Origin: Ptiloglossa arizonensis
Taxonomy: Eukaryota; Arthropoda; Insecta; Hymenoptera; Colletidae
Assembly: GCF_051014685.1 (NCBI RefSeq)
Contig: NW_027478873.1
Location: 310,001 to 374,000 of the forward strand
DNA: 64,000 nucleotides
Direction: 5' to 3'
The translations under genes and the position numbers were made by a program. Positions 1-64,000 of this stretch are shown here, piece by piece. Below the pieces are notes generated by a model. That model saw nothing but the letters and a program-made list of their open reading frames with translations. It was not told where the DNA came from and did not search any database. The stretch's first letter is position 1, and each line of letters begins with the position of its first letter.

Positions 1-1807
1 AACTTTGATGGTTTCACAACCATTCCTTAACTTCAAACTCCCATATCTCGAGAACGGATTGACGAACTCGAGAAATTCCTATTGTATTTGAAGGTAGAAA
101 CTCGCCCGATTACAATGGTGTGTGTACTTTTCCCCTAGGCCATTGCACTTATTGGTCTCGAGTATCAGACTTGCGAAAACTTTGATGGTTTCTCAACCAT
201 TCCTTAACTTCAAACTCCCATATCTCGCGAACGGATTGACGAACTCGAGAAATTCCTGTTGCATCTGAAAGCAGAAACTCGCCCGATTACAACGGGATGT
301 GCATTTTTGCCCTAGGCCATAGTAGTTATTGATTTCGAGTATAAGACATGCGAAAATTTTGATGGTGTCTCAACCACTCCTTAAATTCAAACTCCCATAT
401 CTCGCGAACGGATTGACGAACTCGAGAAATTCCTGTTGCATCTGAAAGCAGAAACTCGCCCGATTACAACGGTATTTGTATCTTTCCCCTAGGCCATTGC
501 AGTTATTGCTTTCGAGTATCAGACTTGCGAAAATTTTGATGGTTTCTCAACCGTTCCTCAATTTCAAACTCGCATATCTCGCGAACGGATTGACGAACTC
601 GAGAAATTCCTGTTGCATCTGAAAGCAGAAACTCGCCCGATTACAACGATGTGTTCTTTTCCCCTAGGCCATTGTAGTTATTGCTTTGGAGTATCAGACA
701 TGCGAAAACTTTGATGGTTTCTCAACCATTCCTTAACTTCAAACTCCCATATCTCGCGAACGGACTGACGAACTCGAGAAATTCCTGTTGCATCTGAAAG
801 CAGAAACTCGCCCGATTACAACGGTATTTGTATTTTTCCCCTAGGCCATTGCAGTTATTGGTTTCGAGTATCAGACTTGCGAAAACTTTGATGGTATCTC
901 AACCATTCCTTAACTTCAAATTCCCATATCTCGCGAACGGATTGACGAACTCGAGGATTTCCTGTTGCATCTGAAAGCAGAAACTCGCCCGATTACAACG
1001 GTATGTGTATTTTTGCCCTGGACCATAGTAGTTATTTGTTTCAAGTATCAGATTCCGAAAATTTTGATGGTTTCTCAACCATTCCTTAACTTCAAACTCC
1101 CATATCTCCCGAACGGATTGACGAACTCGAGAAATTCCTGTTGCATCTGAAAGCAGAAACTCGCCCGAATACAACGGTTTGTGCATTTTTGCCCTAGGCC
1201 ATAGTAGTTATTGGTTTCGAGTATCAGATTCCGAAAATTTTGATGGTTTCTCAACCATTCCTCAATTTCAAACTCGCATATCTCGCGAACGGATTGACGA
1301 ACTCGAGATATTACTGTTGCATCTGAAAGTAGAAACTCGCCCGATTACAATGGTGTGTGTACTTTTCCCTTAGACCATTCCAGTTATTGGTTTCGTGTAT
1401 CAGACTTGCGAAATTTTTGATTGTTTCTCAACCATTCCTTAACTTCAATCTCCCATATCTCGCGAACGGATTGACGAACTCGAGAAATTCCTATTGCATC
1501 TGAAGGCAGAAACTCGCCCGATTACAATGGTGTGTGTACTTTTCCCCTAGGCCATTGCAGTTATTGGTTTCGAGCATCAGACTTGCGAAAACTTTGATGG
1601 TTTCTCAACCATTCCTTAACTTCAAACTCCCGTATCTCGCGAACGGATTGACGAACTCGAAAAATTCCTGTTGCATCTGAAAGTAGAAACTTGCCCGATT
1701 ACAATGGTGTTTGTACTTTTCCCCTAGGCCATTCCAGTTAATGGTTTCGAGTATCAGACTTGCGAAAATTTTGATGGTTTCTCAACCATTCCATAACTTC
1801 AAACTCT
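1..1807 (+). repeat. Satellite monomers upstream of LTR copy 1
   Basis: About ten monomers. The first ~170 bp closely match the sequence starting near 21096 (same GGTTTCACAACC and TCTCGAGAACGG variants). From about 850 on the sequence is the left part of a block repeated at 22475, at a constant offset of 21,625 bp, running through the LTR. No gene or other element is visible. Confidence 0.8.
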
Positions 1808-1838
1808 TGTGGCGGCACTACCCACGCTTGCCACCAGA

Positions 1839-1864
1839 GGGAAACTCACCACCAACCGTTTCCC
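1839..1864 (+). other. Inverted repeat in presumed U3 of LTR copy 1
   Basis: GGGAAAC (1839-1845) and GTTTCCC (1858-1864) are perfect 7-bp complements separated by 12 bases. It lies about 30 bp upstream of the TATA box and is conserved in all five LTR copies. It could be a factor-binding dyad; the function is unknown. Confidence 0.5.
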
Positions 1865-1891
1865 GCAAGTTCCCGTACCTGCTGCGATCGC

Positions 1892-1899
1892 TATATATA
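1892..1899 (+). promoter_or_regulatory. TATA box of LTR copy 1
   Basis: TATATATA directly after the palindrome GCGATCGC. A start site 25-32 bp downstream would fall near 1917-1931, just at the 5' strand of ribozyme stem III. This is the normal place of a TATA box at the U3/R border of an LTR. Transcription itself cannot be seen from sequence. Confidence 0.55.
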
Positions 1900-1928
1900 C
1901 GACCTCTTACCGATCTTCCAATGTCCCG

Positions 1929-1995
1929 GCGTATAAGGCAGGGCCTGCTAGGATGCCTTACTGACGAGTCCACTAACAGGCCCGGAATGAAACGC
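1929..1995 (+). ncRNA. Type III hammerhead ribozyme, copy 1 (stem II weakened)
   Basis: All parts of the hammerhead core are present in the order of a type III ribozyme. Stem III 5' strand GCGU 1929-1932; cleavage triplet GUA with cut after A1933; stem I UAAGGCA 1934-1940 pairs perfectly with UGCCUUA 1954-1960 (7 bp); conserved CUGACGA 1961-1967; stem II 5' strand GUCC 1968-1971; conserved GAAA 1989-1992, whose last A starts the stem III 3' strand ACGC (1992-1995). In this copy the stem II 3' strand is GAAU (1985-1988) instead of GGAU, giving a C1970 x A1986 mismatch on top of a G-U closing pair, so cleavage is probably weak. Loops I (1941-1953) and II (1972-1984) are 13 nt each and are complementary over 10 of 11 positions. 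Confidence 0.85.
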
Positions 1996-2058
1996 TTATC
2001 CCCACTCCTTTTCCTATTTCCGTTCTCTCCTACCTTAAACATCTTATTAGAGCTGCCA

Positions 2059-5000
2059 AACTCCCATATCACGCGAACGGATTGACGAACTCGAGAAATT
2101 CCTGTTGCATCTGAAAGCAGAAACTCGCCCGATTACAACGGGATGTGCATTTTTGCCCTAGGCCATAGTAGTTATTGGTTTCGAGTATAAGACATGCGAA
2201 AATTTTGATGGTTTCTCAACCATTCCTTAACTTCAAACTCCCATATCTCGCGAACGGATTGACGAACTCGAAAAATTCCTGTTGCATCTGAAAGTAGAAA
2301 CTTGCCCGATTGCAATGGTGTGTGTACTTTTCCCCTAGGCCATTCCAGTTAATGGTTTCGAGTATCAGACTTGCGAAAACTTTGATGGTTTCTCAACCAT
2401 TCCTTAACTTCAAACTCCCATATCTCGCGAACGGATTGACGAACTCGAGAAATTCCTGTTGCATCTGAAAGTAGAAACTCGCCCGATTACAATGGTGTGT
2501 GTACTTTTCCCTTAGGCCATTCCAGTTATTGGTTTCGTGTATCAGACTTGCGAAATTTTTGATTGCTTCTCAACCATTCCTTAACTTCAAACTCCCATAT
2601 CCCGCGAACGGATTGACGAACTCGAGAAATTCCTATTGCATCTGAAGGCAGAAACTCGCCCGATTACAACGGTTTGTGCATTTTTGCCCTAGGCCATAGT
2701 AGTTATTGGTTTCGTGTATCAGACTTGCGAAATTTTTGATTGCTTCTCAACCATTCCTTAACTTCAAACTCCCATATATCGCGAACGGATTGACGAACTC
2801 GAGATATTCCTATTGCATCTGAAGGCAGAAACTCGCCCGATTACAATGGTGTGTGTACTTTTCCCCTAGGCCATTGCAGTTATTGGTTTCGAGTATCAGA
2901 CTTTCGAAAACTTTGATGGTTTCTCAACCATTCCTTAACTTCAAACTCCCATATCTCGCGAACGGATTGACGAACTCGAAAAATTCCTGTTGCATCTGAA
3001 AGTAGAAACTTGCCCGATTGCAATGGTGTGTGTACTTTTCCCCTAGGCCATTCCAGTTAATGGTTTCGAGTATCAGACTTGCGAAAATTTTGATGGTTTC
3101 TCAACCATTCCATAACTTCAAACTCCCATATCACGCGAGCGGATTGACGAACTCGAGAAATTCCTGTTGCATCTGAAAGTAGAAACTTGCCCGATTGCAA
3201 TGGTGTGTGTACTTTTCCCCTAGGCCATTCCAGTTAATGGTTTCGAGTATCAGACTTGCGAAAACTTTGATGGTTTCTCAACCATTCCTCAATTTCAAAC
3301 TCGCATATCTCGCGAACGGATTGACGAACTCGAGAAATTCCTCTTGCATCTGAAAGCAGAAACTCGCCCGATTACAACGGTACTTGTATTTTTCCCCTAG
3401 GCCATTGCAGTTATTGCTTTCGAGTATCAGACTTGCGAAAACTTTGATGGTTTCTCAACCATTCCTTAACTTCAAACTCCCATATCTCGCGAACGGATTG
3501 ACGAACTCGAGAAATTCCTGTTGCATCTGAAAGCAGAAACTCGCCCGATTACAACGGTTTGTGCATTTTTGCCCTAGGCCATAGTAGTTATTGGTTTCAA
3601 GTATCAGACTTGCGTAAATTTTGATGGTTTCTTAACCATTCCATAACTTCAAACTCCCATATATGCGAACGGATTGACGAACTCGAGACATTCCTGTTGC
3701 ATCTGAAAGCAGAAACTCGCCCGATTACAACGGGATGTGCATTTTTGCCCTAGGCCATAGTAGTTATTGATTTCGAGTATAAGACATGCGAAAATTTTAA
3801 TGGTGTCTCAACCACTCCTTAATTTCAAACTCCCATATCTCGCGAACGGATTGACGAACTCGAGAAATTCCTGTTGCATCTGAAAGCAGAAACTCGCCCG
3901 ATTACAACGGTATTTGTATTTTTCCCCTAGGCCATTGCAGTTATTGCTTTCGAGTATCAGACTTGCGAAAATTTTGATGGTTTCTCAACCGTTCCTCAAT
4001 TTCAAACGCGCATATCTCGCGAACGGATTGACGAACACGAGAAATTCCTGTTGCATCTGAAAGCAGAAACTCGCCCGATTACAACGATGTGTTCTTTTCC
4101 CCTAGGCCATTGCAGTTATTGGTTTCGAGTATCAGACTTGCGAAAACTTTGATGGTTTCTCAACCATTCCTCAATTTCAAACTCCCATATCTCGCGAACG
4201 GATTGACGAACTCGAGAAATTCCTGTTGCATCTGAAAGCAGAAACTCGCCCGATTACAACGGTTTGTGCATTTTTGCCCTAGGCCATAGTAGTTATTGGT
4301 TTCAAGTATCAGATTCCGAAAATTTTGATGGTTTCCCAACCATTCCTCAATTTCAAACTCGCATATCTCGCGAACGGATTGACGAACTCGAGAAATTCCT
4401 GTTGCATCTGAAAGCAGAAACTCGCCCGATTACAACGGTGTGTGTACTTTTCCCCTAGGCCATTGCAGTTATTGGTTTCGAGTATTAGACTTGCGAAAAC
4501 TTTGGTGGTTTCTCAACCATTCCTCAATTTCAAACTCGCATATCTCGCGAACGGATTGACGAACTCGAGAAATTCCTGTTGCATCTGAAAGCAGAAACTC
4601 GCCCGATTACAACGGTATTTGTATTTTTCCCCTAGGCCATTGTAGTTATTGCTTTGGAGTATCAGACATGCGAAAACTTTGATGGTTTCTCAACCATTCC
4701 TTAACTTCAAACTCCCATATCTCGCGAACGGATTGACGAACTCGAGAAATTCCTGTTGCATCTGAAAGCAGAAACTCGCCCGATTACAACGGTATTTGTA
4801 TTTTTCCCCTAGGCCATTGTAGTTATTGCTTTGGAGTATCAGACATGCGAAAACTTTGATGGTTTCTCAACCATTCTTTAACTTCAAACTCCCATATCTC
4901 GCGAACGGATTGACGAACTCGAGAAATTCCTATTGTATTTGAAGGTAGAAACTCGCCCGATTACAATGGTGTGTGTACTTTTCCCCTAGGCCATTGCAGT

Positions 5001-7620
5001 TATTGGTCTCGAGTATCAGACTTGCGAAAACTTTGATGGTTTCACAACCATTCCTTAGCTTCAAACTCCCATATCTCGAGAACGGATTGACGAACTCGAG
5101 AAATTCCTGTTGCATCTGAAAGCAGAAACTCGCCCGATTACAACGGGATGTGCATTTTTGCCCTAGGCTATAGTAGTTATTGATTTCGAGTATAAGACAT
5201 GCGAAAATTTTGATGGTGTCTCAACCACTCCTTAAATTCAAACTCCCATATCTCGCGAACGGATTGACGAACTCGAGAAATTCCTGTTGCATCTGAAAGC
5301 AGAAACTCGCCCGATTACAACGGTATTTGTATCTTTCCCCTAGGCCATTGCAGTTATTGCTTTCGAGTATCAGACTTGCGAAAATTTTGATGGTTTCTCA
5401 ACCGTTCCTCAATTTCAAACTCGCATATCTCGCGAACGGATTGACGAACTCGAGAAATTCCTGTTGCATCTGAAAGCAGAAACTCGCCCGATTACAACGG
5501 TATTTGTCTTTTTCCCCTAGGCCATTGTAGTTATTGCTTTGGAGTATCAGACATGCGAAAACGTTGATGGTTTCTCAACCATTCCTTAACTTCAAACTCC
5601 CATATCTCGCGAACGGATTGACGAACTCGAGAAATTCCTGTTGCATCTGAAAGCAGAAACTCGCCCGATTACAACGGTATTTGTATTTTTCCCCTAGGCC
5701 ATTGTAGTTATTGCTTTGGAGTATCAGACATGCGAAAACTTTGATGGTTTCTCAACCATTCCTTAACTTCAAACTCCCATATCTCGCCAACGGATTGACG
5801 AAATCGAGAAATTCCTGTTGCATCTGAAAGTAGAAACTAGCCCGATTACAGTGGTGTGTGTACTTTTCCCTTAGGCCATTCCAGTTATTGGTTTCGTGTA
5901 TCAGACTTGCGAAATTTTTGATGGTTTCTCAACCATTCCTTAACTTCAAACTCCCATATCTCGCGAACGGATTGACGAACTCGAGAAATTCCTGTTGCAT
6001 CAGAAAGCAGAAACTCGCCCGATTACAACGGTATTTGTATTTTTCCCCTAGGCCATTGTAGTTATTGCTTTGGAGTATCAGACATGCGAAAACTTTGATG
6101 GTTTCTCAACCATTCCTTAACTTCAAACTCCCATATCTCGCGAACGGATTGACGAACTCGAGAAATTCCTATTGTATTTGAAGGTAGAAACTCGCCCGAT
6201 TACAATGGTGTGTGTACTTTTCCCCTAGGCCATTGCAGTTATTGGTCTCGAGTATCAGACTTGCGAAAACTTTGATGGTTTCACAACCATTCCTTAACTT
6301 CAAACTCCCATATCTCGAGAACGGATTGACGAACTCGAGAAATTCCTATTGTATTTGAAGGTAGAAACTCGCCCGATTACAATGGTGTGTGTACTTTTCC
6401 CCTAGGCCATAGTAGTTATTGATTTCGAGTATAAGACATGCGAAAATTTTGATGGTGTCTCAACCACTCCTTAAATTCAAACTCCCATATCTCGCGAACG
6501 GATTGACGAACTCGAGAAATTCCTGTTGCATCTGAAAGCAGAAACTCGCCCGATTACAACGATGTGTTCTTTTCCCCTAGGCCATTGCAGTTATTGGTTT
6601 CGAGTATCAGACTTGCGAAAACTTTGATGGTTTCTCAACCATTCCTCAATTTCAAACTCGCATATCTCGCGAACGGATTGACGAACTCGAGAAATTCCTG
6701 TTGCATCTGAAAGCAGAAACTCGCCCGATTACAACGATGTGTTCTTTTCCCCTAGGCCATTGCAGTTATTGGTTTCGAGTATCAGACTTGCGAAAACTTT
6801 GATGGTTTCTCAACCATTCCTCAATTTCAAACTCGCATATCTCGCGAACGGATTGACGAACTCGAGAAATTCCTGTTGCATCTGAAAGCAGAAACTCGCC
6901 CGATTACAACGGTATTTGTATTTTTCCCCAAGGCCATTGCAGTTATTGCTTTCGAGTATCAGACTTGCGAAAACTTTGATGGTTTCTCAACCATTCCTTA
7001 ACTTCAAACTCCCATATCTCGCGAACGGATTGACGAACTCGAGAAATTCCTGTTGCATCTGAAAGCAGAAACTCGCCCGATTACAATGGTGTGTGTACTT
7101 TTCCCTTAGGCCATTCCAGTTATTGGTTTCGTGTTTCAGGCTTGCGAAATTTTTGATTGTTCCTCAACCATTCCTTAACTTCAAACTCCCATATCTCGCG
7201 AACGCATTGACGAACTCGAGAAATTCCTATTGCATCTGAAGGCAGAAACTCGCCCGATTACAATGGTGTGTGTTCTTTTCCCTTAGGCCATTGCAGTTAT
7301 TGGTTTCGAGTATCAGACTTGCGAAAACTTTGATGGTATCTCAACCATTCCTTAACTTCAAACTCCCATATCTCGAGAACGGATTGACGAACTCGAGGAA
7401 TTCCTGTTGCATCTGAAAGCAGAAACTCGCCCGATTACAACGGTATGTGTATTTTTGCCCTGGACCATAGTAGTTATTTGTTTCAAGTATCAGATTCCGA
7501 AAATTTTGATGGTTTCTCAACCATTCCTTAACTTCAAACTCCCATATCTCCCGAACGGATTGACGAACTCGAGAAATTCATGTTGCATCTGAAAGCAGAA
7601 ACTCGCCCGAATACAACGGT
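2059..7620 (+). repeat. Region A satellite between LTR copy 1 and the 6-mer duplication
   Basis: About 31 monomers and no other element. The first part (to about 3590) continues the LTR-containing HOR block, with GATTGCTTCTCAACC and CTCGAAAAATTCC variants. From about 3.7 kb the order GGGATGTGC, GGTATTTG, CGATGTGTTC, GGTTTGTGC, GGTGTGTGT begins, which is the module amplified through the rest of region A. A CCCATATATGCGAAC variant (CTC replaced by AT) appears at about 3658. Confidence 0.75.
2960..3136 (+). repeat. Representative satellite monomer (177 bp)
   Basis: One typical unit, given as a reference. In order it holds GAACGGATTGACGAACTCG, AAAAATTCCTGTTGCATC, TGAAAGTAGAAACTTGCCCG, a variable GT-rich spacer, CTTTTCCCCTAGGCCATTCC, a GGTTTCGAGTATCAGAC box, GCGAAAATTTTGATGGTTTC, TCAACCATTCC, and CTTCAAACTCCCATATCACG. 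Variation between monomers is concentrated in the spacer after CCCGATTACAA (GGTATTTGTAT, GGTGTGTGTAC, GGTTTGTGCAT, GGGATGTGCAT, CGATGTGTTC) and in the half after the CCTAGG site (CATTGCAG, CATTGTAG, CATTCCAG, CATAGTAG). These spacer types are the best markers for reading the HOR order. Confidence 0.9.
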
Positions 7621-8502
7621 TTGTGCATTTTTGCCCTAGGCCATAGTAGTTATTGGTTTCGTGTATCAGACTTGCGAAATTTTTGATTGTTTCTCAACCA
7701 TTCCTTAACTTCAATCTCCCATATCTCGCGAACGGATTGACGAACTCGAGAAATTCCTGTTGCATCTGAAAGTAGAAACTTGCCCGATTGCAATGGTGTG
7801 TGTACTTTTCCCCTAGGCCATTCCAGTTAATGGTTTCGAGTATCAGACTTGCGAAAACTTTGATGGTTTCTCAACCATTCCTCAATTTCAAACTCGCATA
7901 TCTCGAGAACGGATTGACGAACTCGAGAAATTCCTGTTGCATCTGAAAGCAGAAACTCGCCCGATTACAACGGTGTGTGCATTTTTGCCCTAGGCCATAG
8001 TAGTTATTGGTTTCAAGTATCAGACTTGCGTAAATTTTGATGGTTTCTCAACCATTCCATAACTTCAAACTCCCATATATGCGAACGGATTGACGAACTC
8101 GAGACATTCCTGTTGCATCTGAAAGCAGAAACTCTCCCGATTACAACGGGATGTGCATTTTTGCCCTAGGCCATAGTAGTTATTGATTTCGAGTATAAGA
8201 CATGCGAAAATTTTAATGGTGTCTCAACCACTCCTTAATTTCAAACTCCCATATCTCGCGAACGGATTGACGAACTCGAGAAATTCCTGATGCATCTGAA
8301 AGCAGAAACTCGCCCGATTACAACGGTATTTGTATTTTTCCCCTAGGCCATTGCAGTTATTGCTTTCGAGTATCAGACTTGCGAAAATTTTGATGGTTTC
8401 TCAACCGTTCCTCAATTTCAAACTCGCATATCTCGCGAACGGATTGACGAACTCGAGAAATTCCTGTTGCATCTGAAAGCAGAAACTCGCCCGATTACAA
8501 CG
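7621..8502 (+). repeat. 6-mer HOR duplication, unit 1
   Basis: The sequence starting TTGTGCATTT at 7621 repeats from 8681 with an offset of 1,060 bp, six monomers. Both contain the GTGTATCAG monomer, the CTTGCCCGATTGC monomer, the ATATATGCGAAC variant, CTCTCCCGATTAC and CCTGATGCATC in the same order. Homology ends near 8502, where this copy has GGTGTGTGTAC and the other has CGATGTGTTC. Confidence 0.8.
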
Positions 8503-10572
8503 GTGTGTGTACTTTTGCCCTAGGCCATAGTAGTTATTGGTTTCTAGTATCAGACTTGCGAAAATTTTGATGGTTTCTCAAACATTCCATAACTTCAAAC
8601 TCCCATATATGCGAACGGATTGATGAACTCGAGAAATTCCTGTTGCATCTGAAAGCAGAAACTCGCCCGATTATAACGGTTTGTGCATTTTTGCCCTAGG
8701 CCATAGTAGTTATTGGTTTCGTGTATCAGACTTGCGAAATTTTTGATTGTTTCTCAACCATTCCTTAACTTCAATCTCCCATATCTCGCGAACGGATTGA
8801 CGAACTCGAGAAATTCCTGTTGCATCTGAAAGTAGAAACTTGCCCGATTGCAATGGTGTGTGTACTTTTCCCCTAGGCCATTCCAGTTAATGGTTTCGAG
8901 TATCAGACTTGCGAAAACTTTGATGGTTTCTCAACCATTCCTCAATTTCAAACTCGCATATCTCGCGAACGGATTGACGAACTCGAGAAATTCCTGTTGC
9001 ATCTGAAAGCAGAAACTCGCCCGATTACAACGGTTTGTGCATTTTTGCCCTAGGCCATAGTAGTTATTGGTTTCAAGTATCAGACTTGCGTAAATTTTGA
9101 TGGTTTCTCAACCATTCCATAACTTCAAACTCCCATATATGCGAACGGATTGACGAACTCGAGACATTCCTGTTGCATCTGAAAGCAGAAACTCTCCCGA
9201 TTACAACGGGATGTGCATTTTTGCCCTAGGCCATAGTAGTTATTGATTTCGAGTATAAGACATGCGAAAATTTTAATGGTGTCTCAACCACTCCTTAATT
9301 TCAAACTCCCATATCTCGCGAACGGATTGACGAACTCGAGAAATTCCTGATGCATCTGAAAGCAGAAACTCGCCCGATTACAACGGTATTTGTATTTTTC
9401 CCCTAGGCCATTGCAGTTATTGCTTTCGAGTATCAGACTTGCGAAAATTTTGATGGTTTCTCAACCGTTCCTCAATTTCAAACTCGCATATCTCGCGAAC
9501 GGATTGACGAACTCGAGAAATTCCTGTTGCATCTGAAAGCAGAAACTCGCCCGATTACAACGATGTGTTCTTTTCCCCTAGGCCATTGCAGTTATTGGTT
9601 TCGAGTATCAGACTTGCGAAAACTTTGATGGTTTCTCAACCATTCCTCAATTTCAAACTCGCATATCTCGCGAACGGATTGACGAACTCGAGAAATTCCT
9701 GTTGCATCTAAAAGCAGAAACTCGCCCGATTACAACGATGTGTTCTTTTCCCCTAGGCCATTGCAGTTATTGGTTTCGAGTATCAGACTTGCGAAAACTT
9801 TGATGGTTTCTCAACCATTCCTCAATTTCAAACTCGCATATCTCGCGAACGGATTGACGAACTCGAGAAATTCCTGTTGCATCTGAAAGCAGAAACTCGC
9901 CCGATTACAACGGTATTTGTATTTTTCCCCTAGGCCATTGCAGTTATTGCTTTCGAGTATCAGACTTGCGAAAACTTTGATGGTTTCTCAACCATTCCTT
10001 AACTTCAAACTCCCATATCTCGCGGACGGATTGACGAACTCGAGAAATTCCTGTTGCATCTGAAAGCAGAAACTCGCCCGATTACAAAGGTTTGTGCATT
10101 TTTGCCCTAGGCCATAGTAGTTATTGGTTTCAAGTATCAGATTCCGAAAATTTTGATGGTTTCCCAACCATTCCTCAATTTCAAACTCGCATATCTCGCG
10201 AACGGATTGACGAACTCGAGAAATTCCTGTTGCATCTGAAAGCAGAAACTCGCCCGATTACAACGGTGTGTGTACTTTTCCCCTAGGCCATTGCAGTTAT
10301 TGGTTTCGAGTATCAGACTTGCGAAAACTTTGATGGTTTCTCAACCATTCCTCAATTTCAAACTCGCATATCTCGCGAACGGATTGACGAACTCGAGAAA
10401 TTCCTGTTGCATCTGAAAGCAGAAACTCGCCCGATTACAACGGTATTTGTATTTTTCCCCTAGGCCATTGTAGTTATTGCTTTGGAGTATCAGACATGCG
10501 AAAACTTTGATGGTTTCTCAACCATTCCTTAACTTCAAACTCCCATATCTCGCGAACGGATTGACGAACTCG
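8430..10572 (+). repeat. 12-mer block, copy 1
   Basis: A block of about 2.1 kb repeated at about 13370-15512 with an offset near 4,940 bp. Shared rare variants include TTTCTAGTATCAG with CTCAAACATTCC, CCTGATGCATC and TGCATCTAAAAGC. Differences are few, for example GCGGACGG at 10023 against GCGAACGG, and CCCGATTATAACGG against CCCGTTTATAACGG. Ends are approximate. Confidence 0.75.
8681..9562 (+). repeat. 6-mer HOR duplication, unit 2
   Basis: Second copy of the block starting at 7621 (offset 1,060 bp). The shared private variants CCTGATGCATC and CTCTCCCGATTAC show recent copying. The same block occurs a third time near 13621-14502 as part of the longer duplication of 8.4-10.6 kb. Confidence 0.8.
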
Positions 10573-13369
10573 AGAAATTCCTGTTGCATCTGAAAGTAGA
10601 AACTAGCCCGATTACAGTGGTGTGTGTACTTTTCCCTTAGGCCATTCCAGTTATTGGTTTCGTGTATCAGACTTGCGAAATTTTTGATTGTTTCTCAACC
10701 ATTCCTTAACTTCAAACTCCCATATCTCGCGAACGGATTGATGAACTCGAGAAATTCCTATTGTATTTGAAGGTAGAAACTCGCCCGATTACAATGGTGT
10801 GTGTACTTTTCCCCTAGGCCATTGCAGTTATTGGTCTCGAGTATCAGACTTGCGAAAACTTTGATGGTTTCTCAACCATTCCTTAACTTCAAACTCCCAT
10901 ATCTCGCGAACGGATTGACGAACTCGAGAAATTCCTGTTGCATCTGAAAGCAGAAACTCGCCCGATTACAACGGTATTTGTATTTTTCCCCTAGGCCATT
11001 GTAGTTATTGCTTTGGAGTATCAGACATGCGAAAACTTTGATGGTTTATCAACCATTCCTTAACTTCAAACTCCCATATCTCGCGAACGGATTGACGAAC
11101 TCGAGAAATTCCTGTTGCATCTGAAAGCAGAAACTCGCCCGATTACAACGGTATTTGTATTTTTCCCCTAGGCCATTGTAGTTATTGCTTTGGAGTATCA
11201 GACATGCGAAAACTTTGATGGTTTCTCAACCATTCCTTAACTTCAAACTCCCATATCTCGCGAACGGATTGACGAACTCGAGAAATTCCTATTGTATTTG
11301 AAGGTAGAAACTCGCCCGATTACAATGGTGTGTGTACTTTTCCCCTAGGCCATTGCAGTTATTGGTCTCGAGTATCAGACTTGCGAAAACTTTGATGGTT
11401 TCACAACCATTCCTTAACTTCAAACTCCCATATCTCGAGAACGGATTGACGAACTCGAGAAATTCCTATTGTATTTGAAGGTAGAAACTCGCCCGATTAC
11501 AATGGTGTGTGTACTTTTCCCCTAGGCCATTGCAGTTATTGGTCTCGAGTATCAGACTTGCGAAAACTTTGATGGTTTCTCAACCATTCCTTAACTTCAA
11601 ACTCCCATATCTCGCGAACGGATTGACGAACTCGAGAAATTCCTGTTGCATCTGAAAGCAGAAACTCGCCCGATTACAACGGGATGTGCATTTTTGCCCT
11701 AGGCCATAGTAGTTATTGATTTCGAGTATAAGACATGCGAAAATTTTGATGGTGTCTCAACCACTCCTTAAATTCAAACTCCCATATCTCGCGAACGGAT
11801 TGACGAACTCGAGAAATTCCTGTTGCATCTGAAAGCAGAAACTCGCCCGAATACAACGGTTTGTGCATTTTTGCCCTAGGCCATAGTAGTTATTGATTTC
11901 GAGTATAAGACATGCGAAAATTTTAATGGTGTCTCAACTACTCCTTAATTTCAAACTCCCATATCTCGCGAACGGATTGACGAACTCGAGAAATTCCTGT
12001 TGCATCTGAAAGCAGAAACTCGCCCGATTACAACGGTATTTGTATTTTTCCCCTAGGCCATTGCAGTTATTGCTTTCGAGTATCAGACTTGCGAAAATTT
12101 TGATGGTTTCTCAACCGTTCCTCAATTTCAAACTCGCATATCTCGCGAACGGATTGACGAACTCGAGAAATTCCTGTTGCATCTGAAAGCAGAAACTCGC
12201 CCGATTACAACGATGTGTTCTTTTCCCCTAGGCCATTGCAGTTATTGGTTTCGAGTATCAGACTTGCGAAAACTTTGATGGTTTCTCAACCATTCCTCAA
12301 TTTCAAACTCGCATATCTCGCGAACGGATTGACGAACTCGAGAAATTCCTGTTGCATCTGAAAGCAGAGACTCGCCCGATTACAACGATGTGTTCTTTTC
12401 CCCTAGGCCATTGCAGTTATTGGTTTCGAGTATCAGACTTGCGAAAACTTTGATGGTTTCTCAACCATTCCTCAATTTCAAACTCGCATATCTCGCGAAC
12501 GGATTGACGAACTCGAGAAATTCCTGTTGCATCTGAAAGCAGAAACTCGCCCGATTACAACGGTATTTGTATTTTTCCCCTAGGCCATTGCAGTTATTGC
12601 TTTCGAGTATCAGACTTGCGAAAATTTTGATGGTTTCTCAACCGTTCCTCAATTTCAAACTCGCATATCTCGCGAACGGATTGACGAACTCGAGAAATTC
12701 CTGTTGCATCTGAAAGCAGAAACTCGCCCGATTACAACGATGTGTTCTTTTCCCCTAGGCCATTGCAGTTATTGGTTTCGAGTATCAGACTTGCGAAAAC
12801 TTTGATGGTTTCTCAACCATTCCTCAATTTCAAACTCGCATATCTCGCGAACGGATTGACGAACTCGAGAAATTCCTGTTGCATCTGAAAGCAGAGACTC
12901 GCCCGATTACAACGATGTGTTCTTTTCCCCTAGGCCATTGCAGTTATTGGTTTCGAGTATCAGACTTGCGAAAACTTTGATGGTTTCTCAACCATTCCTC
13001 AATTTCAAACTCGCATATCTCGCGAACGGATTGACGAACTCGAGAAATTCCTGTTGCATCTGAAAGCAGAAACTCGCCCGATTACAACGGTATTTGTATT
13101 TTTCCCCTAGGCCATTGCAGTTATTGCTTTCGAGTATCAGACTTGCGAAAACTTTGATGGTTTCTCAACCATTCCTTAACTTCAAACTCCCATATCTCGC
13201 GAACGGATTGACGAACTCGAGAAATTCCTGTTGCATCTGAAAGCAGAAACTCGCCCGATTACAACGGTTTGTGCATTTTTGCCCTAGGCCATAGTAGTTA
13301 TTGGTTTCAAGTATCAGATTCCGAAAATTTTGATGGTTTCCCAACCATTCCTCAATTTCAAACTCGCAT
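10573..13369 (+). repeat. Region A satellite with paired CGATGTGTTC monomers
   Basis: About 16 monomers, no other element. It contains the CTATTGTATTTGAAGG monomers (10757, 11287, 11465), a GGGATGTGC monomer, and then two successive rounds of GGTATTTG, CGATGTGTTC, CGATGTGTTC (12.0-13.0 kb, offset about 527 bp), a local three-monomer duplication sharing the variant AGCAGAGACTCG. Confidence 0.75.
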
Positions 13370-15512
13370 ATCTCGCGAACGGATTGACGAACTCGAGAAA
13401 TTCCTGTTGCATCTGAAAGCAGAAACTCGCCCGATTACAACGGTGTGTGTACTTTTGCCCTAGGCCATAGTAGTTATTGGTTTCTAGTATCAGACTTGCG
13501 AAAATTTTGATGGTTTCTCAAACATTCCATAACTTCAAACTCCCATATATGCGAACGGATTGATGAACTCGAGAAATTCCTGTTGCATCTGAAAGCAGAA
13601 ACTCGCCCGTTTATAACGGTTTGTGCATTTTTGCCCTAGGCCATAGTAGTTATTGGTTTCGTGTATCAGACTTGCGAAATTTTTGATTGTTTCTCAACCA
13701 TTCCTTAACTTCAATCTCCCATATCTCGCGAACGGATTGACGAACTCGAGAAATTCCTGTTGCATCTGAAAGTAGAAACTTGCCCGATTGCAATGGTGTG
13801 TGTACTTTTCCCCTAGGCCATTCCAGTTAATGGTTTCGAGTATCAGACTTGCGAAAACTTTGATGGTTTCTCAACCATTCCTCAATTTCAAACTCGCATA
13901 TCTCGCGAACGGATTGACGAACTCGAGAAATTCCTGTTGCATCTGAAAGCAGAAACTCGCCCGATTACAACGGTTTGTGCATTTTTGCCCTAGGCCATAG
14001 TAGTTATTGGTTTCAAGTATCAGACTTGCGTAAATTTTGATGGTTTCTCAACCATTCCATAACTTCAAACTCCCATATATGCGAACGGATTGACGAACTC
14101 GAGACATTCCTGTTGCATCTGAAAGCAGAAACTCTCCCGATTACAACGGGATGTGCATTTTTGCCCTAGGCCATAGTAGTTATTGATTTCGAGTATAAGA
14201 CATGCGAAAATTTTAATGGTGTCTCAACCACTCCTTAATTTCAAACTCCCATATCTCGCGAACGGATTGACGAACTCGAGAAATTCCTGATGCATCTGAA
14301 AGCAGAAACTCGCCCGATTACAACGGTATTTGTATTTTTCCCCTAGGCCATTGCAGTTATTGCTTTCGAGTATCAGACTTGCGAAAATTTTGATGGTTTC
14401 TCAACCGTTCCTCAATTTCAAACTCGCATATCTCGCGAACGGATTGACGAACTCGAGAAATTCCTGTTGCATCTGAAAGCAGAAACTCGCCCGATTACAA
14501 CGATGTGTTCTTTTCCCCTAGGCCATTGCAGTTATTGGTTTCGAGTATCAGACTTGCGAAAACTTTGATGGTTTCTCAACCATTCCTCAATTTCAAACTC
14601 GCATATCTCGCGAACGGATTGACGAACTCGAGAAATTCCTGTTGCATCTAAAAGCAGAAACTCGCCCGATTACAACGATGTGTTCTTTTCCCCTAGGCCA
14701 TTGCAGTTATTGGTTTCGAGTATCAGACTTGCGAAAACTTTGATGGTTTCTCAACCATTCCTCAATTTCAAACTCGCATATCTCGCGAACGGATTGACGA
14801 ACTCGAGAAATTCCTGTTGCATCTGAAAGCAGAAACTCGCCCGATTACAACGGTATTTGTATTTTTCCCCTAGGCCATTGCAGTTATTGCTTTCGAGTAT
14901 CAGACTTGCGAAAACTTTGATGGTTTCTCAACCATTCCTTAACTTCAAACTCCCATATCTCGCGAACGGATTGACGAACTCGAGAAATTCCTGTTGCATC
15001 TGAAAGCAGAAACTCGCCCGATTACAACGGTTTGTGCATTTTTGCCCTAGGCCATAGTAGTTATTGGTTTCAAGTATCAGATTCCGAAAATTTTGATGGT
15101 TTCCCAACCATTCCTCAATTTCAAACTCGCATATCTCGCGAACGGATTGACGAACTCGAGAAATTCCTGTTGCATCTGAAAGCAGAAACTCGCCCGATTA
15201 CAACGGTGTGTGTACTTTTCCCCTAGGCCATTGCAGTTATTGGTTTCGAGTATCAGACTTGCGAAAACTTTGATGGTTTCTCAACCATTCCTCAATTTCA
15301 AACTCGCATATCTCGCGAACGGATTGACGAACTCGAGAAATTCCTGTTGCATCTGAAAGCAGAAACTCGCCCGATTACAACGGTATTTGTATTTTTCCCC
15401 TAGGCCATTGTAGTTATTGCTTTGGAGTATCAGACATGCGAAAACTTTGATGGTTTCTCAACCATTCCTTAACTTCAAACTCCCATATCTCGCGAACGGA
15501 TTGACGAACTCG
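13370..15512 (+). repeat. 12-mer block, copy 2
   Basis: Second copy of the block at 8430-10572. The homology stops near 15512, where this copy continues with CTATTGTATTTGAAGG while copy 1 continues with CTGTTGCATCTGAAAG. Confidence 0.75.
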
Positions 15513-18321
15513 AGAAATTCCTATTGTATTTGAAGGTAGAAACTCGCCCGATTACAATGGTGTGTGTACTTTTCCCCTAGGCCATTGCAGTTATTGGTCT
15601 CGAGTATCAGACTTGCGAAAACTTTGATGGTTTCTCAACCATTCCTTAACTTCAAACTCCCATATCTCGCGAACGGATTGACGAACTCGAGAAATTCCTG
15701 TTGCATCTGAAAGCAGAAACTCGCCCGATTACAACGGGATGTGCATTTTTGCCCTAGGCCATAGTAGTTATTGATTTCGAGTATAAGACATGCGAAAATT
15801 TTGATGGTGTCTCAACCACTCCTTAAATTCAAACTCCCATATCTCGCGAACGGATTGACGAACTCGAGAAATTCCTGTTGCATCTGAAAGCAGAAACTCG
15901 CCCGAATACAACGGTTTGTGCATTTTTGCCCTAGGCCATAGTAGTTATTGATTTCGAGTATAAGACATGCGAAAATTTTAATGGTGTCTCAACCACTCCT
16001 TAATTTCAAACTCCCATATCTCGCGAACGGATTGACGAACTCGAGAAATTCCTGTTGCATCTGAAAGCAGAAACTCGCCCGATTACAACGGTATTTGTAT
16101 TTTTCCCCTAGGCCATTGCAGTTATTGCTTTCGAGTATCAGACTTGCGAAAATTTTGATGGTTTCTCAACCGTTCCTCAATTTCAAACTCGCATATCTCG
16201 CGAACGGATTGACGAACTCGAGAAATTCCTGTTGCATCTGAAAGCAGAAACTCGCCCGATTACAACGATGTGTTCTTTTCCCCTAGGCCATTGCAGTTAT
16301 TGGTTTCGAGTATCAGACTTGCGAAAACTTTGATGGTTTCTCAACCATTCCTCAATTTCAAACTCGCATATCTCGCGAACGGATTGACGAACTCCAGAAA
16401 TTCCTGTTGCATCTGAAAGCAGAAACTCGCCCGATTACAACGATGTGTTCTTTTCCCCTAGGCCATTGCAGTTATTGGTTTCGAGTATCAGACTTGCGAA
16501 AACTTTGATGGTTTCTCAACCATTCCTCAATTTCAAACTCGCATATCTCGCGAACGGATTGACGAACTCGAGAAATTCCTGTTGCATCTGAAAGCAGAAA
16601 CTCGCCCGATTACAACGGTATTTGTATTTTTCCCCTAGGCCATTGCAGTTATTGCTTTCGAGTATCAGACTTGCGAAAACTTTGATGGTTTCTCAACCAT
16701 TCCTTAACTTCAAACTCCCATATCTCGCGAACGGATTGACGAACTCGAGAAATTCCTGTTGCATCTGAAAGCAGAAACTCGCCCGATTACAACGGTTTGT
16801 GCATTTTTGCCCTAGGCCATAGTAGTTATTGGTTTCAAGTATCAGATTCCGAAAATTTTGATGGTTTCCCAACCATTCCTCAATTTCAAACTCGCATATC
16901 TCGCGAACGGATTGACGAACTCGAGAAATTCCTGTTGCATCTGAAAGCAGAAACTCGCCCGATTACAACGGTGTGTGTACTTTTCCCCTAGGCCATTGCA
17001 GTTATTGGTTTCGAGTATCAGACTTGCGAAAACTTTGATGGTTTCTCAACCATTCCTCAATTTCAAACTCGCATATCTCGCGAACGGATTGACGAACTCG
17101 AGAAATTCCTGTTGCATCTGAAAGCAGAAACTCGCCCGATTACAACGGTATTTGTATTTTTCCCCTAGGCCATTGTAGTTATTGCTTTGGAGTATCAGAC
17201 ATGCAAAAACTTTGATGGTTTCTCAACCATTCCTTAACTTCAAACTCCCATATCTCGCGAATGGATTGACGAACTCGAGAAATTCCTGTTGCATCTGAAA
17301 GTAGAAACTAGCCCGATTACAGTGGTGTGTGTACTTTTCCCTTAGGCCATTCCAGTTATTGGTTTCGTGTATCAGACTTGCGAAATTTTTGATTGTTTCT
17401 CAACCATTCCTTAACTTCAAACTCCCATATCTCGCGAACGGATTGACGAACTCGAGAAATTCCTATTGTATTTGAAGGTAGAAACTCGCCCGATTACAAT
17501 GGTGTGTGTACTTTTCCCCTAGGCCATTGCAGTTATTGGTCTCGAGTATCAGACTTGCGAAAACTTTGATGGTTTCTCAACCATTCCTCAATTTCAAACT
17601 CGCATATCTCGCGAACGGATTGACGAACTCGAGAAATTCCTGTTGCATCTGAGAGCAGAAACTCGCCCGATTACAACGGTATTTGTATTTTTCCCCTAGG
17701 CCATTGTAGTTATTGCTTTGGAGTATCAGACATGCGAAAACTTTGATGGTTTCTCAACCATTCCTTAACTTCAAACTCCCATATCTCGCGAACGGATTGA
17801 CGAACTCGAGAAATTCCTGTTGCATCTGAAAGCAGAAACTCGCCCGATTACAACGGGATGTGCATTTTTGCCCTAGGCCATAGTAGTTATTGATTTCGAG
17901 TATAAGACATGCGAAAATTTTGATGGTGTCTCAACCACTCCTTAAATTCAAACTCCCATATCTCGCGAACGGATTGACGAACTCGAGAAATTCCTGTTGC
18001 ATCTGAAAGCAGAAACTCGCCCTATTACAACGGTATTTGTATTTTTCCCCTAGGCCATTGTAGTTATTGCTTTGGAGTATCAGACATGCGAAAACTTTGA
18101 TGGTTTCTCAACCATTCCTTAACTTCAAACTTCCATATCTCGCGAACGGATTGACGAACTCGAGAAATTCCTATTGAATTTGAAGGTAGAAACTCGCCCG
18201 ATTACAATGGTGTGTGTACTTTTCCCCTAGGCCATTGCAGTTATTGGTCTCGAGTATCAGACTTGCGAAAACTTTGATGGTTTCACAACCATTCCTTAAC
18301 TTCAAACTCCCATATCTCGAG
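15495..18321 (+). repeat. 16-mer HOR (2,827 bp), unit 1
   Basis: A run of 16 monomers followed directly by a near-identical copy at an offset of 2,827 bp. Order of spacer types: CTATTGTATTT/GTGTGTG, GGGATGTGC, GAATACAACGGTTTG, GGTATTTG, CGATGTG, CGATGTG, GGTATTTG, GGTTTGTGC, GGTGTGTGT, GGTATTTG, CTAGCCCG/GTGTGTG, CTATTGTATTT, GGTATTTG, GGGATGTGC, GGTATTTG, CTATTGAATTT. Private markers shared with unit 2 include CATGCAAAAACTTTG, GCGAATGG, AACTCCAGAAATTCC, TGAGAGCAG and GCCCTATTACAACGG. Confidence 0.85.
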
Positions 18322-21148
18322 AACGGATTGACGAACTCGAGAAATTCCTATTGTATTTGAAGGTAGGAACTCGCCCGATTACAATGGTGTGTGTACTTTT
18401 CCCCTAGGCCATTGCAGTTATTGGTCTCGAGTATCAGACTTGCGAAAACTTTGATGGTTTCTCAACCATTCCTTAACTTCAAACTCCCATATCTCGCGAA
18501 CGGATTGACGAACTCGAGAAATTCCTGTTGCATCTGAAAGCAGAAACTCGCCCGATTACAACGGGATGTGCATTTTTGCCCTAGGCCATAGTAGTTATTG
18601 ATTTCGAGTATAAGACATGCGAAAATTTTGATGGTGTCTCAACCACTCCTTAAATTCAAACTCCCATATCTCGCGAACGGATTGACGAACTCGAGAAATT
18701 CCTGTTGCATCTGAAAGCAGAAACTCGCCCGAATACAACGGTTTGTGCATTTTTGCCCTAGGCCATAGTAGTTATTGATTTCGAGTATAAGACATGCGAA
18801 AATTTTAATGGTGTCTCAACCACTCCTTAATTTCAAACTCCCATATCTCGCGAACGGATTGACGAACTCGAGAAATTCCTGTTGCATCTGAAAGCAGAAA
18901 CTCGCCCGATTACAACGGTATTTGTATTTTTCCCCTAGGCCATTGCAGTTATTGCTTTCGAGTATCAGACTTGCGAAAATTTTGATGGTTTCTCAACCGT
19001 TCCTCAATTTCAAACTCGCATATCTCGCGAACGGATTGACGAACTCGAGAAATTCCTGTTGCATCTGAAAGCAGAAACTCGCCCGATTACAACGATGTGT
19101 TCTTTTCCCCTAGGCCATTGCAGTTATTGGTTTCGAGTATCAGACTTGCGAAAACTTTGATGGTTTCTCAACCATTCCTCAATTTCAAACTCGCATATCT
19201 CGCGAACGGATTGACGAACTCCAGAAATTCCTGTTGCATCTGAAAGCAGAAACTCGCCCGATTACAACGATGTGTTCTTTTCCCCTAGGCCATTGCAGTT
19301 ATTGGTTTCGAGTATCAGACTTGCGAAAACTTTGATGGTTTCTCAACCATTCCTCAATTTCAAACTCGCATATCTCGCGAACGGATTGACGAACTCGAGA
19401 AATTCCTGTTGCATCTGAAAGCAGAAACTCGCCCGATTACAACGGTATTTGTATTTTTCCCCTAGGCCATTGCAGTTATTGCTTTCGAGTATCAGACTTG
19501 CGAAAACTTTGATGGTTTCTCAACCATTCCTTAACTTCAAACTCCCATATCTCGCGAACGGATTGACGAACTCGAGAAATTCCTGTTGCATCTGAAAGCA
19601 GAAACTCGCCCGATTACAACGGTTTGTGCATTTTTGCCCTAGGCCATAGTAGTTATTGGTTTCAAGTATCAGATTCCGAAAATTTTGATGGTTTCCCAAC
19701 CATTCCTCAATTTCAAACTCGCATATCTCGCGAACGGATTGACGAACTCGAGAAATTCCTGTTGCATCTGAAAGCAGAAACTCGCCCGATTACAAAGGTG
19801 TGTGTACTTTTCCCCTAGGCCATTGCAGTTATTGGTTTCGAGTATCAGACTTGCGAAAACTTTGATGGTTTCTCAACCATTCCTCAATTTCAAACTCGCA
19901 TATCTCGCGAACGGATTGACGAACTCGAGAAATTCCTGTTGCATCTGAAAGCAGAAACTCGCCCGATTACAACGGTATTTGTATTTTTCCCCTAGGCCAT
20001 TGTAGTTATTGCTTTGGAGTATCAGACATGCAAAAACTTTGATGGTTTCTCAACCATTCCTTAACTTCAAACTCCCATATCTCGCGAATGGATTGACGAA
20101 CTCGAGAAATTCCTGTTGCATCTGAAAGTAGAAACTAGCCCGATTACAGTGGTGTGTGTACTTTTCCCTTAGGCCATTCCAGTTATTGGTTTCGTGTATC
20201 AGACTTGCGAAATTTTTGATTGTTTCTCAACCATTCCTTAACTTCAAACTCCCATATCTCGCGAACGGATTGACGAACTCGAGAAATTCCTATTGTATTT
20301 GAAGGTAGAAACTCGCCCGATTACAATGGTGTGTGTACTTTTCCCCTAGGCCATTGCAGTTATTGGTCTCGAGTATCAGACTTGCGAAAACTTTGATGGT
20401 TTCTCAACCATTCCTCAATTTCAAACTCGCATATCTCGCGAACGGATTGACGAACTCGAGAAATTCCTGTTGCATCTGAGAGCAGAAACTCGCCCGATTA
20501 CAACGGTATTTGTATTTTTCCCCTAGGCCATTGTAGTTATTGCTTTGGAGTATCAGACATGCGAAAACTTTGATGGTTTCTCAACCATTCCTTAACTTCA
20601 AACTCCCATATCTCGCGAACGGATTGACGAACTCGAGAAATTCCTGTTGCATCTGAAAGCAGAAACTCGCCCGATTACAACGGGATGTGCATTTTTGCCC
20701 TAGGCCGTAGTAGTTATTGATTTCGAGTATAAGACATGCGAAAATTTTGATGGTGTCTCAACCACTCCTTAAATTCAAACTCCCATATCTCGCGAACGGA
20801 TTGACGAACTCGAGAAATTCCTGTTGCATCTGAAAGCAGAAACTCGCCCTATTACAACGGTATTTGTATTTTTCCCCTAGGCCATTGTAGTTATTGCTTT
20901 GGAGTATCAGACATGCGAAAACTTTGATGGTTTCTCAACCATTCCTTAACTTCAAACTTCCATATCTCGCGAACGGATTGACGAACTCGAGAAATTCCTA
21001 TTGAATTTGAAGGTAGAAACTCGCCCGATTACAATGGTGTGTGTACTTTTCCCCTAGGCCATTGCAGTTATTGGTCTCGAGTATCAGACTTGCGAAAACT
21101 TTGATGGTTTCACAACCATTCCTTAACTTCAAACTCCCATATCTCGAG
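18322..21148 (+). repeat. 16-mer HOR (2,827 bp), unit 2
   Basis: Near-identical to the preceding unit. The differences I noticed are single bases, such as AGGCCGTAG at 20703 against AGGCCATAG, ACAAAGGTG at 19793 against ACAACGGTG, and GGTAGGAAC at 18363 against GGTAGAAAC. Confidence 0.85.
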
Positions 21149-21560
21149 AACGGATTGACGAACTCGAGAAATTCCTATTGTATTTGAAGGTAGGAACTCG
21201 CCCGATTACAATGGTGTGTGTACTATTCCCCTAGGCCATTGCAGTTATTGGTCTCGAGTATCAGACTTGCGAAAACTTTGATGGTTTCTCAACCATTCCT
21301 TAACTTCAAACTCCCATATCTCGCGAACGGATTGACGAACTCGAGAAATTCCTGTTGCATCTGAAAGCAGAAACTCGCCCGATTACAACGGGATGTGCAT
21401 TTTTGCCCTAGGCCATAGTAGTTATTGATTTCGAGTATAAGACATGCGAAAATTTTGATGGTGTCTCAACCACTCCTTAAATTCAAACTCCCATATCTCG
21501 CGAACGGATTGACGAACTCGAGGAATTCCTGTTGCATCTGAAAGCAGAAACTCGCCCGAT
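21149..21560 (+). repeat. 16-mer HOR, partial third unit
   Basis: Continues the 2,827-bp period for about two monomers, with the same GGTAGGAAC variant as unit 2 and a private change GTACTATTCCC near 21221. It then switches at about 21560 to the GGTATTTGTATCTTTCC monomer that leads into the LTR-containing HOR. Confidence 0.75.
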
Positions 21561-23516
21561 TACAACGGTATTTGTATCTTTCCCCTAGGCCATTGCAGTT
21601 ATTGGTTTCGAGTATCAGACTTGCGAAAATTTTGATGGTTTCTCAACCGTTCCTCAATTTCAAACTCGCATATCTCGCGAACGGATTGACGAACTCAAGA
21701 AATTCCTGTTGCATCTGAAAGCAGAAACTCGCCCGATTACAACGATGTGTTCTTTTCCCCTAGGCCATTGCAGTTATTGTTTTCGAGTATCAGACTTGCG
21801 AAAACTTTGATGGTTTCTCAAACATTCCTCAATTTCAAACTAGCATATCTCGCGAACGGATTGACGAACTCGAGAAATTCCTGTTGCATCTGAAAGCAGA
21901 AACTCGCCCGGTTACAACGATGTGTTCTTTTCCCCTAGGCCATTGCAGTTATTGGTTTCGAGTATCAGACTTGCGAAAACTTTGATGGTTTCTCAACCAT
22001 TCCTCAATTTCAAACTCGCATATCTCGCGAACGGATTGACGAACTCGAGAAATTCCTGTTGCATCTGAAAGCAGAAACTCGCCCGATTACAACGGTATTT
22101 GTATTTTTCCCCTAGGCCATTGCAGTTATTGCTTTCGAGTATCAGACTTGCGAAAACTTTGATGGTTTCTCAACCATTCCTTAACTTCAAACTCCCATAT
22201 CTCGCGAACGGATTGACGAACTCGAGAAATTCCTGTTGCATCTGAAAGCAGAAACTCGCCCGATTACAATGGTGTGTGTACTTTTCCCTTAGGCCATTCC
22301 AGTTATTGGTTTCGTGTTTCAGATTTGCGAAATTTTTGATTGTTTCTCAACCATTCCTTAACTTCAAACTCCCATATCTCGCGAACGCATTGACGAACTC
22401 GAGAAATTCCTATTGCATCTGAAGGCAGAAACTCGCCCGATTACAATGGTGTGTGTACTTTTCCCTTAGGCCATTGCAGTTATTGGTTTCGAGTATCAGA
22501 CTTGCGAAAACTTTGATGGTATCTCAACCATTCCTTAACTTCAAACTCCCATATCTCGCGAACGGATTGACGAACTCGAGGAATTCCTGTTGCATCTGAA
22601 AGCAGAAACTCGCCCGATTACAACGGTATGTGTATTTTTGCCCTGGACCATAGTAGTTATTTGTTTCAAGTATCAGATTCCGAAAATTTTGATGGTTTCT
22701 CAACCATTCCTTAACTTCAAACTCCCATATCTCCCGAACGGATTGACGAACTCGAGAAATTCCTGTTGCATCTGAAAGCAGAAACTCGCCCGAATACAAC
22801 GGTTTGTGCATTTTTGCCCTAGGCCATAGTAGTTATTGGTTTCGAGTATCAGATTCCGAAAATTTTGATGGTTTCTCAACCATTCCTCAATTTCAAACTC
22901 GCATATCTCGCGAACGGATTGACGAACTCGAGATATTCCTGTTGCATCTGAAAGTAGAAACTCGCCCGATTACAATGGTGTGTGTACTTTTCCCTTAGAC
23001 CATTCCAGTTATTGGTTTCGTGTATCAGACTTGCGAAATTTTTGATTGTTTCTCAACCATTCCTTAACTTCAATCTCCCATATCGCGCGAACGGATGGAC
23101 GAACTCGAGAAATTCCTATTGCATCTGAAGGCAGAAACTCGCCCGATTACAATGGTGTGTGTACTTTTCCCCTAGGCCATTGCAGTTATTGGTTTCGAGC
23201 ATCAGACTTGCGAAAACTTTGATGGTTTCTCAACCATTCCTTAACTTCAAACTCCCATATCTCGCGAACGGATTGACGAACTCGAAAAATTCCTATTGCA
23301 TCTGAAAGTAGAAACTTGCCCGATTACAATGGTGTTTGTACTTTTCCCCTAGGCCATTCCAGTTAATGGTTTCGAGTATCAGACTTGCGAAAATTTTGAT
23401 GGTTTCTCAACCATTCCATAACTTCAAACTCCTGTGGCGGCACTACCCACGCTTGCCACCAGAGGGAAACTCACCACCAACCGTTTCCCGCAAGTTCCCG
23501 TACCTGCTGCGATCGC

Positions 23517-23524
23517 TATATATA
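23517..23524 (+). promoter_or_regulatory. TATA box of LTR copy 2
   Basis: TATATATA after GCGATCGC, 34 bp upstream of the ribozyme cut site at A23558. Same context as in copy 1. Confidence 0.5.
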
Positions 23525-23553
23525 CGACCTCTTACCGATCTTCCAATGTCCCG

Positions 23554-23620
23554 GCGTATAAGGCAGGGCCTGCTAGGATGCCTTACTGACGAGTCCACTA
23601 ACAGGCCCGGGATGAAACGC
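23554..23620 (+). ncRNA. Type III hammerhead ribozyme, copy 2 (core intact)
   Basis: Stem III GCGU 23554-23557 with ACGC 23617-23620; cleavage after A23558 (GUA); stem I 23559-23565 with 23579-23585; CUGACGA 23586-23592; stem II GUCC 23593-23596 with GGAU 23610-23613; GAAA 23614-23617. Unlike copy 1, stem II is fully paired (three Watson-Crick pairs plus one G-U next to the core). Loop I GGGCCUGCUAG and loop II CUAACAGGCCC are complementary at 10 of 11 positions. Likely cleavage-competent, though the G-U at position 10.1/11.1 is non-canonical. Confidence 0.88.
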
Positions 23621-23683
23621 TTATCCCCACTCCTTTTCCTATTTCCGTTCTCTCCTACCTTAAACATCTTATTAGAGCCGCCA

Positions 23684-26600
23684 AACTCCCATATCACGCG
23701 AACGGATTGACGAGCTCGAGAAATTCCTGTTGCATCTGAAAGCAGAAACTCGCCCGATTACAACGGGATGTGCATTTTTGCCCTAGGCCATAGTAGTTAT
23801 TGGTTTCGAGTATAAGACATGCGAAAATTTTGATGGTTTCTCAACCATTCCTTAACTTCAAACTCCTATATCTCGCGAACGGATTGACGAACTCGAGAAA
23901 TTCCTGTTGCATCTGAAAGTAGAAACTCGCCCGATTACAATGGTGTGTGCACGTTTCCCTTAGGCCATTCCAGTTATTGGTTTCGTGTATCAGACTTGCG
24001 AAATTTTTGATTGTTTCTCAACCATTCCTTAACTTCAAACTCCCATATCCCGCGAACGGATTGACGAACTCGAGAAATTCCTATTGCATCTGAAGGCAGA
24101 AACTCGCCCGATTACAATGGTGTGTGTACTTTTCCCCTAGGCCATTGCAGTTATTGGTTTCGAGTATCAGACTTGCGAAAACTTTGATGGTTTCTCAACC
24201 ATTCCTTAACTTCAAACTCCCATATCTGGCGAACGGATTGACGAACTCGAAAAATTCCTGTTGCATCTGAAAGTAGAAACTCGCCCGATTACAATGGTGT
24301 GTGTACTTTTCCCTTAGGCCATTCCAGTTATTGGTTTCGTGTATCAGACTTGCGAAATTTTGGATTGCTTCTCAACCATTCCTTAACTTCAAACTCCCAT
24401 ATCTCGCGAACGGATTGACGAACTCGAGATATTCCTATTGCATCTGAAGGCAGAAACTCGCCCGATTACAATGGTGTGTGTACTTTTCCCCTAGGCCATT
24501 GCAGTTATTGGTTTCGAGTATCAGACTTTCGAAAACTTTGATGGTTTCTCAACCATTCCTTAACTTCAAACTCCCATATCTCGCGAACGGATTGACGAAC
24601 TCGAAAAATTCCTGTTGCATCTGAAAGTAGAAACTTGCCCGATTGCAATGGTGTGTGTACTTTTCCCCTAGGCCATTCCAGTTAATGGTTTCGAGTATCA
24701 GACTTGCGAAAATTTTGATGGTTTCTCAACCATTCCATAACTTCAAACTCCCATATCACGCGAGCGGATTGACGAACTCGAGAAATTCCTGTTGCATCTG
24801 AAAGTAGAAACTTGCCCGATTGCAATGGTGTGTGTACTTTTCCCCTAGGCCATTGCAGTTATTGGTTTCGAGTATCAGACTTGCGAAAACTTTGATGGTT
24901 TCTCAACCATTCCTCAATTTCAAACTCGCATATCTCGCGAACGGATTGACGAACTCGAGAAATTCCTCTTGCATCTGAAAGCAGAAACTCGCCCGATTAC
25001 AACGGTATTTGTATTTTTCCCCTAGGCCATTGCAGTTATTGCTTTCGAGTATCAGACTTGCGAAAACTTTGATGGTTTCTCAACCATTCCTTAACTTCAA
25101 ACTCCCATATCTCGCGAACGGATTGACGAACTCGAGAAATTCCTGTTGCATCTGAAAGCAGAAACTCGCCCGATTACAACGGTTTGTGCATTTTTGCCCT
25201 AGGCCATAGTAGTTATTGGTTTCAAGTATCAGATTCCGAAAATTTTGATGGTTTCCCAACCATTCCTCAATTTCAAACTCGCATATCTCGCGAACGGATT
25301 GACGAACTCGAGAAATTCCTGTTGCATCTGAAAGCAGAAACTCGCCCGATTACAAAGGTGTGTGTACTTTTCCCCTAGGCCATTGCAGTTATTGGTTTCG
25401 AGTATCAGACTTGCGAAAACTTTGATGGTTTCTCAACCATTCCTCAATTTCAAACTCGCATATCTCGCGAACGGATTGACGAACTCGAGAAATTCCTGTT
25501 GCATCTGAAAGCAGAAACTCGCCCGATTACAACGGTATTTGTATTTTTCCCCTAGGCCATTGTAGTTATTGCTTTGGAGTATCAGACATGCGAAAACTTT
25601 GATGGTTTCTCAACCATTCCTTAACTTCAAACTCCCATATCTCGCGAACGGATTGACGAACTCGAGAAATTCCTGTTGCATCTGAAAGTAGAAACTAGCC
25701 CGATTACAGCGGTGTGTGTACTTTTCCCTTAGGCCATTCCAGTTATTGGTTTCGTGTATCAGACTTGCGAAATTTTTGATTGTTTCTCAACCATTCCTTA
25801 ACTTCAAACTCCCATATCTCGCGAACGGATTGACGAACTCGAGAAATTCCTATTGCATCTGAAGGCAGAAACTCGCCCGATTACAATGGTGTGTGTACTT
25901 TTCCCCTAGGCCATTGCAGTTATTGGTTTCGAGTATCAGACTTGCGAAAACTTTGATGGTTTCTCAACCATTCCTCAATTTCAAACTCGCATATCTCGCG
26001 AACGGATTGACGAACTCGAGAAATTCCTGTTGCATCTGAAAGCAGAAACTCGCCCGATTACAACGGTATTTGTATTTTTCCCCTAGGCCATTGTAGTTAT
26101 TGCTTTGGAGTATCAGACATGCGAAAACTTTGATGGTTTCTCAACCATTCCTTAACTTCAAACTCCCATATCTCGCGAACGGATTGACGAACTCGAGAAA
26201 TTCCTGTTGCATCTGAAAGTAGAAACTAGCCCGATTACAGTGGTGTGTGTACTTTTCCCTTAGGCCATTCCAGTTATTGGTTTCGTGTATCAGACTTGCG
26301 AAATTTTTGATTGTTTCTCAACCATTCCTTAACTTCAAACTCCCATATCTCGCGAACGGATTGACGAACTCGAGAAATTCCTATTGTATTTGAAGGTAGA
26401 AACTCGCCCGATTACAATGGTGTGTGTACTTTTCCCCTAGGCCATTGCAGTTATTGGTCTCGAGTATCAGACTTGCGAAAACTTTGATGGTTTCTCAACC
26501 ATTCCTCAATTTCAAACTCGCATATCTCGCGAACGGATTGACGAACTCGAGAAATTCCTGTTGCATCTGAAAGCAGAAACTCGCCCGATTACAACGGTAT

Positions 26601-29600
26601 TTGTATTTTTCCCCTAGGCCATTGTAGTTATAGCTTTGGAGTATCAGACATGCGAAAACTTTGATGGTTTCTCAACCATTCCTTAACTTCAAACTCCCAT
26701 ATCTCGCGAACGGATTGACGAACTCGAGAAATTCCTGTTGCATCTGAAAGCAGAAACTCGCCTTATTACAACGGTATTTGTATTTTTCCCCTAGGCCATT
26801 GTAGTTATTGCTTTGGAGTATCAGACATGCGAAAACTTTGATGGTTTCTCAACCATTCCTTAACTTCAAACTCCCATATCTCGCGAACGGATTGACGAAC
26901 TCGAGAAATTCCTATTGTATTTGAAGGTAGAAACTCGCCCGATTACAATGGTGTGTGTACTTTTCCCCTAGGCCATTGCAGTTATTGGTCTCGAGTATCA
27001 GACTTGCGAAAACATTGATGGTTTCACAACCATTCCTTAACTTCAAACTCCCATATCTCGAGAACGGATTGACGAACTCGAGAAATTCCTATTGTATTTG
27101 AAGGTAGAAACTCGCCCGATTACAATGGTGTGTGTACTTTTCCCCTAGGCCATTGCAGTTATTGGTCTCGAGTATCAGACTTGCGAAAACTTTGATGGTT
27201 TCTCAACCATTCCTTAACTTCAAACTCCCATATCTCGCGAACGGATTGACGAACTCGAGAAATTCCTGTTGCATCTGAAAGCAGAAACTCGCCCGATTAC
27301 AACGGGATGTGCATTTTTGCCCTAGGCCATAGTAGTTATTGATTTCGAGTATAAGACATGCGAAAATTTTGATGGTGTCTCAAACACTCCTTAAATTCAA
27401 ACTCCCATATCTCGCGAACGGATTGACGAACTCGAGAAATTCCTGTTGCATCTGAAAGCAGAAACTCGCCCGAATACAACGGTTTGTGCATTTTTGCCCT
27501 AGGCCATAGTAGTTATTGATTTCGAGTATAAGACATGCGAAAATTTTAATGGTGTCTCAACCACTCCTTAATTTCAAACTCCCATATCTCGCGAACGGAT
27601 TGACGAACTCGAGAAATTCCTGTTGCATCTGAAAGCAGAAACTCGCCCTATTACAACGGTATTTGTATTTTTCCCCTAGGCCATTGCAGTTATTGCTTTC
27701 GAGTATCAGACTTGCGAAAATTTTGATGGTTTCTCAACCGTTCCTCAATTTCAAACTCGCATATCTCGCGAACGGATTGACGAACTCGAGAAATTCCTGT
27801 TGCATCTGAAAGCAGAAACTCGCCCGATTACAACGATGTGTTCTTTTCCCCTAGGCCATTGCAGTTATTGGTTTCGAGTATCAGACTTGCGAAAACTTTG
27901 ATGGTTTCTCAACCATTCCTCAATTTCAAACTCGCATATCTCGCGAACGGATTGACGAACTCGAGAAATTCCTGTTGCATCTGAAAGCAGAAACTCGCCC
28001 GATTACAACGATGTGTTCTTTTCCCCTAGGCCATTGCAGTTATTGGTTTCGAGTATCAGACTTGCGAAAACTTTGATGGTTTCTCAACCATTCCTCAATT
28101 TCAAACTCGCATATCTCGCGAACGGATTGACGAACTCGAGAAATTCCTGTTGCATCTGAAAGCAGAAACTCGCCCGATTACAACGGTATTTGTATTTTTC
28201 CCCTAGGCCATTGCAGTTATTGCTTTCGAGTATCAGACTTGCGAAAACTTTGATGGTTTCTCAACCATTCCTTAACTTCAAACTCCCATATCTCGCGAAC
28301 GGATTGACGAACTCGAGAAATTCCTGTTGCATCTGAAAGCAGAAACTCGCCCGATTACAACGGTTTGTGCATTTTTGCCCTAGGCCATAGTAGTTATTGG
28401 TTTCAAGTATCAGATTCCGAAAATTTTGATGGTTTCCCAACCATTCCTCAATTTCAAACTCGCATATCTCGCGAACGGATTGACGAACTCGAGAAATTCC
28501 TGTTGCATCTGAAAGCAGAAACTCGCCCGATTACAACGGTGTGTGTACTTTTCCCCTAGGCCATTGCAGTTATTGGTTTCGAGTATCAGACTTGCGAAAA
28601 CTTTGATGGTTTCTCAACCATTCCTCAATTTCAAACTCGCATATCTCGCGAACGGATTGACGAACTCGAGAAATTCCTGTTGCATCTGAAAGCAGAAACT
28701 CGCCCGATTACAACGGTATTTGTATTTTTCCCCTAGGCCATTGTAGTTATTGCTTTGGAGTATCAGACATGCAAAAACTTTGATGGTTTCTCAACCATTC
28801 CTTAACTTCAAACTCCCATATCTCGCGAATGGATTGACGAACTCGAGAAATTCCTGTTGCATCTGAAAGTAGAAACTCGCCCGATTACAATGGTGTGTGT
28901 ACTTTTCCCCTAGGCCATTGCAGTTATTGGTCTCGAGTATCAGACTTGCGAAAACTTTGATGGTTTCTCAACCATTCCTCAATTTCAAACTCGCATATCT
29001 CGCGAACGGATTGACGAACTCGAGAAATTCCTGTTGCATCTGAGAGCAGAAACTCGCCCGATTACAACGGTATTTGTATTTTTCCCCTAGGCCATTGTAG
29101 TTATTGCTTTGGAGTATCAGACATGCGAAAACTTTGATGGTTTCTCAACCATTCCTTAACTTCAAACTCCCATATCTCGCGAACGGATTGACGAACTCGA
29201 GAAATTCCTGTTGCATCTGAAAGCAGAAACTCGCCCGATTACAACGGTACTTGTATTTTTCCCCTAGGCCATTGTAGTTATTGCTTTGGAGTATCAGACA
29301 TGCGAAAACTTTGATGGTTTCTCAACCATTCCTTAACTTCAAACTCCCATACCTCGCGAACGGATTGACGAACTCGAGAAATTCCTGTTGCATCTGAAAG
29401 TAGAAACTAGCCCGATTACAGTGGTGTGTGTACTTTTCCCTTAGGCCATTCCAGTTATTGGTTTCGTGTATCAGACTTGCGAAATTTTTGATTGTTTCTC
29501 AACCATTCCTTAACTTCAAACTCCCATATCTCGCGAACGGATTGACGAACTCGAGAAATTCCTATTGTATTTGAAGGTAGAAACTCGCCCGATTACAATG

Positions 29601-31996
29601 GTGTGTGTACTTTTCCCCTAGGCCATTGCAGTTATTGGTCTCGAGTATCAGACTTGCGAAAACTTTGATGGTTTCTCAACCATTCCTCAATTTCAAACTC
29701 GCATATCTCGCGAACGGATTGACGAACTCGAGAAATTCCTGTTGCATCTGAAAGCAGAAACTCGCCCGATTACAACGGTATTTGTATTTTTCCCCTAGGC
29801 CATTGTAGTTATTGCTTTGGAGTATCAGACATGCGAAAACTTTGATGGTTTCTCAACCATTCCTTAACTTCAAACTCCCATATCTCGCGAACGGATTGAC
29901 GAACTCGAGAAATTCCTGTTGCATCTGAAAGCAGAAACTCGCCCTATTACAACGGTATTTGTATTTTTCCCCTAGGCCATTGTAGTTATTGCTTTGGAGT
30001 ATCAGACATGCGAAAACTTTGATGGTTTCTCAACCATTCCTTAACTTCAAACTCCCATATCTCGCGAACGGATTGACGAACTCGAGAAATTCCTATTGAA
30101 TTTGAAGGTAGAAACTCGCCCGATTACAATGGTGTGTGTACTTTTCCCCTAGGCCATTGCAGTTATTGGTCTCGAGTATCAGACTTGCGAAAACTTTGAT
30201 GGTTTCACAACCATTCCTTAACTTCAAACTCCCATATCTCGTGAACGGAATGACGAACTCGAGAAATTCCTGTTGCATCTGAAAGTGGAAACTCGCCCGA
30301 TTACAACGGGATGTGCATTTTTGCCCTAGGCCATAGTAGTTATTGATTTCGAGTATAAGACATGCGAAAATTTTGATGGTGTCTCAACCACTCCTTAAAT
30401 TCAAACTCCCATATCTCGCGAACGGATTGACGAACTCGAGAAATTCCTGTTGCATCTGAAAGCAGAAACTCGCCCGATTACAACGGTATTTGTATCTTTC
30501 CCCTAGGCCATTGCAGTTATTGGTTTCGAGTATCAGACTTGCGAAAATTTTGATGGTTTCTCAACCGTTCCTCAATTTCAAACTCGCATATCTCGCGAAC
30601 GGATTGACGAACTCAAGAAATTCCTGTTGCATCTGAAAGCAGAAACTCGCCCGATTACAACGATGTGTTCTTTTCCCCTAGGCCATTGCAGTTATTGGTT
30701 TCGAGTATCAGACTTGCGAAAACTTTGATGGTTTCTCAAACATTCCTCAATTTCAAACTAGCATATCTCGCGAACGGATTGACGAACTCGAGAAATTCCT
30801 GTTGCATCTGAAAGCAGAAACTCGCCCGGTTACGACGATGTGTTCTTTTCCCCTAGGCCATTGCAGTTATTGGTTTCGAGTATCAGACTTGCGAAAACTT
30901 TGATGGTTTCTCAACCATTCCTCAATTTCAAACTCGCATATCTCGCGAACGGATTGACGAACTCGAGAAATTCCTGTTGCATCTGAAAGCAGAAACTCGC
31001 CCGATTACAACGGTATTTGTATTTTTCCCCTAGGCCATTGCAGTTATTGCTTTCGAGTATCAGACTTGCGAAAACTTTGATGGTTTCTCAACCATTCCTT
31101 AACTTCAAACTCCCATATCTCGCGAACGGATTGACGAACTCGAGAAATTCCTGTTGCATCTGAAAGCAGAAACTCGCCCGATTACAATGGTGTGTGTACT
31201 TTTCCCTTAGGCCATTGCAGTTATTGGTTTCGAGTATCAGATTCCGAAAATTTTGATGGTTTCTCAACCATTCCTTAACTTCAAACTCCCATATCTCCCG
31301 AACGGATTGACGAACTCGAGAAATTCCTGTTGCATCTGAAAGCAGAAACTCGCCCGAATACAACGGTTTGTGCATTTTTGCCCTAGGCCATAGTAGTTAT
31401 TGGTTTCGAGTATCAGATTCCGAAAATTTTGATGGTTTCTCAACCATTCCTCAATTTCAAACTCGCATATCTCGCGAACGGATTGACGAACTCGAGATAT
31501 TCCTGTTGCATCTGAAAGTAGAAACTCGCCCGATTACAATGGTGTGTGTACTTTTCCCTTAGACCATTCCAGTTATTGGTTTCGTGTATCAGACTTGCGA
31601 AATTTTTGATTGTTTCTCAACCATTCCTTAACTTCAATCTCCCATATCTCGCGAACGGATGGACGAACTCGAGAAATTCCTATTGCATCTGAAGGCAGAA
31701 ACTCGCCCGATTACAATGGTGTGTGTGCTTTTCCCCTAGGCCATTGCAGTTATTGGTTTCGAGCATCAGACTTGCGAAAACTTTGATGGTTTCTCAACCA
31801 TTCCTTAACTTCAAACTCCCATATCTCGCGAACGGATTGACGAACTCGAAAAATTCCTGTTGCATCTGAAAGTAGAAACTTGCCCGATTACAATGGTGTT
31901 TGTACTTTTCCCCTAGGCCATTCCAGTTAATGGTTTCGAGTATCAGACTTGCGAAAATTTTGATGGTTTCTCAACCATTCCATAACTTCAAACTCC
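23684..31996 (+). repeat. Region A satellite between LTR copies 2 and 3
   Basis: About 47 monomers, no other element. It begins with the post-LTR monomers (GATTGCTTC, CTCGAAAAATTCC, CTTGCCCGATTGC), passes at about 25.2 kb into the standard GGTTTGTGC, GGTGTGTGT, GGTATTTG module, has a full GGGATGTGC to GGTGTGTGT run at 27.3-28.6 kb resembling the 16-mer, and from about 30.1 kb repeats the pre-LTR sequence of 21.2-22.3 kb, including GTTTCACAACC and GCCCGGTTAC variants. Confidence 0.75.
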
Positions 31997-32080
31997 TGTG
32001 GCGGCACTACCCACGCTTGCCACCAGAGGGAAACTCACCACCAACCGTTTCCCGCAAGTTCCCGTACCTGCTGCGATCGC

Positions 32081-32088
32081 TATATATA
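32081..32088 (+). promoter_or_regulatory. TATA box of LTR copy 3
   Basis: TATATATA after an intact GCGATCGC, 34 bp upstream of the ribozyme cut site at A32122. Confidence 0.5.
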
Positions 32089-32117
32089 CGACCTCTTACC
32101 GATCTTCCAATGTCCCG

Positions 32118-32184
32118 GCGTATAAGGCAGGGCCTGCAAGGATGCCTTACTGACGAGTCCACTAACAGGACCGGGATGAAACGC
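32118..32184 (+). ncRNA. Type III hammerhead ribozyme, copy 3 (loops altered)
   Basis: Stem III 32118-32121 with 32181-32184, cut after A32122, stem I 32123-32129 with 32143-32149, CUGACGA 32150-32156, stem II GUCC 32157-32160 with GGAU 32174-32177, GAAA 32178-32181. Core and stems are intact. One substitution in loop I and one in loop II cut the loop-loop complementarity to 8 of 11. The loop II change also creates GGAC, which could pair with GUCC as an alternative stem II but would leave six unpaired bases before GAAA. Confidence 0.85.
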
Positions 32185-32247
32185 TTATCCCCACTCCTTT
32201 TCCTATTTCCGTTCTCTCCTACCTTAAACATCTTATTAGAGCCGCCA

Positions 32248-32961
32248 AACTCCCATATCACGCGAACGGATTGACGAGCTCGAGAAATTCCTGTTGCATC
32301 TGAAAGCAGAAACTCGCCCGATTACAACGGGATGTGCATTTTTGCCCTAGGCCATAGTAGTTATTGGTTTCGAGTATAAGACATGCGAAAATTTTGATGG
32401 TTTCTCAACCATTCCTTAACTTCAAACTCCCATATCTCGCGAACGGATTGACGTATTTGAGAAATTCCTGTTGCATCTGAAAGCAGAAACTCGCCCGATT
32501 ACAACGGTATTTGTATTTTTCCGCTAGGCCATTGTAGTTATTGCTTTCGAGTATCAGACATGCGAAAACTTTGATGGTTTCTCAACCATTCCTTAACCTC
32601 AAACTCCCATATCTCGCGAACGGATTGACGAACTCGAGAAATTCCTGTTGCATCTGAAAGTAGAAACTCGCCCGATTACAATGGTGTGTGTACTTTTCCC
32701 TTAGACCATTCCAGTTATTGGTTTCGTGTATCAGACTTGCGAAATTTTTGATTGTTTCTCAACCATTCCTTAACTTCAATCTCCCATATCTCGCGAACGG
32801 ATTGACGAACTCGAGAAATTCCTATTGGATCTGAAAGTAGAAACTTGCCCGATTACAATGGTGTTTGTACTTTTCCCCTAGGCCATTCCAGTTAATGGTT
32901 TCGAGTATCAGACTTGCGAAAATTTTGATGGTTTCTCAACCATTCCATAACTTCAAACTCC
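32248..32961 (+). repeat. Four monomers between LTR copies 3 and 4
   Basis: Satellite only. Contains an unusual monomer with TTGACGTATTTGAG at about 32449 and TTTTTCCGCTAGGCC, which loses the CCTAGG site; a related monomer (GACGAATTTGAG, CCGCTAGG) follows LTR copy 5 at about 34733. Also a monomer with CCTATTGGATCTG just before the next LTR. Confidence 0.8.
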
Positions 32962-33045
32962 TGTGGCGGCACTACCCACGCTTGCCACCAGAGGGAAACT
33001 CACCACCAACCGTTTCCCGCAAGTTCCCGTACCTGCTGCGATCGC

Positions 33046-33053
33046 TATATATA
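33046..33053 (+). promoter_or_regulatory. TATA box of LTR copy 4
   Basis: TATATATA after GCGATCGC, 34 bp upstream of the ribozyme cut site at A33087. Confidence 0.5.
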
Positions 33054-33082
33054 CGACCTCTTACCGATCTTCCAATGTCCCG

Positions 33083-33149
33083 GCGTATAAGGCAGGGCCT
33101 GCTAGGATGCCTTACTGACGAGTCCACTAGCAGGCCCGGGATGAAACGC
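33083..33149 (+). ncRNA. Type III hammerhead ribozyme, copy 4 (core intact, loops fully complementary)
   Basis: Stem III 33083-33086 with 33146-33149, cut after A33087, stem I 33088-33094 with 33108-33114, CUGACGA 33115-33121, stem II GUCC 33122-33125 with GGAU 33139-33142, GAAA 33143-33146. Loop II here reads CUAGCAGGCCC, an exact 11-nt reverse complement of loop I GGGCCUGCUAG. That could be a loop-loop tertiary contact that speeds cleavage, or a competing hairpin that blocks the active fold. Confidence 0.88.
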
Positions 33150-33212
33150 TTATCCCCACTCCTTTTCCTATTTCCGTTCTCTCCTACCTTAAATATCTTA
33201 TTAGAGCCGCCA

Positions 33213-33748
33213 AACTCCCATATCACGCGAACGGATTGACGAACTCGAGAAATTCCTCTTGCATCTGAAAGCAGAAACTCGCCCGAATACAACGGTTTGT
33301 GCATTTTTGCCCTAGGCCATAGTAGTTATTGGTTTCGAGTATCAGATTCCGAAAATTTTGATGGTTTCTCAACCATTCCTCAATTTCAAACTCGCATATC
33401 TCGCGAACGGATTGACGAACTCGAGATATTCCTGTTGCATCTGAAAGTAGAAACTCGCCCGATTACAATGGTGTGTGTACTTTTCCCTTAGACCATTCCA
33501 GTTATTGGTTTCGTGTATCAGACTTGCGAAATTTTTGATAGTTTCTCAACCATTCCTTAACTTCAATCTCCCATATCTCGCGAACGGATTGACGAACTCG
33601 AGAAATTCCTATTGCATCTGAAAGTAGAAACTTGCCCGATTACAATGGTGTTTGTACTTTTCCCCTAGGCCATTCCAGTTAATGGTTTCGAGTATCAGAC
33701 TTGCGAAAATTTTGATGGTTTCTCAACCATTCCATAACTTAAAACTCC
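33213..33748 (+). repeat. Three monomers between LTR copies 4 and 5
   Basis: Satellite only. Includes the CCGAATACAACGG and GTATCAGATTCCG monomers that also precede copies 1-3, so the LTR travels with its usual neighbours. The interval is shorter than that between copies 3 and 4 by about one monomer. Confidence 0.8.
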
Positions 33749-33832
33749 TGTGGCGGCACTACCCACGCTTGCCACCAGAGGGAAACTCACCACCAACCGT
33801 TTCCCGCAAGTTCCCGTACCTGCTGCGATCAC

Positions 33833-33840
33833 TATATATA
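33833..33840 (+). promoter_or_regulatory. TATA box of LTR copy 5
   Basis: TATATATA, here preceded by GCGATCAC, so the upstream palindrome is broken. 34 bp upstream of the cut site at A33874. Confidence 0.45.
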
Positions 33841-33869
33841 CGACCTCTTACCGATCTTTCAATGTCCCG

Positions 33870-33936
33870 GCGTATAAGGCAGGGCCTGCTAGGATGCCTT
33901 ACTGACGAGTCCACTAGCAGGCCCGGGATGAAACGC
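33870..33936 (+). ncRNA. Type III hammerhead ribozyme, copy 5 (core intact, loops fully complementary)
   Basis: Stem III 33870-33873 with 33933-33936, cut after A33874, stem I 33875-33881 with 33895-33901, CUGACGA 33902-33908, stem II GUCC 33909-33912 with GGAU 33926-33929, GAAA 33930-33933. Same ribozyme sequence as copy 4, although the rest of this LTR has several changes. Confidence 0.88.
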
Positions 33937-33999
33937 TTATCCCCACTCCTTTTCCTATTTCCGTCCTCTCCTACCTTAAACATCTTATTAGAGCCGCCA

Positions 34000-34899
34000 A
34001 ACTCCCATATCACGCGAACGGATTGACGAACTCGAGAAATTCCTGTTGCATCTGAAAGTAGAAACTCCCCCGATTGGAATGGTGTGTGTACTTTTCCCCT
34101 AGGCCATTCCAGTTATTGGTTTCGAGTATCAGACTTGCGAAAATTTTGATGGTTTCTCAACCATTCCATAACTTCAAACTCCCATATCACGCGAACGGAT
34201 TGACGAACTCGAGGAATTCCTGTTGCATCTGAAAGCAGAAACTCGCCCGATTACAACGGTTTGTGCATTTTTGCCCTAGGCCATAGTAGTTATTGGTTTC
34301 GAGTATAAGACATGCGAAAACATTGATGGTTTCTCAACCATTCCTTAACTTCAAACTCCCATATCTCGCGAACGGATTGACGAACTCGAGAAATTCCTGT
34401 TGCATCTGAAAGTAGAAACTCCCCCGATTGGAATGGTGTGTGTACTTTTCCCCTAGGCCATTCCAGTTATTGGTTTCGAGTATCAGACTTGCGGAAATTT
34501 TGATGGTTTCTCAACCATTCCATAACTTCAAACTCCCATATATGCGAACGGATTGACGAACTCGAGAAATTCCTGTTGCATCTGAAAGCAGAAACTCGCC
34601 CGATTACAACGGGATGTGCATTTTTGCCCTAGGACATAGTAGTTATTGGTTTCGAGTATAAGACATGCGAAAATTTTGATGGTTTCTCAACCATTCCTTA
34701 ACTTCAAACTCCCATATCTCGCGAACGGACAGACGAATTTGAGAAATTCCTGTTGCATCTGAAAGCAGAAACTCGCCCGATTACAACGGTATTTGTATTT
34801 TTCCGCTAGGCCATTGTAGTTATTGCTTTCGAGTATCAGACATGCGAAAACTTTGATGGTTTCTCAACCATTCCTTAACTTCAAACTCCCATATCTCGC
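34000..34899 (+). repeat. Post-LTR satellite at the right end of region A
   Basis: Five monomers. Distinctive variants are CTCCCCCGATTGGAATGG (about 34063 and 34422), the ATATATGCGAACGG indel variant near 34540, and the CCGCTAGGCC monomer near 34800. No other element. Confidence 0.75.
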
Positions 34900-35076
34900 G
34901 AACGGATTGACGAGCTCGATCAATTCCTGTTGCATCTGAAAGTATAAACTCGCCCGATTACAAAGGTATGTGTATTTTTCCCCTAGGTCATTCCAGTTAT
35001 TCGATTCTAGCATCAGAATTGCGAAAACTTTGATGATTTCTCAACCATTCCTTAACTTCAAACTATCATATCTCGC
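34900..35076 (+). repeat. Outlier monomer with region C features
   Basis: This 177-bp monomer has GAGCTCGATCAATTCC, AAGTATAAACTCGCC, TTATTCGATTCTAGCATCAG and AGAATTGCGAAAAC. The box TTATTCG-TTCTAGCATCAGAATTGCG is characteristic of many region C monomers (for example near 43133 and 45620) and is not seen elsewhere in region A. It marks the A/B border. Confidence 0.7.
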
Positions 35077-38000
35077 GAACGGATTGACGAACTCGAGAAA
35101 TTCCTGTTACATCTGAAACCAGAAACTCGTCCGATTACAATGGTGTGTGTACTTTCCCCTAGGCCATTGCAGTTATTGGTTTCGAGTATCAGACTTGCGA
35201 AAACTTTGATGGTTTCTCAACCATTCCTTAACTTCAAACTCCCATATCTGGCGAACGGATTGACGAACTCGAAAAATTCCTGTTGCATCTGAAAGTAGAA
35301 ACTCGCCCGATTACAATGGTGTGTGTACTTTTCCCTTAGGCCATTCCAGTTATTGGTTTCGTGTATCAGACTTGCGAAATTTTTGATTGCTTCTCAACCA
35401 TTCCTTAACTTCAAACTCCCATATCTCGCGAACGGATTGACGAACTCGAGATATTCCTATTGCATCTGAAGGCAGAAACTCGCCCGTTTACAATGGTGTG
35501 TGTACTTTTCCCCTAGGCCATTGCAGTTATTGGTTTCAAGTATCAGACTTGCGAAAACTTTGATGGTTTCTCAACCATTCCTTAACTTCAAACTCCCATA
35601 TCTCGCGAACGGATTGACGAACTCGAAAAATTCCTGTTGCATCTGAAAGTAGAAACTTGCCCGATTGCAATGGTGTGTGTACTTTTCCCCTAGGCCATTC
35701 CAGTTAATGGTTTCGAGTATCAGACTTGCGAAAATTTTGATGGTTTCTCAAACATTCCATAACTTCAAACTCCCATATCACGCGAACGGATTGACGAACT
35801 CGAGAAATTCCTGTTGCACCTGAAAGTAGAAACTTGCCCGATTACAATGGTGTGTGTACTTTTCCCTTAGGCCATTCCAGTTATTGGTTTCGAGTATCAG
35901 ACTTGCGAAAATTTTGATGGTTTCTCATCCATTCCTTAACTTCAAACTCCCATATCTCGCGAAAGGATTGACGAACTCGAGAAATTCCTGTTGCATCTGA
36001 AAGCAGAAACTCGCCCGATTACAACGGTTTGTCCATTTTTGCCCTAGGCCATAGTAGTTATTGGTTTCGAGTAACAGACTTGCGTAAATTTTGATGGTTT
36101 CTCAACCATTCCTTAACTTCAAACTCCCATATCTCGCGAACGGATTGACGAACTCGAGAAATTCCTGTTGCGTCTGAAAGTAGAAACTCGCCCGATTACA
36201 ATGGTGTGTGTACTTTTCCCTTAGGCCATTCCAGTTATTGGTCTCGAGTATCAGACTTGCGAAAACTTTGATGGTTTCTCAACCATTCCTTAACTTCAAA
36301 CTCCCATATCTCGCGAACGGATTGACGAACTCGAGAAATTCCTGTTGCATCTGAAAGCAGAAACTCGCCCGATTACAACGGTTTGTCCATTTTTGCCCTA
36401 GGCCATAGTAGTTATTGGTTTCGAATAACAGACTTGCGTAAATTTTGATGGTTTCTCAACCATTCCTTAACTTCAAACTCCCATATCTCGCGAACGGATT
36501 GACGAACTCGAGAAATTCCTGTTGCATCTGAAAGTAGAAACTCGCCCGATTACAATGGTGTGTGTACCTTTCGCTTAGGCCATTCCAGTTATTGGTCTCG
36601 AGTATCAGACTTGCGAAAACTTTGATGGTTTCTCAACCATTCCTTAACTTCAAACTCCCATATCTCGCGAACGGATTGACGAACTCGAGAAATTCCTGTT
36701 TCATCTGAAAGTAGAAACTCGCCCGATTACAATGGTGTGTGTACTTTTCCCTTAGGCCATTCCAGTCATTTGTTTCGTGTATCAGACTTGCCAAATTTTT
36801 GATTGTTTCTCAACCATTCCTTAACTTCAAACTCCCGTATCTCGCGAACGGATTGACGAACTCGAGAAATTCCTATTGCATCTGAAGGTAGAAACTCGCC
36901 CGATTACAATGGTGTGTGTACTTTTCCCCTAGGCCATTGCAGTTATTGGTCTCGAGTATCAGACTTGCGAAAACTTTGATGGTTTCTCAACCATTCCTTA
37001 ACTTCAAACTCCCATATCTCGCGAACGGATTGACGAACTCGAAAAATTCCTGTTGCATCTGAAAGTAGAAACTCGCCCGATTACAATGGTGTGTGTACTT
37101 TTCCCTTAGGCCATTCCAGTTATTGGTTTCGAGTATCAGACTTGCGAAAATTTTGATGGTTTCTCAACCATTCCTTAACTTCAAACTCCCATATCTCGCG
37201 AAAGGATTGACGAACTCGAGAAATTCATGTTGCATCTCAAAGCAGAAACTCGCCCGATTACAACGATATGTGTATTTTTGCCCTGGACCATAGTAGTTAT
37301 TGGTTTCGAGTATCAGATTCCGAAAATTTTGATGGTTTCTCAACCATTCCTTAACTTCAATCTCCCATATCTCGCGAACGGATTGACGAACTCGAGAAAT
37401 TCCTGTTGCATCTGAAAGCAGAAACTCGCCCGATTACAACGGTTTGTGCATTTTTGCCCTTGGCCATAGTAGTTATTGGTCTCGAGTATCAGACTTGCGA
37501 AAACTTTGATGGTTTCTCAACCATTCCTTAACTTCAAACTCCCATATCTCGCGAACGGATTGACGAACTCGAGAAATTCCTGTTGCATCTGAAAGTAGAA
37601 ACTCGCCCGATTACAATGGTGTGTGTACTTTTCCCTTAGGCCATTCCAGTTATTGGTTTCGTGTATCAGACTTGCGAAATTTTTGATTGCTTCTCAACCA
37701 TTCCTTAACTTCAAACTCCCATATCTCGCGAACGGATTGACGAACTCGAGATATTCCTATTGCATCTGAAGGCAGAAACTCGCCCGATTACAATGGTGTG
37801 TGTACTTTTCCCCTAGGCCATTGCAGTTATTGGTTTCGAGTATCAGACTTGCGAAAACTTTGATGGTTTCTCAACCATTCCTTAACTTCAAACTCCCATA
37901 TCTCGCGAACGGATTGACGAACTCGAAAAATTCCTGTTGCATCTGAAAGTAGAAACTTGCCCGATTGCAATGGTGTGTGTACTTTTCCCCTAGGCCATTC

Positions 38001-41000
38001 CAGTTAATGGTTTCGAGTATCAGACTTGCGAAAATTTTGATGGTTTCTCAACCATTCCATAACTTCAAACTCCCATATCACGCGAACGGATTGACGAACT
38101 CGAGAAATTCCTGTTGCACCTGAAAGTAGAAACTTGCCCGATTACAATGGTGTGTGTACTTTTCCCTTAGGCCATTCCAGTTATTGGTTTCGAGTATCAG
38201 ACTTGCGAAAATTTTGATGGTTTCTGAACCATTCCTTAACTTCAAACACCCATATCTCGCGAAAGGATTGACGAACTCGAGAAATTCCTGTTGCATCTGA
38301 AAGCAGAAACTCGCCCGATTACAACGGTATGTGTATTTTTGCCCTGGACCATAGTAGTTATTGGTTTCGAGTATCAGATTCCGAAAATTTTGATGGTTTC
38401 TCAACCATGTCTTAACTTCAAACTCCCATATCTCGCGAACGGATTGACGAACTCGAGAAATTCCTGTTGCATCTGAAAGCAGATACTCGCCCGATTACAA
38501 CGGTTTGTGCATTTTTGCCCTAGGCCATAGTAGTTATTGGTTTCGAGTATCAGACTTGCGTAAATTTTGATGTTTTCTCAACCATTCCTTAACTTCAAAC
38601 TCCCATATCTCGCGAACGGATTGACGAACTCGAAAAATTCCTGTTGCATCTGAAAGTAGAAACTTGCCCGATTGCAATGGTGTGTGTACTTTTCCCCTAG
38701 GCCATTCCAGTTAATGGTTTAGAGTATCAGACTTGCGAAAATTTTGATGGTTTCTCAACCATTCCATAACTTCAAACTCCCATATCACGCGAACGGATTG
38801 ACGAACTCGAGAAATTCCTGTTGCACCTGAAAGTAGAAACTTGCCCGATTACAATGGTGTGTGTACTATTCCCTTAGGCCATTCCAGTTATTGGTTTCGT
38901 GTATCAGACTTGCCAAATTTTTGATTATTTCTCAACCATTCCTTAACTTCAAACTCCCGTATCTCGCGAACGGATTGACGAACTCGAGAAATTCCTATTG
39001 CATCTGAAAGTAGAAACTCGCCCGATTACAATGGTGTGTGTACTTTTCCCTTAGGCCATTCCAGTTATTGGTTTCGTGTATCAGACTTGCGAAATTTTTG
39101 ATTGTTTCTCAACCATTCCTTAACTTCAAACTCCCATATCTCGCGAACGGATTGACGAACTCGAGAAATTCCTATTGCATCTGAAGGCAGAAACTGGCCC
39201 GATTACAATGGTGTGTGTACTTTTCCCGTAGACCATTGCAGTTATTGGTTACGAGTATCAGACTTGCGAAAATTTTAATGGACACTCAACCATTCCTTAA
39301 ATTCAAACTCCCATATCCCGCGAACCGGCTGAAGAACTCGAGAAATTCCTGTTGCATCTGAAAGTCGAAACTCGCCCGATTACAATGGTATGAGTATTTT
39401 TGCTCTAGACCATAGTAGTTATTGGTTTCGAGTATCAGACTTGCGAAAACTTTGATGGTTTCTCAACCATTCCTTAACTTCAAACTCCCATATCTCGCGA
39501 ACGGATTGACGAACTCTAAAAATTCCTGTTGCATCTGAAAGTAGAAACTCGCCCGATTACAATGGTGTGTGTACTTTTCCCTTAGGCCATTCCAGTTATT
39601 GGTTTCGTGTATCAGACTTGCGAAATTTTTGATTGCTTCTCAACCATTCCTTAACTTCAAACTCCCATATCTCGCGAACGGATTGAGGAACTCGAGATAT
39701 TCCTATTGCATCTGAAGGCAGAAACTCGCCCGATTACAATGGTGTGTGTACTTTTCCCCTAGGCCATTGCAGTTATTGGTTTCGAGTATCAGACTTGCGA
39801 AAACTTTGATGGTTTCTCAACCATTCCTTAACTTCAAACTCCCATATCTCGCGAACGGATTGACGAACTCGAAAAATTCCTGTTGCATCTGAAAGTAGAA
39901 ACTCTCCCGATTGCAATGGTGTGTGTACTTTTCCCCTAGGCCATTCCAGTTAATGGTTTCGAGTATCAGACTTGCGAAAATTTTGATGGTTTCTCAACCA
40001 TTCCATAACTTCAAACTCCCATATCACGCGAACGGATTGACGAACTCGAGAAATTCCTGTTGCACCTGAAAGTAGAAACTTGCCCGATTACAATGGTGTG
40101 TGTACTTTTCCCTTAGGCAATTCCAGTTATTGGTTTCGAGTATCAGACTTGCGAAAATTTTGATGGTTTCTCAACCATTCCTTAACTTCAAACTCACATA
40201 TCTCGCGAAAGGATTGACGAACTCGAGAAATTCCTGTTGCATCTGAAAGCAGAAACTCGCCCGATTACAACGGTATGTGTATTTTTGCGCTGGACCATAG
40301 TAGTTATTGGTTTCGAGTATCAGATTCCGAAAATTTTGATGGTTTCTCAACCATTCCTTAACTTCAAACTCCCATATCTCGCGAACGGATTGACGAACTC
40401 GAGAAATTCCTGTTGCATCTGAAAGCAGAAACTCGCCCGATTACAACGGTTTGTGCATTTTTGCCCTGCACCATAGTAGTTATTGGTTTCGAGTATCAGA
40501 CTTGCGAAAACTTTTATGGTTTCTCAACCATTCCTTAACTTCAAACTCCCATATCTCGCGAACGGATTGACGAACTCGAAAAATTCCTGTTGCATCTGAA
40601 AGTAGAAACTTGCCCGATTGCAATGGTGTGTGTACTTTTCCCCTAGGCCATTCCAGTTAATGGTTTCGAGTATCAGACTTGCGAAAATTTTGATGGTTTC
40701 TCAACCATTCCATAACTTCAAACTCCCATATCACGCGAACGGATTGACGAACTCGAGATATTCCTGTTGCACCTGAAAGTAGAAACTTGCCCGATTACAA
40801 TGGTGTGTGTACTTTAACCTTAGGCCATTCCAGTTATTGGTCTCGAGTATCAGACTTGCGAAAACTTTGATGGTTTCTCAACCATTCCTTAACTTCAAAC
40901 TCCCATATCTCGCGAACGGATTGACAAACTCGAGAAATTCCTGTTGCATCTGAAAGTAGAAACTCGCCCGATTACAATGGTGTGTGTACTTTTCCCTTAG

Positions 41001-41760
41001 GCCATTCCAGTTATTGGTTTCGTGTATCAGACTTGCGAAATTTTTGATTGTTTCTCAACCATTCCTTAACTTCAAACTCCCATATCCCGCGAACGGATTG
41101 ACGAACTCGAGAAATTCCTATTGCATCTGAAGGCAGAAACTGGCCCGATTACAATGGTGTGTGTACTTTTCCCTTAGGCCATTCCAGTTATTGGTTACGA
41201 GTATCAGACTTGCGAAAATTTTAATGGACTCTCAAGCATTCCTTAACATCAAACTCCCATATCTCGCGAACGGATCGACGAACTCGAGAAATTCCTGTTG
41301 CATCTGAAAGTAGAAACTCCCCCGATTAGAATGGTGTGTGTACTTTTCCCCTAGGCCATTCCAGTTATTGGTTTCGAGTATCAGACTTGCGAAAATTTTG
41401 ATGGTTTCTCAACCATTCCATAACTTCAAACTCCCATATATGCGAACGGATTGACGAACTCGAGAAATTCCTGTTGCATCTGAAAGTAGAAACTCGCCCG
41501 ATTACAATGGTGTGTGTACTTTTCCCCTAGGCCATTCCAGTTATTGGTTTCGAGTATCAGACTTGCGAAAATTTTGATGGTTTCTCAACCATTCCATAAA
41601 TTCAAACTCCCATATCTCGCGAACGGATTGACGAACGCGAGAAATTCTTGTTGCATCTGAAAGCAGAAACTCGCCCGATTACAACGGTATTTGTATTTTT
41701 CCCCTAGGCCATTGTAGTTATTGCTTTCGAGTATCAGACGTGCGAAAATTTTGATGGTTT
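35077..41760 (+). repeat. Array region B
   Basis: About 38 monomers, no mobile element. The monomers match the post-LTR part of region A (CTCGAAAAATTCC, CTTGCCCGATTGC, ATTGCTTCTCAACC, GAGATATTCCTATTGC). A block of roughly six monomers recurs three times, near 35.2-36.0, 37.5-38.5 and 39.4-40.5 kb, with offsets of about 2,300 bp (13 monomers) and 1,946 bp (11 monomers). Private shared variants are CTGTTGCACCTGAAAG and GCGAAAGGATTGACG. Ends are approximate. Confidence 0.7.
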
Positions 41761-44700
41761 CTCAACCATTCCTCAATTCCAAACTCGCATATCTCGCGAA
41801 CGGATTGACGAACTCGAGAAATTCCTGTTGCATCTGAAGACAGAAACTCTCCCGATTACAAAGGTATGTGTATTTTTGCCCTAGGCCATTCCAGTTATAG
41901 GTTTCGAGTGTAAGACCAGCGAAAATTTTGATGGTTTCTCAACCATTCCTCAATTCCAAACTCGCATATCTCGCGAACGGATTGACGAACTCGAGAAATT
42001 CCTGTTGCATCTGAAAGTAGAAACTAGCCCGATTGCAACGGTATGTGTTCTTTTCCCCTAGGCCATTGTAGTTATTGGTTTCGAGTACCAGACTTGCGAA
42101 AATTTTGATGGTTTCGCAACCATTCCTTAACTTCAAACACCCATATCTCGCGAACGGAGTGACGAACACGAAAAATTCCTGTTGCATCTGAAAGCAGATA
42201 CTCGCCCGCTTACAACGGTCTGTGTATTTTTCCCCTAGGCCATTGTAGTTATTGGTTTCGAGTATCAGACTTGCGAAAATTTTGAAGGTTTCTCAACCAT
42301 TCCTTAACTTCAAACTCCCATATCTCGCGAACGGATTGACGAACTCGAAAAATTCCTGTTGCATCTGAAAGCAGATACTCGCCCGCTTACAACGGTCTGT
42401 GTATTTTTCCCCTAGGCCATTGTAGTTATTGGTTTCGAGTATCAGACTTGCGAAAATTTTGAAGGTTTCTCAATCATTCCTTAACTTCCAACTCCCATAT
42501 CTCGCGAACGGATAGACGAACTCTAGAAATTCCTGTTGCATCTGAAAGTAGAAACTCGCCCGATTACAATGGTGTGTGTACTTTTCCCCTGGGCCATTCC
42601 AGTCATTGGTTTCGAGTATCAGACTTGCGAAAATTTTGATGTTTTCTCAACCATTCCGTAACTTCAAACTCCCATATCTCGCGAACGGATAGACAAACTC
42701 GAGAAATTCCTGTTGCGTCTGAAAGTAGAAACTCGCCCGATTACAATGGTGTGTGTACTTTTCCCCTAGGCCATTCCAGTTATTGATTTCGAGTATCAGA
42801 CTGGCGAAAATTTTGATGGTTTCTCAACCATTCCATAAATTCAAACTCCCATATCTCGCGAACGGATAGACAAACTCGAGAAATTCCTGTTGCATCTGAA
42901 AGTAGAAACTCGCCCGATTACGATGGTGTGTGTGCTTTTCCCCTAGGCCATTCCAGTTATAGGTTTCGAGTATCAGACCAGCAAAAATTTTGATGGTTTC
43001 TCAACCATACCTTAACTTCAAACTCCCATATCTCGCGAGCGGATTAATGAATCCGAAAAATTCCTGTTGCATCTGAAAGTAGAAACTCGCCCGATTGCAA
43101 CGGTATGTGTTCTTTTCCCCTACGGCATTACAGTTATTCGTTTCTAGCATCAGAATTGCGAAAATTTTGTTGGTTTCTCAACCGTCTCTTAACTCCAAAC
43201 TCCCATATCTCGCGAACGGATCGACGAACTCGAGAAATTCCTGTTGCATCTGAAAGCAGAAACTCGCCCGATTACAACGGTATTTGTATTTTTCCCCTAG
43301 GCCATTGCAGTTATTGGTTTCGGGTATCAGATTTGCGAAAGTTTTGATGGTTTTTCAATCATTCCTTAACTTCTAACTCCCATATCTCGCGAACGGATAG
43401 ACAAACTCGAGAAATTCCTGTTGCGTCTGAAAGAAGAAACTCGCCCGATTACAATGGTGTGAGAACTTTTCCCCTGGGCCATTCCAGTTATTGGTTTCGA
43501 GTATCAGACTTGCGAACATTTTGATGGTTTCTCAACCATTGCTTAACTTCAAACACCCATATCTCGCGAACGGATTGACGAATCCGAAAAATGTCTGTTG
43601 CATCTGAAAGTAGAAACTCTCCCGATTACAATGGTATGTGTTCTTTTCCCCTAGCCCATTCCAGTTATTCGTTTCTAGCATCAGAATTGCGAAAATTTTG
43701 ATATTTTCTCAACCGTCTCTTAACTCCAAACTCCCATATCTCGCGTACGGATTGACGAACTCGAGAAATTCCTGTTGCATCTGAAAGTAGAAACTGTCCC
43801 GATTACAATGGTGTGTGTATGTGTATTTTTTACCTAGGCCATTGTAGTTATTGGTTTCGAGTATCAGACTTGCGAAAATTTTGATGGTTTCTCAACCATT
43901 CCTTAACTTCTAACTCCCACATCTCGCGAACGGATTGACGAACTCCAGAATTTCCTGTTGCATCTGAAAGTAGAAACTCGCCCGATTACGATGGTGTGTG
44001 TGCTTTTCCCCTAGGCCATTCCAGTTATAGGTTTCGAGTATCAGACCAGCAAAAATTTTGATGGTTTCTCAACCATACCTTAACTTCAAACTCCCATATC
44101 TCGCGACCGGATTAATGAATCCGAAAAATTCCTGTTGCATCTGAAAGTAGAAACTCGCCCGATTGCAACGGTATGTGTTCTTTTCCCCTACGGCATTACA
44201 GTTATTCGTTTCTAGCATCAGAATTGCGAAAATTTTGTTGGTTTCTCAACCGTCTCTTAACTCCAAACTCCCATATCTCGCGAACGGATCGACGAACTCT
44301 AGAAATTCCTGTTGCATCTGAAAGTAGCAACTCGCCCGATTACAATGGTGTGTGTACTTTTCCCCTGGGCCATTCCAGTCATTGGTTTCGAGTATCAGAC
44401 TTGCGAAAATTTTGATGTTTTCTCAACCATTCCGTAAATTCCAACTCCCATATCTCGCGAACGGATTGACGAACTCGAGAAATTCCTGTTGCATCTGAAA
44501 GCAGAAACTCGCCCGATCACAACGGTATGTGTATTTTTGCCCTAGGCAATAGTAGTTATTGGTTTCGAGTATCAAACTTGCGAAAATTTTGATGGTTTCT
44601 CAACCATTCCTTAATTTCAAACTCCCATATCCCGCGAACGGATTGACGAACTGGAGAAATTCCTGTTGAATCTGATAGTAGAAACTCGCCAGATTACAAT

Positions 44701-44973
44701 GGTGTGTGTACTTTTCCCCTAGGCCATTCCTGTTATTGGTTTCGACTATCAGAATTGCGAAAATTTTGATGGTTTCTCAACCATCTCTTAACTCCAAACT
44801 CCGATATTTCGCGAAAGGATTGACGAATCCGAAAAATTTCTGTTCCATCTGAAAGTAGAAACTCTCCCGATTACAAAGGTATGTGTTCTTTTCCCCTAGG
44901 CCATTCCAGTTATTCGTTTCTAGCATCAGAATTGCGAAAATTTTGATGGTTTCTCAACCGTCTCTTATCTCCA
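41760..44973 (+). repeat. Left part of array region C
   Basis: About 18 monomers that differ from each other more than those of regions A and B. One monomer is duplicated at about 42.15-42.50 kb (AGCAGATACTCGCCCGC twice, 177 bp apart). A two-monomer block at about 42890-43228 recurs at 43958-44296 with an offset of 1,068 bp, which is 6 x 177 plus the 6-bp insertion at about 43815. No gene or other element. Confidence 0.7.
43810..43830 (+). repeat. 6-bp GT-rich expansion in a monomer spacer
   Basis: The spacer reads GGTGTGTGTATGTGTATTT where other monomers have GGTATGTGTATTT or GGTGTGTGTATTT. It looks like slippage in the GT-rich spacer and explains why the local repeat period is 1,068 bp instead of 1,062. 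Confidence 0.7.
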
Positions 44974-47900
44974 AACTCCCATATCTCGGGAACGGATTGA
45001 CGAACAAGAGAAATTCCTGCTGCATCTGAAAGCAGAAAGTCGCCCGCTTACAACGGTATGTGTATTTTTCACCTAGGCCATTGTAGTTACTGGTTTCGAG
45101 TATCAGACTTGCGAAAATTTTGATGGTTTCTCAACCATTCCTTAACTTCAATCTCCCATATCTCGCGAACGGATTGACGTACTCGAGAAATTCCTGTTGC
45201 ATCCGAAAATAGAAACTCGCCCGATTACGATGGTGTGTGTGCTTTTCCCCTAAGCCATTCCAGTTATAGGTTTCGAGTATCAGACCAGCGAAAATTTTGA
45301 CGGTTTCTCAACCATTACTTAACTTCGAACTCCCATATCTCGCGAGCGGATTGATGGATCCGAAAAATTCCTGTTGCATCTCTAAGTAGAAACTCGCCCG
45401 ATTGCAACGGTACGTGTTCTTATCCCCTAGACCATTACAGTTATTCGTTTCTAGCATCGGAATTGCGAAAATTTTGATGGTTTCACAACCGACTCTTAAC
45501 TCCAAACTCCCGTATCTCGCGAACGGATTGACGAACTCGAGAAATTCCTGTTGCATGTGAAAGTAGAAACTCGCCCGATAGCAACGGTATGTGTTCTTTT
45601 CCCCTAGGCAATTCCAGTTATTCGTTTCTAGCATCAGAATTGCGAAAATATTGTTGGTTTCTCAACCGTCTCTTAACGCCAAACTCCCATTTCTCGCGAA
45701 CGGATTGACGAACTCGAGAAATTCCTGTTGCATCAGAAAGTAGAAACTCGCCCGATTACAACGGTATGTGTATTTTTCCCCTGGGTATTTGTAGTTATTG
45801 GTTTCGAGTATCAGACTTGCGAAGATTTTGGTGCTTTCTCGACCATTCCTTAACTTCAAACTCCCACATCTCGCGAACGGATTGACGATCTGATGTAATT
45901 CCTGTTGCATCTGAGAGTAGTAACTCGCCCGATTACAACCGTGTGTGTGCTTTTCCCCTAGTCCATTCCAGTTATTCGTTTCTAGCATCAGAATTGCGAA
46001 AATTATGATGGTCTCTCAACCGTCTCTTAACTCCAAACTCCCATATCTCGCGAACGGATTGACGAACTCGAGAAATTCCTGTTGCATCTGAAAGCAGAAA
46101 CTCGCCCGATTACAATGGTATGTGTATTTTTGCCCTAGGTCATAGTAGTTATTGGTTTCGAGTATCAGACATGCGAAAACTTTGATGGTTTCTCAACCAT
46201 TCCTTAACTTCACACTCCCATATCTCTCGAACGGATTGACGAAATCGAGAAATTCCTGCTGCATCTGAAAGCAGAAAGTCGCCCGATTACAACGGTATGT
46301 GTATTTTTCACATAGGCCATTATAGTTATTGGTTTCGAGTATCAGACTTGCGAGAGTTTTCATGGTTTCTCAACCATTCCTTAACTTCAAACTCCGACAT
46401 CTCGCGAACGGATTGACTAACTGGAGAAATTCCAGTTGCATCTGAAAGTAGAAACACGCCCGATTACAATGGTGTGTGTTCTTTTCCCCTAGGCCATTCC
46501 AGTTATTGGTTTCGAGTATCAGAATTGCGAAAATGTTGATGGTTTCTCAACCATTCCTTAATTTCAAACTCCCATACCCCGCCTACGGATTGACGGACTC
46601 GAGAAATTCCTGTTGCATCTGAAAGCAGAAACTCGCACGATTACAACGCTATGTGTATAAATGCCCTACGAAATAGTAGTTATTGGTTTCGAGTATCAGA
46701 CTTGCGAAAATTTTGATGGCTTCTCAACCATTCCTTAACTTCAAACTCCCAAATCTCGCGAACGGATTGGCGAACTCGAGAAATTCCTGTTGCATCTGGA
46801 AGCAGAACCTCGCCCGATTACACTGGTATGTGTATTTTTGCCCTAGGCCATAGTAGTTATTGGTTTCGAGTGTCGGACTTGCGAAAATTTTGATGGTTCC
46901 TCAACCATTCCTTAACTTCAAATTCCCATATCTCGCGAACGGATTGACGAACTCGAGATATTCCTATTGCGTCTGAAAGTAGAAGCTCGCCCGATTACAA
47001 TGGTGTGTGTACTTTTACCCTAGGCCATTCCAGTTATTGGTTTCGTGTATCAGACTTGCGAGAGTTTTCATGGTTTCTCAACCATTCCTTAACTTCAAAC
47101 TCCGACATCTCGCGAACGGATTGACTAACTGGAGAAATTCCCGTTGCATCTGAAAGTAGAACCTCGCCCGATTACAATGGTATTTGTATTTTTGCCCTAG
47201 GCCATAGTAGTTATTGGTTTCGAATGTCAGACTTGCGAAAACTTTGATGGTTCCTCAAACATTCCTTAACTTCAAACTCCCATATCTCGCGAATGGATTG
47301 ACGAACTCGAGAAATTCCTGCTGCATCTGAAAGTAGAAACTCGCTCGATTACAAAGGTGTGTGTACTTTTCCCCTAGGGCATTCCAGTTATAGGTTTCGA
47401 GTATCAGACCAGCGAATATTTTGATGGTTTCTCAATCATTCCTTAACTTCAAACTGTATTACCTCGCGAACGGATTGACGAACGCGAGAAATTCCTGTTG
47501 CATCTGAAAGTAGAAACTCGCCCGATTGCAAGGGTATGTGTATTTTTCCCCTAGGCCATTGAAGTTATTGGTTTAGAGTATCAGACTTACGAAAATTTTG
47601 ATGGTTTCTCAACCATTCCTTAACTTCAAACTCCCATATCTCGCGAACGGTTTGACGAACTCGAGAAATTCCTGTTGCATCTGAAAGTAGAAACTCGCCC
47701 GATTACAAATGTGTGTGTATTTTTCCCCTAGGCCTTTGTAGTTACTGGTTTCGAGTATGAGACATGCGAAAATTTTGTTGGTTCCTCAACGATTCCTTAA
47801 CTTCAAACTCCCATTCCTCGCGAACGCATTGGCGAACTCGAGAAATTCCTGTTGAATCTAAAAGTGGAAACTCGCCCGATTACAATGGTGTTTGTACTTT

Positions 47901-48867
47901 TCCCCTAGGCCATTCCAGTTATTGGTTTCGAGTATCAGACTTGCGAAAATTTTGATGGTTTCTCAACGATTCCTTAACTTCAAACTCCCACATCTCGCGA
48001 ACGGAATGACGAACTCGACTATGTCCTGTTGCATCCGAAAGCAGAAACTCGTCCAATTACAACGGTATGAGTATTTTTGCCCTGGGCCATAGTAGTTCTT
48101 GGTTTCGAGTATCAGACTTGCGAAAATTTTGATGGTTTCTCAAGCATTCCTTAACTTCAAACTCCCATATCTCGCGAACGGATTGACGAACTCGATTATT
48201 TCCTGTTGCATCTGAAAGTAGAAAGTCGTCCAATTACAACGGTATGAGTATTTTTCCCCTAGGCCATTCCAGTTATTGGTTTCGAGTATCAGACTTGCGA
48301 AAATTTTGATGGTTTCTCAACGATTCCTTAACTTCAAACTCCCACATCTCGCGAACGGAATGACGAACTCGACTATGTCCTGTTGCATCTGAAAGCAGAA
48401 ACTCGTCCAATTACAACGGTATGAGTATTTTTGCCCTGGGCCATAGTAGTTCTTGGTTTCGAGTATCAGACTTGCGAAAATTTTGATGGTTTCTCAAGCA
48501 TTCCTTAACTTCAAACTCCCATATCTCGCGAACGGATTGACGAACTCGATTATTTCCTGTTGCATCTGAAAGTAGAAAGTCGTCCAATTACAACGGTATG
48601 AGTATTTTTCCCCTAGGCCATTGTAGTTATTGGTTTCGAGTATCAGACTTGCGAAAATTTTGATGGTTTCTCAACCATTCCTTAACTTCAAACTCCCATA
48701 TCTCGCGAACGGATTGACGAACTCGAGAAATTCCTCTTGCATCTGAAAGTAGAAACTCGCCCGATTACAAAGGTATGTGTATTTTTCCCCTAGGCCATAG
48801 TAGTTATTGGTCTCGAGTATCAGTCTTGCGAAAATTTTTATGGTTTCTCAACCATTCCTTAACTTCA
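44974..48867 (+). repeat. 22-mer HOR (3,894 bp), unit 1
   Basis: Exactly 22 x 177 bp, followed directly by a near-identical copy. The left edge is where CTCCCATATCTCGGGAACGG begins to match its counterpart near 48886; sequence upstream of it differs. The unit contains highly diverged monomers, such as one with GTGTATAAATGCCCTACG (46650) and one with AACTGTATTACCTCGCG (47452), so its monomers were fixed as a set long before the unit was duplicated. Confidence 0.88.
47981..48688 (+). repeat. Dimer duplication (2 x 354 bp) inside the 22-mer
   Basis: Two monomers, one with GGAATGACGAACTCGACTATG and one with ACTCGATTATTTCC, occur twice in a row with a 354-bp period. The pair of dimers also appears near 51875, 57185 and 59840, so the dimer duplication is older than the 22-mer and 15-mer duplications. 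Confidence 0.85.
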
Positions 48868-51800
48868 AACTCCCATATCTCGGGAACGGATTGACGAACA
48901 AGAGAAATTCCTGCTGCATCTGAAAGCAGAAAGTCGCCCGCTTACAACGGTATGTGTATTTTTCACCTAGGCCATTGTAGTTACTGGTTTCGAGTATCAG
49001 ACTTGCGAAAATTTTGATGGTTTCTCAACCATTCCTTAACTTCAATCTCCCATATCTCGCGAACGGATTGACGTACTCGAGAAATTCCTGTTGCATCCGA
49101 AAGTAGAAACTCGCCCGATTACGATGGTGTGTGTGCTTTTCCCCTAAGCCATTCCAGTTATAGGTTTCGAGTATCAGACCAGCGAAAATTTTGACGGTTT
49201 CTCAACCATTACTTAACTTCGAACTCCCATATCTCGCGAGCGGATTGATGGATCCGAAAAATTCCTGTTGCATCTCTAAGTAGAAACTCGCCCGATTGCA
49301 ACGGTACGTGTTCTTATCCCCTAGACCATTACAGTTATTCGTTTCTAGCATCGGAATTGCGAAAATTTTGATGGTTTCACAACCGACTCTTAACTCCAAA
49401 CTCCCGTATCTCGCGAACGGATTGACGAACTCGAGAAATTCCTGTTGCATGTGAAAGTAGAAACTCGCCCGATAGCAACGGTATGTGTTCTTTTCCCCTA
49501 GGCAATTCCAGTTATTCGTTTCTAGCATCAGAATTGCGAAAATATTGTTGGTTTCTCAACCGTCTCTTAACGCCAAACTCCCATTTCTCGCGAACGGATT
49601 GACGAACTCGAGAAATTCCTGTTGCATCAGAAAGTAGAAACTCGCCCGATTACAACGGTATGTGTATTTTTCCCCTGGGTATTTGTAGTTATTGGTTTCG
49701 AGTATCAGACTTGCGAAGATTTTGGTGCTTTCTCGACCATTCCTTAACTTCAAACTCCCACATCTCGCGAACGGATTGACGATCTGATGTAATTCCTGTT
49801 GCATCTGAGAGTAGTAACTCGCCCGATTACAACCGTGTGTGTGCTTTTCCCCTAGTCCATTCCAGTTATTCGTTTCTAGCATCAGAATTGCGAAAATTAT
49901 GATGGTCTCTCAACCGTCTCTTAACTCCAAACTCCCATATCTCGCGAACGGATTGACGAACTCGAGAAATTCCTGTTGCATCTGAAAGCAGAAACTCGCC
50001 CGATTACAATGGTATGTGTATTTTTGCCCTAGGTCATAGTAGTTATTGGTTTCGAGTATCAGACATGCGAAAACTTTGATGGTTTCTCAACCATTCCTTA
50101 ACTTCACACTCCCATATCTCTCGAACGGATTGACGAAATCGAGAAATTCCTGCTGCATCTGAAAGCAGAAAGTCGCCCGATTACAACGGTATGTGTATTT
50201 TTCACATAGGCCATTATAGTTATTGGTTTCGAGTATCAGACTTGCGAGAGTTTTCATGGTTTCTCAACCATTCCTTAACTTCAAACTCCGACATCTCGCG
50301 AACGGATTGACTAACTGGAGAAATTCCCGTTGCATCTGAAAGTAGAAACACGCCCGATTACAATGGTGTGTGTTCTTTTCCCCTAGGCCATTCCAGTTAT
50401 TGGTTTCGAGTATCAGAATTGCGAAAATGTTGATGGTTTCTCAACCATTCCTTAATTTCAAACTCCCATACCCCGCCTACGGATTGACGGACTCGAGAAA
50501 TTCCTGTTGCATCTGAAAGCAGAAACTCGCACGATTACAACGCTATGTGTATAAATGCCCTACGAAATAGTAGTTATTGGTTTCGAGTATCAGACTTGCG
50601 AAAATTTTGATGGCTTCTCAACCATTCCTTAACTTCAAACTCCCAAATCTCGCGAACGGATTGGCGAACTCGAGAAATTCCTGTTGCATCTGGAAGCAGA
50701 ACCTCGCCCGATTACACTGGTATGTGTATTTTTGCCCTAGGCCATAGTAGTTATTGGTTTCGAGTGTCGGACTTGCGAAAATTTTGATGGTTCCTCAACC
50801 ATTCCTTAACTTCAAATTCCCATATCTCGCGAACGGATTGACGAACTCGAGATATTCCTATTGCGTCTGAAAGTAGAAGCTCGCCCGATTACAATGGTGT
50901 GTGTACTTTTACCCTAGGCCATTCCAGTTATTGGTTTCGTGTATCAGACTTGCGAGAGTTTTCATGGTTTCTCAACCATTCCTTAACTTCAAACTCCGAC
51001 ATCTCGCGAACGGATTGACTAACTGGAGAAATTCCCGTTGCATCTGAAAGTAGAACCTCGCCCGATTACAATGGTATTTGTATTTTTGCCCTAGGCCATA
51101 GTAGTTATTGGTTTCGAATGTCAGACTTGCGAAAACTTTGATGGTTCCTCAACCATTCCTTAACTTCAAACTCCCATATCTCGCGAATGGATTGACGAAC
51201 TCGAGAAATTCCTGCTGCATCTGAAAGTAGAAACTCGCTCGATTACAAAGGTGTGTGTACTTTTCCCCTAGGGCATTCCAGTTATAGGTTTCGAGTATCA
51301 GACCAGCGAATATTTTGATGGTTTCTCAATCATTCCTTAACTTCAAACTGTATTACCTCGCGAACGGATTGACGAACGCGAGAAATTCCTGTTGCATCTG
51401 AAAGTAGAAACTCGCCCGATTGCAAGGGTATGTGTATTTTTCCCCTAGGCCATTGAAGTTATTGGTTTAGAGTATCAGACTTACGAAAATTTTGATGGTT
51501 TCTCAACCATTCCTTAACTTCAAACTCCCATATCTCGCGAACGGTTTGACGAACTCGAGAAATTCCTGTTGCATCTGAAAGTAGAAACTCGCCCGATTAC
51601 AAATGTGTGTGTATTTTTCCCCTAGGCCTTTGTAGTTACTGGTTTCGAGTATGAGACATGCGAAAATTTTGTTGGTTCCTCAACGATTCCTTAACTTCAA
51701 ACTCCCATTCCTCGCGAACGGATTGGCGAACTCGAGAAATTCCTGTTGAATCTAAAAGTGGAAACTCGCCCGATTACAATGGTGTTTGTACTTTTCCCCT

Positions 51801-52761
51801 AGGCCATTCCAGTTATTGGTTTCGAGTATCAGACTTGCGAAAATTTTGATGGTTTCTCAACGATTCCTTAACTTCAAACTCCCACATCTCGCGAACGGAA
51901 TGACGAACTCGACTATGTCCTGTTGCATCCGAAAGCAGAAACTCGTCCAATTACAACGGTATGAGTATTTTTGCCCTGGGCCATAGTAGTTCTTGGTTTC
52001 GAGTATCAGACTTGCGAAAATTTTGATGGTTTCTCAAGCATTCCTTAACTTCAAACTCCCATATCTCGCGAACGGATTGACGAACTCGATTATTTCCTGT
52101 TGCATCTGAAAGTAGAAAGTCGTCCAATTACAACGGTATGAGTATTTTTCCCCTAGGCCATTCCAGTTATTGGTTTCGAGTATCAGACTTGCGAAAATTT
52201 TGATGGTTTCTCAACGATTCCTTAACTTCAAACTCCCACATCTCGCGAACGGAATGACGAACTCGACTATGTCCTGTTGCATCTGAAAGCAGAAACTCGT
52301 CCAATTACAACGGTATGAGTATTTTTGCCCTGGGCCATAGTAGTTCTTGGTTTCGAGTATCAGACTTGCGAAAATTTTGATGGTTTCTCAAGCATTCCTT
52401 AACTTCAAACTCCCATATCTCGCGAACGGATTGACGAACTCGATTATTTCCTGTTGAATCTGAAAGTAGAAAGTCGTCCAATTACAACGGTATGAGTATT
52501 TTTCCCCTAGGCCATTGTAGTTATTGGTTTCGAGTATCAGACTTGCGAAAATTTTGATGGTTTCTCAACCATTCCTTAACTTCAAACTCCCATATCTCGC
52601 GAACGGATTGACGAACTCGAGAAATTCCTCTTGCATCTGAAAGTAGAAACTCGCCCGATTACAAAGGTATGTGTATTTTTCCCCTAGGCCATAGTAGTTA
52701 TTGGTCTCGAGTATCAGTCTTGCGAAAATTTTTATGGTTTCTCAACCATTCCTTAACTTCA
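48868..52761 (+). repeat. 22-mer HOR (3,894 bp), unit 2
   Basis: Copy of the preceding unit. By eye I found about five single-base differences: CCGAAAGTAG against CCGAAAATAG, TTCCCGTTGC against TTCCAGTTGC, CCTCAACC against CCTCAAAC, CGAACGGATTGG against CGAACGCATTGG, and GTTGAATCTG against GTTGCATCTG. That is more than 99.8% identity over 3.9 kb. Confidence 0.88.
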
Positions 52762-53696
52762 AACTCCCATATCTCGCGAACGGATTGACGAACTCGAGAA
52801 ATTCCTGTTGCATCTTAAAGTAGAATCTCGCGCGATTACAAAGGTATGTGTATTTTTCTCCTAGGCCATAGTAGTTATTGGTTTCGAGTAACAGACTTGC
52901 GATAATTTTGATGGTTTCCCAAGCATTCCTTAATTTCAAACTCACATATCTCGCGAACGGATTGACGAACTCGATAAATTCCTGTTGCATCTGAAAGTAG
53001 AAACTCGTCCGATTACAACGGTATGTGTGTTTTTGCCTTAGGCCATTGTAGTTATTGGTTTCGAGTGTCAGACTTGCGAAAATTGTGATTGTTTCTCAAC
53101 CGTTCCTTAACTTCAAACTCCCATATCTCGCGAACGGATTGACGAGCTCGAGAAATTCCTGTTGCATCTGAAAGTAGAAACTCGCCCGATTACAAAGGTA
53201 TGTGTATTTTTCCCCTAGGCCATAGTAGTTATTGGTCTCGAGTATCAGTCTTGCGAAAATTTTTATGGTTTCTCAACCATTCCTTAACTTCAAACTCCCA
53301 TATCTCGCGAACGGATTGACGAACTCGAGAAATTCCTGTTGCATCTTAAAGTAGAATCTCGGGCGATTACAAAGGTATGTGTATTTTTCTCCTAGGCCAT
53401 AGTAGTTATTGGTTTCGAGTAACAGACTTGCGATAATTTTGATGGTTTCCCAAGCATTCCTTAATTTCAAACTCACATATCTCGCGAACGGATTGACGAA
53501 CTCGATAAATTCCTGTTGCATCTGAAAGTAGAAACTCGTCCGATTACAACGGTATGTGTGTTTTTGCCTTAGGCCATTGTAGTTATTGGTTTCGAGTGTC
53601 AGACTTGCGAAAATTGTGATTGTTTCTCAACCGTTCCTTAACTTCAAACTCCCATATCTCGCGAACGGATTGACGAGCTCGAGAAATTCCTGTTGC
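52635..53696 (+). repeat. Trimer duplication (2 x 531 bp)
   Basis: Three monomers repeat directly with a 531-bp period (unit 2 from about 53166). Both units have GAGTATCAGTCTTGCG, CATCTTAAAGTAGAATCTCG, GAGTAACAGACTTGCG and CCCAAGCATTCC. I noticed one difference, CTCGCGCGATT against CTCGGGCGATT. A further partial unit begins at 53697 and diverges after about one third of a monomer. The later copy near 60.6-61.1 kb has only one trimer. Confidence 0.82.
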
Positions 53697-56387
53697 ATCT
53701 GAAAGTAGAAACTCGCCCGATTACAAAGGTATGTGTATTTTTCCCCTAGGCCATAGTAGTTATTGGTTTCGAATGTCAGACTTGCGAAAATTTTGATGGT
53801 TTCTCAACCATACCTTAACTTCAAACGCCCATATCTCGCGAGCGGATTAATGAATCCGAAAAATTCCTGTTGCATCTGAAAGTAGAAACTCGCCCGATTG
53901 CAACGGTATGTGTTCTTTTCCCCTACGGCATTACAGTTATTCGTTTCTAGCATCAGAATTGCGAAAATTTTGTTGGTTTCTCAACCGTCTCTTAACTCCA
54001 AACTCCCATATCTCGCGAACGGATCGACGAACTCTAGAAATTCCTGTTGCATCTGAAAGCAGAAAGTCGCCCGCTTACAACGGTATGTGTATTTTTCACC
54101 TAGGCCATTGTAGTTACTGGTTTCGAGTATCAGACTTGCGATAATTTTGATGGTTTCTCAACCATTCCTTAACTTCAATCTCCCATATCTCGCGAACGGA
54201 TTGATTTACTCGAGAAATTCCTGTTGCATCCGAAAGTAGAAACTCGCCCGATTACAATGGTGTGTGTACTTTTCCCCTGGGCCATTCCAGTCATTGGTTT
54301 CGAGTATCAGACTTGCGAAAATTTTGATGTTTTCTCAACCATTCCGTAACTTCAAACTCCGATATTTCGCGAAAGGATTGACGAATCCGAAAAATTTCTG
54401 TTCCATCTGAAAGTAGAAACTCTCCCGATTACAAAGGTATGTGTTCTTTTCCCCTAGGCCATTCCAGTTATTCGTTTCTAGCATCAGAATTGCGAAAATT
54501 TTGATGGTTTCTCAACCGTCTCTTATCTCCAAACTCCCATATCTCGGGAACGGATTGACGAACAAGAGAAATTCCTGCTGCATCTGAAAGCAGAAAGTCG
54601 CCCGCTTACAACGGTATGTGTATTTTTCACCTAGGCCATTGTAGTTACTGGTTTCGAGTATCAGACTTGCGAAAATTTTGATGGTTTCTCAACCATTCCT
54701 TAACTTCAATCTCCCATATCTCGCGAACGGATTGATGTACTCGAGAAATTCCTGTTGCATCCGAAAGTAGAAACTCGCCCGATTACGATGGTGTGTGTGC
54801 TTTTCCCCTAAGCCATTCCAGTTATAGGTTTCGAGTATCAGACCAGCGAAAATTTTGACGGTTTCTCAACCATTACTTAACTTCGAACTCCCATATCTCG
54901 CGAACGGATTGACGAACTCGAGAAATTCCTGTTGCATCTGAAAGTAGAAACTCGCCCGATTACGGTGGTGTGTGGGCTTTTCCCCTAGGCCATTCCATTT
55001 ATAGGTTTCGAGTATCAGACCAGCGAAAATTTTGATGGTTTCTCAACCATTCCTTAACTTCAAACTCCCATATCTCGCGAGCGGATTGATGGATCCGAAA
55101 AATTCCTGTTGCATCTCTAAGTACAAACTCGCCCGATTGCAACGGTACGTGTTCTTATCCCCTAGACCATTACAGTTATTCGTTTCTAGCATCGGAATTG
55201 CGAAAATTTTGATGGTTTCACAACCGACTCTTAACTCCAAACTCCCGTATCTCGCGAACGGATTGACGAACTCGAGAAATTCCTGTTGCATGTGAAAGTA
55301 GAAACTCGCCCGATAGCAACGGTATGTGTTCTTTTCCCCTAGGCAATTCCAGTTATTCGTTTCTAGCATCAGAATTGCGAAAATATTGTTGGTTTCTCAA
55401 CCGTCTCTTAACGCCAAACTCCCATATCTCGCGAACGGATTGACGAACTCGAGAAATTCCTGTTGCATCTGAAAGTAGAAACTCGCCCGATTACAACGGT
55501 ATGTGTATTTTTCCCCTGGGTATTTGTAGTTATTGGTTTCGAGTATCAGACTTGCGAAGATTTTGGTGCTTTCTCGACCATTCCTTAACTTCAAACTCCC
55601 ACATCTCGCGAACGGATTGACGATCTGATGTAATTCCTGTTGCATCTGAGAGTAGAAACTCGCCCGATTACAAACGTGTGTGTGCTTTTCCCCTAGTCCA
55701 TTCCAGTTATTCGTTTCTAGCATCAGAATTGCGAAAATTATGATGGTCTCTCAACCGTCTCTTAACTCCAAACTCCCATATCTCGCGAACGGATTGACGA
55801 ACTCGAGAAATTCCTGTTGCATCTGAAAGCAGAAACTCGCCCGATTACAATGGTATGTGTATTTTTGCCCTAGGTCATAGTAGTTATTGGTTTCGAGTAT
55901 CAGACATGCGAAAACTTTGATGGCTTCTCAACCATTCCTTAACTTCACACTCCCATATCTCTCGAACGGATTGACGAAATCGAGAAATTCCTGCTGCATC
56001 TGAAAGCAGAAAGTCGCCCGATTACAACGGTATGTGTATTTTTCACATAGGCCATTGTAGTTATTGGTTTCGAGTATCAGACTTGCGAAAATTTTGATGG
56101 TTTCTCAACCATTCCTTAACTTCAATCTCCCATATCTCGCGGACGGATTGACGAACTCGAGGAATTCCTGTTGCATCTGAAAGTAGAAACACGCCCGATT
56201 ACAATGGTGTGTGTTCTTTTCCCCTAGGCCATTCCAGTTATTGGTTTCGAGTATCAGAATTGCGAAAATTTTGATGGTTTCTCAACCATTCCTTAACTTC
56301 AAACTACCATATCTCGCGAACGGACTGACAAACTCGAGAAATTCCTGTTGCATCTGAAAGCAGAAACTCGCCCGATTACAATGGTAT
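53163..56387 (+). repeat. Displaced 3.2-kb duplication, copy 1
   Basis: Repeats at 60597-63821 with an offset of 7,434 bp (42 x 177). Covers about 18 monomers including GGATTAATGAATCCG, TCCATTTATAGG and GGATTGATGGATCCG types. The edges are sharp: left at CCTGTTGC against CCTCTTGC, right at GGTATTTG against GGTATGTG. Confidence 0.85.
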
Positions 56388-58048
56388 TTGTATTTTTGCC
56401 CTAGGCCATAGTAGTTATTGGTTTCGAATGTCAGACTTGCGAAAACTTTGATGGTTCCTCAACCATTCCTTAACTTCAAACTCCCATATCTCGCGAATGG
56501 ATTGACGAACTCGAGAAATTCCTGCTGCATCTGAAAGTAGAAACTCGCTCGATTACAAAGGTGTGTGTACTTTTCCCCTAGGGCATTCCAGTTATAGGTT
56601 TCGAGTATCAGACCAGCGAATATTTTGATGGTTTCTCAATCATTCCTTAACTTCAAACTGTATTACCTCGCGAACGGATTGACGAACGCGAGAAATTCCT
56701 GTTGCATCTGAAAGTAGAAACTCGCCCGATTGCAAGGGTATGTGTATTTTTCCCCTAGGCCATTGAAGTTATTGGTTTAGAGTATCAGACTTACGAAAAT
56801 TTTGATGGTTTCTCAACCATTCCTTAACTTCAAACTCCCATATCTCGCGAACGGTTTGACGAACTCGAGAAATTCCTGTTGCATCTGAAAGTAGAAACTC
56901 GCCCGATTACAAATGTGTGTGTATTTTTCCCCTAGGCCTTTGTAGTTACTGGTTTCGAGTATGAGACATGCGAAAATTTTGTTGGTTCCTCAACGATTCC
57001 TTAACTTCAAACTCCCATTCCTCGCGAACGGATTGGCGAACTCGAGAAATTCCTGTTGAATCTAAAAGTGGAAACTCGCCCGATTACAATGGTGTTTGTA
57101 CTTTTCCCCTAGGCCATTCCAGTTATTGGTTTCGAGTATCAGACTTGCGAAAATTTTGATGGATTCTCAACGATTCCTTAACTTCAAACTCCCACATCTC
57201 GCGAACGGAATGACGAACTCGACTATGTCCTGTTGCATCCGAAAGCAGAAACTCGTCCAATTACAACGGTATGAGTATTTTTGCCCTGGGCCATAGTAGT
57301 TCTTGGTTTCGAGTATCAGACTTGCGAAAATTTTGATGGTTTCTCAAGCATTCCTTAACTTCAAACTCCCATATCTCGCGAACGGATTGACGAACTCGAT
57401 TATTTCCTGTTGCATCTGAAAGTAGAAAGTCGTCCAATTACAACGGTATGAGTATTTTTCCCCTAGGCCATTCCAGTTATTGGTTTCGAGTATCAGACTT
57501 GCGAAAATTTTGATGGTTTCTCAACGATTCCTTAACTTCAAACTCCCACATCTCGCGAACGGAATGACGAACTCGACTATGTCCTGTTGCATCTGAAAGC
57601 AGAAACTCGTCCAATTACAACGGTATGAGTATTTTTGCCCTGGGCCATAGTAGTTCTTGGTTTCGAGTATCAGACTTGCGAAAATTTTGATGGTTTCTCA
57701 AGCATTCCTTAACTTCAAACTCCCATATCTCGCGAACGGATTGACGAACTCGATTATTTCCTGTTGAATCTGAAAGTAGAAAGTCGTCCAATTACAACGG
57801 TATGAGTATTTTTCCCCTAGGCCATTGTAGTTATTGGTTTCGAGTATCAGACTTGCGAAAATTTTGATGGTTTCTCAACCATTCCTTAACTTCAAACTCC
57901 CATATCTCGCGAACGGATTGACGAACTCGAGAAATTCCTCTTGCATCTGAAAGTAGAAACTCGCCCGATTACAAAGGTATTTGTATTTTTCCCCTAGGCC
58001 ATTGTAGTTATTGCTTTGGAGTATCAGACATGCGAAAACTTTGATGGT
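55394..58048 (+). repeat. 15-mer HOR (2,655 bp), unit 1
   Basis: Exactly 15 x 177 bp, followed directly by a near-identical copy. The part from about 56387 on also matches 51077-52665 in the second 22-mer (offset 5,310 bp, 30 x 177). The final ~73 bp (57976-58048) are of a different origin; see the separate entry. Confidence 0.85.
57976..58048 (+). repeat. Region A-type patch at the 15-mer junction
   Basis: The end of this monomer reads GGTATTTGTATTTTTCCCC, CATTGTAGTTATTGCTTTGG, AGTATCAGACATGCG, AAAACTTTGATGG. This matches base for base the GGTATTTG/CATTGTAG monomer common in region A (for example 10442-10520) and is not found in other region C monomers. The corresponding place in unit 2 (about 60631-60703) has CATAGTAG, GGTCTCGAG and CAGTCTTGCG. 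Confidence 0.8.
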
Positions 58049-60703
58049 TTCTCAACCGTCTCTTAACGCCAAACTCCCATATCTCGCGAACGGATTGACG
58101 AACTCGAGAAATTCCTGTTGCATCTGAAAGTAGAAACTCGCCCGATTACAACGGTATGTGTATTTTTCCCCTGGGTATTTGTAGTTATTGGTTTCGAGTA
58201 TCAGACTTGCGAAGATTTTGGTGCTTTCTCGACCATTCCTTAACTTCAAACTCCCACATCTCGCGAACGGATTGACGATCTGATGTAATTCCTGTTGCAT
58301 CTGAGAGTAGAAACTCGCCCGATTACAAACGTGTGTGTGCTTTTCCCCTAGTCCATTCCAGTTATTCGTTTCTAGCATCAGAATTGCGAAAATTATGATG
58401 GTCTCTCAACCGTCTCTTAACTCCAAACTCCCATATCTCGCGAACGGATTGACGAACTCGAGAAATTCCTGTTGCATCTGAAAGCAGAAACTCGCCCGAT
58501 TACAATGGTATGTGTATTTTTGCCCTAGGTCATAGTAGTTATTGGTTTCGAGTATCAGACATGCGAAAACTTTGATGGCTTCTCAACCATTCCTTAACTT
58601 CACACTCCCATATCTCTCGAACGGATTGACGAAATCGAGAAATTCCTGCTGCATCTGAAAGCAGAAAGTCGCCCGATTACAACGGTATGTGTATTTTTCA
58701 CATAGGCCATTGTAGTTATTGGTTTCGAGTATCAGACTTGCGAAAATTTTGATGGTTTCTCAACCATTCCTTAACTTCAATCTCCCATATCTCGCGGACG
58801 GATTGACGAACTCGAGGAATTCCTGTTGCATCTGAAAGTAGAAACACGCCCGATTACAATGGTGTGTGTTCTTTTCCCCTAGGCCATTCCAGTTATTGGT
58901 TTCGAGTATCAGAATTGCGAAAATTTTGATGGTTTCTCAACCATTCCTTAACTTCAAACTACCATATCTCGCGAACGGACTGACAAACTCGAGAAATTCC
59001 TGTTGCATCTGAAAGCAGAAACTCGCCCGATTACAATGGTATTTGTATTTTTGCCCTAGGCCATAGTAGTTATTGGTTTCGAATGTCAGACTTGCGAAAA
59101 CTTTGATGGTTCCTCAACCATTCCTTAACTTCAAACTCCCATATCTCGCGAATGGATTGACGAACTCGAGAAATTCCTGCTGCATCTGAAAGTAGAAACT
59201 CGCTCGATTACAAAGGTGTGTGTACTTTTCCCCTAGGGCATTCCAGTTATAGGTTTCGAGTATCAGACCAGCGAATATTTTGATGGTTTCTCAATCATTC
59301 CTTAACTTCAAACTGTATTACCTCGCGAACGGATTGACGAACGCGAGAAATTCCTGTTGCATCTGAAAGTAGAAACTCGCCCGATTGCAAGGGTATGTGT
59401 ATTTTTCCCCTAGGCCATTGAAGTTATTGGTTTAGAGTATCAGACTTACGAAAATTTTGATGGTTTCTCAACCATTCCTTAACTTCAAACTCCCATATCT
59501 CGCGAACGGTTTGACGAACTCGAGAAATTCCTGTTGCATCTGAAAGTAGAAACTCGCCCGATTACAAATGTGTGTGTATTTTTCCCCTAGGCCTTTGTAG
59601 TTACTGGTTTCGAGTATGAGACATGCGAAAATTTTGTTGGTTCCTCAACGATTCCTTAACTTCAAACTCCCATTCCTCGCGAACGGATTGGCGAACTCGA
59701 GAAATTCCTGTTGAATCTAAAAGTGGAAACTCGCCCGATTACAATGGTGTTTGTACTTTTCCCCTAGGCCATTCCAGTTATTGGTTTCGAGTATCAGACT
59801 TGCGAAAATTTTGATGGATTCTCAACGATTCCTTAACTTCAAACTCCCACATCTCGCGAACGGAATGACGAACTCGACTATGTCCTGTTGCATCCGAAAG
59901 CAGAAACTCGTCCAATTACAACGGTATGAGTATTTTTGCCCTGGGCCATAGTAGTTCTTGGTTTCGAGTATCAGACTTGCGAAAATTTTGATGGTTTCTC
60001 AAGCATTCCTTAACTTCAAACTCCCATATCTCGCGAACGGATTGACGAACTCGATTATTTCCTGTTGCATCTGAAAGTAGAAAGTCGTCCAATTACAACG
60101 GTATGAGTATTTTTCCCCTAGGCCATTCCAGTTATTGGTTTCGAGTATCAGACTTGCGAAAATTTTGATGGTTTCTCAACGATTCCTTAACTTCAAACTC
60201 CCACATCTCGCGAACGGAATGACGAACTCGACTATGTCCTGTTGCATCTGAAAGCAGAAACTCGTCCAATTACAACGGTATGAGTATTTTTGCCCTGGGC
60301 CATAGTAGTTCTTGGTTTCGAGTATCAGACTTGCGAAAATTTTGATGGTTTCTCAAGCATTCCTTAACTTCAAACTCCCATATCTCGCGAACGGATTGAC
60401 GAACTCGATTATTTCCTGTTGAATCTGAAAGTAGAAAGTCGTCCAATTACAACGGTATGAGTATTTTTCCCCTAGGCCATTGTAGTTATTGGTTTCGAGT
60501 ATCAGACTTGCGAAAATTTTGATGGTTTCTCAACCATTCCTTAACTTCAAACTCCCATATCTCGCGAACGGATTGACGAACTCGAGAAATTCCTCTTGCA
60601 TCTGAAAGTAGAAACTCGCCCGATTACAAAGGTATGTGTATTTTTCCCCTAGGCCATAGTAGTTATTGGTCTCGAGTATCAGTCTTGCGAAAATTTTTAT
60701 GGT
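58049..60703 (+). repeat. 15-mer HOR (2,655 bp), unit 2
   Basis: Second copy of the 15-mer, starting inside a monomer at GTCTCTTAACGCC. I saw almost no differences from unit 1 apart from the patch at the end of unit 1. Confidence 0.85.
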
Positions 60704-63700
60704 TTCTCAACCATTCCTTAACTTCAAACTCCCATATCTCGCGAACGGATTGACGAACTCGAGAAATTCCTGTTGCATCTTAAAGTAGAATCTCGCGCGA
60801 TTACAAAGGTATGTGTATTTTTCTCCTAGGCCATAGTAGTTATTGGTTTCGAGTAACAGACTTGCGATAATTTTGATGGTTTCCCAAGCATTCCTTAATT
60901 TCAAACTCACATATCTCGCGAACGGATTGACGAACTCGATAAATTCCTGTTGCATCTGAAAGTAGAAACTCGTCCGATTACAACGGTATGTGTATTTTTG
61001 CCTTAGGCCATTGTAGTTATTGGTTTCGAGTGTCAGACTTGCGAAAATTGTGATTGTTTCTCAACCGTTCCTTAACTTCAAACTCCCATATCTCGCGAAC
61101 GGATTGACGAGCTCGAGAAATTCCTGTTGCATCTGAAAGTAGAAACTCGCCCGATTACAAAGGTATGTGTATTTTTCCCCTAGGCCATAGTAGTTATTGG
61201 TTTCGAATGTCAGACTTGCGAAAATTTTGATGGTTTCTCAACCATACCTTAACTTCAAACGCCCATATCTCGCGAGCGGATTAATGAATCCGAAAAATTC
61301 CTGTTGCATCTGAAAGTAGAAACTCGCCCGATTGCAACGGTATGTGTTCTTTTCCCCTACGGCATTACAGTTATTCGTTTCTAGCATCAGAATTGCGAAA
61401 ATTTTGTTGGTTTCTCAACCGTCTCTTAGCTCCAAACTCCCATATCTCGCGAACGGATCGACGAACTCTAGAAATTCCTGTTGCATCTGAAAGCAGAAAG
61501 TCGCCCGCTTACAACGGTATGTGTATTTTTCACCTAGGCCATTGTAGTTACTGGTTTCGAGTATCAGACTTGCGATAATTTTGATGGTTTCTCAACCATT
61601 CCTTAACTTCAATCTCCCATATCTCGCGAACGGATTGATTTACTCGAGAAATTCCTGTTGCATCCGAAAGTAGAAACTCGCCCGATTACAATGGTGTGTG
61701 TACTTTTCCCCTGGGCCATTCCAGTCATTGGTTTCGAGTATCAGACTTGCGAAAATTTTGATGTTTTCTCAACCATTCCGTAACTTCAAACTCCGATATT
61801 TCGCGAAAGGATTGACGAATCCGAAAAATTTCTGTTCCATCTGAAAGTAGAAACTCTCCCGATTACAAAGGTATGTGTTCTTTTCCCCTAGGCCATTCCA
61901 GTTATTCGTTTCTAGCATCAGAATTGCGAAAATTTTGATGGTTTCTCAACCGTCTCTTATCTCCAAACTCCCATATCTCGGGAACGGATTGACGAACAAG
62001 AGAAATTCCTGCTGCATCTGAAAGCAGAAAGTCGCCCGCTTACAACGGTATGTGTATTTTTCACCTAGGCCATTGTAGTTACTGGTTTCGAGTATCAGAC
62101 TTGCGAAAATTTTGATGGTTTCTCAACCATTCCTTAACTTCAATCTCCCATATCTCGCGAACGGATTGATGTACTCGAGAAATTCCTGTTGCATCCGAAA
62201 GTAGAAACTCGCCCGATTACGATGGTGTGTGTGCTTTTCCCCTAAGCCATTCCAGTTATAGGTTTCGAGTATCAGACCAGCGAAAATTTTGACGGTTTCT
62301 CAACCATTACTTAACTTCGAACTCCCATATCTCGCGAACGGATTGACGAACTCGAGAAATTCCTGTTGCATCTGAAAGTAGAAACTCGCCCGATTACGGT
62401 GGTGTGTGGGCTTTTCCCCTAGGCCATTCCATTTATAGGTTTCGAGTATCAGACCAGCGAAAATTTTGATGGTTTCTCAACCATTCCTTAACTTCAAACT
62501 CCCATATCTCGCGAGCGGATTGATGGATCCGAAAAATTCCTGTTGCATCTCTAAGTACAAACTCGCCCGATTGCAACGGTACGTGTTCTTATCCCCTAGA
62601 CCATTACAGTTATTCGTTTCTAGCATCGGAATTGCGAAAATTTTGATGGTTTCACAACCGACTCTTAACTCCAAACTCCCGTATCTCGCGAACGGATTGA
62701 CGAACTCGAGAAATTCCTGTTGCATGTGAAAGTAGAAACTCGCCCGATAGCAACGGTATGTGTTCTTTTCCCCTAGGCAATTCCAGTTATTCGTTTCTAG
62801 CATCAGAATTGCGAAAATATTGTTGGTTTCTCAACCGTCTCTTAACGCCAAACTCCCATATCTCGCGAACGGATTGACGAACTCGAGAAATTCCTGTTGC
62901 ATCTGAAAGTAGAAACTCGCCCGATTACAACGGTATGTGTATTTTTCCCCTGGGTATTTGTAGTTATTGGTTTCGAGTATCAGACTTGCGAAGATTTTGG
63001 TGCTTTCTCGACCATTCCTTAACTTCAAACTCCCACATCTCGCGAACGGATTGACGATCTGATGTAATTCCTGTTGCATCTGAGAGTAGAAACTCGCCCG
63101 ATTACAAACGTGTGTGTGCTTTTCCCCTAGTCCATTCCAGTTATTCGTTTCTAGCATCAGAATTGCGAAAATTATGATGGTCTCTCAACCGTCTCTTAAC
63201 TCCAAACTCCCATATCTCGCGAACGGATTGACGAACTCGAGAAATTCCTGTTGCATCTGAAAGCAGAAACTCGCCCGATTACAATGGTATGTGTATTTTT
63301 GCCCTAGGTCATAGTAGTTATTGGTTTCGAGTATCAGACATGCGAAAACTTTGATGGCTTCTCAACCATTCCTTAACTTCACACTCCCATATCTCTCGAA
63401 CGGATTGACGAAATCGAGAAATTCCTGCTGCATCTGAAAGCAGAAAGTCGCCCGATTACAACGGTATGTGTATTTTTCACATAGGCCATTGTAGTTATTG
63501 GTTTCGAGTATCAGACTTGCGAAAATTTTGATGGTTTCTCAACCATTCCTTAACTTCAATCTCCCATATCTCGCGGACGGATTGACGAACTCGAGGAATT
63601 CCTGTTGCATCTGAAAGTAGAAACACGCCCGATTACAATGGTGTGTGTTCTTTTCCCCTAGGCCATTCCAGTTATTGGTTTCGAGTATCAGAATTGCGAA

Positions 63701-63821
63701 AATTTTGATGGTTTCTCAACCATTCCTTAACTTCAAACTACCATATCTCGCGAACGGACTGACAAACTCGAGAAATTCCTGTTGCATCTGAAAGCAGAAA
63801 CTCGCCCGATTACAATGGTAT
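60597..63821 (+). repeat. Displaced 3.2-kb duplication, copy 2
   Basis: Copy of 53163-56387. Differences noticed are single bases, for example CTTAGCTCC at about 61428 against CTTAACTCC, and GTATGTGTATTT near 60986 against GTATGTGTGTTT. Confidence 0.85.
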
Positions 63822-64000
63822 GTGTATTTTTGCCCTAGGCAATAGTAGTTATTGGTTTCGAGTATCAGACTTGCGAAAATTTTGATGGTTTCTCAACCAT
63901 TCCTTAATTTCAAACTCCCATACCCCGCCTACGGATTGACGGACTCGAGAAATTCCTGTTGCATCTGAAAGCAGAAACTCGCACGATTACAACGCTATGT
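63822..64000 (+). repeat. Partial monomers at the right edge
   Basis: After the 7,434-bp homology ends, the sequence switches to the GGCAATAGTAG monomer, then to the CATACCCCGCCTACGG / CTCGCACGATTACAACGC monomer seen at 46574 and 50468. The array clearly continues past the window. Confidence 0.8.

Follow-up and report, generated by a model that had tools for sequence, protein, structure and literature searches.

A solo LTR with a type III hammerhead motif in a hymenopteran satellite array probably derives from a retrozyme-type LTR retrotransposon

The element that begins at position 1808 of the 64-kb window (the whole stretch of DNA analyzed, C503:310001-374000 of a 998.7-Mb genome assembly of 2016 contigs that we searched) is, with a probability of roughly 80%, a solo LTR left by a non-autonomous, retrozyme-type LTR retrotransposon that was recently mobile in an aculeate hymenopteran and would follow the life cycle proposed below. 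A first-pass annotation of this DNA had suggested a retrozyme-type solo LTR with a type III hammerhead, and full-length two-LTR elements elsewhere in the genome back that assignment.

The host is an aculeate hymenopteran and not a plant, as judged from its telomere repeat and an animal phosphodiesterase gene. Chromosome-size contigs carry an animal cGMP phosphodiesterase gene resembling PDE5/6, and when six open stretches from 20 host stretches were compared with Pfam, the two that matched both came from this same gene. The repeat (TTAGGTCTGGG)n, a telomere motif reported in many aculeates (PMC10632776), occurs on two of the eight contig ends read and in degenerate form on a third. Two other contig ends (L057 and L059, on C2 and C3) carry long (CGTATAA)n-like arrays in place of telomere repeats, and the left flanks of element loci L026-L028 are similar to these contig-end arrays. 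Because the host is an insect, membership of the plant retrozyme family cannot simply be assumed.

Five solo LTRs in a 177-bp satellite array

The window consists almost wholly of a 177-bp tandem satellite, into which the element is inserted. This array occupies positions 4..1806 to the left of the first LTR copy (strand not assigned) and 2057..64000, the window end, where it can also be read as a 354-bp dimer and is interrupted by four further copies. Copy 1 is a 253-bp solo LTR on the + strand at 1808..2060 (TGTGGCGGC...GCTGCCAAA) with the 3' end CCAAA, and copies 2 to 5, also on the + strand, lie at 23433..23685, 31997..32249, 32962..33214, and 33749..34001 and have the 3' end GCCGCCAAA. 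The five copies are 97.6-100% identical. The target-site duplication (TSD) of copy 1 reads CTCT on the left (1804..1807, +; CTCC in the remaining window copies) and CTCC on the right (2061..2064, +), a pair that corresponds to one substitution in a CTCC duplication. We assigned two extra adenines to the LTR, giving 253 bp and a 4-bp TSD, because full-length copies elsewhere show both. These full-length copies rule out a TG...CA LTR with a 6-bp duplication and replace the 251-bp element with AACTCC flanks of the first-pass annotation. The TATA box that it placed in the element is present as a TATA-like TATATATA at 1892..1899 (+), with its first base 37 nt upstream of the ribozyme and a putative promoter function.

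All five window copies occupy the same satellite position, with CAAACTCY on the left (AAAACTCC in one copy) and CTCCCATA on the right, and the same junction was seen in three more copies, two on C503 and one on C224, for eight in total. Because the junction is identical in all eight copies read, these represent one insertion multiplied by the array and not five insertions; a solo LTR in one 177-bp monomer was copied passively along with the array. The copy at C503:307311 is identical to the copy at 1808, including the C.A mismatch described below. The original proposal that the LTR had been captured by the satellite holds for this copy, but as a single insertion that the array then amplified. 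At nine other loci the element lies in the same kind of satellite with different flanks, and satellite-like flanks were found at 10 of the 25 loci L009-L033. The satellite was present in none of 20 random host stretches, all drawn from seven large contigs, and for this reason an insertion preference for satellite cannot be claimed.

Full-length elements and a candidate helper

In a genome search with the LTR, many of the best 40 scored of 1173 candidates were paired ~760 bp apart. These pairs belong to full-length elements of about 1,010 bp with the layout LTR, primer site, ~509 bp, polypurine tract, LTR. Two-LTR elements elsewhere in the genome had been named as the main test of the initial reading, and they were found together with a primer site, a polypurine tract, and 4-bp TSDs. 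The LTR length of about 253 bp was fixed by the outer flanks of 19 distinct insertions, in which the TSD was 4 bp in 17 cases and 5 bp in two. These 19 are the insertions with both outer ends reached, bar one array copy (CTCT/CTCC); of the remaining rows, two show the satellite insertion again or in a variant form and six were not scorable. The interior starts with the primer site GTGGTGACCCCGTCTAG... and ends with the polypurine tract ...GCAAGGGGGTTA, where GCAAGGGGG precedes TTA|TGTGG at the 3' LTR. Fourteen of 40 scored interiors, the query's own copy included, were identical over 506 bp and all 40 matched at 99% or better, these 40 being the best-scoring part of 284 candidates. This near-uniformity is the sign that the element has been recently mobile in its host genome.

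The predicted cut-to-cut unit measured 759-764 nt and 54% GC in all seven elements measured, compared with an average of 40% GC in 20 other host stretches. In the two copies tested, folding this unit as a circle gave a stability 4.6-4.9 SD above that of 40 dinucleotide shuffles, with only 57-58% of the bases paired; for metazoan repeat RNAs compared with plant ones, the cited text gives more than 70% (PMC4918200). When stop-free stretches alone were counted, the longest spanned 211 codons and came from L010 with its unit doubled. L011 is a tandem with three LTRs and L016 one with four; in the latter (C6:18608800-18612200) the first and third LTRs look alike, as do the first and third interiors, and the others differ. 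One random 10-kb stretch contained a divergent solo LTR (L039:7901-8146) that lacks 8 bp of the TATA repeat and has two changes in the ribozyme region.

The primer site reads TGGTGACCCCG..., which is tRNA-Trp-like. This reading rules out the tRNA-Met primer-binding site that had been expected at the outset. Most elements read carry TGGTGACCCCGTCTAG, which agrees with the exact Trp-type site for 11 nt and then diverges. A search with a primer-site pattern that omits copies with C after TAG gave 31 matches, eight of which read AAGTGGTGACCCCGACGTGA, presumably the tRNA-Trp primer site itself. Reading on from five of these eight sites showed one (L086) that is retrozyme-like just upstream of the primer site and four that are followed by the same gag-like leader containing an ATG. 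The leader is present at 11 places, itself included. At C7:3248486 (L088:147-321 with L084), a hammerhead LTR is followed by the exact Trp-type primer site and then by the gag-like leader. Over 209 columns this LTR matches that of the retrozyme at 94% identity; its hammerhead has CTGAAGA in the CTGANGA motif, and its stem II is weakened. In the 60 bp upstream of the primer site, the sequence of the other three gag-leader copies is different, and for one of these three the 261 bp upstream of it showed no similarity to the retrozyme LTR. A hammerhead LTR on C7, joined to a leader shared with elements of apparently different LTR, suggests either that a coding element once had hammerhead LTRs or that an LTR was swapped. 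The tRNA-Trp-like primer site points to the CsRn1 lineage of Ty3/gypsy elements, from which we infer a candidate helper; CsRn1 elements are described as having tRNA-Trp primer-binding sites and 4-bp TSDs (PMC3630058, PMC2582038).

The hammerhead motif and its predicted folding

The ribozyme in the LTR is of type III, with stem III open. Window copies have its parts in the order GCGTA, 7-bp stem I, CTGACGA, GTCC, loop, GGRAT, and GAAACGC, and retain an intact core, the cut triplet GUA, and the stem III pairs A-U, C-G, G-C, and C-G. In copy 1 the hammerhead spans 1929..1995 (+), with GCGTA at 1929-1933, a cut predicted between 1933 and 1934, stem I at 1934-1940/1954-1960, CTGACGA at 1961-1967, stem II GTCC/GGAAT, and GAAACGC at 1989-1995. 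The hammerheads of copies 2 to 5 lie at 23554-23620 (predicted cut after 23558), 32118-32184, 33083-33149, and 33870-33936. Copy 1 reads GGAAT before GAAA, which places a C.A mismatch in stem II; copies 2 to 5 read GGGAT and form four stem II pairs, the core-adjacent one being a G.U wobble. The parts and the 7-bp stem I are as first annotated, but the GUCC/GGAU pairing given there does not hold for copy 1, in which this stem is mismatched. Complementarity between loops 1 and 2 spans 7 nt in CTAACAGGCCC copies and 11 nt in the commonest form (GGGCCTGCTAG with CTAGCAGGCCC), and most LTR copies have 7-11 nt of it. Within the window, it spans 11 nt in copies 4 and 5, and copy 3 has one change in each loop (GCAAGG, CAGGACC).

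A strict descriptor gave four matches in the window, all inside the solo LTRs (the 1808 copy fails through its mismatch), one match in 40 Mb of random sequence, and none in both strands of 200 kb of other host DNA. Rfam at the gathering threshold gave no match across the whole window. At a lax threshold, applied to 321 nt around copy 2, hammerhead type III was the best of three rows at 22.9 bits and E 0.012, a value that refers to 321 nt compared with all families. The type III check that had been suggested for the original annotation lists the expected family first here, but at a score far below its gathering cut-off of 48.5 bits. At three other loci, five of eight LTR copies were listed at E 0.34 and the remaining copies, including both of L010, did not come within E 1. 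Type III was the top family wherever any family was listed. A whole-genome search with RF00008 returned none at E<=1 among the 68 scored of 95,232 candidates.

Core and stems were identical over 77 nt in 43 of 54 LTR copies, a set that comprises the 40 best-scoring matches and their adjoining partner LTRs and is thus not random and contains some duplicates. Among the 46 dispersed copies left when the eight satellite copies were set aside, two of 69 ribozyme columns and 12 of 117 LTR-head columns were variable (Fisher p 0.086), a difference that is only suggestive of ribozyme conservation beyond that of the LTR head. A contrast of 3/3174 minority cells in the ribozyme with 175/8243 elsewhere carries less weight, as it is mostly due to the hypervariable LTR tail. 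In the copies folded, the nested minimum-energy structure was not the hammerhead, although copy 3 does form stem I. In the commonest form, a loop-loop helix of 11 bp was more favorable than the hammerhead (-30.3 versus -12.2 kcal/mol, kissing energy not counted). Loop complementarity is predicted to stabilize this nested competing fold, so folding order would matter. Loop-loop pseudoknots are reported as probable in about 40% of hammerheads, whose speed can depend critically on them (PMC3088659).

Unlike LTR tails, life cycle, and relation to known elements

In the LTR, head and ribozyme are fairly constant and precede a hypervariable pyrimidine-rich 3' tail and a constant end, and the high diversity of the tail lies between two nearly uniform segments of the element. 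In each of the 19 multi-LTR loci compared, the outermost LTRs differed at 0-3 positions in head plus ribozyme (188 bp). The tails at these same loci showed 0-1 differences in seven cases and 3-14 in 12 (L011, L016, L018-L020, L022, L024, L026-L028, L032, and L033), three of which (L026-L028) look like one duplicated locus. Since one LTR per pair had often been chosen for its likeness to the query, this LTR-selected sample is biased. In a sample selected by interior (ten of the 14 copies with an interior identical to the query, among L063-L068 and L075-L082), unlike tails with matching interiors were found in seven of ten copies and, when loci were distinguished by right flank, in five of eight. 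TSDs are present at the unlike-tail loci L011, L016, L019, L022, L032, and L033. Standard LTR synthesis makes both LTRs alike. We weakly favor an origin of the unlike tails in two passes of reverse transcription round a circular template with a template switch; frequent gene conversion after insertion could also produce them.

In the life cycle that we propose, the ~1,010-bp element would be transcribed from the TATA promoter in the LTR head. The hammerhead in each LTR would then cut the transcript after GUA at the predicted sites and free a unit of ~760 nt, which, by analogy with plant retrozymes, may be ligated into a circle. A CsRn1-lineage Ty3/gypsy helper, acting from a tRNA-Trp primer, would reverse-transcribe and integrate this unit, and both the primer site and the 4-bp duplications expected of such a step were observed. 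A copy of the element that landed in a single 177-bp satellite monomer, where it is now a solo LTR, was multiplied passively by the array, as the junction shared by the eight copies read shows. A more specific history can be put forward only tentatively: an animal lineage of CsRn1 type may have gained an LTR hammerhead, as on C7, its derivatives would amplify through circular RNA, and heterotypic LTR pairs would record two-pass, template-switching reverse transcription, evidence of circles kept in the genome.

Movement with the same helper by standard linear-RNA LTR retrotransposition is an unlikely alternative to the retrozyme cycle, even though LTRs, primer site, polypurine tract, and 4-bp TSDs would suffice for a TRIM, and the low Rfam score, the G.U wobble at the core-proximal pair, the more stable competing fold, and the modest excess of conservation over the LTR head are all in its favor. 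Against it stand a full catalytic core with complementary loops that is unchanged in 43 of 54 copies and the single descriptor match in 40 Mb of random sequence, and LTR pairs with differing tails are unexpected from standard two-jump synthesis.

Far less probable still are two readings that place the element within families already described. A plant-type retrozyme in plant DNA would account for type III hammerheads in LTRs, the 4-bp TSD, and the ~760-nt unit, but is disfavored by the animal phosphodiesterase gene, the aculeate telomere repeat, and a primer site of Trp rather than Met type. An animal non-LTR retrozyme of type I, or a hammerhead satellite as in newts or cave crickets, would fit a hammerhead within an insect satellite array. 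Here, however, the motif is of type III with an open stem III, it sits in an LTR of an element with a primer site, polypurine tract, and 4-bp TSDs, and descriptor matches in the window are confined to LTR insertions.

Plant LTR retrozymes, as described by Cervera, Urbina, and de la Pena (2016; PMC4918200), have two LTRs with type III hammerheads, a primer site, a polypurine tract, a short interior, 4-bp TSDs, and a cut-to-cut unit of 600-1000 nt, and also occur as solo LTRs and as tandems with three or four ribozymes. The insect element shares the pair of LTRs, both with a type III hammerhead by sequence (below the Rfam gathering score), a unit of comparable length, the presence of a primer site, a short interior, the polypurine tract, the 4-bp TSDs, the solo LTRs, and the tandems of three and four LTRs. 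It differs from them in its LTR of about 253 bp (~300-400 bp in plants), its tRNA-Trp-like rather than tRNA-Met primer site, its long complementary loops, and its insect host. One of its hammerhead LTRs is joined to a gag-like leader, whereas the plant study saw no resemblance to autonomous elements apart from two small boxes (PMC4918200). Given these departures in primer tRNA, LTR length, and host, we keep it apart from the plant family and regard it as a variant of that design in animals.

Metazoan non-LTR retrozymes are described as noncoding type I hammerhead elements of ~170-400 nt without LTR, primer-binding site, or polypurine tract, with TSDs, when present, of more than 4 bp, and with some copies in multimeric tandem arrays (PMC7229834). 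Like these, the insect element is a small hammerhead retroelement of an animal with some copies in tandem arrays; as a type III element with LTRs, primer-binding site, and polypurine tract, it is not one of them. It resembles the CsRn1 lineage in its tRNA-Trp-like primer-binding site and 4-bp TSD, but CsRn1 elements are autonomous and encode gag-pol, and the cited passages mention no LTR ribozyme (PMC3630058, PMC2582038). As a small non-autonomous LTR element with primer-binding site and polypurine tract, it is also like TRIMs, which include the animal family Helenus, with TSDs of 4 bp, and some hymenopteran families primed by tRNA-Trp. The LTRs of Helenus, however, are said to hold a tRNA-like sequence in place of a hammerhead (PMC10886601).

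According to the cited part of a 2024 review, complete LTR retrozymes have been identified only in dicots and animal retrozymes are non-LTR and type I (PMC11722881), and a 2020 review hints, partly from work in preparation, at insect elements with type III hammerheads (PMC7761336). No LTR retrozyme from any animal was reported in the portions of the open-access literature searched. In this literature, type III retrozymes with LTRs belong to plants and type I retrozymes without LTRs to animals, so the insect element is a new combination. If true, an LTR retrozyme of an insect that bears a type III hammerhead would show that this design also exists outside plants, and the origin of LTR retrozymes, by independent assembly or by transfer, would become testable. 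The copy with the gag-like leader may connect the retrozyme to a coding element, a link that was not found in plants, and with tails that differ between the LTRs of one element, genome sequences alone are enough to test the circular-template model.
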